A stretch of 64,000 nt of DNA from Agaricus subrufescens (lineage: Eukaryota; Basidiomycota; Agaricomycetes; Agaricales; Agaricaceae), in contig CM057057.1 in NCBI GenBank assembly GCA_029945375.1, positions 5,890,001 to 5,954,000 on the forward strand, read 5' to 3'. The notes under the pieces were generated by a model. The model was given only the letters and a program-made list of their open reading frames with translations, made no database searches and had not been told where the DNA came from. A program made the translations under genes and the position numbers. Of the stretch, positions 1 to 64,000 are shown one piece after another. How positions within the stretch are numbered: position 1 is the first letter of the stretch; every line of letters begins with the position of its first letter.

Positions 1-319
1 GCATGGCTTTTCCCAACTAAAGAGGGTCCAAGGTTCAGAAGAGCGACGATATTAGATATCTCTTTGTGAGTCAAATCCTCTGATATCACTCCTCAGTCCT
101 TGAAATATCCCCTCCCTGCTCATTTCCAGCCAATCGTTCACAATCGCCCTGACTGCTGCCAATGTTGCAGTCCTCCATTACAAAAACCAGCGCAAGCGAC
201 AAAACCGGGATAAGATACTTGCACCATATATGGATGGAAACGAAAAAGATGTAGATGCGTCTTTGAGAGCTTGGATGGAGCTGGGTGATAAACATCCCGA
301 TTTTGTATATTCTCTCTAA
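1..319 (+). CDS. 3' end of an MFS transporter (Dal5/allantoate permease type), partial
   Basis: Only the last two exons lie in the window: 1-65 and 130-319, separated by a GT-AG intron at 66-129, ending in TAA at 317-319. The encoded tail (TWLFPTKEGPRF..., then ALTAANVAVLHYKNQRKRQNRDK..., ending HPDFVYSL) is nearly the same as the tail of the complete transporter at 3088-5268, including the same intron position. Similarity continues into the 3' flank to about 400. This is therefore the upstream member of a tandem transporter pair. By family, these are 12-helix proton-linked importers of allantoate, ureidosuccinate, nicotinate or similar anions in the plasma membrane; the substrate cannot be told from the tail. 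Confidence 0.85.
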
Positions 320-1011
320 CTGTGTCTTTGTCTCGTTGTATATACCTTGACAATTTTGGCTGGGCTTTGAAGAAACATTTGCGCAGGGGCTTCGTTTAGA
401 TTATAAGATTAAGAGACGTTTAGTGGTTATCTTAGTAGATTTCCATATGATCAGGCTCCTACCCAGCTCGCTGGACACTGATCGCACATTTAGAAAGTAG
501 GGCAAAACACCTCAACCATCGTCTAGAATTTTCGATGTCTGACAGTTTTGCGTCCGTCAATACTGTCAGGTTTGTTGGTGAAATCGCGTTAAAATCTATT
601 TGATGACTCTGCTATAGTATCATGTCTCACGTTCGAGATAGATTTCTATGGAATAAACAGCTCGACTTTATCTAGAGTTTTTGATTCGTAGAATTCTTGA
701 TTCCTAAAGATACTCATAGTTTTTTCGATGGTGTTAACTATTGATCAGCTGTCAATCGACAAAGGCTTGGGGGATAGGATATACCTCAGTTTGAGTCTGT
801 TTGTGAGAAATTTCATGTGCTAGCTCTATAGAATACGCAAACCCTTTAGTACATATTGAGTTTACTTTCGTGCCTCGCGCAACCGCGAGTCCGCGACCCT
901 TGCAAAGGACCTGTCACGTGCCATGCGTCTGCAGACTCTGCAGTGCACAGTGCACAATGCATAGTATTCGTTTTTCAACCTTTTAGTGTTTTGCCAAGCT
1001 CAAATCAGCTG
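320..1011. other. intergenic, no gene seen
   Basis: The first ~80 bases still align with the 3' flank of the downstream MFS paralogue (5269-5380). The rest has no coding pattern, splice-linked reading frame or repeat that I can recognise. Confidence 0.5.
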
Positions 1012-1388
1012 CCAACTTTTTTTGCTCAGCTCAGGATCGTGAATGCAGTTGCATTTCACTCGCGGGTCAACCATGTCTCCCCTTTCACTGGACAGCGCCT
1101 CTTTCGCTCGCCCCGTTTGTACCGGCTCTATTCCAAACAAGTTTGACATTTCAAATTCTTCACACACATGATCTCAAATCCGGGTTATATCACCATTGTC
1201 GTTTGTCCCTTCTGTCCCTCGTATTACGCCCTGACGCTCACCTGATTCGGCAATTTCATTTTCTTCCCATGGAATGTAGGGGCCAAGGGGAGTGTGATTG
1301 ACGTAGAGACGGGTTCTTAAACAAATCACCAACGGCTTCCGTTTCACATGTTGCAGCTCAGGAACATGGTATCACATCTGAAGTTCCA
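1012..1388 (+). pseudogene. relic of the 3' exons of an ACOT9-type acyl-CoA thioesterase gene
   Basis: The stretch aligns by eye over its length with 45147-45490, the penultimate and last coding part of the intact thioesterase gene. Shared blocks include TTTGCTCAGCT at the exon start, TCACTGGACAGC, GACATCTCAAAT and TTGACGTAGA(G/A)ACGGGTTCT. Reading frames are broken: the copy has frame-changing differences and an in-frame stop right after the VDVETGS equivalent. It lacks the upstream exons. It lies between two MFS copies, so it probably came with an old local duplication or insertion. Identity is well below that of the MFS tail copy, which suggests an older event. Confidence 0.75.
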
Positions 1389-3087
1389 AACTAAAGGGGA
1401 ATTCTCAGATCTCAGTATTTGGAGCATCCCTGTCTTTCCGACGTCAATCACGCCTTTCTCGTGCTTCTCTGTCAAAGATAATATACTCAGAGTATTTCGC
1501 CTAGGTTTGGTCTATTCCAGTGGCTGTATAAGTCCCCTTTTTCAGATTTCGTTTACCGACTCCCACCTGGCCTGGGACAACGCAGCTTGTGGGGATGTAA
1601 TTTAGGGATTCTCCGACTGTGACTTAAGTATTTCGTCGTTCACGTTTTTCCGTTTCCGGGTGCCTTTGACGGCTTTGTAGATGATTCTCGGTGCTTTCGA
1701 TGGCAATTCTTATTTTGTTTCAGCTGATGGCACACCATAGCTCAGTTCTATGCGTCCCATAAACCATCTCTTTTGGGGTCTTGATTCTAACTTAAGCGGG
1801 ATCAAGCTATTTGCATGGGTAGCAGGGCGAGGTAACCCCAGGACCTTGCTCCTCCTCTATTTCTGCTTCCTCTTCCTAATTTACTCCCTCTACCTCTAAA
1901 GATATTCCCATCTTTAATTTTAATCTATCCAGAATCTGGAAGGTACGGGCAGTCACTTTTGACATTGTCTCTTGATTCGCATTGAAGGTACCCGTAACTC
2001 TCTGGGCTCGTAGGGACTCCGGTCCCAAAGCCCGTCGTTTCGTACGTGAGCTCAAGCAGGCGGATGATGAAGCGGTTGTACGAAAAGATAGATTCGAAGG
2101 AGGGTGTGTTCTCAGGGAACATTACTCATACATTTGGGGATCATTAGAACGCTCAAGCTTAACGAGTTTTACCTTTTACAAGGTTAGGTGTGGTCGAACC
2201 CTTGAGTGGCGTTCGTACCTTAATTCTTTTAAGAGGATATCTAGTTTTAGTCTCGCCTGGTCAGGGTTCTCCAGTGTCGTGGGGTCTCTGTCCAGAGATT
2301 ACACTGACTTCAACGTGTCACGGATCGCGTTTTCGACACTGTCCGCTCCTTCGATTTCCCAGTGTCCGTTATAGGTGATATTTTTGGCGACCATCACGAG
2401 GTTGGGGATAGGTTAGAGTAGGGTAAGACGAAAAAGGTAGTCGCGTTGGAGACGGTGGGGTTTGTTCGGTTATGTTGCAACGAGTGGACCCCCTGTGTTC
2501 TCTTCATAGGAAGTTGATTACTTTTGGGGATGACTGACCTCGTGTTCTGGAGTTCGGCTGGAAAAAAGGCGTTCCACGGCCTGACTTAGAACTTCGGGCC
2601 CGTAATCGCCTCAAAACTGTCTACGAGGTTTCTGGTGAGGCCGTGCATGGCGGTTTTGAGGTTTGCCGGGTAGGGGAGTCGGAGGAGCGGTACATAATCG
2701 TGTTCTGAACTGTACGCATCGACGCTGGATCTATACGTTCAATTATCTCCGTCTTTTCTCCTGACTCTTGTGTTGTTTCCTCTTCTAGAGGATTGAACCT
2801 GTTCCGGTCAGGGTTGTGCATCGGGTCTCCATTTGGATCAATACATTGTATATCCATCAGATATCCTCCGACTTTTGATGACGATCATGCGACCAAAAAA
2901 TTCGCCGAGCCCGGAGTCACGAGAAAGTCTGCACGTTGAATCGTTGATGCAATTGATGAATCGATGATTTATTATTGACTTGTCCCTAATGGCCGCGATG
3001 ACGGCCGGTTCTCTCGCCGTTTTAACCCAAAGGTAATTGATCCACTCAACCTCCCCTCGTCCTTCTCCACCTCTGTGTATTTCAGAT
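1389..3087. other. intergenic, 1.7 kb without a recognisable gene
   Basis: Open frames here are short and do not join through plausible introns into a protein I recognise. The last ~60 bases (pyrimidine-rich, ending TTTCAG just before the ATG at 3088) are the immediate 5' flank of the MFS gene and could hold a 5'-UTR intron acceptor. Confidence 0.4.
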
Positions 3088-5268
3088 ATGGTTGAGGGCA
3101 CCGTCCCCAACAACGTCAAGGACGACTCTTCCTCTGTGTACGGAGGCGCTAGCCTCTTTCGAGAGTCAAGAGCTGTGTCCGACGATGAAAAACGAGCTGT
3201 CCGTAAACTGGACTATACGGTCCTCCCTGTGATGACGATGTTCTATTTTCTTTCATTCCTGGTAGGTTGCATGTCTTTCTAACCTATATAAAATATGTTC
3301 ATAACAGTTCACAATTTCAGGATCGCTCCAACATCGGTGAGAGGAACTGTAATGCGAAATTTAGTGTTTGATTTCAAACGTCTTTCTGTAGGTAATGCGC
3401 GTGTTGCAGGTTTGCAAGCAGGTTTGGGTCTTACCGACCACCAATACCAGGTCGTCGTCACCGTCCTCTACGTGTAAGGGTACAATCTCTCCGTTGTAGA
3501 CCATCTGAGTCATACCTTACCTGTTAGGCCTTACATCCTCTCCGAGCTGCCATCTAATCTTCTCCTGCGATATGTCGGGCCCAATATCCTCATGCCCACC
3601 GTCCTTACGATCTGGGGGATAATCGTTACACTCCAAGGTATGTTCCTCACTTCACACTCGCATCAACCCTGCATAAACTTATACTAATATCATATGCAAA
3701 GGACTTGTCACATCTTATGCCGGTCTGGTGGTTGTGCGAGCTATTCTAGGAGCCATCGAGGGTCCCATGTTTCCTGGAATAGTGCTCTACCTGTCTGGTT
3801 TCTACACTCGGCGCGACTTGTCACTTCGGTCAGTTAGGAATCTTGATGAGTTTTGCTTGGTCTCATTTTCCTCTTCTTAAGTATCGCTCTGTTCTTTTCG
3901 GCGGCATCAGTACGTATTTTTGCTTTCACAAGAATATATATGTATTCAGATAACATTTTATGTATCCAGCTTTCGGGGGCTTTTTCAGGACTATTAGCAG
4001 CCGCTATCCAGAACATGGATGGTGTAGGTGGTAAACCAGGCTGGGCATGGATTTTCATTCTCGTAAGTAGTGGCTCACTCAACCCTCTCCATACATCTGC
4101 TCACCTGTCCCTCAGGAAGGTTTATTTTCGTTCTTGATGGGTCTTATAGGATACTTCCTCGTCCCTGCAACGCCTCAAGACTCCAGATTTTTAACCCAAC
4201 ACCAGAAAGACCTGATCAAATTCCGGCTCGAATATGACCGTCCATCCGTTACTCCCAACATTCCCTCTGACAAGTTCTCCGTCCGCGAGATCTTCCGTTC
4301 CATGACGTCAATCCAGGTCATCATCATGTTCATCATGTTATTCTTCGATGGAACGACGCTTTATGGATTGGCTAATTTTGCGCCTTCGATTGTGAAGCAG
4401 TTAGGGTTTAGTGCTGTCAAGAGTCAGTTGTTGAGCGTTGGACCATTTGCTGCTGGATTTCTTGGTATGCCTTGTCTCTCTATCTGCAGAGCTGCTTCGA
4501 TCAATTCTTGCAAATATAGTAACCCTTGTTACTGCTTATTTCTCTGATAAATACCAAAATCGTGCTGTCCCGACTGCAATAATTGCGAGTCTCGGTGTGG
4601 CCGGTTTCGTCATGTATCTCAGTACGTTCCACCTCTTTTTTGTGCTCGAATTCCAACTGACTTGGATAAATCTTCTCTCTAATCAATCAAAAGAAACAAC
4701 CGATAAATTTGTAGCTTATGGATCACTGTTCCTCACTATTCCGGGAGCATACGCCGCCGCCCCGGTGGCTTCGGCATGGATGGCTAATAACTCGGAACCA
4801 TACTATCGACGTGCTTCAAGCATAGCTTTTGGCTTCATTGCAACTAATTCTGTGCGTCCCTCTTTCCTTTCCTTAAATGAGCCACGCATTAAAACATCGA
4901 ATTTTCACCAGGGCGGTATTCTGAGTACATGGCTTTTCCCGACTAAAGAGGGACCAAGATTTAGAAAAACAACGATATTAGATATCTCTTTGTAAGTCAT
5001 CACCCATAACACAATCACCCTCTCAGTTACTAAAAAAGCACATCCCCCTTCCTCTTTCTCTCCGTGGTTGTTTTGCAGCCAATCGTTCATAATTGCTCTG
5101 GCCGCTTTCAACGTTGCAGTCCTCCATTACAAAAACAAGCGCAAGCGACAAAACCGGGATAAGATACTTGCACCATATATGGATGGAAACGAAAAAGACC
5201 CAGATGCGTCTCTGAGAGCTTGGATAGAGCTGGGTGATAAACATCCTGATTTTGTATACTCTTTCTAG
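3088..5268 (+). CDS. MFS transporter, allantoate permease (Dal5-like) family
   Basis: Plasma-membrane anion:proton symporter of the fungal ACS/Dal5 family by sequence pattern. The start is an ATG at 3088 followed by a hydrophilic N-terminus, then the family signature KLDYTVLPVMTMFYFLSFLDRSNIGNAR in transmembrane helix 1, interrupted by introns. A 16-nt exon (3321-3336) encodes most of DRSNIG and is confirmed by that invariant motif. Further helices include the YILSELPSN and GPMFPGIVLYLSGFYTRR region, the central loop after FLVPATPQDSRF, and the final helices around FFDGTTLYGLANFAPSIV. The C-terminal tail is basic then acidic and ends HPDFVYSF. About nine short introns. It is the complete member of a tandem pair whose upstream copy ends at 319. 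Substrate is not deducible. Confidence 0.9.
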
Positions 5269-5857
5269 TCGTGTCTTTTTGTTGTCGTTGTTTCTTTCGT
5301 TATATATACCTTGACAGTTCGTTTCTGGGCTTTGAAAAAAAATATTTGCGCAGAAGCTTCGGTCAGATTATAAGATTGGTTGATTGTGGTTGTGTACTCA
5401 GAACGGAATGAAAGGCGTTGTGTTACTGAGATGACATTTCACTTTTACTGCGGTGAAGAGTTGTCGGGATCCCGTAGGAAAGGAGCAAGTCAAGAACGAA
5501 GAGAAGAGTTGTCAACGAATAAGGTATTGATATACTAAAGAGAAGTAGTGAGTGATAGACGGCTTCTGTCATCTCAGCTTCGAAACATATCTGACGACAG
5601 AGCCTCAATAGAACATTACGTAACAACAGCTGGTTATCACACAAGCTCAAGTTCGATGAGACCTCCCCAAAAATTTATATGTAAATATGCGGGAATGGGA
5701 TCACTACGTATTGCTATTAATCGAGGTGGCTCATCTACAATATCCAACTACGCAGTGGTTTTTGGTTTCCGACATCAGCCTCTGGATGCCTGCGGGCCTC
5801 GTATCCGCGAAACTCCGCCCTGTATATATATATAAAGAAAGAACTAAAGTAAATAAA
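5269..5857. other. convergent intergenic region
   Basis: 3' flanks of the MFS gene (plus) and the BiP gene (minus). I see no gene, RNA or repeat apart from the ~100 bases of 3' flank shared with the upstream MFS copy. Confidence 0.4.
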
Positions 5858-8322
5858 TTACAATTCATCGTGTTCATGCTCGAAGTCGTCATCGTCACCA
5901 GAGGAGCCACCAGGACCAGCGCTCTCATAGAGTTTAGTCGTGATGGGGTTGACAACGCCTTGTACCTCTGAAAGGGAGATCAATAAACTGGAAAAAAGAG
6001 CACAAGTAGAGAGTGCCACTTACCGGCCAACTTCTCTTCGAGGTCCTCAACACTGGCAGTGGAACCGTTCTCATCAATCCACTCGGTCGCTTCCTTGACG
6101 GCATCCAAGATAGTCTGTTTATCATCACTATCGAGCTTGCCACCGAGACCCTCGGAGTCAGTGACTTGGTTCTTGAGACCGTAGACAAACGAAGAGAGCG
6201 AGTTAAGGGCCTCAATCTTCTTGCGATTGGCCTCGTCCTCAGCGGCGAATTTCTCGGCATCAGCAACCATGCGGTCAATCTCCTCCTGGGAGAGACGTCC
6301 CTTTTCGTTCTTGATGGTGATACCCTCAGACTTGCCACTATCAGAGCGATGAGATTTAATATCCAAAAAGCATATCGGAATGTACTTACGTTCCCTTGTC
6401 AGCGGCAGACACTTTCATGATACCGTTGGCATCCATCTCGAAGGTGACTTCGATCTGGGGAACACCACGAGGAGCAGGAGGAATACCGGTGAGCTCGAAC
6501 TTGCCGAGGAGGTTATTGTCCTTGGTGAGAGAACGTTCACCCTCAAAGACCTGAATAAGAACAGTAGGTTGGTTGTCGGCAGCGGTGGAGAAGATTTGAC
6601 TCTTCTTGGTGGGGATGACAGTGTTGCGGGGAATGAGCTTGGTGAAAACTCCACCAGTAGTCTCAATACCGAGAGTGAGGGGGTTGACGTCGACAAGGAC
6701 GACACCATCTGTTCCCTCAGCACCAGAAAGAATGCCACCTTGGACGGCAGCGCCGTAAGCAACAGCTTCGTCAGGGTTGATTCCCTTGGAAGGTTCCTTG
6801 CCGTTGAAGAACTCCTTGAGGAGTTGCTGAACCTTGGGGATACGAGTAGAGCCACCAACGAGCACAACCTTTGAAAAAGATGAGTGGATCGGTATTGAAA
6901 CGAGTCAGGTGATGCTCACCTCATCAACCTCATCCTTCTTGACGTTGGCGTCCTTGAGCACTTGTTCGACGGGCTTCATGGTCTTACGGAAGAGGTCCAT
7001 GTTGAGTTCGTCGAATTTGGCACGAGTGAGAGTTTCCGAGAAATCGTTACCGTCCTCGAAAGACTCAATTTCGATACGGGTAGATTGTTGACTAGAAAGA
7101 GTCCTCTTGGCTTTCTCGACCTCGCGTTTCAGCTTTCCGAGAGCACGAAGGTTCTTGCTGACATCAGTACCAGTCTTCTTCTTGTATGACTTGACAAAGT
7201 AGTCAATAACACGGTTGTCGAAATCTTCACCACCAAGATGGGTGTCACCAGCGGTAGCCAAGACCTCAAAGACACCATCGTCGATAGAAAGGAGGGAGAC
7301 ATCGAAAGTACCACCACCGAGATCATAGACGATGATCTGAGACTCTCCGCTTCCCTTGTTGAGACCATAGGCAATAGCGGCGGCGGTGGGCTCGTTGATG
7401 ATACGGAGGACCGTGAGGCCAGCAATAGTTCCGGCATCCTTGGTGGCTTGGCGCTGAGCGTCATTGAAGTCTAAATATAGGTTTTAGGTGCCATCAAAAA
7501 TTTTGCTCGAGACGGAAAACATACAGGCGGGGACAGTAATGACGGCGTGGGTGACCTTGTGGCCGAGATAAGCCTCAGCGGTCTCTTTCATCTTGCCCAA
7601 AACCATGGCGGAAATTTCCTCAGCGGAGAAGTGACGTTCTTCGCCCTTGTGCTGAACACTGATGGAGGGCTTGCCGTTCTTCTCGCTAACCTTGAATGGC
7701 CAGTGCTTCATGTCGCGCTTCACTTCGGGGTCGTTCATTTTGCGACCAATAAGACGCTTGGCATCGAAGACGGTGTTTTGGGGGTTGGCGTGGTAGGCAT
7801 TTTTGGCCGAGTCACCGACCCTACAAGCTTTTAATTGAAAGAAATGATGCATAATTAAAGCAACTTACAGTCGTTCCTCGTCTGTGAAGCTGACCCATGA
7901 TGGAGTGATTCGGTGACCTTGATCGTTGGCGATAATTTCAACACGACCACCACGTTGTACACTGGAGGAAGATGTCAGAACATGGAATATGGCACAGATC
8001 AAAAATGCTACATACCCAACACACGAATAACTGGATGCCATGTCAAGTTAGGTTAGTTGGACCAAGCTGTTAGCGGGAGATGGAGTCCCATACGTTGTAC
8101 CGAGATCTAAAAGAAGGGTGTTAGCATGCGCCGCAAACTTGTCTGCTTGAAGAGACCCGTACCAATACCAATAACACTGCCGTACTCCGGATGGGTTTCC
8201 TCTGCCTGTACCGCCGAGGGGCAGAAGCAGATGATGGCGAGGGCGGCAATAAAGAGAAGGGAAAGAGAGGAAAGGAGCGTCCTGCTCTGTGTGCGCGTCG
8301 GACGACGGGCAGAGGAAGACAT
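5858..8322 (-). CDS. KAR2: ER lumenal Hsp70 chaperone BiP/Kar2
   Basis: ATP-dependent chaperone of the endoplasmic reticulum lumen that drives translocation, folding and ERAD and senses unfolded proteins. The ATG at 8322 opens a signal peptide (basic start, hydrophobic [18 protein letters not shown], Ala-x-Ala-like end AVQA). The Hsp70 signatures follow: IGIDLGTTYSCVG (split by two introns), [16 protein letters not shown], and [16 protein letters not shown]. The substrate-binding part starts near [17 protein letters not shown]. The protein ends in an acidic stretch and HDEL, the fungal ER-retrieval signal (TAA at 5858-5860). Seven or more introns. It is divergent from NAA30 across a 294-bp promoter that contains several ACGTG cores, in line with unfolded-protein-response control. 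Confidence 0.97.
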
Positions 8323-8616
8323 GGTGGATGAGGGACAAGGGACTTGCGGTGCACAAATCTGCCTATTTATTTGCCACCCGAAATGACGTGTCACTTGGGA
8401 CGTGGCCCTCACGTGACCCCGGAACTGCCTCGCTCCCTCCGAAGACGTGGCATCCCCCACAGCTGTTTTTCGGGAAAACACAGGCGATACGTGTCGCCTG
8501 CAGACCAGCGCACGGGCCACACGGCTGCTGCTCGCCACCCGACAGCCGCCTCGCACACGCGGAATGATCACCCGTCACGCCCGCTGTCACATCCACGACC
8601 CTCTTCTTCCCCAACC
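8323..8616. promoter_or_regulatory. divergent BiP/NAA30 promoter with ACGTG cluster
   Basis: The 294 bp between the two ATGs hold TGACGTGT at 8384-8391, GGACGTGGC at 8398-8406, TCACGTGAC at 8410-8418, AGACGTGGCA at 8443-8452 and ATACGTGTCGCC near 8487-8498. ACGTG is the core bound by bZIP factors of the Hac1/XBP1 type. The clustering next to BiP suggests an unfolded-protein-response element set; this is inference from motif and neighbour. Confidence 0.6.
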
Positions 8617-9524
8617 ATGACTTCCCCGCAGATCTACTACCGCCAGTACGCCGGCGAGGCCGACCTCCCCCGCATCATGGCCCTCGTCCAGAGCGAACTC
8701 AGCGAGCCGTACGTCATCTACACCTTCCGCTACTTTCTCCACCAGTGGTCAGTCCTGTCTCTTCATTTCCCGGGAGCCTCTCGCGTGACACACTTCTACC
8801 CCACCCCCGTAGGCCCCATCTCTCATTCCTGGTACGCGTTTTCTCTCTTCCAACCATCCCAATCGTTTAATACCCTCCCCCACTCCAGGCATACGCAGGC
8901 GATCCCGTCAATTCTGATCCCATAGGTGTCATTGTCTGCAAACAGAGCCTCCATCGCAACAGATCCAATCGTGGATACATCGCTATGCTCAGCGTCAACA
9001 AAGACTGGCGAAAACGCGGCATAGGTCCGTCCAACTTTCCCCCTTCCTTTCCATCCTCACCGGACATCTTACAGATGAACGGGGATATCCATCAACCTTG
9101 GTGCGGTCTCTCTTGTTTATTTTCTCTCCTTCTTCTAGCTAGTACCCTCGTCCGCAATTCCATTGATGCCATGAAAGAGGATGGCGTCGAAGAGGTCCGT
9201 TCTCTCTTCTCTTCTTCTCGCCCGCCACTCACTCGACTTGTCCAGATTATCCTCGAAACAGAATTTGATAATTGCGCTGCTCTCTCCCTCTATGAATCAC
9301 TTGGTTTCATACGTGAGAAACGGCTGTATCGGTTCTATCTCAACGGCAAAGACGCCTTTAGGTTGGTTCTTGCCGTATCTCCTTCTGATTCCGGTGACAA
9401 CTCGGATAATTCATCCAATGCGTCTCCCACGAGGTCCTCCTACCCCAGGCGACCTCCTTACCGTGCCATCAAAGTCATTCCATACTCTGACGAGGAAGAT
9501 GATGATTATATTTCGACTCGTTGA
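8617..9524 (+). CDS. NAA30: N-terminal acetyltransferase NatC catalytic subunit (Naa30/Mak3)
   Basis: GNAT-fold enzyme that co-translationally acetylates N-terminal Met followed by bulky hydrophobic residues, on ribosomes with Naa35/Naa38. I read five exons: 8617-8747, 8813-8831 (19 nt), 8889-9024, 9139-9194 and 9246-9524, giving 206 residues. Visible family features: the YVIYTFRYFLHQWPHLSFLA segment, GVIVCKQSLHRNRSNRGYIAMLSV (beta 4), the acetyl-CoA loop KDWRKRGIASTLV, and the end ILETEFDNCAALSLYESLGFIREKRLYRFYLNGKDAFRL. All are characteristic of Mak3. The C-terminal ~45 residues are a Ser/Asp-rich tail ending EEDDDYISTR. The 19-nt exon is needed to complete HQWPHLSFLAYAGD. Confidence 0.93.
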
Positions 9525-9782
9525 ATTCTTTTTTCCTCCATTTTGATTCCTGCTGCATGTGTGTATACCTAGTCGGTGTCCCCTCTTACCATAGACTCCC
9601 TCGCTTATCGCTTAATCTTTCTTGGACTGCGACTTTAAAGCGCCGCATTCTGTACTTTTTGTTGTGTAGTATATCGCCTCAATAACAAATCTCCATTCAC
9701 ATGACCCAGTTGACACATGGATCTGTCTGGCTAGTAGCTACCGCATTCAAAACACATACGCTGGGAATATAACACACGGCTC

Positions 9783-10122
9783 CTTGCATTCCTCTCTCCT
9801 CTGTTTGGGTGGGGGGACGAACGATGCCACCATCAATAGTACCACCGGTGCACATCCTTCGTACGCCATCGCAACGGAAATAAATCTTCATCGCTTATAT
9901 CCCGGTACAACACGAGTGTTGTTTAGTTGTGTCGGGCCAGCTGGAGATGTCGTGTGCACGGTGCAGGGGATGAGAATGTGATGAGAATTTGAGTATGGGA
10001 TTCGAAGAGTGGGGATGGCAGCAATATGGGCAAGGAGAACCCAGTGGTCGTAGCTAATACAGAGGATATTGGAGGAGGAAGGTTGGATTCTACTACGAAA
10101 GGGATCTTGTCTATTAGGTAGA
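9783..10122 (+). pseudogene. relic of the 3' end of CDC20, at the left edge of a segmental duplication
   Basis: Aligns with 60617-61063, the last exons of the intact CDC20 gene. Shared blocks include GGACGAACGATG, CTGTTTAGTTGTGTCGGGCC, AGTGGGGATGGCAGCAATAT and ACAGAGGATATTGGAGGAGG. Relative to the intact gene it has lost internal segments (one between the LHTLRTP and DSRVLFS equivalents) and has an early TGA in the GDENLKF equivalent. The WD40 repeats upstream are absent. It is directly followed by the SDH4 relic, in the same order and orientation as at 60.6-61.8 kb. Confidence 0.88.
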
Positions 10123-10149
10123 TCGCGGTCACATTATTTATAGAGACGG

Positions 10150-10166
10150 CCCTAACCCTAGGGTTA
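10150..10166. other. telomere-like palindrome upstream of the SDH4 relic
   Basis: CCCTAACCCTAGGGTTA contains the perfect 14-bp palindrome TAACCCTAGGGTTA, two telomere-type CCCTAA/TTAGGG motifs head to head. It lies 27 bp before the dead SDH4 start codon and has a counterpart at 61087. Confidence 0.7.
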
Positions 10167-10192
10167 TGCAGATCACTCGTCTGTCGTTGACC

Positions 10193-10942
10193 ATGGCCTC
10201 CAATCTCATCGATCTCATCCTTCGTGCAAATCTTCCGAAGGCTGTTGCGCGTCGTGCTGTGCTCTGGGCCGCCTTGTAGAGTCTGTCAAACATATGTTAT
10301 CCTACATGTTAAATTATTGATCTTTCGCAGCTTGTGCTGTTTCTACAGGCACTGTAAATGGCCACAGGCTTCCGAGAGCCATTGCGCGTCGCGCTTTTTT
10401 GTGTATGTCTGCGATATGCCATTTTGTTAACTAGGCTACTGATTCTTTGTAGCTTGCGCAACTTCTACAGGCACTGTAATTGACCCTCCAGCATTTCTTC
10501 CTTCGAGCTCTGCGAATTCTTTTCACTGGGCATTCGAATGTCTACTCTTTGCTGGTCTCGTTCCCCTCACTACTGCCGTGTTTGTTACTAGCACATCTGC
10601 ACATCCTATCCTTGATGAACTCTTTTGTGTCAGCTTGATCATTCATTCTTACATCAGGGTACGTGCATTACATCCTCGTTCAGTTCAAACCTGCTCAGTA
10701 TCACCTATTTAGTGTGACCGCATCCTTGCGGATTACCTTCATCCTCGCAATTCTCGGCCCTCGGTAGAATCGCCACATGGACTTTACGAACAGTGACTGC
10801 TAGGGTTGTCGGTATCTACTAATTTTATATTAATGATCTTGGTATGTTGTCGTTCAATTGCCATGGTGATTGTCTTGTCTGAGAGCTGATTTTCCGTTCT
10901 CAAGGTCTCACTGAGCTTATTGCGAGAGCCTGGGTTGCATGA
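10193..10942 (+). pseudogene. decayed SDH4 (CybS) copy 1
   Basis: Aligns with the intact SDH4 at 61151-61768. It keeps the start (MASNLI...LILRANLPKAVARRAV), the HWAFE block and the ITELIARAWVA-type end. Lesions: the first 5' splice site is lost (TTGTAGAG instead of CAAAGTTGGT), giving an in-frame stop. About 120 bp is inserted and looks like a second copy of the exon 1/intron 1/exon 2 junction. There are frameshifts in the DYLHPR region and a stop in IYQF. The same splice-site change and the same internal duplication occur in the inverted relic near 46.6 kb. Confidence 0.9.
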
Positions 10943-11944
10943 ACATCAAGTTTAAACGTATTGAATAGATACATTCGCGTTGTGTGGTAATCGGGGCTCC
11001 CAGAAACGCGACTCTATTGTTAAATGCCCTGTTCCCGCTCCTGACTGCCTCCAAAGTATCTTTTACAAACGTACAGATCAACGCGGGTCGACTTAGGAGG
11101 AACTGTACCCACGACCATAGGTCGAGAATTCATACGGGTTGGGGTTACGCATATGCAGGAGCAGCAGTACAAGTACGTCTATGTACTAATCACAAAAACC
11201 AAGTATCAAATCCCATTCTCTTGCGGTACAGCCCCCCCTGATCCTGCAAGGCAAAAGGAGGGTTCTATAGGAACGAAATGTCCCAAACAATTTGGAAAGG
11301 GCTATCAGCATGGGATAATGCTAGTTTTGGCTGGTGTTATTGTCATGTTATTGTAGCATGAGTCTGTGGTCATTGTAAACGCGAAGATTTTCAGGTGGGG
11401 TCCGTTGACAGGAATATTTATCTTCGTTCCCTCGACTCCTCTTATTCTTATGTCCTGCAGCGGGGCATTATGCATTCTGAATTACACATGCAATATATTA
11501 GATATGCTCATGGTTTATAGTTGTACAACCACAGCACTCGAGATCGAGCAGTTGGTAGTGTGACCATTCGTGGGATGCCTCTTTAGTACCGTTGTAGGCG
11601 CGAGGCCAGCACAGCTTCGTCTTTGTAACCCAACTCTGCTCGCACACATCCCCACTCACGAAGGTTCTACTCGTAGGTGTGTGGCACGAACGCTAAACCT
11701 CTACGATTCTTGTATCGGTCCTCTGAGCACGACCTTTGTTCTCTGTTTGTAGCACTCAAAATCATGCCGCCCCCCGAGTCCAGGCAAACTAAACGAAGGC
11801 GTATTGGCAACACGATCGATCAATCTGGGTCTGGAAGCTCTGCTATGTCTGACTCGGCAACCTCTGGTATGCTTATGCTCTTTGTGCTTGAAGGTACAGT
11901 CATAGCTTATCGTCGCATCAGGCCCTCTTCAGGCCCTCCACCCG
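10943..11944. other. spacer between SDH4 relic and NACHT gene
   Basis: Non-coding as far as I can see. It matches the spacer 61769-62728 in the other copy and, in part, the inverted copy at 45.9-46.3 kb. The region 11764-11944 contains an upstream ATG and possible upstream exon, but its frame does not join the NACHT frame through clear splice sites. Confidence 0.5.
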
Positions 11945-14900
11945 ATGTCTACAACAGACGTAGTCCCTCAATCCGTTTCCCAAGGCCTCGCCATGGCTTC
12001 TCCGCACATGCAAGGTGCATTTCTTTGTATGCTTTCACGATAATCAGCCGTTCATGATTGTCGCAGTTCTCCCTGGTTCCGGCAGCCTCTTCTCCGGAGC
12101 CCACAACTTCACTATAACTAATTCCATCATGATGGAAACTCCAGGAGAGGATAAAATACGCTATGGTGAGGATCGCTATGTCATCTACTCGAGAATTCTA
12201 CTGATTCGTCTTGTCTTATCCCTAGCTATGGGATTGCTTCTAAAGTATATCATCGATGGTGCAGCTCATGATGATTCTTCACGCCAATACTCTCCCAGAT
12301 GTCATCCCGGCACACGTGAAGCAGTTCTCGAATTACTCCTTACCTGGTTCAACAACATCTCCCGCTTGAAATCCCTTTTCCTGCTGAGTGGGCCTGCTGG
12401 GGTCGGCAAAACTGCCATTATGCAAACCTTTGCGGAAGAAATTGGGGATCGCGTCGTTTCTGTGTTTGTTTCGCGACCAAACAATCGTGATGACCCAAAC
12501 CGTATCTTCGTTACTATCGCGAATCAACTCGCTCATCGTATTGAGGCCTACCGGAACTATATCGTGGACCTAATCACTATCAACCCCGACATTTTCATGA
12601 AAAATATGAACACTCAATTCCAGGCCTTCATCACCGAGCCATTCGTAATGAGGAAGATTGGAGCGGGTGGGCCACCCGTGGCCATCTTACTGGATGGACT
12701 TGACGAGGTCGAGGGTGTGGACCCGCAACGGGACATTATCCGAATCATTAGCAAGTTTACACGGGAGCATCGTGATGCGCCCCTCGCGTGGATTATCGCG
12801 AGTCGTCCGGAGCTCCATATAACCAACACGTTCAAAGAGGCCTCTATACAAGGCCAGTTTGAGTCACACTCTATCTTCATCGATGCCCCGGATGCTCGTG
12901 ATGATGTTCGACGCTTCTTGGTTGACAGCTTCCGCACTATACGAGACGAATTTCCTGGCCCTACCTCGGATGATTGGCCTGGAAATGCTGTCCTCGCCAG
13001 ACTAGCTGCTGCTTCCTCTGGCCACTTCATTTTTGCGCAAACTGCGATTCGTTTCATCAAAGATCCTGATCACTCTAATCCTATCTCACGACTCGATCGT
13101 GTCTTATCCGCTATTGATGGTTCGAAGAATGTTCCGAGTACGGAGCAGCCTTTCAGGCATCTCGATAACTTGTATAGGGAGATTCTCTTGAGAATCCCAC
13201 CTGAGTTGTTACCCATAACAAAACTCTTGCTTGGCCTGGCATTGTCATTCCGCAGCGACACTGCTTTAGGGCTTTCCGCTTGGTCAGGATCTAGGACTCT
13301 CAGAGGCATGGCCGTGATTCTCCAGCTAGGGCTTCATCAAGTCTATGCTGCTCTCACGAAATGTATATCGACACTTAGGATACCGCCTTGGGAAGAAGCA
13401 CACACAACACCATTGACCTTCTTACACGCTTCTTTCCCCGACTACTTGACAGACGCACAAAGATCAGGAGAGTTCTATATTGATGTGCATGATGTAGAGG
13501 TCGACGCACTATTGGGCTATCTCAACTTGTGGTATACATATTTTGGGGAGAATACTGGTATGTTTGGGTATGCTGATGATCATGTTTAGAGAATGCTCAT
13601 ATTGGTGTTCAGCCTCTGGTACTAATTCGTTTAAAAACAAAATACAAGGAATCTCGGAAAAAGACGCTACGCTATTCACCACAAGCATTCTCGAGGATAT
13701 GGGTCAAGCACTAGTGAATCAGATGGTTGAGAGGCATGAGGCTCGTGGAGGGGTCACGTCGGAGTCCCAGCGAAAGCACAATGAGTTTTTAAACTCCTTA
13801 CAAAACATTAACATGATTCATCTATGGAAGTACAACCATGGTCCCCTCGCTCGATGTCCTGACATCATATTTTCATTTGTTAAACGAGCATTCGAAACTT
13901 GGGGGGTAATATCATACATAAAATCAAGTGTTTCACACTCTCACTATTGCTACAGGAATATCCACACATGGCTGGTAATAGTGACATGTTTAAGAAGGTC
14001 CATTTGAAAGACCTGAATATTGACTATGACAATAATGAAAATTATACAGTTGTAAAGGTAAGTATGTCAGTTACTAAGGCATGGTCTGTGACTGACCATT
14101 TTCTCTTCCACAATTCCTGGATCAGGATGTAAGTCTATCTGTTGGTGACTTGGAATCAGTGACTCATCTTCCTCTTCCATCATTCCTGGATCAGGATGTA
14201 AGTTCATTTGTTGGTAACCTGGGATCAGTGACTTATCATTTCTTTTCCACAATTCCTGGGTTAGTCTGTAAGTCCATCTGTTGGTGACCTGGGGTCTGTG
14301 GCTCATCAATTTCTCTTCCACAATTCCTGGATTAGCCTGTAAGTCCATCTTTTGGTGACCTGGGGCCTGTGGCTTAACAATTTCTCTTCCACAATTCCTG
14401 GATTAGAATGTAAGTCTATCTTTTGTTGACCTAGGGTCTGTGGCTCATTAATTTCTCTTCCACAATTTCTGGATCAGCCTGTAAGTTCATCTGTTAGTGA
14501 ACTGGGATTTATGACTCACCATTTCTGTTCCATAACTCCTGGACCAGATGGTAAGTCTATCAGTTGGTGACTTGGGATCTGTGACTCATCATTTCCTCTT
14601 TCACAACTCCTGGATCAGTATGTAAGTCCATCTGTTGGTGACCTGGGTATGTGGCTCATTATTTCTGTTCCATAATTCCTGGACCAGATGGTAAGTCTAT
14701 CAGTTGGTGACTTGGGATCTGTGACTCATCATCTCCTCTTCAATAATTCCTGGATCAGCTGGTAAGTCCATCTGTTGGTGACCTGGGGTCTGTGACTCAT
14801 CATTTCCTTTTCCATAATTCCTGGATTAGTTTGTAAGTCCATTTGTTAGTGACCTGGGGTCTGTGGCTCATCATTTCCTCTATTACAATTCCTGGATTAG

Positions 14901-15708
14901 CCTGTAAGTCCATTTGTCAGTGACCTGGGGTCTCTGACTCACCATTTCCTTTTCAACAATCCTTGGATCAGCTAGTAAGTCCATCTGTTGGTGACCTGGG
15001 GTCTGTGACTCATCATTTCCTTTTCCACAATTCCTGGATCAGTTTGTAAGTCCATTTGTTAGTGACCTGGGGTCTGTGGCTCATCATTTCCTCTACTACA
15101 ATTCCTGGATCAGCCTGTAAGTCCATTTGTCAGTGACCTGGGGTCTGTGGCTCATCATTTCCTTTTCCACAATTCCTGGAAATCAGTGGGTAAGTCCATC
15201 TGTTGGTGACCTGGGGTCTGTGACTCATCATTTCCTCTTCTACAATTCCTGGTTCAGCATGTAAGTAACTCAATTCATGAACTGCAGTTTATAAATAATC
15301 TTTTCATTCCATTTCTCAAGTTTATGGATAATCAGACAAAACTGTTTTTGCAAGAATCACCAGATCTTCCTGTGCTTATATGTGGAGCAGTTTTCAATGG
15401 CCAAGTTGCTTTTTTTGCAGGAGATAAATGTGGGAACAGTTATCATATTGTTCCTTATGTTAAAATTCATAAAGACATTAGTAGAATAGTCAGGTGATAC
15501 ATAGGAATAATCATGTGATCTCATATATACTTGCTGCATTTCTTTCTCTTGTCTTCAGTTGTTCCTATCACCTGAAGACTCATATGTATTTATGTCATAT
15601 ACAGTCAACAGGTTATGGGCCTTGCTATCAACCAACTGTAGGATACATATAGATCTCAAACTGTTAGAACAGTACATTGATACTTACAAAGCTCTGTACA
15701 AATTATGA
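11945..15708 (+). CDS. NACHT-type STAND NTPase with a C-terminal extension read through a single-codon exon array
   Basis: Proposed exons: 11945-12014, 12067-12165, 12226-13557, 13613-13905, 13956-14057, seventeen 3-nt exons inside 14126-15260, 15321-15488, 15559-15708 (TGA 15706). All junctions keep frame; total 754 residues. The ATG at 11945 is chosen because only it joins in frame to LFSGAHNFTITNS, the usual mushroom NACHT lead-in. Then KYIIDGAAHDDSSRQYSPRCHPGTRE, Walker A GPAGVGKTAI, Walker B AILLDGLDEVEG, and the winged-helix-like region to FLHASFPDYL. Family role: nucleotide-driven oligomerising switch in heterokaryon incompatibility or innate immunity. The extension (GISEKDATLF..., ETWGEYPHMAGNSDMF, then LFLQESPDLPVLICGAVFNG and the end HIDLKLLEQYIDTYKALYKL) is not recognised. 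The NACHT part is secure; the joining to the array and last exons is inferred from frame, and a separate gene starting near 13.7 kb is the alternative. Confidence 0.6.
14058..15320 (+). repeat. tandem array of ~71-bp intron-like units, each separated by exactly 3 nt
   Basis: Eighteen GTAAG donors start at 14058, 14129, 14198, 14268, 14339, 14410, 14481, 14551, 14622, 14691, 14762, 14833, 14904, 14975, 15046, 15117, 15190 and 15261. The first seventeen units end in YAG (mostly GGATCAG) after a pyrimidine tract, with a CTCAT-type branch-like motif about 28 nt upstream. Between each YAG and the next GTAAG lie exactly three bases: GAT GAT TCT CCT AAT CCT ATG TAT ATG CTG TTT CCT CTA TTT CCT TGG CAT. 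Unit lengths are 69-73 bp. Higher-order structure is visible: units 7-8 resemble 9-10, and 11-13 resemble 14-16. The flanking sequences 13956-14057 and 15321-15488 are open in the matching phase. Confidence 0.9.
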
Positions 15709-16406
15709 TTTATGCACAGCATCTATCTATGGATGCTTCTACTTATCAAGGCAGAGGATACTGTTTTCTGGCTATCAAAGCTACAAGTGGTAGATTTGGT
15801 ATTGATGCCATCAATATCTGATCAAATGCTGCTGATATGATATCAGAATCCATCTATATGCTGTTCTATAGATGTAATAATCTATTAGGTAGAAATTCAT
15901 TAACTTTTACCTCACTATTGATATTTATTTACTGTATTTTGGCAAAACTCATATTAAGAGGCTGGTTAAACTCAACAATCTAATTTTAGGTAATTCATAC
16001 TATTTTAAAGTCAATTTGCTGCTATAGCACATTTGTTAGGCTTGTACTTGATATATTCTACCTATAATACTCTAGGATTGAATCATGTGAAAATTCCAAA
16101 ATATATCTGAAAACATTAACATTCAATAATACTTCAAAGATTTTAAACATTTTATGTGCACTGGTATATATGTATGTGTGGGGACTTGGTCAGATGTCAT
16201 AATCCAGTCCTAGATGTTTAATGCATGATAAGTATGCAAGGAGAGTCAGTAGTCTGACTTTAACAATTTGGTGCTCACATCTTTATCAGGTTGGGGCATG
16301 GATGGGAGACAGGGTATCATGCAGATGGGTGACCTGTTGATGAGGATGCTGGGTGGCAGCCCAGTGTGTGGTTCTATTTGCCAGACATACAAACTTGTTG
16401 AGCAAG
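15709..16406. other. AT-rich intergenic region
   Basis: No gene recognised. Composition is clearly more AT-rich than the housekeeping parts of the window, like the transposon zone that follows. Short open stretches near 15.72-15.83 kb could be decayed coding sequence but match nothing I know. Confidence 0.4.
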
Positions 16407-16444
16407 CTGGGAAGGAGCCTGACATTGCCAAGTCCCACACTAAT

Positions 16445-17053
16445 TGGGAGTTGGCAATCTCAGCCAAACTGATGTATTGTTTGCTCATATTTGTTCTTCC
16501 TAAAGTAGAAGCAGAAAGTGTTGCCTCCCTTTTCTGAGTCAACAAGCAGCTTAAATAGTCTCAACTTGTAGAAGTTGATTAGTCTACTTGATTATTCAAA
16601 TTGATTGGCTTGAGAGTTCTTGTAATTCAACTCCAAAATGAGATAATATATCTCCTGGGGCTCTACCCCCATCTGCTTGTACAACTCTCAAGCCAATTAA
16701 AAGATATTTGCTCCAAAATCTTATCCATAAAGTATTTTTTGCTATATATGGTGCAGGATGTTCAGAAAAGGGAGAACAATCAAGCTTGGAAGTGACTGAG
16801 ATACATGTGTGACATATGTGACAAATGCAACACTTTGGACAAGATTGACACCAATACTAAGTTTCTACACTTGTGACATAGGCCATGGTGCTCTAATTAC
16901 AGCACTAAACCATTACATTTGCCTGTGAGGCTGCCTTTACATTGAAAGGAGCCCATGTCAATGGAATACATGGTCAAAGTAGTGACAACACATTTTGGGT
17001 GGCTGTGCACTGATAAATCAGCACACTAATTTGGCTGAGATTGCCGACTCCCC
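16445..17053 (+). mobile_element. ~610-bp element copy A with 24-bp terminal inverted repeats
   Basis: Begins TGGGAGTTGGCAATCTCAGC and ends with its near-perfect reverse complement, GCTGAGATTGCCGACTCCC. It is a direct repeat of 23734-24346. A central hairpin is formed by GGCTTGAGAGTT and AACTCTCAAGCC about 55 nt apart, with GAGATAATATATCTC-type and GGGGCTCTACCCC palindromes inside. No protein is encoded. Copy A is further enclosed by an outer inverted repeat, CTGGGAAGGAGCCTG at 16407-16421 and its exact complement at 17053-17067, which copy B lacks. Either a non-autonomous DNA transposon (MITE-like) or the terminal repeats of a larger element; no target-site duplication is convincing. Confidence 0.8.
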
Positions 17054-17272
17054 AGGCTCCTTCCCAGTCCCTCACTGAACTTGCAAATCATGTGAAGTGA
17101 TTACAAACTTCATTTGGCAAGCATCAGTGAGGTGCTGGAGACATATGTGAATTGGCCATCACCAAGCCTCACACCCACTTTCTAACATACTGCATTAGTA
17201 CAAGCATTAAACATATTATTTCTGGAAAACCAATTAAGCTATTTATATACCATCATGTAGAGGCCTACTGCC

Positions 17273-20200
17273 ATGTCCCAGATCCCAGCTCAGCAGCTCA
17301 AAGAACCCATCTCACTGTGGACATCCAAGTGTATCCAGGATCTAGTTCAAAAAAGATTTAATAAGCAAGCTTGTTGGTATCAAATAGAAGCCGCAAGGGC
17401 CATGTATTCCCACCAAGATGTGATTGGCTGTGTCCAAACTGGGGCCAGCAAAACTCTATCCTTCTGGATCCCTTTGCTCAGGGCCAATGAGGACAAACAC
17501 ATCAAGATTCTTTTTGTTATCAGTCCTCTTAATGTGCTTGCTCAGGATCAGGCCAGGGAGCTGCAGAAAGTTGGGATCTTGGTCATTGCTGTCTCTGCCA
17601 AAAATGCATCAGCAAAGACATTCAAAGTATGTACCTTGTTTGACACCTGCAAGCCCAGGTCTCTCTCTCATTGAAAATAGGATCTGGAGTCTGGAAAATA
17701 TCAAGTCATCATTACCAACCCTGAAATCCTAGTCTCAAGTGACAGACTCAAGAAACTATAGAACATGTCATCTTTTACTCAGTGCTGTTATATTCCGTTT
17801 CCAGAACTTTCCAATCATTCCTGACGTTTCCTTTTCTATCTAGAATGTTCCAATTCCATTTCCGGTACATTCCAAGGAATCCCGCTGTCAAGTTTCCTTT
17901 TGATGGGATCCACTCGGGACCGTTGTCTTTTGGGTTCCTCTAATTGGTAAGTCCGCTTCCTGGAACCGGTAGTGGTTGGCCGGTTATGCCATAGTTCCTT
18001 TCCAGGACTATGGTTGCGCTCCCACGGTCGCTCTATGACCAACGCAACGCGGGCCATAACTTTCCAACGGCCAACGCAACTGTATCTGGATTGGTACTCA
18101 TTCCTATTGCAATGCGATTGCCATACAGTATCTCTATTCTGATTCCTATTTCTATTATCCAGAACTATTCCTTTTCTGTACTTTACTCCTGTACACCTTT
18201 GTATATAAGTTCCGCATTCCTGTATCTATTCCTCAGTCTGAAATTGACTTAGATTATATTCCCTCTTGATTCCTACCTTTCCACTAAGTGTCCTGCAACT
18301 CACATTCTTTTCCGCTATTGCTCTCTAGGCATCCAGAACCTGCTGGAGGGCACAGTGCACCTTTGTGTCGCTGAGGTCAATGCCTATCCCCAAATCGGGA
18401 CCGCCTAGTTCTGACTCTGCGGTTGTAGTCTTAACAAGTGCATTCTCACATTCATTTTTGACAAGGCCCACTGCATAACTCAGTGGGGCAAATTCAGGAA
18501 GGCATATCTCACTGTTGGGATCATCAGGGGCCTCATACCCCATTTCATGCCTTTCTACCTTACCTCCACAACTTTTCCAGTACCTCTACTTAATGAAACT
18601 TGGAAGCTCTTGCACATGAGTTCATCAAACACAGTTGATCTGTTGTGTTCAAATGAACAACCCAATATTGCATTGATGGTTCATGAAATAGTCTACCCCT
18701 CATCTTTGTATCACAATCTCAACTTCCTCATACTATATAATTGGCAAGACAGCATGCCAAAGCCAAGAAAGTTCATTGTCTTCTTTGATAATATCAAAGA
18801 ATCAGAACAAGCAACGGTTTACCTGCAGGCATGACTACTCAAGGAATATCACAACAAGATTACATACTTTCACTCAAAACCATGAGTGCACAGTATCACA
18901 AGAAGACATTTGAAGAGTTTCATAAAGGGAATATTTGGGGTCTTTTTTGTATGGATGCATTTGGTCTCATAAGTCATATGTTACTTAGAGATACATACTA
19001 ATGTATAGCCCCAGGGGATGGACATAGGGGACATAGAAATCATTGTCCAATATCGAGCAACATGTGATTTCTGTACTCTATGGCAACACTTTGGTTGTGC
19101 AGCACAATGTGAGGGGGTGCAAGGGGTTGGGATGTTATTGGTGGAGAAGAAGGACACCACAGCAAAGTGAAAAGGGAATGCTACATCTAGTCTCAACACG
19201 GTGTACTAAGAACAATGAAGAAGGTGAGAAAAAATGTCAATGGCAAACTTATGACCTAGACAAGTCTGAGTCCATGCTTGTCAAGGAAGAACAAGTGCCC
19301 AAGATACAAGTATCATCTGAGCCTGCCAAAGAATGGATGTGCGAAAGGAAGCACTGCTATGCAAAGCCAGAGATTGCCCCAAAGGATCCAACAAATGCAA
19401 AGAAATGGAAAGCCCTGGGTGTCATACTGGGGACCACTATAGATGACTATATAAATCTGCTGTCATTTATTTCTTGTTGTCATATTGTCCCCCAGTTATA
19501 TTTCAACAATGATGAGTGGAGTGAGTCTGACTGTTTGAAGTGTTGTACCACTAAACTTTATTTGATTAGTCACTGAAGGACATCTCCACTGCAACCCTGA
19601 AGCAACTGGTGGCTGCCAGCAATGCAGGCCCCATTCAAAGAATGTCTGCTGTGACAGGTGCCACCCTGATTTCTTTGTTGACTTTTTTGTATCACCCACA
19701 AAACAACTGTCCACTCCCCGACATTCAACACTCCCTATTGACTATTCAAGAGGTCCAGACCACCAGACATTCTGTGATGCACTGTTCCAGTGGCGTGACA
19801 ATCAGGCTGTGCTGCAGCTAGGGGAGGACATTGCTTTTGAGTTTGGTGCAGAGCTTCTGATGTTGAACAAGACAATGTCTCATATAGTTGATTGCTGGGC
19901 TTTTGCAAAGATTGCTGATGTCTCTGACTTGCATAGACAAACACGCTGGCCAGAGGAATGGATCAACACCTGCAGTCAATCTTTAATTGACTTGACTCAT
20001 GCCCATTGTCACACAAAGGCTTCTCAATTGTTTGCAACCCCTGTCCCATCCTCATGTACACCTATAAGCCAATCATATACCAACACCCTTCAAGATGAGT
20101 CTTATGCTGGCTCTCTTGATGTGCTGCAAACTTTCCTTGATACTGCTCACCCTTTTTTACCACCTCCAGCACCACCCTCACCACTGGTACCCTTTACAGC

Positions 20201-20378
20201 TCCTCTGAGACAAACCTGTCAATGCAAAATATGTCAACAATCAGGCCATAATCACTTGTTTCCCCCTTGTCCTTTCTTGAAGTTGCATCTCATCATTGGT
20301 CAAACCTCCAGAACAAACATGCTCACTTTGCCAGACCTCAGCTCTATCAAGAGAGGTAAAAATAGAACTAATGGATAA
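17273..20378 (+). pseudogene. broken RecQ-like (DEAH-type) helicase of a transposon family
   Basis: The 5' part reads QIEAARAMYSHQDVIGCVQTGASKTLSFWIPLL, a RecQ motif 0 plus Walker A in which GKT has become SKT. It continues LFVISPLNVLAQDQARELQK and, after an intron, QVIITNPEIL. Motif II is FDKAHCITQWGKFRKAY instead of DEAHC. Helicase domain 2 follows (KFIVFFDNIKESEQATVYLQA; IVQYRATCDFCTLWQHFG...). There are several in-frame stops and a solo LTR at 17786-18436 splits the frame inside motif II. The downstream stretch to 20378 (e.g. RHTFCDALFQWR-like and PFTAPLRQTCQCKICQQSGH) looks like the C-terminal cysteine-containing region. Such genes spread with transposons in agaricomycetes. Non-functional as it stands. 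Confidence 0.82.
17786..18436 (+). mobile_element. solo LTR of a Ty3/gypsy-like retrotransposon
   Basis: The 651-bp insert starts TGTTATATTCC and ends GTCTTAACA (TGT...ACA) and is flanked by the 5-bp target-site duplication AGTGC (17781-17785 and 18437-18441). A TATATAAG box lies at about 18201. Removing the insert and one AGTGC restores the helicase motif II region, which proves insertion into an existing helicase gene. No internal gag/pol sequence remains, so the full element was lost by LTR-LTR recombination. Confidence 0.9.
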
Positions 20379-20756
20379 TATAGATCAACAGATCCCTCCA
20401 GAGACAACTACTGAACAATCAATTTCATTGCTAGCTCAGGTAACACCTCAACAATCCAATTACACTACAAGGGCAAGTCTGACAATTTCAACTCCTTTGA
20501 CAACCCATTGCTTGTCACCTCCAAACATCACATCCACCGCTGGTCCCTCCTGCACTCCACAAAAGAAAACCTATGATTTTCAAAGTTATGACTGGCTAAA
20601 ATATGACTGGGTTTCTAGCCGCTTGGACTTGTGCTCTATTCAATTGTCAACAAACAGTGTGCCATCATCTACAACCTCATGATTGTCTTCTGGCTCAAGA
20701 TCATAAAAGCTTTCTGTTGCTTTGGTCTCCCTCTCATCTATGATCTTGTGTGCACT

Positions 20757-23210
20757 CTAGCTTCCAAAAATTGGCTTGTCTTGGTTCTCAGTTTGGGCTT
20801 GCATGCTCACTTGATTTCTTGCTTTGAGAATTTGTGCTTTCTGTGTCTGTTCAACACTCACTGTCAGTCTGATCATTCCAATTGCCATTGTATTTGCTAC
20901 TTTGCATCTGCTGTCACAGCCTGGAATAAATTTGTTTGCTTGATGTTTTTGAATGTATTGTGACAACCTATTGAAGGTAACCTTCATTTTGGGCAGTGAA
21001 TGACAAGTTGTCTTGTGTGATAGACAAAACATTGACTCAAACTGAGAGTGAACATCTTTGTAAACTTTGATCAGTGGTGAAGCTTCCAGCATTTGATGTA
21101 TGCTATGGTTTGATCCTGAGCCACCAAAGATTCTTTTAATATATAAGTTGTTATGTTCAATCACCCAGTCCACAGCTTGAAAGTGGTCTGGTTTTCCAGT
21201 GGGATTGATGGAGGAATTGAAGCATATAGCACAGCTGTAGCAAAGGTAAGCTTCCTCATTATTACACAAATTGAACACATACACTAATGGCTTTGGATAG
21301 ATGATATACATGTTCTCAAGGTACTGCCAAATCTCTCCTGCATATTTGACTTTGCCGCATCCCATAAAGTAATACATCCAAATTGGTAGGCAGCAATCAA
21401 GTCTTCTGATGTCACCATGGTTCATTGCATATGTAGTTTCCTCATATAATAAAAAATCTTTGTTCAAGGTCTTGGCCATTTCAAAAACTTTGTTGTGTTT
21501 GTTATCATCTTGCTGAACCTCACAGAATGAACTTGAAGGTGCAACATAATATTTGATTATTGTCTTGGCCACTTCAACTAAGTCCTCCCAAGTTGGGTTA
21601 GAGTCGGCCCATTCATTGAGAGATGACATGCCATATTGACATTTAACCTCCTCATGCCATGCTTCTAGATGGTTAACTATCCTGGTATGGAGGATCACTT
21701 CATGCAGCTGGTGGAATCCAGGGTGGGTTTCAATTTCTCACTTTTCAAGTGGCCAAGTCTCACTGACATACTTGATGAGAGCAGTGGAAACTTCCTTGGC
21801 ATCTGGACTGTCATTGATATGTTGCCTTCAAATTGCATCTGCACAAGCCATGTGAACATGGAACCAACTGGGACAGTATATGACTGGTTGGAACCATTTA
21901 AAAGAGGATACATCAACCATGCAAGATGCTTGAAGGCTCTGTATTAGCTTTCCTGTTCCAAGATCTCCAAAAACTAAAATAACTTGATTTCCAATATCAA
22001 CAGGTTTCTTTTTGTTGGTCAGATCTTCACTAGGCTCATCTTCTGGGTGAGCAACTGTGTCTGCAACCTCTACTTCTCCTACATTGGCTTGCTTAAAAAA
22101 TTCCTGCACAACAGTGGCAGTGTTAGCAGGAGTATTTGGCCCAGTTTCCAAAGCACAAAGTGGAACCTGCTTTGTTTTTGAAACAGGTATGCATTCAATA
22201 TCTTCAGGTGAACCAAGCTGACTCCTGAATTTGCCAAAAGCTGGTGGTCCATATTCAACCAGGTCACTGAGGAATTTCCATCTATTGAAGTGATTGTAGG
22301 AGGAGAGGTTCTTCTCATCACATTTATCCAATGGCAAGGCTGCCATTAACTCTTTCATAGTTGCAGGTAAGGGTGGATTGAGTCTGAGTTTGTGAAGGGT
22401 ATCCAAGAAGGCAAGGTCATCTTTTGTGATACCATGGTTTAATGGGAACATGGATGCTGTTGTTAGGTGTACAAGGGTATTGCTCATGGAATACTCCTCT
22501 GTAGGCCTGGAGTGGGGGAGATTGATGTCTAGGTTATCATATGCATAAGCCATCAGCAGTGTTTCTCCAAGTATCTTCATTTCATCATTTGCTTCTTTAG
22601 ATATATTTGCCATAGCACAATTTATTGTTTTGACTGCAACAGAGACCCCGATGTGTGCTAGGAACTGTTGTACGTGTTCTGCAACACTGCATGATTGAAG
22701 AAATACACCAACAAGGGCTTGCAACAGGTTTGCCCATTGATTGACCACCTGCATCATAATGCTGATGCAGGTAATCTTCTTCTACAGTTGGTAGTTAATA
22801 AACTGTTTTGTAAATACTGAGCAATGACCTACAATTTGTATTAATGCATTCCATCTATTTTTGAGTTGGTCCTTGATGTCCTCTGGTATGTCCATTAGCT
22901 CATCTGCTCTCTGATCAAGAATTGCATTCAATTCATCATCTTTAACATTTCTGCCTCCTACTGGCTCGACTGGCTGTTGATCAACAGTTTCCTTGGGTTT
23001 TCGTTGTTTCACTCTCATTGCTCTATCACTTTTCCACCACTCAGATTGGATTGAATCAGATTGCAACAGCTCCCCCACAAATTCCCACAACTCTGGTGTG
23101 TAGTTAATAATGCCTTCTTGAATGTGGCTGATTGAACATTTTTTCATTTGCTCCACTGTCATCAATGTGGCTGTAAACAAAAGCCATGTTTGGGCCTGGT
23201 GAGCTCGCAT
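20757..23210 (-). pseudogene. DUF6589 transposon-associated protein gene, decayed
   Basis: Reads on the minus strand in three blocks. The N-terminal block ends DQLKNRWNALIQI. A probable intron leads into MMQVVNQWANLLQALVGVFLQSCSVAEHVQQFLAHIG, LLMAYAYDNLDINLPHSRPTEE, MFPLNHGITKDDL and VILVFGDLGTGKLIQSL. The last block contains YAMNHGDIRRLDCCLPIWMYYFMGCGK, NPTGKPDHFQAVDWVIEHNNLYIKRIFGGSGSNHS and SPLIKVYKDVH. These are typical of the DUF6589 family that is abundant in agaricomycetes. TGA codons replace conserved Trp (after ADAI near 21.83 kb, and again near 21.75 kb), so it is dead. It faces the helicase pseudogene tail to tail within the same element-bounded segment. Confidence 0.8.
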
Positions 23211-23638
23211 AACTGTAATTTTAGGAGGTTCAAATATGTTTGTTTCATCCAGTCATTCATTGTAGCTTGAGTATGTTGATCTTTGACAAGGTCTTGGAGC
23301 AAAGAAGGTAATGAGTTAATAAAATCAGATGTATACAATTGTTCTCCTGCTCCAGCACTACCCAAGATGTGTCAAATGACTCTATCAAGGGGTATGTTGT
23401 TCTCCTGGAGCAGACAAGTGGCAGTGTGCAAAGGATCACTGGGCTGGGCAGAATCCATAGGAAGGTAAACAAGAGTGAAATTTTCTATTTCAGCTACTAT
23501 GTATATATTGGCTGGGAATTCTGTGCCTTTCTTGAGTTGTAGTGGCATGGCAATGTGGTGGTTGAGCTCAGCAGCTTGTTTTGCTGAAAATAGGCCAATG
23601 TTACAACTGTCACACTTGCCATAAATGGATAGCAGCAT
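23210..23638 (-). pseudogene. broken open frame, unrecognised
   Basis: A reading frame MLLSIYGKCDSCNIGLFSAKQAAELNHH...LPMDSAQPSDP...NNIPLDRVI runs to a stop, then resumes one frame over as LGSAGAGEQLYTSDFINSLPSLLQDLVKDQHTQ. It lies directly 5' of the DUF6589 remnant on the same strand, so it may be the N-terminal part of that gene or a separate transposon gene. I do not recognise a domain. Confidence 0.4.
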
Positions 23639-23733
23639 TGTTTTTAAAAAAAGATATTTTGTAGTATTATGCAAGCTGTGGGAACAGATCTATGATGCCG
23701 ATTTTATGTTTGACGCCAGCCCCTTGTTGACAC

Positions 23734-24346
23734 TGGGAGTTGGCAATGTCAGCCAAACTGGTGTGTTATTTGCTCATATTTGTTTTTCCTAAAGTAGAAG
23801 CAGAAAGTGTCACCTCCCTTTTCCAAGTCAATGAGCAGCTTAAACAGTCTCGACTTGTAGGAGTTGATTAGTCTACTTGATTATTCAAATTGATTGGCTT
23901 GAGAGTTTTTGTAACTCAACTCCAAAATGAGGAGATAATATATCTCCTGGGGCTCTACCCCCGCCTGCTTGTAAAACTCTCAAGCCAATTAAAAGATATT
24001 TGCTTCAAAATCTTATCCATAAAGTCAGTTTTGCTATATATGGTGCAGGATGTTCAGAAAAGGGAGAACAATCAAGCTTGGAAGTGACTGAGATACATGT
24101 GTGACATACGTGACAAATGTGACACTTTGGACAAGAATAATATTAATGCTAAGTTTCTACACTTGTGACACAGGCCGTGGTGCTCCAATTACAGTACTAA
24201 ACCATTACATTTGCCTGTGAGACTGCCTTTACATTGAAAGGAGCCCACGTCAATGGAATACATGGGTCAAAGTAGTGGCGACACATTTTGGGTGGCTGTG
24301 CGCTGATAAATCAGCACACCAATTTGGCTGAGATTGCCGACTCCCA
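23734..24346 (+). mobile_element. ~610-bp element copy B with 24-bp terminal inverted repeats
   Basis: Direct repeat of 16445-17053 over its full length, with the same terminal inverted repeats (TGGGAGTTGGCAATGTCAGC / GCTGAGATTGCCGACTCCCA) and the same central hairpin. Here the inner palindrome is longer: GGAGATAATATATCTCC. The right end is 61 bp upstream of the ATG of the GEN1/Yen1 gene. Together copies A and B bracket the RecQ-like and DUF6589 relics (6.7 kb). Confidence 0.85.
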
Positions 24347-24407
24347 CAATGGAGTATACGTTGAACATGTGACCGCGTTCAATTAAGTTGGAACTGCACC
24401 GCGTCCG

Positions 24408-27365
24408 ATGGGCGTAGCTGGCCTCTGGGATGTACGTTTCTCTCTCCCACTATTCAAATCCAATCTCCCATTCTCATCTTCTCTTCAGGTTCTCAAACCC
24501 GCTGCCAAAACCAGGTCTCTGACAGAGCTTGCCGTCAAAGAGGGATTTCAAGCCAACCCAAAAGGTCTTCGCGGCTACCGAATAGGCATCGACGCAAGTA
24601 TCTGGTTCTTCCATGCCGAGTATGGAAAAGAAGGCGAAAATCCCGTCTTGCGGACTTTGTTTTTTCGCTGTGCTACACTCATGAAGGCACCCTTTCTTCC
24701 CCTCTTTGTGTTTGATGGGCCTAAGCGTCCCGATTTCAAGAGAGGAAAACGCATCAACAAGTCTTCCAACAAGCTTATTACAGGCATGAAGACTATCGTC
24801 GAGGCTTTTGGATTTGAATGGAGAACGGTACGCTATCCCCCGCTTCCTTATCTCATAGTAGATTGTTCAAGTGTGTATCCCAGGCCCCTGGCGAAGCTGA
24901 GGCCGAACTAGCCTATCTCAACCGCATTGGCGTCATTGACGGTATCCTATCTGACGATGTTGACAATTTTTTGTTTGGAGCGTTGACCGTCATTCGCAAG
25001 TGAGCTATTCTTTCCTTCAAACATTCTTCGTCATCTAATCCCCTGAGATAGTCAGAGTAACAACCTATCCGGAAACAAGGCCAACCCGGTGTTAAACTCT
25101 GAAGGCAAAGATGACAAGAACCACACTCGTGTCTTTCGTTCAAACGATATCCAGGATCATGAGGATATTCAACTCAGTCGTGGTGGCCTTATCCTCATTG
25201 GGTTACTGAGCGGAGGTGATTATGCAGAAGGACTGAACAAATGTGGGATGGTTACCGCTCATTCCTTGGCTCGTTGCGGACTCGGAGATACTCTCTTTGA
25301 AGCAACAAACAAGCTCTCACGAGAAGAACTAGCTGATTTTCTCGATGATTGGCGTAATGAACTGAAGCATGAACTGAAAACCAACTCCAAAGGTTTTTTG
25401 AAAAAACGACACATCTCCCTCGCAAATTCCGTACCAGATACCTTTCCCAATATCGACGTCTTGCTCTCCTACGCTCAGCCAATCACCTCTGAAAGCCTCG
25501 GACACACCGGCAGAAACCCCACTATAACATGGTCCAAGGAACCCAACTTTGCTTTACTGGCCGCTGCTTGTGAACTCTACTTTGAATGGGGTTACAAGGA
25601 AGCTATCATCAAACGCTTCAGGACGATCATCTGGCCTGGGGCCGTCCTACGGATATTGCGACGAGCAGTATTGGACGTGGACCAGATCTCTGCTTCTCAG
25701 TATGATGATGAAGACTACCGCACGCCATCCAAAATGATCGCCAAACATTTTTCAAATATGCACTTGGACGATGAACATACTCCTGAAGTTGAGGACTCTG
25801 ATACGAATCTCATTGTATGCATCTCTCTCGAACGAAATCATGTATCCACTGACAAATTACTTGAATATCGAGTCGAAGTCGCACCAGCCCAACTTGTCCG
25901 ATTAGCAGAATCTGGCATCAAGGGTCTGCGCCAACCAGAAGGTCCGAATGAGTGGGATTCTGATGAAGAAGAGAATGCGGATGATGAAGATGGTGGTGGT
26001 GGTGGTGGTGGAAGTCAGAAGGAGAAGAAAGCCACAGAACCAGTTGACTCGGAGTGTCATTTACGACTTTGGATGCCTGCCTGTATGGTTGAGATCGTGG
26101 AGAAGAATCTGGTCAAGGCGTTTCAAGAGAAAAAGGAGCGAAAGAAACAGAAGAAAGCACCTTCGAAAAAGAAAGCTGTTTCTAAACCGGAACAATCGAC
26201 GCAAATATCTGGAACCAGAATCCTTCAGGATGGGACACTCAACGAATTTCTTCCTCAGACGCCCTCAAAACGTCGACCCCAACGATCCCCTTCACTTGAT
26301 GTCAGAAGGGAAGAAGAGGAAGAGAGTACAGAAAACGAGGGTGAACTACCTGTTATACCCGGCATCGCTCTTGCCAAACGTTCAGCTCCAATCAATACAC
26401 AACATTCCTCTTCTCGAGTTGTTAATCCATCTAGGGATAAGGGAGGGGCTGCGACCTCTAATAAATGCACCCTGCAGTCGGGTTATTCCTTGTTAGAAAC
26501 CATTGAAGATACGCTCGCGTTAAACTCAGACGATAATGATGATGATGGACAACCTGTCCTCGCGGGTTCTCGACGCCCGGTCCCAACTACCATCAGACAG
26601 TCCTCTCAACCCATTGGAACATCCAAAGTCAAGCATACAGCTTCTCATCAAACTGCTCCCCGATCGGCCCCCTCTTCGCGCATGGTTTCAGCTATGCCTG
26701 CGTTGACTTCAGAAGATGAGGGTGAACTACCCGTCATACGTATCAAATCTTCGGTTCCCGCAGCCACTAAGCCCTCATCTTCTCGAGCCACAAGCACCTC
26801 TAAGATCCAACAGGTAGCGGCAATTTTCGATGAACGCACACCCCCTCCATCCTCCTTACCTTCCTCGAAAATGATTGAAAAAACACTCGCACTAAGTGAT
26901 TCTGATGAAGAGTTACCAGCCGATGCATATCAGACGGTACAACCAATGAGAGTGTCCAAACCCAGTAAGATTCACGGATATATTTCCCTTTCTGACGACG
27001 AGAACCCCAAACAACGTTCCCTACCCACAAGGCATTCTCAAAAGAACAGCAAGAAATCCGCACAAACGACGTTGTCATCTTATCTAGAAAATGCCCGTAG
27101 ACGGCCGGAGAGTAGATCAGGCTCGAGCGATAGCCAACAAGTCCCTAAATCACCTCGCAAATCAAGAAAACAAATTTCTCCACGACATAAGGTGCCTGAT
27201 AAAGGAGGCCCGATTACTATAAACATCTCCGATGACGAGTCTGATACTGGATATACTAGTATCTCACAACCAAATGTCGCTCCGCTCCAACTAGCTCGCG
27301 CTAGGAAAGCGGCTACCCCCATACCAAGATCTACAAACGTCGACGACGTTATTGATTTGACTTAG
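24408..27365 (+). CDS. YEN1: GEN1/Yen1-type Holliday junction resolvase
   Basis: Rad2/XPG-family nuclease that cuts Holliday junctions symmetrically in late mitosis. Exons: 24408-24431 (24 nt), 24489-24827, 24884-24999, 25052-27365. XPG-N: MGVAGLWDVLKP, GIDASIWFFHAEYG, LFVFDGPKRPDFKRG. XPG-I: TAPGEAEAELAYLNRIGVIDGILSDDVDNFLFGA. H2TH region: LSRGGLILIGLLSGGDYAEGLNKCG. A chromodomain-like segment follows around LLEYRVEVAPAQL. The long C-tail is basic then acidic, with a poly-Gly run, lysine-rich stretches (nuclear import) and repeated acidic-hydrophobic motifs resembling SUMO-interacting motifs: GELPVI (twice), GYISLSDDE, ITINISDDESD and the extreme C-terminus VIDLT. The transposon copy ending at 24346 leaves only 61 bp of native upstream sequence. 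Confidence 0.93.
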
Positions 27366-27479
27366 TTTGTACAGTTTAAAAAAATGAACAATGTATATTG
27401 CTATGTTGTACACTACCCTTGAAACTAGTTAACATACGGTACAAATAAATTGTCCGTTTACAACCCATGAGAGATTGAT

Positions 27480-30400
27480 CTAGAAGGTATTTGTGAAATC
27501 CCGAGAAGATTCTTGACCAAAAATACCCTCGGGAGTTTCAACTCGCTCTTGTTCGGGAAGTTGGGCCATGAAGCGACGAATAGATTGTAAGCGTGCAGAC
27601 CAATTGGTTGTCACTTCGACGCGAGCGGTATCTTTTTGAGTTTCGGCGAACACTGAAGCAAACCAGTCCGCCAACAAACTAAGCTGGCGAACTAAAAGAG
27701 GAAGGTTTTCGGCGGATATCAACTTGAAGCACCCTACTGGCGCAAATTCCGTCATGCCAGGAGCTTGCTGAACAGTCACTTTAAAGTAATCATGATCGTT
27801 TAGAGTAGAGAAAGCCGCGACTGCGCCGAGAGAATGAGGTTCGATTAAGATGTTCACGAATTGGAATTGAGTTGTCAAGGTGTCGAAACGGTAGGATCCC
27901 CCGGAATCATTCCAAACAATCCTGACGTAGTCGTTTCCGATGTGGCGTTTTTTGAAGTTGAAATGCGGATCGTGCTCATGAGACGGCATCATGGTCGCAG
28001 TATGATACAAGATTTGTCCTATATCGTCCCACCAGGCGTATGCATACTCTCCATCTTCGTCCGGATCGAGGCCTCCGGCGTAAACGTCGACTTGTCCTCG
28101 TAAATTGACAAGTCGACCAAGGCCTTCAAGGAAGTGCGTGTATGCGGGCGAACCATGAGAATTTCCAAGAATTTCTCGTTCATCAGTCTGCCCAGGAGCA
28201 ACGTACATGATGCCGACTTTGTGAGTATCTATCACAGGAATCCGATCAAGTGTTGAGAGAAACCGTTGTAGCACAGGGGAGTCCTCCACTTTTCGCGCGT
28301 TGAGATTTCCAAAGGGATAACTAGAGAGTTGTAATGCAACGTATGATGGATCTAGGGCTACGTCTTTTCGTCTCTGGGATGGAGCCGATTTACTCCAGAC
28401 GTATCCGGTAATTGAATCAGGTCGCGGTGGCTCAGTTGAATCGTCGACTTTTTGGGGAACCAAGGCACTCTGTAATTCATCCTATTGCAGTGGTGAGCAC
28501 GAGAAAAGTCATAGTAAATGATACGCACTTCTGAATTCTGTCTGTCATCTTCAATTGCCCCCGTGGCCGATATAACCTGCGTAGGCGTTTTACCCAGCAT
28601 GAGACCTGCAGGTACGGACACGATATCCGGTGACACATCTCCAGGGCCCACCATCGGAACATTCTCGATGTGACAAACTAATTTTGAAAACCCAGATGAC
28701 CGTCGGGAAAGAATTTCAACCCAGCCTGCGCGTGGTAGCGTTCGAATAGTAACGACTGCTGTGCCTACTATCCATGACTTCGTCGTCTGAATAACCCCTG
28801 AGGGACTAGGATCGGAGGGGTGGCTAGCGGGATTCAGAATGACCTCGCTAAAAGCTGAATTCGCGGGACGTGGATCAGCAGACGCAAAGGCATTTCTGGC
28901 AAGCCAATCAAAGCACACTTCAGTTGCGATATCAACCTCTTTCTTTGCCTCGTTCGCGAGTAGCAGTTGTCGGGTGATGTAGGGTATGTGTCTGGGACGA
29001 TCCGGAAGTTTGAGAGCCAGGAACCAGACGTATACAGTTGTGTACGACATGATGCGAACGTATTGTGACAGGGCCCATGATATTGTCGGTGATGCGTTCT
29101 GGCGATTATAGTGTTGCAGATATTGTAGAGCGACACCAAATACCATCTTATAGTCTGCCTCCGTAAAGTTCGCATATAGTGCGGGGATGGTTCCGACGAT
29201 AGTGAGAAACCCTAGAATGTGGACAGACATATTGGGATTTGACATGATCTGCGACAACTTCTCTAAGATTCGCGGTAAACACTTTGTGACAGATATTCGA
29301 AGTTCGAATGCGGATAGAGTCAGAGCATGCAAACAACATTTGATAGTCGAAAGTTGGCCGTCGAGTCCCTGCTGGAAAACTTCGACCAGAACATGACGTT
29401 GCTTCGGTTCGAAGCATTTTCTGTAACTAACTAGCACAGATAACGAGCGGTATGCCAGCCCTTGTGCATCCCTGGGCTTTAACCCAGGCGGCCATGCTAC
29501 GACGTGAAAACCCAATTCCCCATTCAGAATTCCAGTACAAAACACGTTAAGAAGGCGCGAGATGAGTTGACTGCAAAGCGGCCCACAGAAGAGATGTTTG
29601 TTGGCCAGTTGAGTAGGTAAATGGCAAAGCACATAGGATAGGACATCCCAACTAGTCTCTTTCTCCAGTATGCCTATGACGACCTTAAGATATTCAGAAA
29701 TTCCTAACACAAGATCATTCGGGCCGTCAATACTATATGATATGAGCGCTTCGCTGGAGGAATCACTGTCTGCGATCACAAATGGAAATTTCTCTGGATA
29801 ATGCCAGAGGGGCGAACGCGGTTTTCTGGTAACTTCAGTAGACGAAGTTCTGGCAGGAGCCCGAGAACGACTGCGGCTTCCTGTTGACCGGGATAATCTG
29901 CCAATGCCATGCCCACTCCGTGCCTTCTCTTCCCGCTCCTGAACATTCGGGCGTGACTTTCTCGTTTCCGAGTAGCCGTCCTCTGGATCCTCGATATGCC
30001 TTTCTGTTGCTGGGAGAGACGACCGGCCGATCAAACTTGACAAGTGCGATACCAGGCCATCCTTATCAAAGGATTTGGAGATAAAGAAGATGTTGTGGTC
30101 GCTGTCAGCGCGGAGTCGCATGAGAAACTGGAGAACAGTGACCCTGCCCCTCGCAGACCGCCCGTTCGCTAAAATGCCCAGGAGAATTTTGTAGAGGCGA
30201 AGAGCAAGGCGATGTAGGTGACCCTGAAGCACATAAGAGGTGAAGGATAATTGAGCAAAAGCGTCCACGAGCGCTGAGACTGCCGATACCACACGAGGTA
30301 AAGATTTAGGCTTCTCGGGTTCAGGTACCACTTCCGGAACATCCTCTGTGATAGGTGGTTGGATCGATTGAGATCGGGAAGCGTTGCCGGAGGTAAAAGA

Positions 30401-33030
30401 TGAGAGCAAGGACATGACAGAAGGGATTGCGGATTCCTTGTCTTTCTCTTTGCCAATACCGTGAAACTCGGATTGCATACGGGAAAGAATAGGAGAAACG
30501 AGATTCGAGGAAGACGGAATACTCGTTCCGATGGAAGGGGATGGCAGCTGTGACTCGCCCGACAGTGCTGATTGGGCATCGGCCCTATCTGCTGCTTCTT
30601 CCACAGATGGTTCAGAGGCTACCGTCTTGAGTAAATCAATGATAGCGTTAATATCATCGCTCTCTCCGTCGGAGGATTCAGTTGCTCGAAGTACAATCTC
30701 CTCACCGAGCACTTTCCAAAGGGGACCACCATCTTCACTCTCTATATCTGGGGCTCCAACCCATTTCTCACAGAACCTGAGAACCAGATCTGCGAGTGGT
30801 CGACGATATGATTCCATATCCCTCACGACGTCGTAAACGATAGCGAGTGCTTCCAAAGAGGCACTTTTCGTTAGAGGGCGCTGGGAGCTGAGTGCAACCG
30901 AGTTTCCAAGTAGATTCTCCCAATTTTGCAACCAGTCGGGAGAGGTAGGGGATAGGTCATGTTGATCTAACATGAGCTCAGGAAGCCGCGCAGTGTCTGT
31001 GTCTGTGAGGTGTTCGGCGATGGAAATTAAAGTGGTCGAGAGAAGAGGGTTTAAGTTGCTGGTATGATCTCTTGCAAGTAGAGAAGTGATCGATTTCAGC
31101 AAGGGCGTAGGTGCGCTAATAGGGTTGTCCAGCGGAATTATGTACGGAGAACCATCCGGATTCCTACAAAAACAACGGTTAGAAGCGCGCTGATCATTGA
31201 AAACTTTGCTCACCTCAAAGAAATGACATATTTACAGAGATTGTATAACACTCCGCCAACAAAAGCTGCTTCCTCGTCATTCAGATTCGGATTATCGTCT
31301 TCTCGAGAGTCGGCCTCTTGCAAGAGATCCTTGAGCATCCCTGCAGCTTCTTCTAGAATTTTGTCCACCTGATGGCGTTCATCGCCCCAGTTACTTCTGA
31401 ACAATTCCTTGTCCATTTGATTGATACCGGGTGTGTGGGGTCCTTCACCAATCCAATCGATCCATGCAGATACACCGTCAGCCACAGCCGACCCTACTCG
31501 ACGAGGATCCCAGCCGTTTGCTACACTGCCAATACCAATGTCTGCATTTGGAAGGTAGTCGTCTCTTGGCCACGCCTTCTCCATCAGCTCCTGCTCCAAT
31601 TCAAGATGTGAGGGGGCACCGGTGTAGGAATAAGACACTTCTCGTGATATGTACGCCCTCGCTAGCCTTATGATAAGAAGCTGCCGGAGTCGCATTCGCA
31701 TCATTCTGTAACCTCCCAGAGCAGTGAGTAGACCAAGCTGAAGAGGCACTCTTGAAATTTTCTGTGGACTTGGTTGCGATGTATGCCCTCTTTCTTCTAC
31801 TGAGACCATTCCTTCAGTAGGGAACATAGGTAGTAGGCACCGCTTATGAATTCCCACACATGTAGTCGAGTAAGGTCCTGTGTATACAGACACCAAGGTT
31901 TCCAAAATTCGGTCCTCCAATTGTGGCTTCTTGAGTGGTTGAGACAGAACACTGAGACGAGGGAGCGGGGAAGCGCAGATGGCAAGAGCGCGAAATAACA
32001 GAGGCATGATGTTTTTGAGAAGCGCCGGAGATAATGTTTTGATTTGTGTCGAGAGATAATCAAGATATATCGTAATTGCAATCTCGGCGGGAGGTTTAAC
32101 TAGAATCTGGTGTGTGGATGGAACTATCGGCGTAGATGGAGATGTGAGAGATGACATCGAAAGTGAGGAAGTGTTTCGTCGATGTGATCCAAAAGCTTGA
32201 GGCGTTGTTGTTGGATCGGATACTATTGGGGATTCACTCGATAAATCTGATTCCTTTCGAGAGATAATTGAGTGATCGACGAGACTCGCGTAGAAGTCTA
32301 TCATGAGGTGAACGGTGTGCTCTGGAAGCCTAGCGATATTTTCGGTTCGGTTGAGGATATCAGACAAAAACTTGAATAGAACATCTACACTCTTCTCCCG
32401 TTCCATTTGCTCGGACCGATCCAACTCCCCGCTCACATCCAGTAAACCATCGAATGCACCCTTTAGCCACCGTTTTAATAGATCGATTAGGGCGGTTTCA
32501 ATGCCGACGATATCGGTACCATATTTTGTGAGTGCTCTCAGGGCTTTGAATTTGGGCTCCCAAAGATCTGCAGTCCACACAGTTGTAGGACCCAGAAATA
32601 GAGAGAAGAAAGATAGACGATCCGCAGTCTCTGCGGAACCCACTTCTGGGTTCTCCCAGTACGATGAGAGGACGTCGAAACCCACAGCCTGTAGAGATGG
32701 TGGATTATTGGTGTCACATAGAGAAGATATGATCGGTTGAACGGCAGTGGGACGGGGAAGTGGTGAAGCGGTGCTCAAAAGACTTGCAAGAGTTCGCGCA
32801 TGTGCAAGACTCGGGACAGCGGGAGGCCGGAGGGCGTCGATGATGGCAGCCAGGGAAAGTGGCTGGTGGTGGTGTTGGTGTTGATGTGGCATTTGGGGCG
32901 TATTTATGGGAGATGGGGAAGCACTATCGGGTTTATATCGGCGCCAACCGAATGAGGACGCGAATGAGGTGGTATTTGCACGTTGGCGAGGTCGTCCGAA
33001 GCCACTGGCATCCTGCTGTTGCGGGGACAT
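27480..33030 (-). CDS. TSC2: tuberin (TSC2), Rheb GTPase-activating protein
   Basis: Exons on the minus strand: 33030-31214, 31163-28529 and 28481-27480; the lengths sum to an exact reading frame of 1817 residues, about the size of animal tuberin. The N-terminal two thirds are alpha-solenoid, with a Ser-rich phosphosite-like segment (RNTSSLSMSSLTSPSTP). The C-terminus carries the Rap/Ran-GAP domain: VGIMYVAPGQTDEREILGN, FLEGLGRLVNLRG and HIGNDYVRIVWNDSGGSYRF, which holds the catalytic Asn-thumb. With TSC1 this complex turns off Rheb and so restrains TORC1 growth signalling, probably in response to nitrogen or amino acids. No sign of decay. Its 5' end is 201 bp from the next gene on the same strand. 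Confidence 0.95.
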
Positions 33031-33231
33031 TCACAGAGCACAACTGGGAGAGCTGCGGTGTCAGCGAGAAAGAGGTAGACGAACAACAGAGACTACAAAC
33101 GTTTCGAGCGCGCCGAAATGCTGAGAAAGCCAGTTGAAGCCTTCACGCCAGTTCATCCAAGCATATCGGCAAAGTCACGTGTGACTACGACGTCATTCAA
33201 TTGATTTGCAAGGCACTAGCTACTACATCGC

Positions 33232-35743
33232 TTATATCGCAGGGTTCGGGATGCTAACAGCTCGACTATCTCTGACATCTAGCGGCACATTGAACCGAGG
33301 CGCATATCTGCTCGCTACCACAGTAAATGGTCCAGTTGGTGGGGAGGGAAATTCGTTCAGTTCCTCTCGCAGCCCTGCCAAAGAAGAAAAGCGAAGGGGA
33401 AGATCGGTGAGTATAGAGCCAGAATTACTGGTTGCTGAGGGCGGACGCCGTAGCCAGGCAGAGGCAGGCAGCGGTGGCAAAACATCCTTGGTCCCAGTGC
33501 TCTGTTCCTCGTTCATGCTATCCAATCGCTCGTCAGGTAACAAGATGAGACTCTTGAATGCGGGAGGTGTTGAAGAGAGTCTAATCGGAGCGTCCTCCTC
33601 CACCGAAAAGCGTGAGGGTATATGACCATCAATAAAAGAATCACGTTTCGATTCTGCTCCATTGGGCAAGTTGATAGACGGGATGGAGTTCTTTTCGGGG
33701 TCTTCCTTATGGTCATAGAAGGTCCCCTCGGTAAAGTTCATGCCGGCCAGCATCCTATCGACTTCGACTTGAAAAAGGACAGATAAGCTTGGTATCAGGA
33801 TAATAATTGCAAGAGGAACGTACGATAATGGACGAGACCTTTACCAAAGTTAAAACGACAAATGATTCCTAAAACGGCTGTCGTAACTACGCATATGTAG
33901 CTTGTTATAGTGATGGTTCCGAAGAAATGCGACGAAATAAATATAAATCGATAGACTATTTCCGTTTTTGGTGAGCGGCGATGACCAGGAGAAGGAAGGA
34001 AACAGACGTACTCGGTGTACTGAAGAGCACTGAAAAAAGCACGACGAGAAATAGTGACACCACACAAAATACACCATAATGTCTCCTGCACTCGAGACGA
34101 ACGCACACCCATCCCTTCCCGCAGTTGTCAATCACTTGAAACATCCTATTCCAATGACCTAGCTTACCAAAATGATCCAGGGAATCAGCAGCTGAAATAC
34201 ACGAGTCGAGTCAACGCGCGAATTGCTGGAAAAGTAAATGGAGCATACCACTAAGGCTACAATTAAGGAGGCGAGTAATGATTTTTGGTTTGCAAGCAAT
34301 GATTTAATAGCGCTCTCGTTAATCTTCCCCAGCCATAAACCAATGGAGGCTATAGAGAAGAACAATGTCAGTTGAAGACCAGCCGAAAACAATAGAATGA
34401 TCTAAAGAAGGCCTCAACCAATGAGTCGAGATGCTAACCACTGGCGCGCACCTTGTAGATTCGAGTGATCTGTTTAGACGCCCCAACGCGAGCAAAAGAC
34501 TGATGTGCATACACCTAATTCGAATATGTAATCAGCAAGGACCATTCACCACAGAAAAACACTGACCGTGAGTAGTTTATACGAAAGATATATCAAGGCA
34601 ACTAGTGTACAGGAATATACAACGGCAATCCCAATCTAGCGGAGCTTTGTCAGTCACTGTGACTAGTGCCACAGCAGAAGCACTCACCCCATTTGCCCGC
34701 CTCTGTCCCCACCAACTTCCCATAAAGTCCTTGGTTGCGCACAGGTCTGGAACTATTGAATCTCGATAAATACTTTCTAAATGACTTGTTGAATACACCC
34801 GGTAACCTGCCCATGCAGTACCAAGGATATGTCCCAAGAGACCCGCTCCCAAGTGAGGTATACTTTCAGTAACCAGCTATGCACATTATCAGGTCAATGA
34901 AAGAACGAGTAGCACTGAGGCAACATACAGTCACAAACGCAAGAAAAAACAACCAAAACTGAAAACACAGGGTTACAATGTCCTCCCGTATGCCGTCCTG
35001 GACGCTATATATTTCTGTCAGAGTAAGATCAAAACCCAAAGTTATGATGAACTGACGTCTCGAGGAGCCACTGTAAGGAAAAAATACAGTCGTCCGACAG
35101 AACAAGGGTGGTGACAGTAACTCTCATTGAAAGATTATCAACGAAGACATCGCCTTCGTCGTTGATTGCGCGTGTATCAACAACAGAAGTCCCATTAGCC
35201 TAAATTATGTTTATTTTTCCTCGCCTTGCTCAGCGAAGTACAACATACCAAATGATGTTTCCTGGGATCCATCTGGCGGAGGACACGACAATCGTCGCCG
35301 ACCTGGTGAGGTATACTATCGCAAGCTAGTAATTTTCCATCCCAAAACAGCGGCAGGTCACTATTTGCACGAGACGCAGCGTTTGCTTGCGACAGAACTT
35401 GCGACAGCACCTTGGTCCCTTCACGATTTCCAACAAGGGTCACTCCCTCAAGGGCTACGAGGGTAAAGCACGCGACTAGCGCAAACGTGAAATAAAGAAG
35501 TGTAAATCGAGTTAATGTAAGCCGGGTAAACTGCAAACCAAGATAGTCAGCCAAGAGAGATAACGTGAAATGACGAGATGACGCACGAAGGCTCTGCCCC
35601 TGGCAGACCAAAAGGAAGATTCCAATTGCATAATTCAAATGGACAACAGAAACAAACGCATTACCAGAATGCAGGGGATGAAAAAAACTACTAGCCCAAG
35701 CAGAAAAATGAACGAAGGTTGTCAAAAATCTGGCCTGAGACAA
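33232..35743 (-). CDS. multipass membrane protein, function unknown
   Basis: Multi-exon gene read from an ATG at 35743. The first open block is 35743-35270 (VHLNYAIGIFLLVC and LLYFTFALVACFTLVALEGVTLV as likely helices). Later exons add FQFWLFFLAFVTV, HLGAGLLGHILGTAWAGYRVYSTSHLE, IGIAVVYSCTLVALIYLSYKLLT, LFSAGLQLTLFFSIASIGLWLGK, LLASLIVALV, FCVVSLFLVVLFSVLFS and ITSYICVVTTAVLGIICRFNFGKGL. A ~180-residue Ser/Pro-rich cytosolic tail starts at MLAGMNFTEGTFYD and ends VSIPNPAI. Roughly seven to nine helices with a large first loop. I recognise it only as a type of conserved basidiomycete hypothetical protein; exon borders in the 34.9-35.1 kb part are uncertain. Confidence 0.7.
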
Positions 35744-36341
35744 CAGGAAAGAAACTGGGCAACGGAAAGCCCCGACTCCTGTCTAAACGATATCCCGTGC
35801 CTCCGCAAGGAGTTCTTATTAAGTATTTGAATATGGAATATAAATGTACTCATACCTATCAGTACACCTAATTTTGAACGTGGATTTGCCTAGACAACGG
35901 GCCGGCGTGTTTCCATGGCTGCCAACCGCCTCTATCAGCGGGAGGACGTACAATAGGTTACCCGACCGGCTAGACAATAGGACCTACCATCTCAGCGTCT
36001 GAGTGCCTTTCGGTGAAGAACAATGCGTGCAAACTAAGTATGCCTGATCGGAGCCACGGACTAGTCTTTGAAGGGATAAAAATACTTTGATGCGGTGACC
36101 CACCGATACGCCGATTCCTCATCTCTATTTTTGTACCTGATTCGGCAGTCGTGTGCGAGATTCGCGAAGAGAATTGATCTTGTTGATCAGTCAAATGCCA
36201 TAGTCTGAGGCTCTGCTTGTCTTTTCTTACTGCATGAAATGCCATAAAAATTCTTATGGGTACAGGATGTGATTCTGTATAGTCATTCTTACTGGTCATC
36301 GAAAACTCAAATTGTAAGGCTCGAAAGCTCGCGTCAGCTCC
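35744..36341. other. intergenic, no gene seen
   Basis: Promoter of the membrane protein gene (right edge of that gene) and 3' flank of the ARMT1-like gene. A short minus-strand open stretch at 35970-36299 has no recognisable domain or splice context. Confidence 0.4.
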
Positions 36342-38505
36342 TCAATCAGTACGACCCAAAAATGATATCAGCGCGTAACTAGAAGTAAAAAAAAAAAAAC
36401 CGTGAGTATACCATTGCAAGGAATTTTTAAAAAAGACATTGCCACTTGCCTACCGTCAATCCTCCATTTATTACCGGTCTTAGCATCAAGTTCCTCCGCA
36501 ACAGCACGATCAACACCGACGACGACGTCGGCCTTGTTCGTGCGTAGACTTAAGATCGGGAAAGCACCAGCAAGCGCTCTCAGAGATTCAGTAAACGTCG
36601 TCCATGCAGGCCATTTGATATCACCGGTGAGCCTGGAGTGGGAAGCGGTCATGATCGGGTGACGTTGAGAATGACGGAAACCCACTTTCTATAACTACAA
36701 GACATCAGGACAACTGGGACAAATTAGAGCCATATATACTTACTTGAGGTCGCCCTTGAAAATGACCAGGTCACTCGATCTCAGATGTTCGTATAATGGC
36801 GGAGCTAGGTCCTTCATATCCCAATATGGATACGGTGAAGTCCAGAAATCAGCTTTACCACGTGTATTTTCGCCCAGCAACGTTTCACTAGGGACCGATA
36901 GTTTAAAAACGCCCTGTTCCACGTATTGTTCCCATCGTTTGACCATCACAGATAAGCGTTGCCAACCATCAGGTTCGTCACCAGTTTCAGCCTTGTCGAA
37001 GAACTCTGGACTGAGTAGAGAAAAAAATCGCTTGAAATCGGGAGGTGTAACATCCGATACAAACCATGGGATCATTTTGGGACTATAGTAATTGAGATCG
37101 CTACGAGGGTTGAAGGAACAAGAGGCAAGAAACGTACTGGAAGACTACATTGCTAACATGTGGCGTATAGGTCACCAGAAAGTCTGCAAACACCAAATCC
37201 GTGAAAAGCTGATATGGAGATGAGCGACTGGCGTGACAAGATGAGGCGCGAACACTTGCCTCAAAACCAGCTACACGCATTTGTGGGTCAAGTCCGTGGT
37301 CGAATCATTGAATTATAACGAAGAGACATACAGTTATCAAGTACAATATCCACCCGACCATTTTTGATCGTCTTGAAATGATTCCAAGCAGCATCTTGGT
37401 CGTCCTTTAGGATGAACTCGTGCTTAGCTGCTTGAGCCTCTTTGCTGACAGCTTGTAATCTTTGAATATCGGAGATTGACACATGCGTTAGGAGTGACAA
37501 GTCCTAAGTGACAGAACGATGAGGATCCTGGTATCAATGGTATGATAACACGTGATATACAGTTGCATTTCCCCTGCATATCGGTAAGGGTAAGGCCAAG
37601 ACGAGAGTTACTAGAAATTAACGAACCAAAGACTCATTTGAATCATCTGACGGAAAACGATTTCCGATTGACTGTCATCCGGTTTAAGGGCAACTCCAAG
37701 CTCGTACATCGTTTTCGCAAGTTCTTTGGTCGATCAGAAGCAGTGTAGGATGACAAGAAGAGCACGTACGAAGAACAGAAGTACGTGAGTGCTTGAAGGT
37801 TTCATTTTTCTGGGACAGGAATGGATCGAATTGACTCCATTGTTGAGATGCGGTGAAATAGGAACGCAGCAGCCGGTACCTTGACGAGAAATGTCAATAG
37901 ATTGGGTTAAATGAAAGGGTTGATATCACTCGCAAGTAACATCTAGATGTAGATATTAAGCATTATATACAGTCAAATTCAGCTGAGAACTAACTCAGCA
38001 TATAGCCAGGGAGCAGTAAACCACGTATTCTTTCCATTTTCAGCCAGAGCTTGGAGTTCCTTGTTGTATGTATCACTGAGCGGCTCTCCATCATTTGGTA
38101 TAGGACTTGTTATATTATCAATAAAAGTCGGAGACAAATTTGTGTACTGACTTCAGAGGCTTATCTCGAGTCATCTCATGTTTCAGCATACTGATCTCGT
38201 TCATGATAGATTGGGCTTCCTTGATCTTGGCATCCCCCTCGTCTCCGGGAACTGATCCTGCTTTAATTCCGAGGGAAATCTCATGGCACTGTTGGTTAAG
38301 CTCATCAATTACTCCGGTGAGGATGGTCGGCCACCTCCTCAACACTGTTTCGTAACTGGGGAAAATATGTTCATACTGGATCTGGTAAATGATGGGCTCG
38401 AGAATACATACGAGAACCTGAATTCTTTCTCATTAGTATGGATTCAAAGCCAGAGACTCCGACTTGCCCTTTCTTATCAGTAGGATCATACGGCGGATAA
38501 GGCAT
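36342..38505 (-). CDS. ARMT1-like damage-control phosphatase (DUF89), microexon-rich
   Basis: Metal-dependent phosphatase of the DUF89/ARMT1 subgroup, thought to dephosphorylate fructose-1-phosphate and other sugar phosphates. Fifteen exons, 464 residues, TGA at 36342-36344. Exon blocks (minus strand): 38505-38468, 38417-38412, 38355-38152, 38105-37995, 37942-37934, 37879-37785, 37723-37627, 37573-37561, 37503-37332, 37270-37260, 37208-37138, 37082-36744, 36694-36686, 36632-36450, 36378-36342. Five exons are 6, 9, 13, 11 and 9 nt. They complete motifs also found in human ARMT1: AECYLYR, SLWGNATDLSLL, VDIVLDNSGFELFTDLVFADFL, MIPWFVSDVTPPDF and FKGDLNYRKLTGD. Four introns use GC donors: after exon 1 (GCAAGTC), exon 5 (GCGAGTG), exon 10 (GCAAGTG) and exon 14 (GCAAGTG). 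The rest are GT-AG. Confidence 0.9.
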
Positions 38506-38604
38506 TGAGAGAGGGGCTAAGATGATGCATCGGACACCGGGGGCTCGGTCGAAAACGAGATTTACATAAGCAGTGGTAGAATACACTGAGAGTCGAGCTA
38601 AGCT

Positions 38605-39029
38605 TCATCCAGTCACCTTCTTATGTTCTTCCCATTGCTTCGGTGTATATGTTTTCTGTGCCACAAAGTTGTCGCGGTTTGAACACCACTCGTTGTCAAA
38701 CTCACCTGCGAAAACGCGTGCATGTGAGCGATTTCCTCTTTCAAAGCCTCGTTGACTGCAAGGGCAGAAAATAATGAGAAAAATGGCTTTGAGCGACAGA
38801 AGGACAGTGGAAGACGGACTCAGCCGATGCCTTTGAAGAGTGTTCTTGCCTTCAAAGTCCTGGAGGTAATGAGATACGAGGAACTGGAGGTTTTGGCTTC
38901 ACGGCTCACTTCGCTGACCAGCAGCACGGAATAGCTCTCTCCGCAACCGCTGGAAATGTCCTTGACCTCGAGGTGGTCGACGACAAAGTTGGAGTGGATG
39001 GCCTTTTCGAGTTTTTGAATGGAGATCAT
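38605..39029 (-). CDS. BOL2: BolA-like protein (Bol2/Fra2 type)
   Basis: Small Fe-S cluster partner of monothiol glutaredoxins in the cytosol and nucleus, used in iron signalling. The ATG at 39029 gives MISIQKLEKAIHSNFVVDHLEVKDISSGCGESYSVLLVSE, then DFEGKNTLQRHRLINEALKEEIAHMHAFSQ and KTYTPKQWEEHKKVTG, the complete BolA fold with the invariant CG and the RHR...(H)AFSQKT cluster containing the cluster-ligand His. Four exons; the third 5' splice site is A|GTCCGT. It is co-directional with and 99 bp upstream of the ARMT1-like gene, and shares a 99-bp divergent promoter with the amidohydrolase gene. An upstream ATG at 39059 would add ten residues; the shorter start fits the family. Confidence 0.92.
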
Positions 39030-39128
39030 TGGGGGAAGACAAGTGGCAAACAGAAGCAAGCGGCGTTACAATAATCCCGCCAAGTACTTATCATGACATA
39101 TATATAACATACCGTATATGACTCCTCC

Positions 39129-40625
39129 ATGAAGAAGATTCCAGTCGATAAGTTCCCGGCCCTCCACAAGGCTGCCCTTACCTTCCCTGCCATCGACAAC
39201 CACGCCCATCCGCTCCTCCGCGAGCAGAACAGGAACGATCTCCCCTACGAAGGCGTCATCTCCGAGGCCAGCGGCAAGGCCCTCAAAGATGCTCCGCATA
39301 CCCTCGCCTGCTTCCGTGCCACCCCCCAGCTTGCAAAGCTTCTTGGCCTGCCAGAGTCGGCCACCTGGGAAGATGTGAAAGCGGCGAGGTCTACATGCAA
39401 CTACCAGGAGCTATGTGTGAACTCGTTCAAAGACACGGCCATACAGACGATCTTGATCGACGATGACCTGGACGATCATGGTCGCATCTATGACATTTCT
39501 TGGCACGATCAGTTCCTGAAAAGTCCATCACGACGGATCGTACGCGTCGAGGTTGTCGCCGAGGTACAGTCCCTAGTCTTCTATCACCGCCGCTGCCCTG
39601 ATGACACCTCCCCAAGCTCATTCTCAGAGAGCTCCTCGAGCCACATCTCATGACAGACACTTTGAACGTCGTTCCTATTCTGGCCAACTTCACGACCAAA
39701 CTCAGGGCGGCTTTGACTGCCCACGCGAAGGATCCCAACGTCGCAGGTTTCAAGTCCATCATCTGCTATCGGACTGGGCTCGATGTCAGCATGTACTCAT
39801 CGCAGGCGGGCCTGAAATTCTCACTGCTGGACGTGTTCAAGATGCTACAATCCGAGAACAAGATCCGTTTGGCACACAAGGACTTGAATGATCTCGTCGT
39901 CAGAACTACCCTTGATGTGGCCGGCGATTTCCAAAAGCCAGGTAAAATCGAGTCGCATCCAATAAATCTACCCAACTGACACCATATACAGTACAGTTCC
40001 ATACCGGCCTCGGTGACAATGATATCAACCTCCTGTTTTCGAGCCCTGCTCGCCTACAACAAGTTATCAAGAACTATCCCCGTGCCATTTTTGTCCTCCT
40101 GCACACTTCATACCCTTACACCCGCGAAGCTGGTTACCTCGCATCAGTTTATGACAACGTATACCTGGACTTTGGCGAGGTGCGATCTGGTGGTAAAACC
40201 CTTACCGATCTTCATTGAATGCGTCCCTAGGTTTTCCCCCTGGTTTCTCTCCAGGGTCAGAACTCGATCCTTCTGCAGTTGTTGGAGCTCACCCCCACCA
40301 CGAAACTCTTGTGGTCGAGTGAGTCTTTACTTGATCTTGAACGTCCACAGCGTTTTCATGAGTTGGTGCCACAGCCGATGGCCACTACTGGCCCGAAAAT
40401 TACTATCTTGCCACCATACAATCACGACAAGCTCTATACGAGGCGAGTCTTGCTGTCCGATCTCTGTTTCCAATAAACTTAGTTTTTCGTCAGGTCCTTG
40501 GAGGGATCGTGGAAGCAGGCAACCTGACGGAAGCAGAGGCCGTCAGAATTGTTGAGAATATGCTCTTTCATACATCAAATAAGCTTTATGGATTGGGTTT
40601 GACACCTTGGGACGGGACTTTGTGA
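39129..40625 (+). CDS. amidohydrolase related to the N-terminal domain of FluG
   Basis: TIM-barrel metal-dependent hydrolase (amidohydrolase-2 family). Starts MKKIPVDKFPALHKAALTFPAIDNHAHPLL, with the HxH metal motif in DNHAHP, and continues TCNYQELCVNSFKDTAIQTILIDDDL. Later motifs: VAGFKSIICYRTGLDV, VQFHTGLGDNDINLLFSSP, VLLHTSYPYTREAGYLASVYDNVYLDFGEVFPLVSLQGQ, KLLWSSDGHYWPE and VLGGIVEAGNLTEAEAVRIVENMLFHTSNKLYGL. In FluG this domain precedes a glutamine synthetase-like half; here the protein ends at LTPWDGTL, so it is the stand-alone form. Substrate not known. About five introns; the first ATG is only 99 bp from the divergent BolA start. Confidence 0.85.
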
Positions 40626-41157
40626 GAACACGATCTGTACTGGATAACATTAATGTTCAAGGAATATCCTCTTGACATCAATGAACCTTACTTTCTCATT
40701 TAAACCTACCATATGGTTGAGATATCAAGATCTCATACCAGAAAGGAAGCTCGAGTGACACCGCGATCTTATCGTAAATAGCACACTCGAGGCGCGTCAG
40801 ATTTTGTGAGTCACTACAGGTGTTTTCTATGAATCCAAGAGAATCGCCTGTGCAAGTTGGGGTAGGTCATCAACTTAATATCGCATTTGATTGTTGTACG
40901 GAAGGGCAAAGATAAGTTAAGGATGAGGTGTACCACGTGGCTGCTTATCTTGTTGATAGTATGTCATCGTCGGAGCCCGCTTTGCAAGGTCCTGAGCGGA
41001 TAACACCGGTGCCAGCCCCTCTCCGCCGTCCGAGCACACGACCCAACCAGATATGGTGACTCCATACGGTCTGTCGAGCCTAAACGCCGATTTTTAAGCT
41101 GTCTGTCGGATATGCCGTTATCGCTCCTCTCGCTCCCCCATCCTCTATCTTGCGACT
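40626..41157 (+). promoter_or_regulatory. NCS1 permease 5' region with GATA motifs
   Basis: Holds GATAAG at 40911-40916, CTTATC at 40944-40949, GATAG at 40955-40959, GATAAC at 40999-41004 and GGATA/TTATC near 41106-41120. Such HGATAR sites bind AreA/Nit2-type activators of nitrogen-source uptake, which fits the downstream permease. No other gene is visible in this spacer. Confidence 0.55.
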
Positions 41158-43308
41158 ATGAAAAGCTGGTTCAGGCCATCAGCCTGGTCGCTCGAACGAG
41201 ATGATTCAATGTTCGGTCCAAATTCTAGATGGAGTAATAAGGATATGGACCCTGTACCGCCTCATCAGAGAACGTGGTCTACCTTGAACTATGTCGCGTA
41301 CTGGGTTTCGGACGCCACAGCCATTTCGAATTGGCAATTGGCAAGCTCAATGCTGGCAGTGGGATTGTCGTGGAAACAAGCTTTACCTGCAATAGCAGTT
41401 GGACATGGCATCATTGCGGTGAATCTAGCCAAGTTTATCCTCTGTTGGTGGCTAAGTTTGTGTCTTAGGTTGTGATTGTCCTCAACGGGACAATCGGTGC
41501 CCGGTTACACGTCGCCTTCCCGGTCCTCAACCGTTCGTCTTTTGGATTCTGGTTCAGCTACTTCAGCGTCATTAGTCGTGTCATCCTTGCCTTGTTCTGG
41601 TTCGGGATCCAAGTATGCTGTATCTTGTTCTCCTGACCTCCACTGTGCTGAAAATCTCAAATTCAGACGTACACTGGTTCAGAATGCATGTACCAAATGC
41701 TGAAGGCCATATGGCCCTCGACTGCCCGTATCCCCAACCATCTACCAGCTGATGGTGCCATAACCACAGCCGGTGGGTCCTAACGCTTGTAAATATGATT
41801 GAACTAATCATTGCCTGCAGGAATGATGAGCTACTTCATTTACTGGCTCGTGCAGTTCCCCATCATGTTGTTATCCCCACAGAAGCTTCGCCACTTCTTT
41901 ACCGTAAAATCCATCATTGTGCCAATTGCGTGGCTCAGCATACTAATCTGGGCGATGGTCAAAGTCCCACCGGGCACAAGTTTAAAACCTCGACACTCAA
42001 CTCTAAGTGGCTCTCAACTCAGCTGGGCGTGGCTGAGTGCAATGAATAGTGCACTGGGAAATTTCGCCACACTATCAATCAACATCCCCGATTTTACCGT
42101 GCGTGCGTCCAATTCTGATCCAGGAACATCATATCCATTATCTTTGACAGCGATACGCAAGAAGCGAACGGAGGTCGGTCAATTCAGTTCGATTAGTCAA
42201 GCGACACCAACCCACTCCTCCACAGTCAATACATCCCGTTGATTATTATTCCTGTTTCCTTCACTATCGTGGCATTCATCGGTATTCAGCTGTCTCCCTT
42301 CCATTCCTTGCTTCGCTTACTGATTGTCGGATCAGGTATTGCCGTGACGTCAGCCGGCGAAACGCTTTACGGTCAAATTCTTTGGGACCCTCCCCGCCTT
42401 GTAGACATGTGGGATAGTCGTGCAGCAGCATTCTTCGCTTCGTTCTCCTTCATGCTCGCGACTCTGGGAGCGAATATCTCAGCAAATAGTTTGAGCGCCG
42501 CCAATGACATGACAGTTCTATTTCCGTCATATATCAACATTCGTCGGGGTCAGGTTATTTGTGCGATCCTCGGGGGTTGGGTTTTATGTCCTTGGGAGAT
42601 ACTGGCTTCAGCTCCCAGATTCTTAACCTTCATGAGTGGATATACCGTTTTCCTTGGACCTTTTGCAGCTATGTAAGTGTGGCTCCCTCTTTTTTTGTTT
42701 TCAGGTGCTTACGGTATGATGATAGCATGATAGTCGATGTATGAATTACTCTATGCTCGGATAACCCTTTTTAAACGTCAAACACTTACCTTTTGTCCAG
42801 TATTGGCTAATTCGGGGTTGCAGGATAGATGTCCCCGCTCTATACGATCCTAATGGCAGGTATCGGTATTGGAATGGCATTGTAAGTTTTAAGTTGTTCT
42901 CTCCATAAAAATCATGGTCAACTGATCAATTCCTTAGAATTGGAGAGTTCTCGTTACTTTAGTGGCAACTGTGACGCCAAATCTGCCGGGCCTCATCCAC
43001 AATATCAATCCCAACATTTCTGTAGGTAATGCCTCCTTCATGTTTAATGTCTCTTGGACAACTGGTGTAAGTCCGCAATCTCACCATTTCGTATCGCATC
43101 TTGGACTCACGAACTACACAAGTTCTTTACTACAGGGATCCTATATTGGATCCTCTCTACAGTCTTTCCTCCCAGGGAATCTTTCGTTGCGAAGACTATT
43201 TATGGGGACTATCCATCTCAGGAAGACAGTACCAGTACGGTGGGTATTGAAAAAACATCTTCTAGTAGGCAGGGTGACAAGGAGGACGCGGAGGTAACTC
43301 TGCCGTGA
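41158..43308 (+). CDS. NCS1-family permease (allantoin/uracil type, Fur4/Dal4-like)
   Basis: Proton-coupled nucleobase or hydantoin importer of the plasma membrane. Family motifs in order: NKDMDPVPPHQRTWSTLNYVAYWVSDA (helix 1), WKQALPAIAVGHGIIAV, LNGTIGARLHVAFPVLNRSSFGFWFSYF, ALFWFGIQ, then after an intron MMSYFIYWLVQFPIMLLSPQKLRHFF, GNFATLSINIPDFT, GEILWDP-like GQILWDPPRLVDMWDSRAAAFFASFSF, and SAANDMTVLFPSYINIRRGQVICAILGGW. A 13-nt exon at 42726-42738 is needed to make GPFAAIMIVDYWLIR, the conserved end-of-helix motif. The C-terminal tail is charged and ends DAEVTLP. About ten introns. GATA sites upstream suggest nitrogen control. Exact substrate (allantoin, uracil, uridine) not deducible. 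Confidence 0.9.
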
Positions 43309-43661
43309 CTACGATACAATGAAGAGCTTTATATAGTTGGGCTATCTAGTTAAGACCGAAGAGTTCATGGTTATCAAAGGGTCTCGCTAAGTCTGTTGGA
43401 AGGGTCTATCGAGGATCTGTCAGTTTATTTTACCAATTATAGTCGCGTCGTATTCTTAGCCTCTGAGTATTTGAGTCCTTAATCAATAGTCGCAGGCTGG
43501 TATTCGTTGCATTGGTAATCGCTAGAGAAACACCCTGTCAACAAGTGTGTGACTTTTCTGACAGTCTATCTGAATATATGTCGCTTAGTCCCCGAGGCTG
43601 TGATGAATCGTGATGGCAATTAGACGCTTCACGTTGCCTCTTCTCTGGCCAATAGTCAACC
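43309..43661. other. intergenic, no feature seen
   Basis: 3' flank of the permease and 5' flank of the thioesterase gene. I see no open frame, repeat or RNA gene. Confidence 0.4.
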
Positions 43662-45649
43662 ATGTTACTCAGTCGTTCACTCAAACGCGCAATTACCTCC
43701 AAACCCAAATCTGTTCTCACCTTTTCCACGACTTCTCTTCGCAGAAATGAAGACTTGAAAAGGACAATCACGGCATCCGTGGAGGAAGAAAATAAGGGGT
43801 TGAGATCGATGGATCAGCTTCTTAACATGGTCCGTAAGTCACCTGGTCTGACTCTCTGCCTTCCGAAGTTTCATGTTCATTTCTTAGGGACGCACAGCAA
43901 TCCTGCCTATGCAAAGTGCTTAGTCTGACACTCAAACCGGGCGCAACACTAATTTTCTCTCTCTACCAGGATTGTACCTCTAAGACCACCTGTACCGTGG
44001 TCTCAAACCCTTCTAAATGCCGTGCCACGCCACGAACAAGAAACATCTCCCATTGCCCACGAAGAGGAGCCTTTAGTCCCCCGACGTATGGGCGATTCAT
44101 ACTCGGAACTTGTGCTTCCGTTTGGGTCATCCACCGAGTTGATAGAGCAATACACGAATGCGGCGGGTGGCATTCGCATTGGAAAGCAAGTACTATCAAT
44201 TGTAGTTTCTCGTTGTTCTTACTGATTTATTATTGGCATTACTAGATTGATGGAACATCTTGACTCACTCGCTGGTTCGATATCCTATAAACACATGCTT
44301 GGCCCGACAGTTGAAACACTTGGTCGTATACAGGAGCGTGGCTTTTATATTGTGACCGCTTCTGTGGACAGGTTAGTTCTTGAAGTCCTAGACGCTGATA
44401 TCTCAAATATCTGCGTGAACCTTTCAGACTTGATGTGTTGGCACCTCTCGACCCTTCTCGAGACCTTCGGATTAGTGGTCAAGTGATCTACACCGGTCGT
44501 AGTTCAATGGAAGTTGCTGTCAAAATGGAGTCGATCGGCAAGGGTGTGCCCGAAGAGACTGTTTTGATTGGTAAGTCTACATTACGAAGTATAGTTTTGT
44601 ATCTGATGCTTTTTAAAATTTAGGTCGATTCGCGATGGTTTGTCGAGACGCGTTTACCCATGCAGCCAAACCTGTCAACCCTATTATCACTTCTACTTCG
44701 GAAGAGCGCGCCCTCTACTCCCTCGGCGAAGGTGTGCCATAATCTAATTATGCTTGTTTTCTTGAACTAGCTCATATGATAAAACCAGATATGAAAAAGC
44801 GGCGTCAAGCAAATGACCTTTTATCTCTCTCCCGCGTTCCTCCAAACTCAACCGAAGCCAAAGAGCTTCATTCTTTCTTTCTTCAACACGGCCGTGAACA
44901 ACAAGACAATGATGTAGAACGCGTCTGGATGGATGACACAATCCTCAAAAAGACATTACTCATGTTCCCTCAAGAACGAAAGTGAGCTTTGACCTTTCTT
45001 CTAATAATGCATGCTGAGTAGCTAATCAAATCTATAAGCGTACACCAGAAGGTTTTCGGTGGTTACCTCATGCGTCTTGCCTATGAAGTTTGTTTTTGCC
45101 ACTGCTACCTCGCAAAGATAACTTATAACTTATTTTTCTTTCTGATCCATTTTTGCTCAGCTTGGGATTTCGAATGCGGTTTTATTCACCCGTGGTTCAG
45201 TCCGATTCCTCTCACTGGACAGCATCTCCTTTACCCGCCCCGTCCCTATTGGCTGCATCCTCAGTTTGACATCTCAAATTATCCACACTACTTCAAGTCC
45301 GGATTATCGTGCCATTGTTGTATGTCCCTTCTATATCTCCTGACTGTCCAAATTCATTTCATCCATTTTTCGCTATAGCATGTGGGCGTCAAGGCAAATG
45401 TGGTTGACGTAGAAACGGGTTCTGAACAAACAACCAACGACTTTCGGTTCACATGGGCTCAAGAACATGGAAAGGGATCTGTGGTGCCTAGAACAGTGGC
45501 TCCGAGAACGTATCAAGGTCATCTTCTGACTATTGATGTATCTGTCGAATGGTTGGGCTAATGGATTTTTTTTAGAGGCAATGTTATGGCTTGAAGGCAG
45601 ACGTGCGCTCGAAATTGGTGTGGGGATACGTGGTCGCCGAACTTGCTGA
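43662..45649 (+). CDS. mitochondrial acyl-CoA thioesterase (ACOT9/10-like, double HotDog)
   Basis: Hydrolyses acyl-CoA to free acid and CoA in mitochondria by family. The N-terminus MLLSRSLKRAITSKPKSVLTFSTTSLRR is a typical presequence. First HotDog domain: MGDSYSELVLPFGSSTELIEQYTNAAGGIRIGK, then LMEHLDSLAGSISYKHMLGP, VTASVDRLDVLAPLDPSRDLRISGQVIYTGRSSMEVAVKME and RFAMVCRDAFTHAAKPVNPI. Second domain: FPQERNVHQKVFGGYLMRLAYELGISNAVLFTRGSVRFLSLDSISFTRPVPIGCILSLTSQI. It ends GRRALEIGVGIRGRRTC. About nine introns. Part of its 3' half exists as a relic at 1012-1388. Immediately downstream is an inverted SDH4 relic. Confidence 0.9.
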
Positions 45650-45874
45650 ACAATGAACCAATACCCGTAGATATACATGTATATATGGGAAATGTGTATT
45701 ATGTAGGATAAATATAGCCATGAGCACTGAAGGGTAAACTTGGATAAAGATAATAGCGGGGCAGGAGGTGTCTAGCAGGGATACTAAAGTACAGCGGGAA
45801 TACTCTAGCTACAGAGAATAGCCATTGGCTCATGCTTCTCTAATACAAAATAGCCCATCAGAAGACCCTTTAAC

Positions 45875-46905
45875 TATAAACCAAGAGTGTAGCTGACATG
45901 TTGCATGTCTACTAATTCAGAATACATAACGCGCCGCTGTAGGATATAAGACTAGGGGGAGTCGAGGGAACGAAAATAAATATTCCTGTCAATGGACTCC
46001 ACCTGAAAGTCTTCGCGTTTATTATGACCACCGTCTCATGCTACAATAAAATGGCAGTAACACCGGCGAAAGCTAGCATTATAGCTTTTTCCAAATTGTT
46101 TAAGCCGTTTCGATCTTACAGAGCCCTCCTTTTGCTTTGTAGAGTCATGGGACCTGTACTACAAGAGAAAGGGGATCGATATTCGGTTTTTGTGATTAGT
46201 ATATAGACATGCTTTTACTGCTGCATCTGTATATGTATAACCCCAACCGGTATGAATTCTTGACCTATGGTTGTGGCTACGGTTCTTCATAATTGACCTC
46301 CATCAAGAGTCCATGTGGCGATTCTACCAAGGGTGGGGAATTTGCGAGGATGAGGGTATTACACAAGGATGCAGTCAAACTAAAGAAGTAGTACTAAGCA
46401 GGTTTAGACTGAAAGAGGGTGTGAGGAACGTACCCCGATGTGAGAAAGAACGATCAAATTGACACCGAGGACATCATCAAGGATAGGATATACAGGTGTG
46501 CTAGTAACAAAGGCAGCAGCAATGATGGGACGAGACCAGCAGAGAGTAGATGTTCGAGTGCCTAGTGATAAGAACCCGCGGAGCGAGAAGGAGGAAATGT
46601 TGTAGGGTCGTTTACAGTCGCTGTGGAAATTGCGCGAGCTGCCAAGAATCAGTAAGCTAGTTAGTGGAGTGACATATCGCAGACATACACAAATAGCGCG
46701 ACGCGCAATAATTCTCGGAAGTGGCCATTTTACAGTGCCTGTAGAAGCGGCACGAGCTGCGAAAGATCAGGAATCTAACATGTGGGATAACATATACTTG
46801 ACAGACTCTACAAGGCGGCTCGGGATACAGCGCGGCGCGCGACAGCCCATGGAAGGTTTGCACGAAGAATGAGATTGAAAGTCATAGTCAACGACGGACG
46901 AATGG
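45875..46905 (-). pseudogene. inverted SDH4 relic with its 3' spacer (copy 3)
   Basis: The reverse complement aligns with 10.17-11.5 kb: the SDH4 relic (start MTFNLILRANLPWAVARRAV near 46.88 kb) and the downstream spacer with the AAGGAGGG element and the CCCTCGACTCC block. It carries the same lost first splice site (GCCTTGTAGAGTCTGTCAA) and the same internal duplication of the exon 1-2 junction as copy 1. Copy 1 and copy 3 therefore descend from one already damaged SDH4 copy. The body has further frame breaks (e.g. the HWAFE equivalent reads with a stop). No NACHT sequence is attached. Confidence 0.85.
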
Positions 46906-47428
46906 ACCTAGTGCACTTAGGCAATTGAATGCGTGGACAAAGTACCATAAAGTTGCGCGATGCGCTGTCGCATTTATGCATCGGCATGAGCACAGGCGGA
47001 GAGGGTGCAGAGAGACGTAGGTGCTCCAAGCTCGACGAGCATTAGAGGGATTTTGTTACGAGGGATTTTAAAGGCGATACTAAAGTCGACTGTATCGTTA
47101 TAATAACGAGCCGCACGAGGCTAGAGACGCAGGGTCGACATTCTTAGTCGCTAGTAAAATCTAGTGGCTTCCTACCTGAGGAAACACGACCCAACCACCG
47201 GTTGGCAGGAAGCAGTGATTGAGGCACATATTCCAGGCGCCGTTATAATCGTTTCCATTAGTAGAGTTTGGTTTCGTGTCTAACGTAGTCGGGCAACATG
47301 ACGGTCGGTCTCTTGAGTGACCATCGCGCAACTGCTTTAGGAAGTATTCTATTAATAGAATTAATCCCTGCTCTACTACGTACAAACGGGACATTGCATT
47401 TCCTGCAATTACCCCACGATTTGTTCCA
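46906..47428. other. intergenic with a nested inverted repeat
   Basis: No gene seen. At 47167-47213 GCTTCCT and AGGAAGC enclose a second stem, CCAACC-ACC-GGTTGG, giving a nested hairpin of about 47 nt. The remainder is the 3' flank of the small coiled-coil gene and the far end of the inverted SDH4 copy. Confidence 0.4.
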
Positions 47429-48204
47429 CTATCTTCCTATTATCTTTTGTTTTCCACAAACTCGTCAGTAAAAAGAGAGCCTATAAGTTTCAATGATACC
47501 GACCTTCACATGCATATCGGATCTTTGATAAACTGGATATTTGTTTTTCTTCCATTTCATCACGATGTGCCGAATCGTTCCTTTCAAGGTCGTCTAAAAC
47601 AGACTATATATACAGAACCAATTTTGGTAAAGTTTTTTGGGGGTTGAGGGAGGGCTTACAGCGTATTTCTCGTTTAGAGTTAAGATTTCATTCCATAAAC
47701 GTCCAATCTTGTCTTCACACGACGCGTACTCGAGCGTGAATGTAGAGTAGAGCTGTTCTCTAGTGTCCCCTCGTCAGTTGTGTGAATTGTGTCGGAGGAG
47801 ATTCTTGTGACTTACAGCTGTTCGATACAGGTTTTTGTGGTTTCTTGAACTGATGTTATCTATAATGGTGTTTGACGCGTATAGTAAGGGAGAGAGGGAG
47901 GGAGATAAGCTTTTGATTACGTCTTTGGATAATTTGCTCTCGGCTGATTGAAGAAACTTTTGCTGTTTCCCTTGCTGTTTACGTTCTTGCTCAGCTATTA
48001 AAAAAACAGCGGTGTTGTAGCAAAAACAATAAAACAGAGTGAAACGACGAACCGGCATACTGCTTAAGCAAGACGCGTTCAAAGCTTTCAAAAGACCAAT
48101 TAGCCCACAGTAATTCCCTGCGTCAAAGACGGAAACCTTGGATTAGCGGCGGTGGGAGAACTTTCAAAGACGAAATCCTCAGAGGATGAATGCTTGGGGG
48201 CCAT
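47429..48204 (-). CDS. small predicted coiled-coil protein, function unknown
   Basis: Read from the ATG at 48204 as MAPKHSSSEDFVFESSPTAANPRFPSLTQGIT, a 7-nt exon (48059-48053, TATGCCG), then AEQERKQQGKQQKFLQSAESKLSKDVIKSLSPSLSPLLYASNTIIDNISSRNHKNLYRTA. Further exons give LYSTFTLEYASCEDKIGRLWNEILTLNEKYASVLDDLERNDSAHRDEMEEKQISSLSKIRYACE and a short end VCGKQKIIGR (TAG at 47429-47431). About 165 residues, mostly helical with heptad-like charge pattern. I do not recognise the family. All joints are in frame with GT-AG introns of 44-60 nt, which supports a real gene. Its start is 57 bp from the stop of the next minus-strand gene. Confidence 0.55.
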
Positions 48205-48261
48205 CGTGGTAGTTGTTAAAAAAAGGCAAGGTTATATGCGCACAAACAGATACAAAGCTTT

Positions 48262-49360
48262 TTAGCCATGAATAGAGAAGCGTGAGCATAAGAGTATGGT
48301 AGGGTGAATATTCTCGTCCGGTGTTATACAATAAGAATCATTCGATGAAGGCAGGGGAAGACTGGCGCTTGGAAAGGTTGTATCTGAGAGACCATTACTA
48401 GAGTTCGGTATCAAGGGAATTTCGTGCCATGGCCGCCAGATTTGAAGACTACACCCCTCTTTGAAATTTGTAGGGTTGCATAATGATGATGATAATGATT
48501 TAGTTTCGGAGGAATCGGGGAATCTCATGACGACATATACGAGATGTTTCTTAGAGGTGAAAGGTCGGACGGGGAGGTTGATGCGGCTTAGAGTGATGGA
48601 CAGCGACGGTTTCTGAGAGCCAGTGAAGACGGTGTGTAGAACTTTGCAGACACGGAAAGCGAGGTCAGGGTGCCGAGTTGGTTTAGATTCCATGGCGGTT
48701 CTCCAGAGATATAGCGAGGTGTGAGAGTTCTTGTACATCCGAGAAGCTCTTTCAGCAAGGCCACCTCTGTTTTTGAATTGAGCTAAGGAACACAGAATAG
48801 GAGAGGTCGCCGAACCTGAGGAATTTGTTCTTTTGAGGACTGATAAGGACATCTTCTTGGGGTTGCTCTGGATTGCTTTGTAGTTGGAGCAAGATGGAAG
48901 AGAGTTCCAGAGAGTCGTTGTTGGATGATAAGTCTGAAAGAGGTATGGTCGAAAGTGGTTTCAGTCCTCTGGTGTCGGGGGAGATAGGCAGTTCGGGCGT
49001 TTGGAGAGCTTTCATTGGAGTTGTCGGTATCACAGGAAGTGCTGGAGGTAATGCTTTCACCACTTTAGGAGGGGGCTCAGTCCGCGGAAGCACTGGCGGT
49101 TCTGGTCTTCTGAGTGGTTTGACAGGCTGCGGTTCAGGTGGAGGAGGTGCAGGACGTCGAGACATTGAAACCGATTTTCTTTGCTCAGGAAACGGGTGTT
49201 GAGGCATGGCGGGCACACCTATCGGTCTCTTGGACGACGACGCCGGCTTGTCAAACGCGGACTGGAAGTTGGGAGCATGGATGCGCTGTGGTCGTTGAGG
49301 TGTTTCGGAGGGTAGGAAACCGTCGGGCAGAGTGCGTTTTCGTTTTCTGTCCATTGCCAA
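48262..49360 (-). CDS. proline-rich protein of unknown function
   Basis: Two exons joined by a 49-nt intron with a GTTCGG donor at about 48767-48815. The first ~175 residues are basic and proline-rich: MDRKRKRTLPDGFLPSE near the start (nuclear-localisation-like RKRKR), APPPPEPQPVKPLRRPEPPVLPRTEPPP, and a Ser/Leu-rich segment. The second exon starts KFLRGGLAERASRMYKNSHTSLYLW and continues PDLAFRVCKVLHT...LVYVVMRFPDSSETKS...NPTNFKEGCSLQIWRPWHEI. That part looks like a compact folded domain. I do not recognise it. Divergent from the GH3 gene across 73 bp. Confidence 0.65.
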
Positions 49361-49433
49361 GGAAGGATGTGTCGGCTAACACGTGCCACCCGGGCCGGGG
49401 ACTGGGACCGGTTCTTTGGCAACCACCACCACC

Positions 49434-51314
49434 ATGGACGAGGCGACAAAGAGAGAGATTGGACAGGTATGACATGGTTTTCCGGATGCTGTTGTCCGGG
49501 TTTATCATTTTTGCAGCATTTTGTGTTTGGATTTCACGGGTATGATGTCAGTGAGGACGTAAAGTCCCTTATCACCAAGTATTTCGTCGGGAATATCATT
49601 CTCTTCAAGAGGAATGTTCAGAGTAGGGTTGTAAAACATTGTGTGACAAGTATTAATCTAATGAGCCATAGATGCGGAACAAGTACGACGCCTGATCAAG
49701 AATCTACAACTGCTTGCCAAAGAGGCGGGGCACGAGAGGCCGTTAATGATTGGAATCGACCAAGAGAACGGTATGGATCGATGTACATACATCGCTGGAT
49801 GGGTACCAACGATATTTACAGGCTTGGTGTCTGCGTTCTCGTCTCCGACTGCTGGGACACAATTGTGCGTAATCTCATCTGGGACGGAGGCTCGAGAGAG
49901 GTTGAACAGAGATTCGTAGCCCTGGCGCAATGGCTCAAGCGGCCATCGGGGACCTGGAGATCACGCGAGCGATTGCTTTGGGCTGCGGCCAGGAATTGAA
50001 ACTGGTAGGGATCAATTGGACATACAGCCCGGTGGCTGATGTGAACATCAACCCGTTGAACCCAGTCATCGGTGAGTCGAAAGATTGGTGAGGCGAGGTC
50101 TCGACTGATTTACCAGGTGTGAGATCGTTCGGAGGCGGTGAGAAGATCAAACGCGTGTATGTTTAGCGATTGCTGACAAGTGGCGAGCAGATCCCCAGCT
50201 GGTGAGCGACTATGCGATGGCAGCAAGCGAGGGGTTTGTGGCGGCAAACGTGGCGTCATGCGCGAAGCACTTTCCGGGGCACGGAGACACGGAGGTGGAC
50301 TCGCACCTCGCGCTGCCGGTGATCAACAAGACGAGGGAGGAGATTGATGGAGGGGACCTGCCTCCGTTCCGGGCCGTGATCTCGGCCAAGATCCCGAGCG
50401 TAATGACGGCACACATTGCACTGCCACAGGTGACGGGAACGAACGAGCCGGCGTCGCTTTCGCGCAAGATCACGACGGACCTGCTGAGAACGGAGCTGGG
50501 GTACGAGGGGGTGATCGTGACGGACTGCCTGGAGATGGCGGCGATCGCGGGCGGGCCGGGGACCGAGGAGGGGGCGGTGCGGGCGATAGCTGCCGGGGCA
50601 GACATTGCGATGATCTGCCACACGTACGCGCGGCAGGTGGGGGCGGTCGAGCGGCTGTGGGCGGCGGTCGCGGAGGGGCGGGTGGCGATGGACGAGCTGA
50701 AGCGGTCCGGGGCGCGGATTGCGGCGATGAAGGAGCGGTTTGCGGCGGGCGAGGAGGGCGACGAGGAGAGCTTCGGACGGGCGTGGGCGTCGGTGAAGGC
50801 GCAGAACGGGCAGCTGAGCTCGGCGGCGTACCAGAAGAGCGCGGTGGTGTTCAGGGACGAGCACAAGCTGCTGCCGCTGGATCTGACGAAGAAGACGATC
50901 GCGCTGCTGACGCCGCTGCGGGGCCGGATCAACGCGGCGGTGGACGCGGGGCCGGTGCGGAACACGGGGGTGCCGCAGGACGCCGAGTTTGCGCGGGTGC
51001 TGGAGGAGCGCTACGGGGCGACGGTGCGGCACGTGGTGTACGGGCCGGACGACGCGGTGGCGGACAGCGGGCGGGCGGAGGTGGTGCTGTTTGTGACCCG
51101 GAATGCGCTGCGGGCGCCGTGGCAGTGGGAGGTGCTGAGGAAGACGGTGGGGACGCTGCGCGGGCGGGTGCCGGTCGTCGCGCTGGCGAGCTGCGACCCG
51201 TACGAGCTGGGCGTGGTGGGCGACGAGCTGGGCCGGGCGCGGGTCGCGTTTGTGGCGACGCACGAGTGTAGCGTAGAGGGCATAGTGGGAGGCCTGTCAC
51301 GTGTAGCATTATAA
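49434..51314 (+). CDS. GH3 beta-N-acetylglucosaminidase (NagZ-like)
   Basis: Retaining glycosidase that removes terminal N-acetylglucosamine, probably in chitin or glycoconjugate turnover. The short first exon [11 protein letters not shown] joins [33 protein letters not shown]. Then GIDQENG (substrate loop), the [49 protein letters not shown] block, and [18 protein letters not shown], the NagZ-type His-Asp catalytic loop. The nucleophile Asp sits in VIVTDCLEM. After the barrel comes a second alpha/beta domain to GGLSRVAL. No signal peptide is seen, so it may be cytosolic. From about 50.2 kb the gene becomes strikingly GC-rich with G/C-ending codons, unlike its own 5' exons. It ends 29 bp before the next ATG. 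Confidence 0.9.
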
Positions 51315-51343
51315 TGCGAGCAGTCTTTGGCGAGAGCGCCGAC

Positions 51344-53624
51344 CATGCGCAAGCTCTTCCGGCCCAGGACGCACAAGCAGGGCCTCCCCCGCGAGCCCGT
51401 CCCCACGCCCATCTACCACCACTTCGCCTCCGACGCACGGGCCCCCGCCGCCCCCGCCATCCTCCGCGCCCTCGAGGCCCCCGCGCCCCCGCCCCCGCCC
51501 CCGCTCCCCGATGCCTCCGAGGACACCCTCTCCTCCGTCGATCTCCCCCGCAGGTCCTTCTGGGCCCGCGAGCGCCCGCCCCACCACGACCCCGACCCCG
51601 CCCTCGCCGACCTCACCACCATGATCGGTAACGCCCTGCCCCATCTCCCCCCCGCCCCCCGCTCATCCCCTCCCCTGCCTAGCCTATCTCACCGCCACCG
51701 GCTGCCAGGACTCGTCCCTCGTCGGCGATGTCTGCCACCGCGCCTCGCTCTCCGACAGCACCGCCAAGGAGGCCATCAAGGTCCTCCGCCGCGAGTTCAA
51801 GTGCGTCTTCCCCCTGCTCTCTAGCTCTCGTGCTCATCCACCCCCCCCCAGATACGGCGAGCCCCCCTCACAGCTCTCAGCTGCCCGAGTCTGTCCATCC
51901 GCTCTCTCCGTCCCCTTCTCCCCCCCGCTCATCAGTGCATATCTGTAGCTCTGGGCCATCATGCTGCACAACTGCTCAGAAGTCTTTGTCATCCAGTCCG
52001 CCAGCCGCAAGTTCCTCGACACCATCCTCGACCTCCTCACCAACCCCAAGACCTCGCCCGTCGTCCGCGAGCGCCTTCTCGACGTCGTTGCCGCCGCCGC
52101 CTATGCCTCCCAATCCAGTCCGTCCCCCCCGCTCCTTTTCGCCCCTGCTCATCTCACCTCTCTTAATAGGAAAGCCCGAAAGGGACAATGGCTTTCGCTC
52201 TCTCTGGCGACGCGTGAAACCCGCCGACAAGCCCGACGAGGTCGGTTTGCCGAGATCTCTTGTCCTTCCCCTCGAAAACTCATCACCCCGCAAAAGGGTA
52301 TTCCTCTTTCAGATGACGATACCATGTTAAATCCGCCTCTGCCCCATCGATCTTCACCATCGGCCCTGTCAACTCCAGAGCCGCCTCCACTCCCCTCCCC
52401 TCAGATTCCTCCTGCAGTTCGTCTCATTTCCTCTCTCTTACCCCTAGTTTGTCTCTTATTTGCCTATCCCAGTCCCGCCACAGGAAACGCAAATCCCCGA
52501 CGAGAAACCGCATTATACCCCACGAGGAAGACGTCAAGCGGCTATTGCAAGAATGCAAGATCGGCCAGGGAAACGCAACTCTTCTTTCGCAAGCCCTCAT
52601 CCACGCCAAGCCAGAATCTTTCAAAAAGGACTCTGTGATCCGGGTAAGCACATTTCCCGTCCATCACAGTCCTTGTATTCAACAGGAACCCTTAGGAATT
52701 CGTCCGCAAATGTCGAGCTTCCCACGAGCTTATCGTTACGCAAATCCCTTGGGCAACAGCCGAGGCTGAAAAATCCATAATGGCAAAGGAGGCAAATGGT
52801 GATGTCGTTCAAGGAACCACAAGAGAAGAAGAGCTTCTCGCCGCCATCCTTGCCGCCAACGAGGATCTGCTCGGCGTTCTCAATGAATACGACGACCTTG
52901 GTCGAGTCGCTCTCGAGCGCCAAGTCGAACACCGCAGCCTCAGGGAAATGAAAAAGGAACTGGAACGCAGGGTACGTACCTTTCAATTCGTCTACATCCT
53001 CTCCCCCTTCATTGTTCCCTCTTTCGCAGGTCTTGGAGCCGCCTATACCCGTTGTTGATCGTCGATCTCGAAGTTCTTCTCCATCTGCACGAACCCCGTC
53101 ACCATCACCATCGCCACAACCACTGCGGCATCGCTCGGAAAGTGTGCTTGGCACCCTTGCCCCACCCCCTTCTGCTCCTTTTGGCCCTCGCTTACAGAGT
53201 CAGCACCCTGCACGCACACCGTCACCCCAGCCCTCTTTCCGGGTGCAGCGTGACTCGTTTATCCAGAACGTCTCCACCGAGGGTGATGATCAGGAGGAGG
53301 AGGAGCCAGACCCACCACCACAACCCAGCGCAAAAGCCCTTGGGAAACAAAAGGCGGTGGATATCGAATCATCGGATCGTATGTGTTGTCGTTCCTTGAA
53401 AAATGCACATTCTCTCAACACCGTTTTTAGCTTATCAGCAACAGCAACAACAACAGCAACTTGGAGTTGAGACATATTATGACGCCCACTCTGATAGACG
53501 CAATTCGCATTCCTTTGACGATTCGGATCGCGAAGAACCTCAATATGAACCTCCTTGGCACAAACCCACGCATTATGTTTACGATGCGGCTGCAGAACGG
53601 AGACCGGTCAATGGTGTGCATTAG
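51344..53624 (+). CDS. VHS-GAT domain adaptor (Lsb5/TOM1/GGA-like)
   Basis: Endosomal or actin-patch ubiquitin-sorting adaptor by domain content. The N-terminus MRKLFRPRTHKQG is basic and followed by a Pro/Ala-rich linker. VHS domain: DLTTMIAYLTATGCQDSSLVGDVCHRASLSDSTAKEAIKVLRREFKYGEPPSQLSAARLWAIMLHNCSEVFVIQSASRKFLDTILDLL. A Ser/Pro-rich segment follows. GAT helical bundle: HEEDVKRLLQECKIGQGNATLLSQALIHAKPESF and EELLAAILAANEDLLGVLNEYDDLGRVALERQ. The C-tail has SPSPSPSPQ runs, KALGKQKAVDIES, a poly-Gln run and ends RRPVNGVH. There is no clathrin-box or GAE ear that I can see, which favours the Lsb5 type. About seven introns. Confidence 0.85.
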
Positions 53625-53701
53625 TATCACTCTTTTTTTTTCTTGGTGTTCCATAATATATTATTTATTTTTTGTTGCAATGAATCTCTACTAATTGGGA
53701 C

Positions 53702-56700
53702 TTAAACATTTCTGTACTCGAATGCGGGATTACCAGGCTCCGAGCTTTCTATCAACACCTTTGAATAACCCACCTCGCCGTTTTGAGCCTTTTGCAGCGC
53801 CTCTTCTACCGACAACACTTCTACACTCTCCAGATTAAGAGACTTTCTCAGATACGGCGCGAGCTCATGTAAAACTTGACTCTCCGCAAAAGGCAAAGTC
53901 CGGTTGAACGCGGTTTGAGCGCCATATTCGGTCATGCGTTTCTTGAATGCTTGAATGAACGGCATGGCCCTCTTGTCCTTGATCAACCCTTTTTGGACGA
54001 GCAGCTCTTTGATCTTTGCGTCGTCGACCTTGTCGTCTTGTTTTGTATACGCCTCTTGAACGATTCCTACACATGTATCTTGCCATTCAGGGAAACTCGT
54101 CGCGACGTAGATCCTGACTGCTTTAGGCTTTTTAGGATCAAATGTGATGGCTGCCTCGGAGGAGGCGGCATTGCCCTTTTTGCTTTTGGCCTTGGCCATG
54201 AGTTTGAGCAGGTTGACTTCGGCGTCGCGGATGGATTTGACGGTTGTACGCATGTAGTTTGAGCTTTCGAGAAGGGCACGGTCTACAGGAGAAGTGGGCG
54301 TGGGCCAGAGAGCTAGTTGGATGGATTGAGGTTCTTTGAGGATGCTTGTCCATATGTGCTCGGCAAAGTGGGGCGCGATGGGGGTGATGATGAGTGTGGC
54401 GATGCGGATCCAGTATTGGATGGTTTCGGCGTGCATGCCGGTGTTGGATGTGACTTCGCGGTACCAGTCCCGGATGATTTGCATCTCGTAGAAACCGTAT
54501 TTGAGAGCGTCTTTGTAATTCGTGCTGATGAGGGTGTGAGAATGGAAGGGAGATATATATTTATTTTGGGAAGACTCACGCGGCGTAGTGACTTTGAGTG
54601 GTGTTGATCAGATGATTGATCTCTTGCTCAAAGACTTTATCGAAAAAGTTCTTTTCGCCATGTCTCAAGCTGGCTTGATCTTTGAGAGTATCCTTTTATG
54701 AGATTGTCTTAGTATACCAATGTCAAAAGAAGGGGAACAACAAAACGCACCTCGCACCACGTCAAAAGAGTATGCACACGTAAAATATTCGCATTCGCAC
54801 TCTTTTCTTCGAAATTGGCATCCTCCATCCCATCGCCCGCATCCGCCAACGTCAATCTCGTCGCGTCAGCACCAAACTTTTCAACAGCCTCGCGTAAAGT
54901 CAAAGAATTACCGGTGCTTTTGCTCATCTTTTTGCCGTTCAGCATCAGATGTCCGTTGGTTCGCATACTGAGGGGGAACATCTTTTTGGGGAATACGGCG
55001 GCATGGACGTAGAGATTAAAGGTGAGGTGGTTAGGGATGAGGTCTTTAGCGGAGGAACGGATATCGTAGGGGTAGAAATAGTTGAATTCGTGTTTGAGTG
55101 TGTCGGCTTTTTCTTTGGGTAGAGGGGAGGGGTCGGGGAAGGGGCCATCGCAAAAGATGTATTCCCATATTTCGTCAGTCATCTGATCGGGGGTGATTCC
55201 GAGGGGGCCAGGTACTGATCCGTCGAGGGTTCCGCCTAAAATATAATTCAGTCAAGATGCATAATGATTGAATGCGATAAGAACTCACCGTGTAGAAGAT
55301 GAGCGACGGTGTAGTAACTCATATAGATCGTCGAATCGCTCAATGATTCTACCAAGAACTGCGGGTCCCAGGGCAATTTGGAACCAAGTCCGTATGTCCG
55401 TGCGCACGCCCACTTGTTCAGCCAAGCCAGAGTCTTCTGGAATCCGTGGCGTGTCTCCTCTGTGTAGGTGTTCATTCCCTTCAACAATTCCTCGACCTCG
55501 GCCCTCCAAGTTTCTTCGCCATAGTCCAAGTACCATTGGTCCATCAACGCGACAACACACTCGTCAGCCGAACGCGAGAGGACGAAACCCTCGGGCTCAG
55601 CGTACGCAAAAGCGAGGCCTTGGTTGATCAGGGCATCGCGGACCTTTGGTTTGGCGTCTTGGACAGATTGGCCCTTGAATTCACCAATGACCATGGTACC
55701 ATTATAGAAACCTTCTTTATACGCAAGTTCCTTTGCTTCCGCGAGTTGCTTGGTATCCTTGGAGGACAAAATCTTTAATTGCTTGACGATGGCGGGTGCA
55801 GAGAGGTCACCGTATGTCGGCGTCGATAAGACGGGAACGGGGTCAATGGCGGCCCACTTAGGGTCGATCTTGTAGTATTCGGCTTTTTTACGAAGGTCCA
55901 TGAGGGTTGCATAGTCGTCGGGGGAGTCTGAAGGAACGGATGTGACGACGCCTGTGCCTTTGGTGGCAAGGACGCTTTCCATGGGAAGGACATACACTTC
56001 TGGATTCACGGATAGGGGGGCATGGATTTTTGTACCGACGATGGCAGAACCTTGGACCTCTGCGAGTTTGGTGATTTCTCCGCGAGGGGTGATAATGCCT
56101 TGGAAAGCCATGTTGCGAGCGGCGCGATCGGTGCATAGGTAGGCTTCCTTTTCGTTGGCGGCGAAGACACCATATTTGAGGGTGGGCCCGACGAAGCAGT
56201 TGGTCTGACCGTACCTGAGCGGTAGAGTGAGCAGGAGGGGGAGAGCAAATTGAGAGGCACCTACATGGTTTCCGGACGTAAAGTGGCGGCGACGAGATAG
56301 ACCTTGCGTCCGCCAACCTTGGATTCGATGGCCTCCTTTGCGGCTGGACTCCACTCGACGACTGCCATTTTCATGCCGGTGTATTCTTGCGGGCCGACGC
56401 CCTCTCCGTCCTGTCTGTCGTGGTCCATGCAAGGCTGGCCATCCTTGGGACTGTAAATGGTATAGCGTTCGCCGAATTTGATTTTTCCGAGCCGGTAGAG
56501 TTTGTTGACCTGCCAGCGGACGAACGCGTCGTAGTAGGGGTTTGCGTCGGTGGTCATGAACGTTCGTCTCCAGTCTATCCTGGAGCCGAGCGCGTTGTTG
56601 TCAGCCTGGGGGGTTGGGTTGAGTGGAGAGATTAGAAGAAAGAGAAGCTACGAACGATGGCAAGAGGGGGAAAGTAGGTGAGCCAGTGCTGGGTATCGGC

Positions 56701-57341
56701 GAATTTTTTAATCTCGGAGCGGGGGATTCCAATGGACTCCATGATTTGGAACTGGTAGGTGAGGCCGGTGGATTTGGCGACGAGCTTGCCCTTTTTGGCC
56801 TTGGACTTGTCGACCGTGTCGCGCTCCTCCTTCTGCTTGGTCTCGGTGTCGACCTGCTCGAAGTGCTCAAAGTCGGGGCCAAAGAGCTCCATCTCGCGGA
56901 TGACCTTGTCGGCGGAGGCCTGGCGGGGGTGAGCGACGCGTCGGGGGGAGACTAGGGAGGCGTACCTTGATGGGCATGCCGGTGACATGGAAGCCGTGGG
57001 GGAAGAGGGCGCGCTTGCCGAGCATGCGCTCGTAGCCGGTGGCAAACTCGATCTTGGAGATGGTGAATGCGTGGCCGAGGTGGAGGCTGCCGTTCATGTA
57101 CGGGAAGGGGTAGTTGCCGAACCATTTCGGGTGCTGCTCGCGGATCTGCTGCGGGGAGAGGCCCGCGAGCTGGGCGGGCGATGGGGCGTCGACCTCGAAG
57201 AGGCGCTCCGATCGCCAGCGATCCTGGCAGCGGCGCTCGAGGGCCTTGAGGGCGTCGCGCTTGGCGGTCTGCGGGGGGTGTCAGCGGGCCGTTCCGCGGC
57301 AGAAAAGCACCCACCTGGCCGAGTTCGATGGTCTGCGCCAT
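53702..57341 (-). CDS. CDC60: cytosolic leucyl-tRNA synthetase
   Basis: Class I aminoacyl-tRNA synthetase charging tRNA-Leu for cytosolic translation. ATG at 57341 (MAQTIELGQ) with a first short exon, then [20 protein letters not shown] motif is in [20 protein letters not shown]. The editing (CP1) domain includes [18 protein letters not shown] and [19 protein letters not shown]. The KMSKS loop is [46 protein letters not shown]. The anticodon-binding and C-terminal parts run to [13 protein letters not shown] (TAA 53702-53704). No presequence, and the long eukaryotic/archaeal-type insert is present, so it is the cytosolic form. About eight introns. Divergent from Cdh1 over 76 bp and convergent with the VHS gene over 77 bp. 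Confidence 0.96.
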
Positions 57342-57417
57342 TATCGACCGGGGCAGCCGCATCGCAGGACTGAGTCAGGCGGGTCACGTGCGCGGTGCGA
57401 GTTGGCTCTCCCCCGCG

Positions 57418-59329
57418 ATGTCCGGCCTGAAGCACTCGCCCTTTGGCAAGCGGCTGCGCGCGTCCCAGCTCGACCCGCCGCGCCGCCGCCGCCCGCGCCC
57501 GAGCCCCGCCTCGACGCCGTCCCTCGCGCCCCTCGCCCCCAGCGACCCCAGCTCCGCCGCCCCCGACACGCCCCTCGCCCGCTCCCGCGACTATGGCGAC
57601 CGCTTCGTGCCCTCGCGCGACGTCGGCGACATGCGCACCAGCTACCACCTCATCGACGACGCCGGGCCCTCCACGCCCTCCCGCCACCGGATCATCCCCT
57701 CCGAGTCCGATGCTCTCAAAGGTGCGCGTCCCCGCCCCGCCCGTTTCCCCTTTCTCACCGCCGTCCAGAACAAGCCAACGCTATCTTCACTTCTATCCTA
57801 CAGACCGAGGTCACCCCGCCCTCCCCGCACCGCCCCCACTCCCCCACCCGCCCCATATCCTCCTCGACGCCCTCCACCCCGAAACGCCGCCGCCTCTTCA
57901 CCTACGCCTCCCCCTCCTCCTCCAAGTCCACCAGCCCCAACGCGTCCGCCACCCGCCGCCTCGACACTCCCACCGATGAGGCCTACTCCATGTCGCCCGT
58001 CCGCCAGGAATCCCGCACGCTCCTCGAGAGCCCGCGCCGCCATCTCCGCAACGTCTGCAAGACCCCCTACAGAGTCCTCGACGCCCCAGAACTGGTCGAC
58101 GACTTTTACCTAAACCTCGTCGACTGGTCGAGCACCAATGTCCTCGGCGTCGGTCTCGGCTCCTGCGTGTATCTCTGGACTGCCCACAATGCCCAGGTGT
58201 CCAAATTGTGCGATCTCGCCGAGGGAAGCGACACCATCAGCTCTGTTTCCTGGGTCCAAAAGGTTTGTTCTTCCTTGCATTACCCGCCCTTTCTCATTTC
58301 TGCTGCAGGGAACCACCCTCGCCGTGGGGACCCTCTTTGGCCGCCTGCACATCTACGACGCCAACACGCTCCAGCTCCAACGAACCTATCACCAAGCCCA
58401 CCAGCAGCGTATAGGTGCCCTCGCATGGAACTCCTTTGTCCTCTCCTCTGGCTCGCGCGACCGCCTCGTCCACCATCGCGATGTCCGAGATCCCTCGACG
58501 AGACCATTCAAGAGATGCACCGGCCATCGGCAGGAAGTATGTGGTCTCAAGTGGTCAGGAGATGGTGGTGTCATGAACGCCACTCTTGCCAGTGGTGGGA
58601 ATGACAACAAAGTCTGTATCTGGGATCTGCGCGGTTCTACCAGGAGCAGATCGAGTATCGAGCCCAACGAAAATAGCAACAGCACGCTACCACTATGGAA
58701 ATTCCATGAACACACAGCCGCCGTGAAGGCCCTCGCTTGGGATCCTCACGTTCCAGGCTTATTAGCAACAGGAGGTGGGACCCAGGACAAGCATATACGG
58801 TTTTGGAACGTCTCGAACGGTACGATGCTAAATGAGCTCGATACTGGATCCCAAGTACGTTCGCCCTCTCTCTATCATCTCTTCCCAACTCATAATGGTT
58901 CTGCAGGTGTGCAACCTCATATGGTCGCTCACATCCCACGAACTAGTTTCAACGCACGGCTTCTCATCCACCGCACCCCAAAATCAAATATGTATATGGA
59001 AATACCCAAGTTTAAACATGGTCGCTTCTCTAACAGGTCATACAAATCGTGTTTTATATCTTGCCATGTCTCCCGACGGCGAGACCATCGTCACTGGCGC
59101 CGGAGACGAGACATTGAGATTCTGGAATGCATTTGGTGGGTTAAGCGGGGGGAAAGCAAGCAGTGCCAGCAGCGGGGGAGGTGGATCTGGCGGATCTGGC
59201 GGAGGTGGCGGATTGTTCGGTGGTAGTGGCGGTGGAGGAGACGTGCTGGGTGGAGGAGGTAACGGTGGAGTGGGAGACGTAGTGGGCAAGGGGGGGAGTG
59301 CATTGGACTATGGGAGGCTGATAAGATGA
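57418..59329 (+). CDS. CDH1: APC/C co-activator Cdh1 (Fizzy-related/Ste9)
   Basis: WD40 adaptor that recruits substrates to the anaphase-promoting complex in late mitosis and G1. [14 protein letters not shown] start; C-box [24 protein letters not shown]-type sites in the Ser/Pro-rich linker; then [41 protein letters not shown] at the start of the propeller ([12 protein letters not shown] is the family signature). Blades follow to [35 protein letters not shown], the Cdh1-type last blade. A Gly-rich insert then leads to the C-terminal IR tail (GRLIR). The exon after 57720 joins in frame as [15 protein letters not shown]. It lies head to tail with CDC20, 118 bp apart. Confidence 0.93.
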
Positions 59330-59447
59330 TGAGCACAGTGCTTTTTTGATTTATTATTCGTTTTGTTTTTACATCTTGCTCTGTACTATCGCATCACGTG
59401 AATTGGAACACTGTTCACGCGTGGGTCGCGTGTGCTCACCACCGCCG

Positions 59448-61063
59448 ATGGTACTGCCCAAAACTCCCTCAAAGACCCCCGCAAAGACGCCCTCAAAGCG
59501 GGTCCGCTGCCGTTCGGACCCAAAGACCCCCCTCACCCCCGCCAGACCCGTCGGCGTCATTCGAAAAGGCGGCGTCGAGTCTCGTCTCGATGTCGTTACC
59601 TGCGACTATGTCCCACCGCCACCTCCAAAGCATGAGCTCAAGCGGTCCAAGTCGACCCCTGGGCGTGACAGGTTCATAACCAACAGGGACACCACCGACA
59701 TCGCAGCCGTCGCTGCAAGTCTCGAGCAAATGTCCCTCAACACCGAATTGTCCCCGAACCACACCGCCCGTCTTGCGGTCGCTACGGGTGTTCCCCTTAA
59801 TCGTCGTATCCTCGGATATCACGAGCAGCCCCCTGCTGCCTCCTCCTCGGATCTGACATTAGCTCAGCAGCGTGAATATGCAAAACCTCTCTATGCCCAA
59901 CGTCCGGGCGCCCTCCCTTCGTCCACCGGTGCCACTACTAGCAAGGCGAGAAAGATCCCTACGCAACCTGAGCGTGTGCTAGATGCTCCAGGGATGGTGG
60001 ATGATTTCTACCTTAATCTTCTCAGTTGGTCTTCTCAGAACGCTGTGGCTGTGGCTCTTGAAGCATCTACCTATATTTGGAAAGCGGATACTGGATCTGT
60101 CATTCAGTTGGGTGAAGCACCCGAAGGTGCTTATGTTTCCAGCGTAGATTTCTCGAACGATGGAGCGTTTTTGGGGATTGGACTTGGGACTGGCGATGTT
60201 GAGCTTTGGGATGTGGAGAGTGGGCAAAAGTTGAGGACCATGACTGGTCATCTGGGTCAGGTTGCCACTTTATCGTGGAATCAGCATATTCTCAGTTCTG
60301 GTTGTGCGGACGGCAGTATATGGCATCATGACGTTCGCATTTCGAGACACAAGGTGATGGAACTGCTTGGTCATAGTGGCGAGGTCTGTGGTTTGAAGTG
60401 GAGAAAGGATGGAGAGCTTTTGGCGAGTGGAGGTAATGATAATGTTGTTAATATTTGGGATGGAAGAGTTGGGGACGCTACTGAAGGTGCGAGGGGGAGC
60501 GCGAAGTGGACGAAAAGGAATCATACGGCTGCCGTCAAGGTTTGTTTTTTTTGCTGTTTCTCTATAATATTTCTTATATATGACTCTAGGCTCTGGCGTG
60601 GTGCCCTTGGCAACCCTCCCTCCTCGCTTCAGGTGGAGGGACGAACGATGCTACCATCAACGTCTGGAACAGTACCACCGGCGCACGCCTACACACTCTT
60701 CGTACGCCGTCCCAGATAACATCAATCCAGTGGGCTACTCAACGGAAGGAAATCCTCACTACGCATGGTTACCCCACAAACTCGATTATGATCCATGCTT
60801 ATCCAAGTATGGAACGGGTGGCGGAAATCAGAGATGCTCATGACTCGAGGGTGCTGTTTAGTTGTGTCGGGCCAGCTGGAGATGTCGTTTGTACCGGTGC
60901 GGGTGATGAGAATTTGAAGTTTTGGAGAGTATGGGATTCAAAGAGTGGGGATGGCAGCAATATAGGGAAGAAAAAGAAGAAGGTGCCGGCGGTAGCGAAT
61001 ACAGAGGACATTGGAGGAGGAAGGTTGAATTCTACGAGGGAGGGTATCCTGTCTATTAGATAG
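59448..61063 (+). CDS. CDC20: APC/C co-activator Cdc20 (Slp1)
   Basis: Mitotic activator of the anaphase-promoting complex and target of the spindle checkpoint. ATG at 59448 (MVLPKTPSKTPAKTPSKRVR). Basic Thr-Pro-rich N-terminus; C-box-like DRFITNRDTTD; the REYAKPLYAQRPG segment; then [38 protein letters not shown] and WD40 blades through [31 protein letters not shown] and, after an intron, ALAWCPWQPSLLASGGGTNDATINVWNSTTGARL. Last blade VVCTGAGDENLKFWRVW. The tail is lysine-rich and ends LSIR, an IR motif. Two coding exons meet at about 60540-60590. A decayed copy of its 3' end is at 9783-10122. Confidence 0.94.
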
Positions 61064-61086
61064 ATTGTTGTTATTATTTATAGAGA

Positions 61087-61100
61087 CCCTAACCCTAGGG
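61087..61100. other. telomere-like motif upstream of SDH4
   Basis: CCCTAACCCTAGGG lies between the CDC20 stop and the SDH4 ATG (51 bp upstream of the latter). It resembles a telobox: TTAGGG-type sites in promoters that bind Myb-family factors such as yeast Tbf1. The counterpart in copy 1 is a longer perfect palindrome. Confidence 0.6.
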
Positions 61101-61150
61101 CTATGCGGGTCTGACCGGCAGGCGGAAAGCACATTCGTCTGTTGTTGACC

Positions 61151-61768
61151 ATGGCCTCCAATCTCATCCTTCGTGCAAACCTCCCGAGGGCCTTAGCGCG
61201 TCGCTCTGTGTTTAGGACCGCCCTGCAAAGTTGGTCAAACATATGTTATTCCTCATGTTAGATTGCTGATCTTTCGCAGCTCGCGCCGCTTCTACAGGCT
61301 CTGTAAACGAACCTACAACATTCCCTCCTCCTTCTCGCTCTGCGGGTTCTTATCACTGGGCATTTGAACGTCTACTCTCTGCTGGGCTTGTTCCTCTCAC
61401 TGCTGCCGCTTTTGTGACCAGCACAACTGCACATCCTATCCTTGATGGTCTCCTCGGTGTCAGCTTGATCGTTCATTCTCACATCGGGGTACGTTCGTTA
61501 TGCTGTCGTTGAGCCTGCTTGACCTGACCCCTTTAGTTTGACTGTATGCTTGTGGACTACCTTCACCCTCGCAAATTCCCGGTTCTTGGTAGAATCGCCA
61601 CTTGGACTTTACGAACGGCGACTGTTGGAGTTCTTGTTGGTATCTACCAATTTAATACTAATGACATTGGTATGTGTCTTCAATTGCTATGGTGGTTGAC
61701 TTGTCTAAGAGGTGATTTTTCGTTTTGAAGGTATCACTGAGCTTATTGCAAGAGCTTGGGTTGCGTGA
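61151..61768 (+). CDS. SDH4: succinate dehydrogenase membrane anchor subunit CybS
   Basis: Small membrane subunit of respiratory complex II that binds haem b and ubiquinone in the mitochondrial inner membrane. Exons: 61151-61229, 61280-61488, 61537-61669, 61731-61768. The N-terminus MASNLILRANLPRALARRSVFRTALQ is a mitochondrial presequence. The body has SYHWAFERLLSAGLVPLTAAAFV (helix 1), HPILDGLLGVSLIVHSHIGFDCMLVDYLHPRKFP with the haem His and the quinone-site Asp-Tyr (DYLHPR), and TWTLRTATVGVLVGIYQFNTNDIGITELIARAWVA. This is the only intact one of three SDH4 copies in the window. Confidence 0.93.
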
Positions 61769-62728
61769 AGGTCAAGTTGGGCCGTTTAGAATAATTACAT
61801 TCGCGTTGTGTGGTTTTGGGGGTTCCGAGAAATGCCACTCTTATTTTTCTTTGTTCCCTGTTCTTGCTCCTGACTGCAAGAAAATCTGAATGAAGGTCGA
61901 CTGTACCCACACCCGTTGGGTTTGTGCATATGCAAGTATGTCTATGTACCAATCGCAAAAAAGCAAGTATCAAATCTCATATCCGTGATTCGCATCCTCG
62001 TCTTGCAGTCGAGCTTCATCGTTCTTTTCTGGCTTGAGAAAGTCTCCTGACTCTGCGGAGTAGAAGGAGGGTTTTGTAAGGTTAAAATGTGCCTAAAAAT
62101 TCGTTGATGCTATCTTGGGCCGATGACATTGCCATGTCATTGTATCATGGTGGTTACGACACATGAGAAGACTTTCAGGTGCAGTCCGTTGACAAGGATT
62201 TGTTCAAGAAGGTTTCGATAAGTTCATATTTGTTTTCGTCCCCTTCACTCCTCTTACTCTTATATGTCGCAGTGGTGTGTTAGGTATTTTGAATTAGACA
62301 TGGGATACGTTAGCTATGCTCATAGTTTACAGTTGGAACAACCACAGCACTCGAGCTCGAGCGGTCGGTTGTGTGACCATTCGTGAGATGCCTTGTTAGT
62401 TGCAGACACGAGGCCAGCACAGCTTCGTCTTTGTAACCCAACTCCGTACGCACACACCCCCGCTCACGAAAGCTCTACTCGCAGGTGTGTGTTACGAACG
62501 CTAGAAATCTCTTGTATCTGTCCTCTGAGCACGACTTTTGTTCTCTAATTTTAGTACTCTTGAACATGCCGCTGTTCTCCTGGCTTATTGGCGACCTTAT
62601 TAATCGATCTAGGCCTGGAAGCCCTGCTACGCCCCAACCGGCCACCTCTGGTGGGTTTATACACTTTGTGCTTGAGAGTACAGTCATAGCTTATCGTCGT
62701 AGCAGGGCCTCCTCAGTCCCTCCAATCG
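61769..62728. other. spacer between SDH4 and the NACHT gene
   Basis: Matches the spacer 10943-11944. No gene is recognised. An ATG at 62567 (MPLFSWLIGDLINRSRP) starts a short open frame equivalent to the one at 11764 in copy 1; it could be an upstream exon but I cannot join it in frame to the NACHT exons. Confidence 0.45.
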
Positions 62729-64000
62729 ATGTCTACAACCAGCATAGTCCCTCAATCCAATTCCGAACCACCTGCCATTGGCATCCAAGGTGCGTTTCTG
62801 TGTGTGGTTTGATGACAGTCAGGAGTTTATGATCATCACAGTTTTGTCTGGATCGGGCGGCTTCTTCCCTGGGGCTCATAGCTTTGTTTTGAACAATCCC
62901 ACCATGGTGGAGATTCAAGGAGATGATAAGATACGCTATGGTGAGGATCACTGCATCATCTATTCGAGAATCCTACTGATTCGTCTTGCCTTATCCCTAG
63001 CCATGGGATTACTTTTCAAGTATATCATTGATGGTGCAGCCCATAATGATTCTTCGCGCCAATACCCTCCCAGGTGTCATCCCGGCACACGTGAAGTGAT
63101 CCTCGAACTACTCCTTACCTGGTTCAAAGACAAATTCCGCTCTAAATCCCTTTTTCTGCTTACTGGGCCTGCTGGGGTCGGTAAATCCGCCATCATGCAT
63201 ACTTTTGCGGAACGGATAGAGGATCGCGTCGTTTCTGTATTTGTTTCACGACCAAATAATCGTAACGACCCAGACCGTATCTTCGTTACTATCGCGAATC
63301 AACTCGCTCATCGTATCGAAGCTTATCGCGACTATCTTGTGGACCAAATTGCTACCAGTCCCGACATTCTCATCAAAAACATGGAAACTCAGTTCCGAGC
63401 CTTCATCATCGAACCATTCGTAGTGAGGATGATTGGAGCGGGTGGGCCACCCATGGCTATCTTACTGGATGGACTTGACGAGGTCGAAGGTGTGGACCCC
63501 CAACGGGACATTATCCGAATCATCAGCAGGTTTACACGAGAGCATCGTCATACGCCCCTCGCGTGGATTATCGCGAGTCGTCCGGAGCTCCATATAACCA
63601 ACACGTTCAAAGAGGCCTCCGTACAAGGCCTATTCGAGTCACACTCTATCTTCATCGACGATCCGGGGGCTCGCCGTGATGTTCGACGCTTCTTGGCCGA
63701 CAGCTTCCGCACCATACGAGATGAGTATCCTGGCCCTACCTCAAATGATTGGCCTGGAAATGCTGTCATTGCCAAGCTCGCGGCAGTTTCCTCTGGCCAC
63801 TTCATTTTTGCCCAAACTACGATTCGTTTCATCAAAGATCCTGATCACTCTAACCCTATCTCACGACTCAATCTTGTCTTATCTGCTATTGATCGTTCGA
63901 AGAATGGTCCGAGTGCGGGGCAGCCATTCAGAAATCTCGATAACTTGTATAGGGAGATTCTCTTGAGAATCCCACCGGAGATATTGCCCATAACAAAACT
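62729..64000 (+). CDS. NACHT-type STAND NTPase, 5' part (truncated by window end)
   Basis: Paralogue of the gene at 11945, with the same exon layout: 62729-62789, 62842-62940, 63001 onward. It reads MSTTSIVPQSNSEPPAIGIQ, GFFPGAHSFVLNNPTMVEIQGDDKIRYA, KYIIDGAAHNDSSRQYPPRCHPGTRE, Walker A GPAGVGKSAI, FVSRPNNRNDPDRIFVTIANQLAHRIEA and Walker B AILLDGLDEVEG, to RIPPEILPITK at the window edge. No stop or frameshift so far. The 60-nt intron 62941-63000 is free of stops in frame, as in the other copy. By family, a nucleotide-binding switch protein of fungal self/non-self or stress response; effector and sensor parts are not in view. Confidence 0.85.

Follow-up and report, generated by a model that had tools for sequence, protein, structure and literature searches.

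Can a run of near-identical intron-like units, each set off from the next by exactly three bases, be an array of exons of one codon each, and what would such an array contribute to the gene that carries it? The question arose in a 64,000-nucleotide stretch of the Agaricus subrufescens genome (the window; contig CM057057.1, positions 5,890,001 to 5,954,000), in which a first-pass annotation, made from the letters alone, had placed seventeen candidate single-codon exons at 14058-15320.

Structure of the array and its host gene

The pattern YAG-NNN-GTAAG is present at 17 of 17 junctions of 14058-15320, which bears out the array of 17 units. The first-pass annotation also had the limits right, as well as the peptide DDSPNPMYMLFPLFPWH, which is encoded by the 17 triplets in their order (GAT GAT TCT CCT AAT CCT ATG TAT ATG CTG TTT CCT CTA TTT CCT TGG CAT). 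All junctions lie within 14123-15262 at a spacing of 69-73, Tandem Repeats Finder returned a 71-base period for the array (16.7 copies, 82% matches), and the short junction pattern has one lone match elsewhere in the window, at 27581. Directly 5' of the array, a long ORF (11964-13586) matches NPHP3_N (4.3e-14) and AAA_16 (5.4e-9) above the Pfam cut-offs and NACHT just below the cut-off (9.5e-6). GPAGVGKT is the P-loop motif of the window gene, which thus has the NACHT/NB-ARC NTPase by which a fungal NLR/STAND gene is recognised. The gene model, with the introns 13558-13612 and 13906-13955 set by inspection and a script, contains the following features:

11964..13557, + strand: NACHT/STAND NTPase exon of the NLR-like gene (Pfam and gene model; start codon not fixed, first in-frame ATG at 12054)
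13558..13612, + strand: ordinary 55-nt intron (model by inspection)
13613..13905, + strand: exon 3 (...NINMIHLWKYNHGPLARCPDIIFSFVKRAFETWG), conserved among paralogues (gene model)
13906..13955, + strand: ordinary 50-nt intron (sequence inspection)
13956..14057, + strand: exon 4 (EYPHMAGNSDMFKKVHLKDLNIDYDNNENYTVVK), with a codon boundary at its end (gene model)
14058..15320, + strand: array, 18 predicted introns of 60-70 nt around 17 single-codon exons
14126..15260, + strand: the 17 codon exons (gene model)
14126, 14195, 14265, 14336, 14407, 14478, 14548, 14619, 14688, + strand: first bases of codon exons 1-9
14759, 14830, 14901, 14972, 15043, 15114, 15187, 15258, + strand: first bases of codon exons 10-17
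15321..15497, + strand: exon 5, C-terminal end of the putative receptor (FMDNQTKLFLQESPDLPVLICGAVFNGQVAFFAGDKCGNSYHIVPY...), starting at a codon boundary and terminating with a stop

With all 17 codons joined in, the window gene forms a single open frame from 11964 to the stop, and the array is flanked by phase-0 coding exons on both sides. This model places the array close to the 3' end of a fungal NLR-like (NACHT/STAND) gene. The closest database proteins are JGI entries, then Agaricus bisporus, followed by Leucoagaricus, Leucocoprinus and Macrolepiota. At about the site of the 55-nt intron, an intron is likewise present in L034 and L035, two paralogues without an array. Fungal NLR/STAND receptors commonly, though not universally, carry C-terminal WD, ANK or TPR repeats; no such Pfam repeat was found in the C-terminal ORF pieces of the window, and the C-terminal exons had no Pfam match above the cut-off.

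For a structural view of the array site we used an AF2 model of P0023, a non-array paralogue from A. bisporus (38 sequences, mean pLDDT 85.5). Compared as a whole with the PDB, the model matches CED-4 (E 2.4e-5) and ORC/Cdc6 ATPases, and its C-terminal domain is predicted to be of the alpha/beta type. The array site falls in a low-confidence loop (residues 593-597 below 50) between a strand (585-589) and a helix (609-625), and the aligned exon borders suggest that the array would fill or lengthen a loop of this kind.

Array loci across the genome

Searched at the DNA level with the array, the 44.65-Mb genome gave 44 matches, and among the match sites that were fetched 24 are array loci with at least three units, the window gene included. 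The arrays hold a median of 18 codons (range 4-30; three copies or fragments left out). A paired-unit pattern (TCAG-NNN-GTAAGT-N50-66-CAG-NNN-GTAAGT) matched the genome 240 times and its reversed control 0 times, which rules out a chance repeat; the pattern is blind to units whose codon follows TAG (neither L012 nor L014 has a match), so that arrays of the TAG type elsewhere, if dissimilar in sequence, may be missed. The count inside the fetched loci is also 240. A repeat spread outside genes, named in the first-pass annotation as evidence against single-codon exons, is thus not what the genome contains, the array loci using up all matches. A NACHT match lies upstream of 23 of the 24 array loci, with more than 300 residues in 21 and a partial match in two (L018, L028); L027, which has none, is a truncated copy with unrelated sequence upstream that has kept the downstream exon. 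Both the pattern count and the upstream NACHT matches led us to reject a repeat dispersed outside the NLR-like family.

Not all copies are intact. Besides the truncated L027, L029 is scrambled, and L026 yielded no downstream exon, including in an unbiased genome search with exon 5. L031 and L032 have no array, only a match to the last unit and an exon 5 that contains TAA, adjoin retrotransposon-like ORFs and look like relics; they were excluded from every count. Counts given below for 22 loci omit L023 and L033 (a copy and a fragment), and those called nonredundant omit L009, L014, L018 and L024 as well.

Splice junctions and introns

Intron bodies were located with an HMM that covers the body without the splice sites and was trained on the introns of pattern-positive units. 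The HMM found 350 neighbouring intron pairs in the 22 loci. In 334 of them the two introns were close enough for the junction to be inspected, and 317 of the 334 junctions read exactly YAG-3nt-GTRNG. The other 17 comprise 10 with broken sites and 7 of different length (four of 12 nt, two of 8 nt and one of 2 nt). In L013 and L015, the exon length of 3 and the splice sites are kept at 13 of 13 and 16 of 16 junctions, despite an intron difference of more than 20%. The CTCAT motif, previously taken as branch-like, did not stand up: CTNAY occurs in 133 of 294 introns and in 139 of 294 after one shuffle, and was dropped as a branch signal for lack of enrichment over that shuffle. YTGAY, also branch-like, occurs in 226 of 294 introns, an enrichment over the mean of 55 obtained from 200 shuffles. 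The 16 inner introns of the window gene are 66-70 nt long, mostly 68, and in 14 of them the length is not divisible by 3, so that retention would shift the frame; among the 69-nt introns of the 72-nt arrays, 88 of 163 contain an in-frame stop, while the 75 without one would tolerate retention.

Codon composition and variability

Among the 383 triplets of the 22 loci (a few of which are probably intron-internal motifs, namely the TTG that opens the arrays of L013 and L015 and a further TTG in L013), 329 have the form NNT and none is a stop. The earlier statement that the triplets contain no stop holds for the 17 of the window, but is partly a mere consequence of the codon form, because NNT can never be a stop. 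Base shuffles within loci gave 3.2 expected stops for 324 triplets and zero stops in 2% of runs, and shuffles over all loci gave zero in 7% of runs (324 triplets), so that the absence of stops, taken alone, is weak evidence. With a looser filter, one TGA each appeared in L013 and L018, from an intron-internal motif and not from a unit junction. Third-base C is nearly absent (NNC in 1 of 383), although a change from T to C in NNT is always synonymous. C (139 of 324) and G (117 of 324) are the main first bases, and AG at codon positions 1-2 was observed once against 4.7 expected (324 triplets), a rarity that would make sense if a second 3' splice site were avoided.

Comparison of units within arrays (22 loci) showed that the three codon positions differ in 65% (E1), 71% (E2) and 17% (E3) of pairs, against about 20% on average and at most 44% for intron positions, GT, AG and the fifth base being held fixed by the search pattern. 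Even in the 154 unit pairs with identical introns, the differing fractions are 0.55 (E1), 0.63 (E2) and 0.09 (E3); codon positions 1 and 2 are thus near saturation where the introns have not diverged. Selection on the amino acid gives this kind of pattern, in which positions 1 and 2 vary and position 3 does not.

The downstream exon keeps its reading frame. Its first 45 codons contain no stop in 16 of the 16 loci tested, an absence partly built in, since the exon was located by a protein motif; the unbiased exon-5 search gave 29 matches, 3 of them with a stop inside. Its median dN/dS of 0.47 (119 of 120 pairs) indicates that it is under purifying selection. Removal of the array in one piece would keep the frame as well, and the argument for exons is therefore carried by the junctions, the hypervariability, the identical-intron pairs and the NNT codons without stops. 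On these grounds, the sequence evidence for an array of single-codon exons is strong. Two protein searches aimed at spliced relatives of the C-terminus found nothing, both being limited by length and shared words.

Codon changes between apparent haplotypes and loci

The single-copy DNA of the window has one near-identical further occurrence in the genome, on contig C25, which appears to be the second nuclear haplotype. The window gene and its counterpart there (L009) differ at 5 of 1500 bases upstream and 1 of 600 downstream of the array, and within the array by a block of three codons (LFP vs YMY). L017 and L024 likewise differ by one block and by one unit whose introns differ also, and a block of six codons (CCT CTA TTT CCT TGG CAT) is common to the window gene and L010. 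In L013 and L018, none of the 48 bases of the 16 common codons has changed, whereas the introns differ at 38 of 1066 bases (3.6%). In most other pairs with an intron difference of 5-12%, at least about half of codon positions 1 and 2 differ, which speaks against codon change as a simple clock. The block differences and the stability of L013/L018 imply that codons move with their units and can persist for long, and a constant mutator is not needed. The genome thus contains codon diversity both between genes and between apparent haplotypes.

Origin of the arrays

Five non-array NLR-like paralogues (L034-L038) have one phase-0 intron of 50-62 nt at the array site, and L039 has two introns there with a 21-nt exon between them (intron states of L034-L039 were read by eye). 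The second intron of L039 resembles an array unit (0 of 2000 shuffles align as well), but the alignments of its first intron and of the five single introns to the array unit were not better than all of 2000 shuffles. In a NACHT tree of 45 sequences, the 21 array rows fall into one clade, supported at 100/100, that also takes in five JGI proteins with no array label, because of which the label requires three changes on the tree, not one. The neighbours of this clade, with weak support (80/66), are P0006 and L043, a NACHT piece about 6 kb from L039 and probably part of the same gene. Further outward follow P0011 of A. bisporus (98/94) and then L041 and L042, which are single-intron genes (98/97). 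Both the tree and the intron states fit one origin through intron multiplication.

Proposed mechanism and alternatives

We consider it probable, from the sequence evidence, that each codon is spliced in and that the codons together build a variable receptor loop whose diversity is mainly germline, generated by unit shuffling and selection. The receptor would have the layout of an NLR-like protein (an N-terminal part, a NACHT ATPase, a helical region and a small C-terminal alpha/beta domain). The spliceosome would read each 60-70-nt unit as a short intron, by intron definition, and join the single codons between them, so that the mRNA would carry 4-30 variable residues in a run; by its position, this run would form an exposed loop ahead of the helix of the C-terminal domain, a likely sensor. 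The array probably arose by intron multiplication at one ancestral phase-0 intron site, after which unequal crossing-over and block exchange between loci would homogenise the introns while selection keeps the codons different. We infer codon inclusion by splicing, and likewise that the loop may bind a ligand and that non-self recognition may be the selective force. A further idea, which we put forward tentatively and hold somewhat less likely to be right than wrong, is that the receptor is diversified codon by codon: the introns would serve as recombination handles and the single codons as movable cassettes, NNT (15 amino acids, never a stop) would provide a natural stop-proof library for the loop, and still more variants may arise in RNA when codon exons are skipped.

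Skipping could also, as the first-pass annotation suggested, be the main source of the diversity that matters, arising in RNA, since any subset of the codon exons stays in frame and can vary the peptide. The phase-0 units with near-identical, strong splice sites would allow this, and the Tuber genes discussed below are given as a case of alternative splicing. The large codon diversity between loci and haplotypes is, however, already present in DNA, the unchanged codons of L013/L018 amid changed introns suggest that the order of codons matters, and the definition of short introns is expected to favour constitutive use of exons; we regard this view, which is compatible with germline shuffling and selection, as possible but rather unlikely. 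A different source of variation would be a targeted diversity-generating mechanism that hits codon positions 1 and 2 beyond what selection explains, as the identical-intron pairs might suggest, differing at these positions nearly as often as diverged pairs. Such a mechanism is improbable: old codon variants retained by selection in homogenised introns would explain the same decoupling, the window gene and L009, like L017 and L024, differ by blocks together with their introns and not by isolated codons, and the codon stability of L013/L018 led us to reject steady targeted hypermutation as the main cause.

The remaining alternatives deny that the triplets are exons at all. If the array were a minisatellite within one long intron, its inner splice sites would be relics and its triplets never translated; tandem units do homogenise, and phase 0 on both flanks means that removal in one piece would preserve the frame. 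Untranslated triplets should not, however, vary more than the introns around them, as they do here, nor would relics be expected to keep splice sites and 3-nt exons throughout L013 and L015 at the intron difference given above, and we give this explanation little chance. The 72-nt arrays could instead be read through without introns, as a protein repeat of 24 residues with one variable residue, and the units of L016 are indeed open over long stretches in the codon frame. The in-frame stops in over half of the 69-nt introns refute this as a general reading, and most inner introns of the window gene would break the frame; it is by far the least probable of the explanations. Splicing of single codons into a loop diversified in the germline thus accounts best for the combined observations.

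Comparison with known systems

The first-pass annotation knew of no array of 3-nt exons, which is wrong: NACHT-ANK (nank) genes of Tuber melanosporum are described as having tens of codon-sized (3-bp) exons, according to Iotti et al. 2012 (Fungal Biol 116:261) as cited in PMC4986451, PMC10197012, PMC9815663 and PMC3689799, and the same citing papers attribute the diversification of the receptors to alternative splicing of these exons. In passages of PMC3778014 (Pyronema), which also cites Iotti et al., microexons are not mentioned. Arrays of 3-bp exons are therefore not new, and those of the Agaricaceae look like the Tuber case: judged by the citing descriptions, both involve a fungal NACHT family with tens of 3-bp exons (here as gene anatomy), and the mini-exons of Tuber are said to vary the C-terminal recognition part, as is proposed for the array genes. 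What is distinct here is the host, a basidiomycete of the Agaricaceae as opposed to an ascomycete, the C-terminus, with ankyrin in Tuber and a small domain without recognised ankyrin repeat or match above the Pfam cut-off in the window pieces, and the present measurements. The NNT codons, the homogenised introns, the decoupling of codons from introns and the one-, two- and many-intron states were measured here, the comparison with Tuber resting on descriptions by citing papers. In the accessible open-licence literature, we found no report of codon-exon arrays in basidiomycete NLRs.

Other systems share single traits. In a known system of protein repeats, near-identical repeats with few hypervariable, selected positions are shuffled within and between genes, all of which applies to the array as well; there, however, the repeat is protein, whereas here it is the intron, with a single codon as its variable cargo. 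Many symmetrical micro-exons and variable products are also found together in the micro-exon genes of schistosomes. Their micro-exons are longer, they encode secreted proteins, and they are not known to have near-identical introns or NLR hosts. A single-nucleotide exon reported in Arabidopsis (PMC4674806) indicates that splicing can handle exons of very few bases, although it is a lone tiny exon in contrast to the array described here.

The array offers a direct test of the smallest exon that the spliceosome can use in series, a clean split between recombining filler (the intron) and selected cargo (the codon), and a series of states leading from one intron to two and to the array. To our knowledge, no somatic recombination of receptors exists in fungi, and the finding bears on how fungi make variable immune receptors. 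Codon-sized exon arrays in NLR-like genes would extend to a second lineage, the Basidiomycota, besides the ascomycete truffle, which suggests that the device may recur or be widespread, and that annotation may simply have missed it.

Possible array decay, contig ends and apparent relics

The array of L029, a locus outside the window (G000:C4:619500-627000), is heavily scrambled at about 3100-5000 on the gene strand, where many units are broken by small indels and GGATCGG replaces GGATCAG; this may be either a dying array or the product of uncorrected sequencing errors. Arrays probably break assemblies, because two contigs terminate within them (L014 lies at the end of C27, and L033, a fragment, at the start of C25), and some arrays may be missing. 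In L016, which carries a 72-nt array, a retained 69-nt intron without a stop would insert VSTSVGEVWSVIDYFSSTNLMHQ in frame, and intron retention at this locus could possibly yield further isoforms.

Two loci appear to retain only the end of an array gene:

G000:C13:1363500-1373000, L031, relic with the last unit and exon 5 (the C-terminal coding exon) with TAA
G000:C1:5827500-5837000, L032, relic with the last unit and exon 5 with TAA

Both adjoin Copia-like retrotransposon ORFs, the family being named by reading the ORFs.

Gene content of the window and its probable other haplotype

Other genes in the window include:

17261-17671, DEAD/DEAH helicase fragment, near the NLR-like gene
20757-21734, DUF6589 gene piece, near the NLR-like gene
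25047-31228 and 59325-60716, ordinary conserved genes (GEN1-type nuclease, tuberin, CDC20/Fizzy-type WD40 protein)
50142-51311, glycosyl hydrolase family 3 ORF, inside a G+C-rich stretch

The helicase fragment and the DUF6589 piece give the impression of broken or intron-rich genes of mobile-element type. G+C content rises sharply in two stretches, 50001-52000 (0.68) and 56001-58000 (0.64), against 0.49-0.57 in their neighbours.

Window positions 29000-32000 have their counterpart at C25:33383-36383 of the same genome, and that contig appears to represent this end of the chromosome in the other nuclear haplotype. Because a DNA search of the genome with the array revealed, for L010 and L013, no obvious counterpart on the alternate contig, the two haplotypes seem to differ in their content of NLR-like genes.
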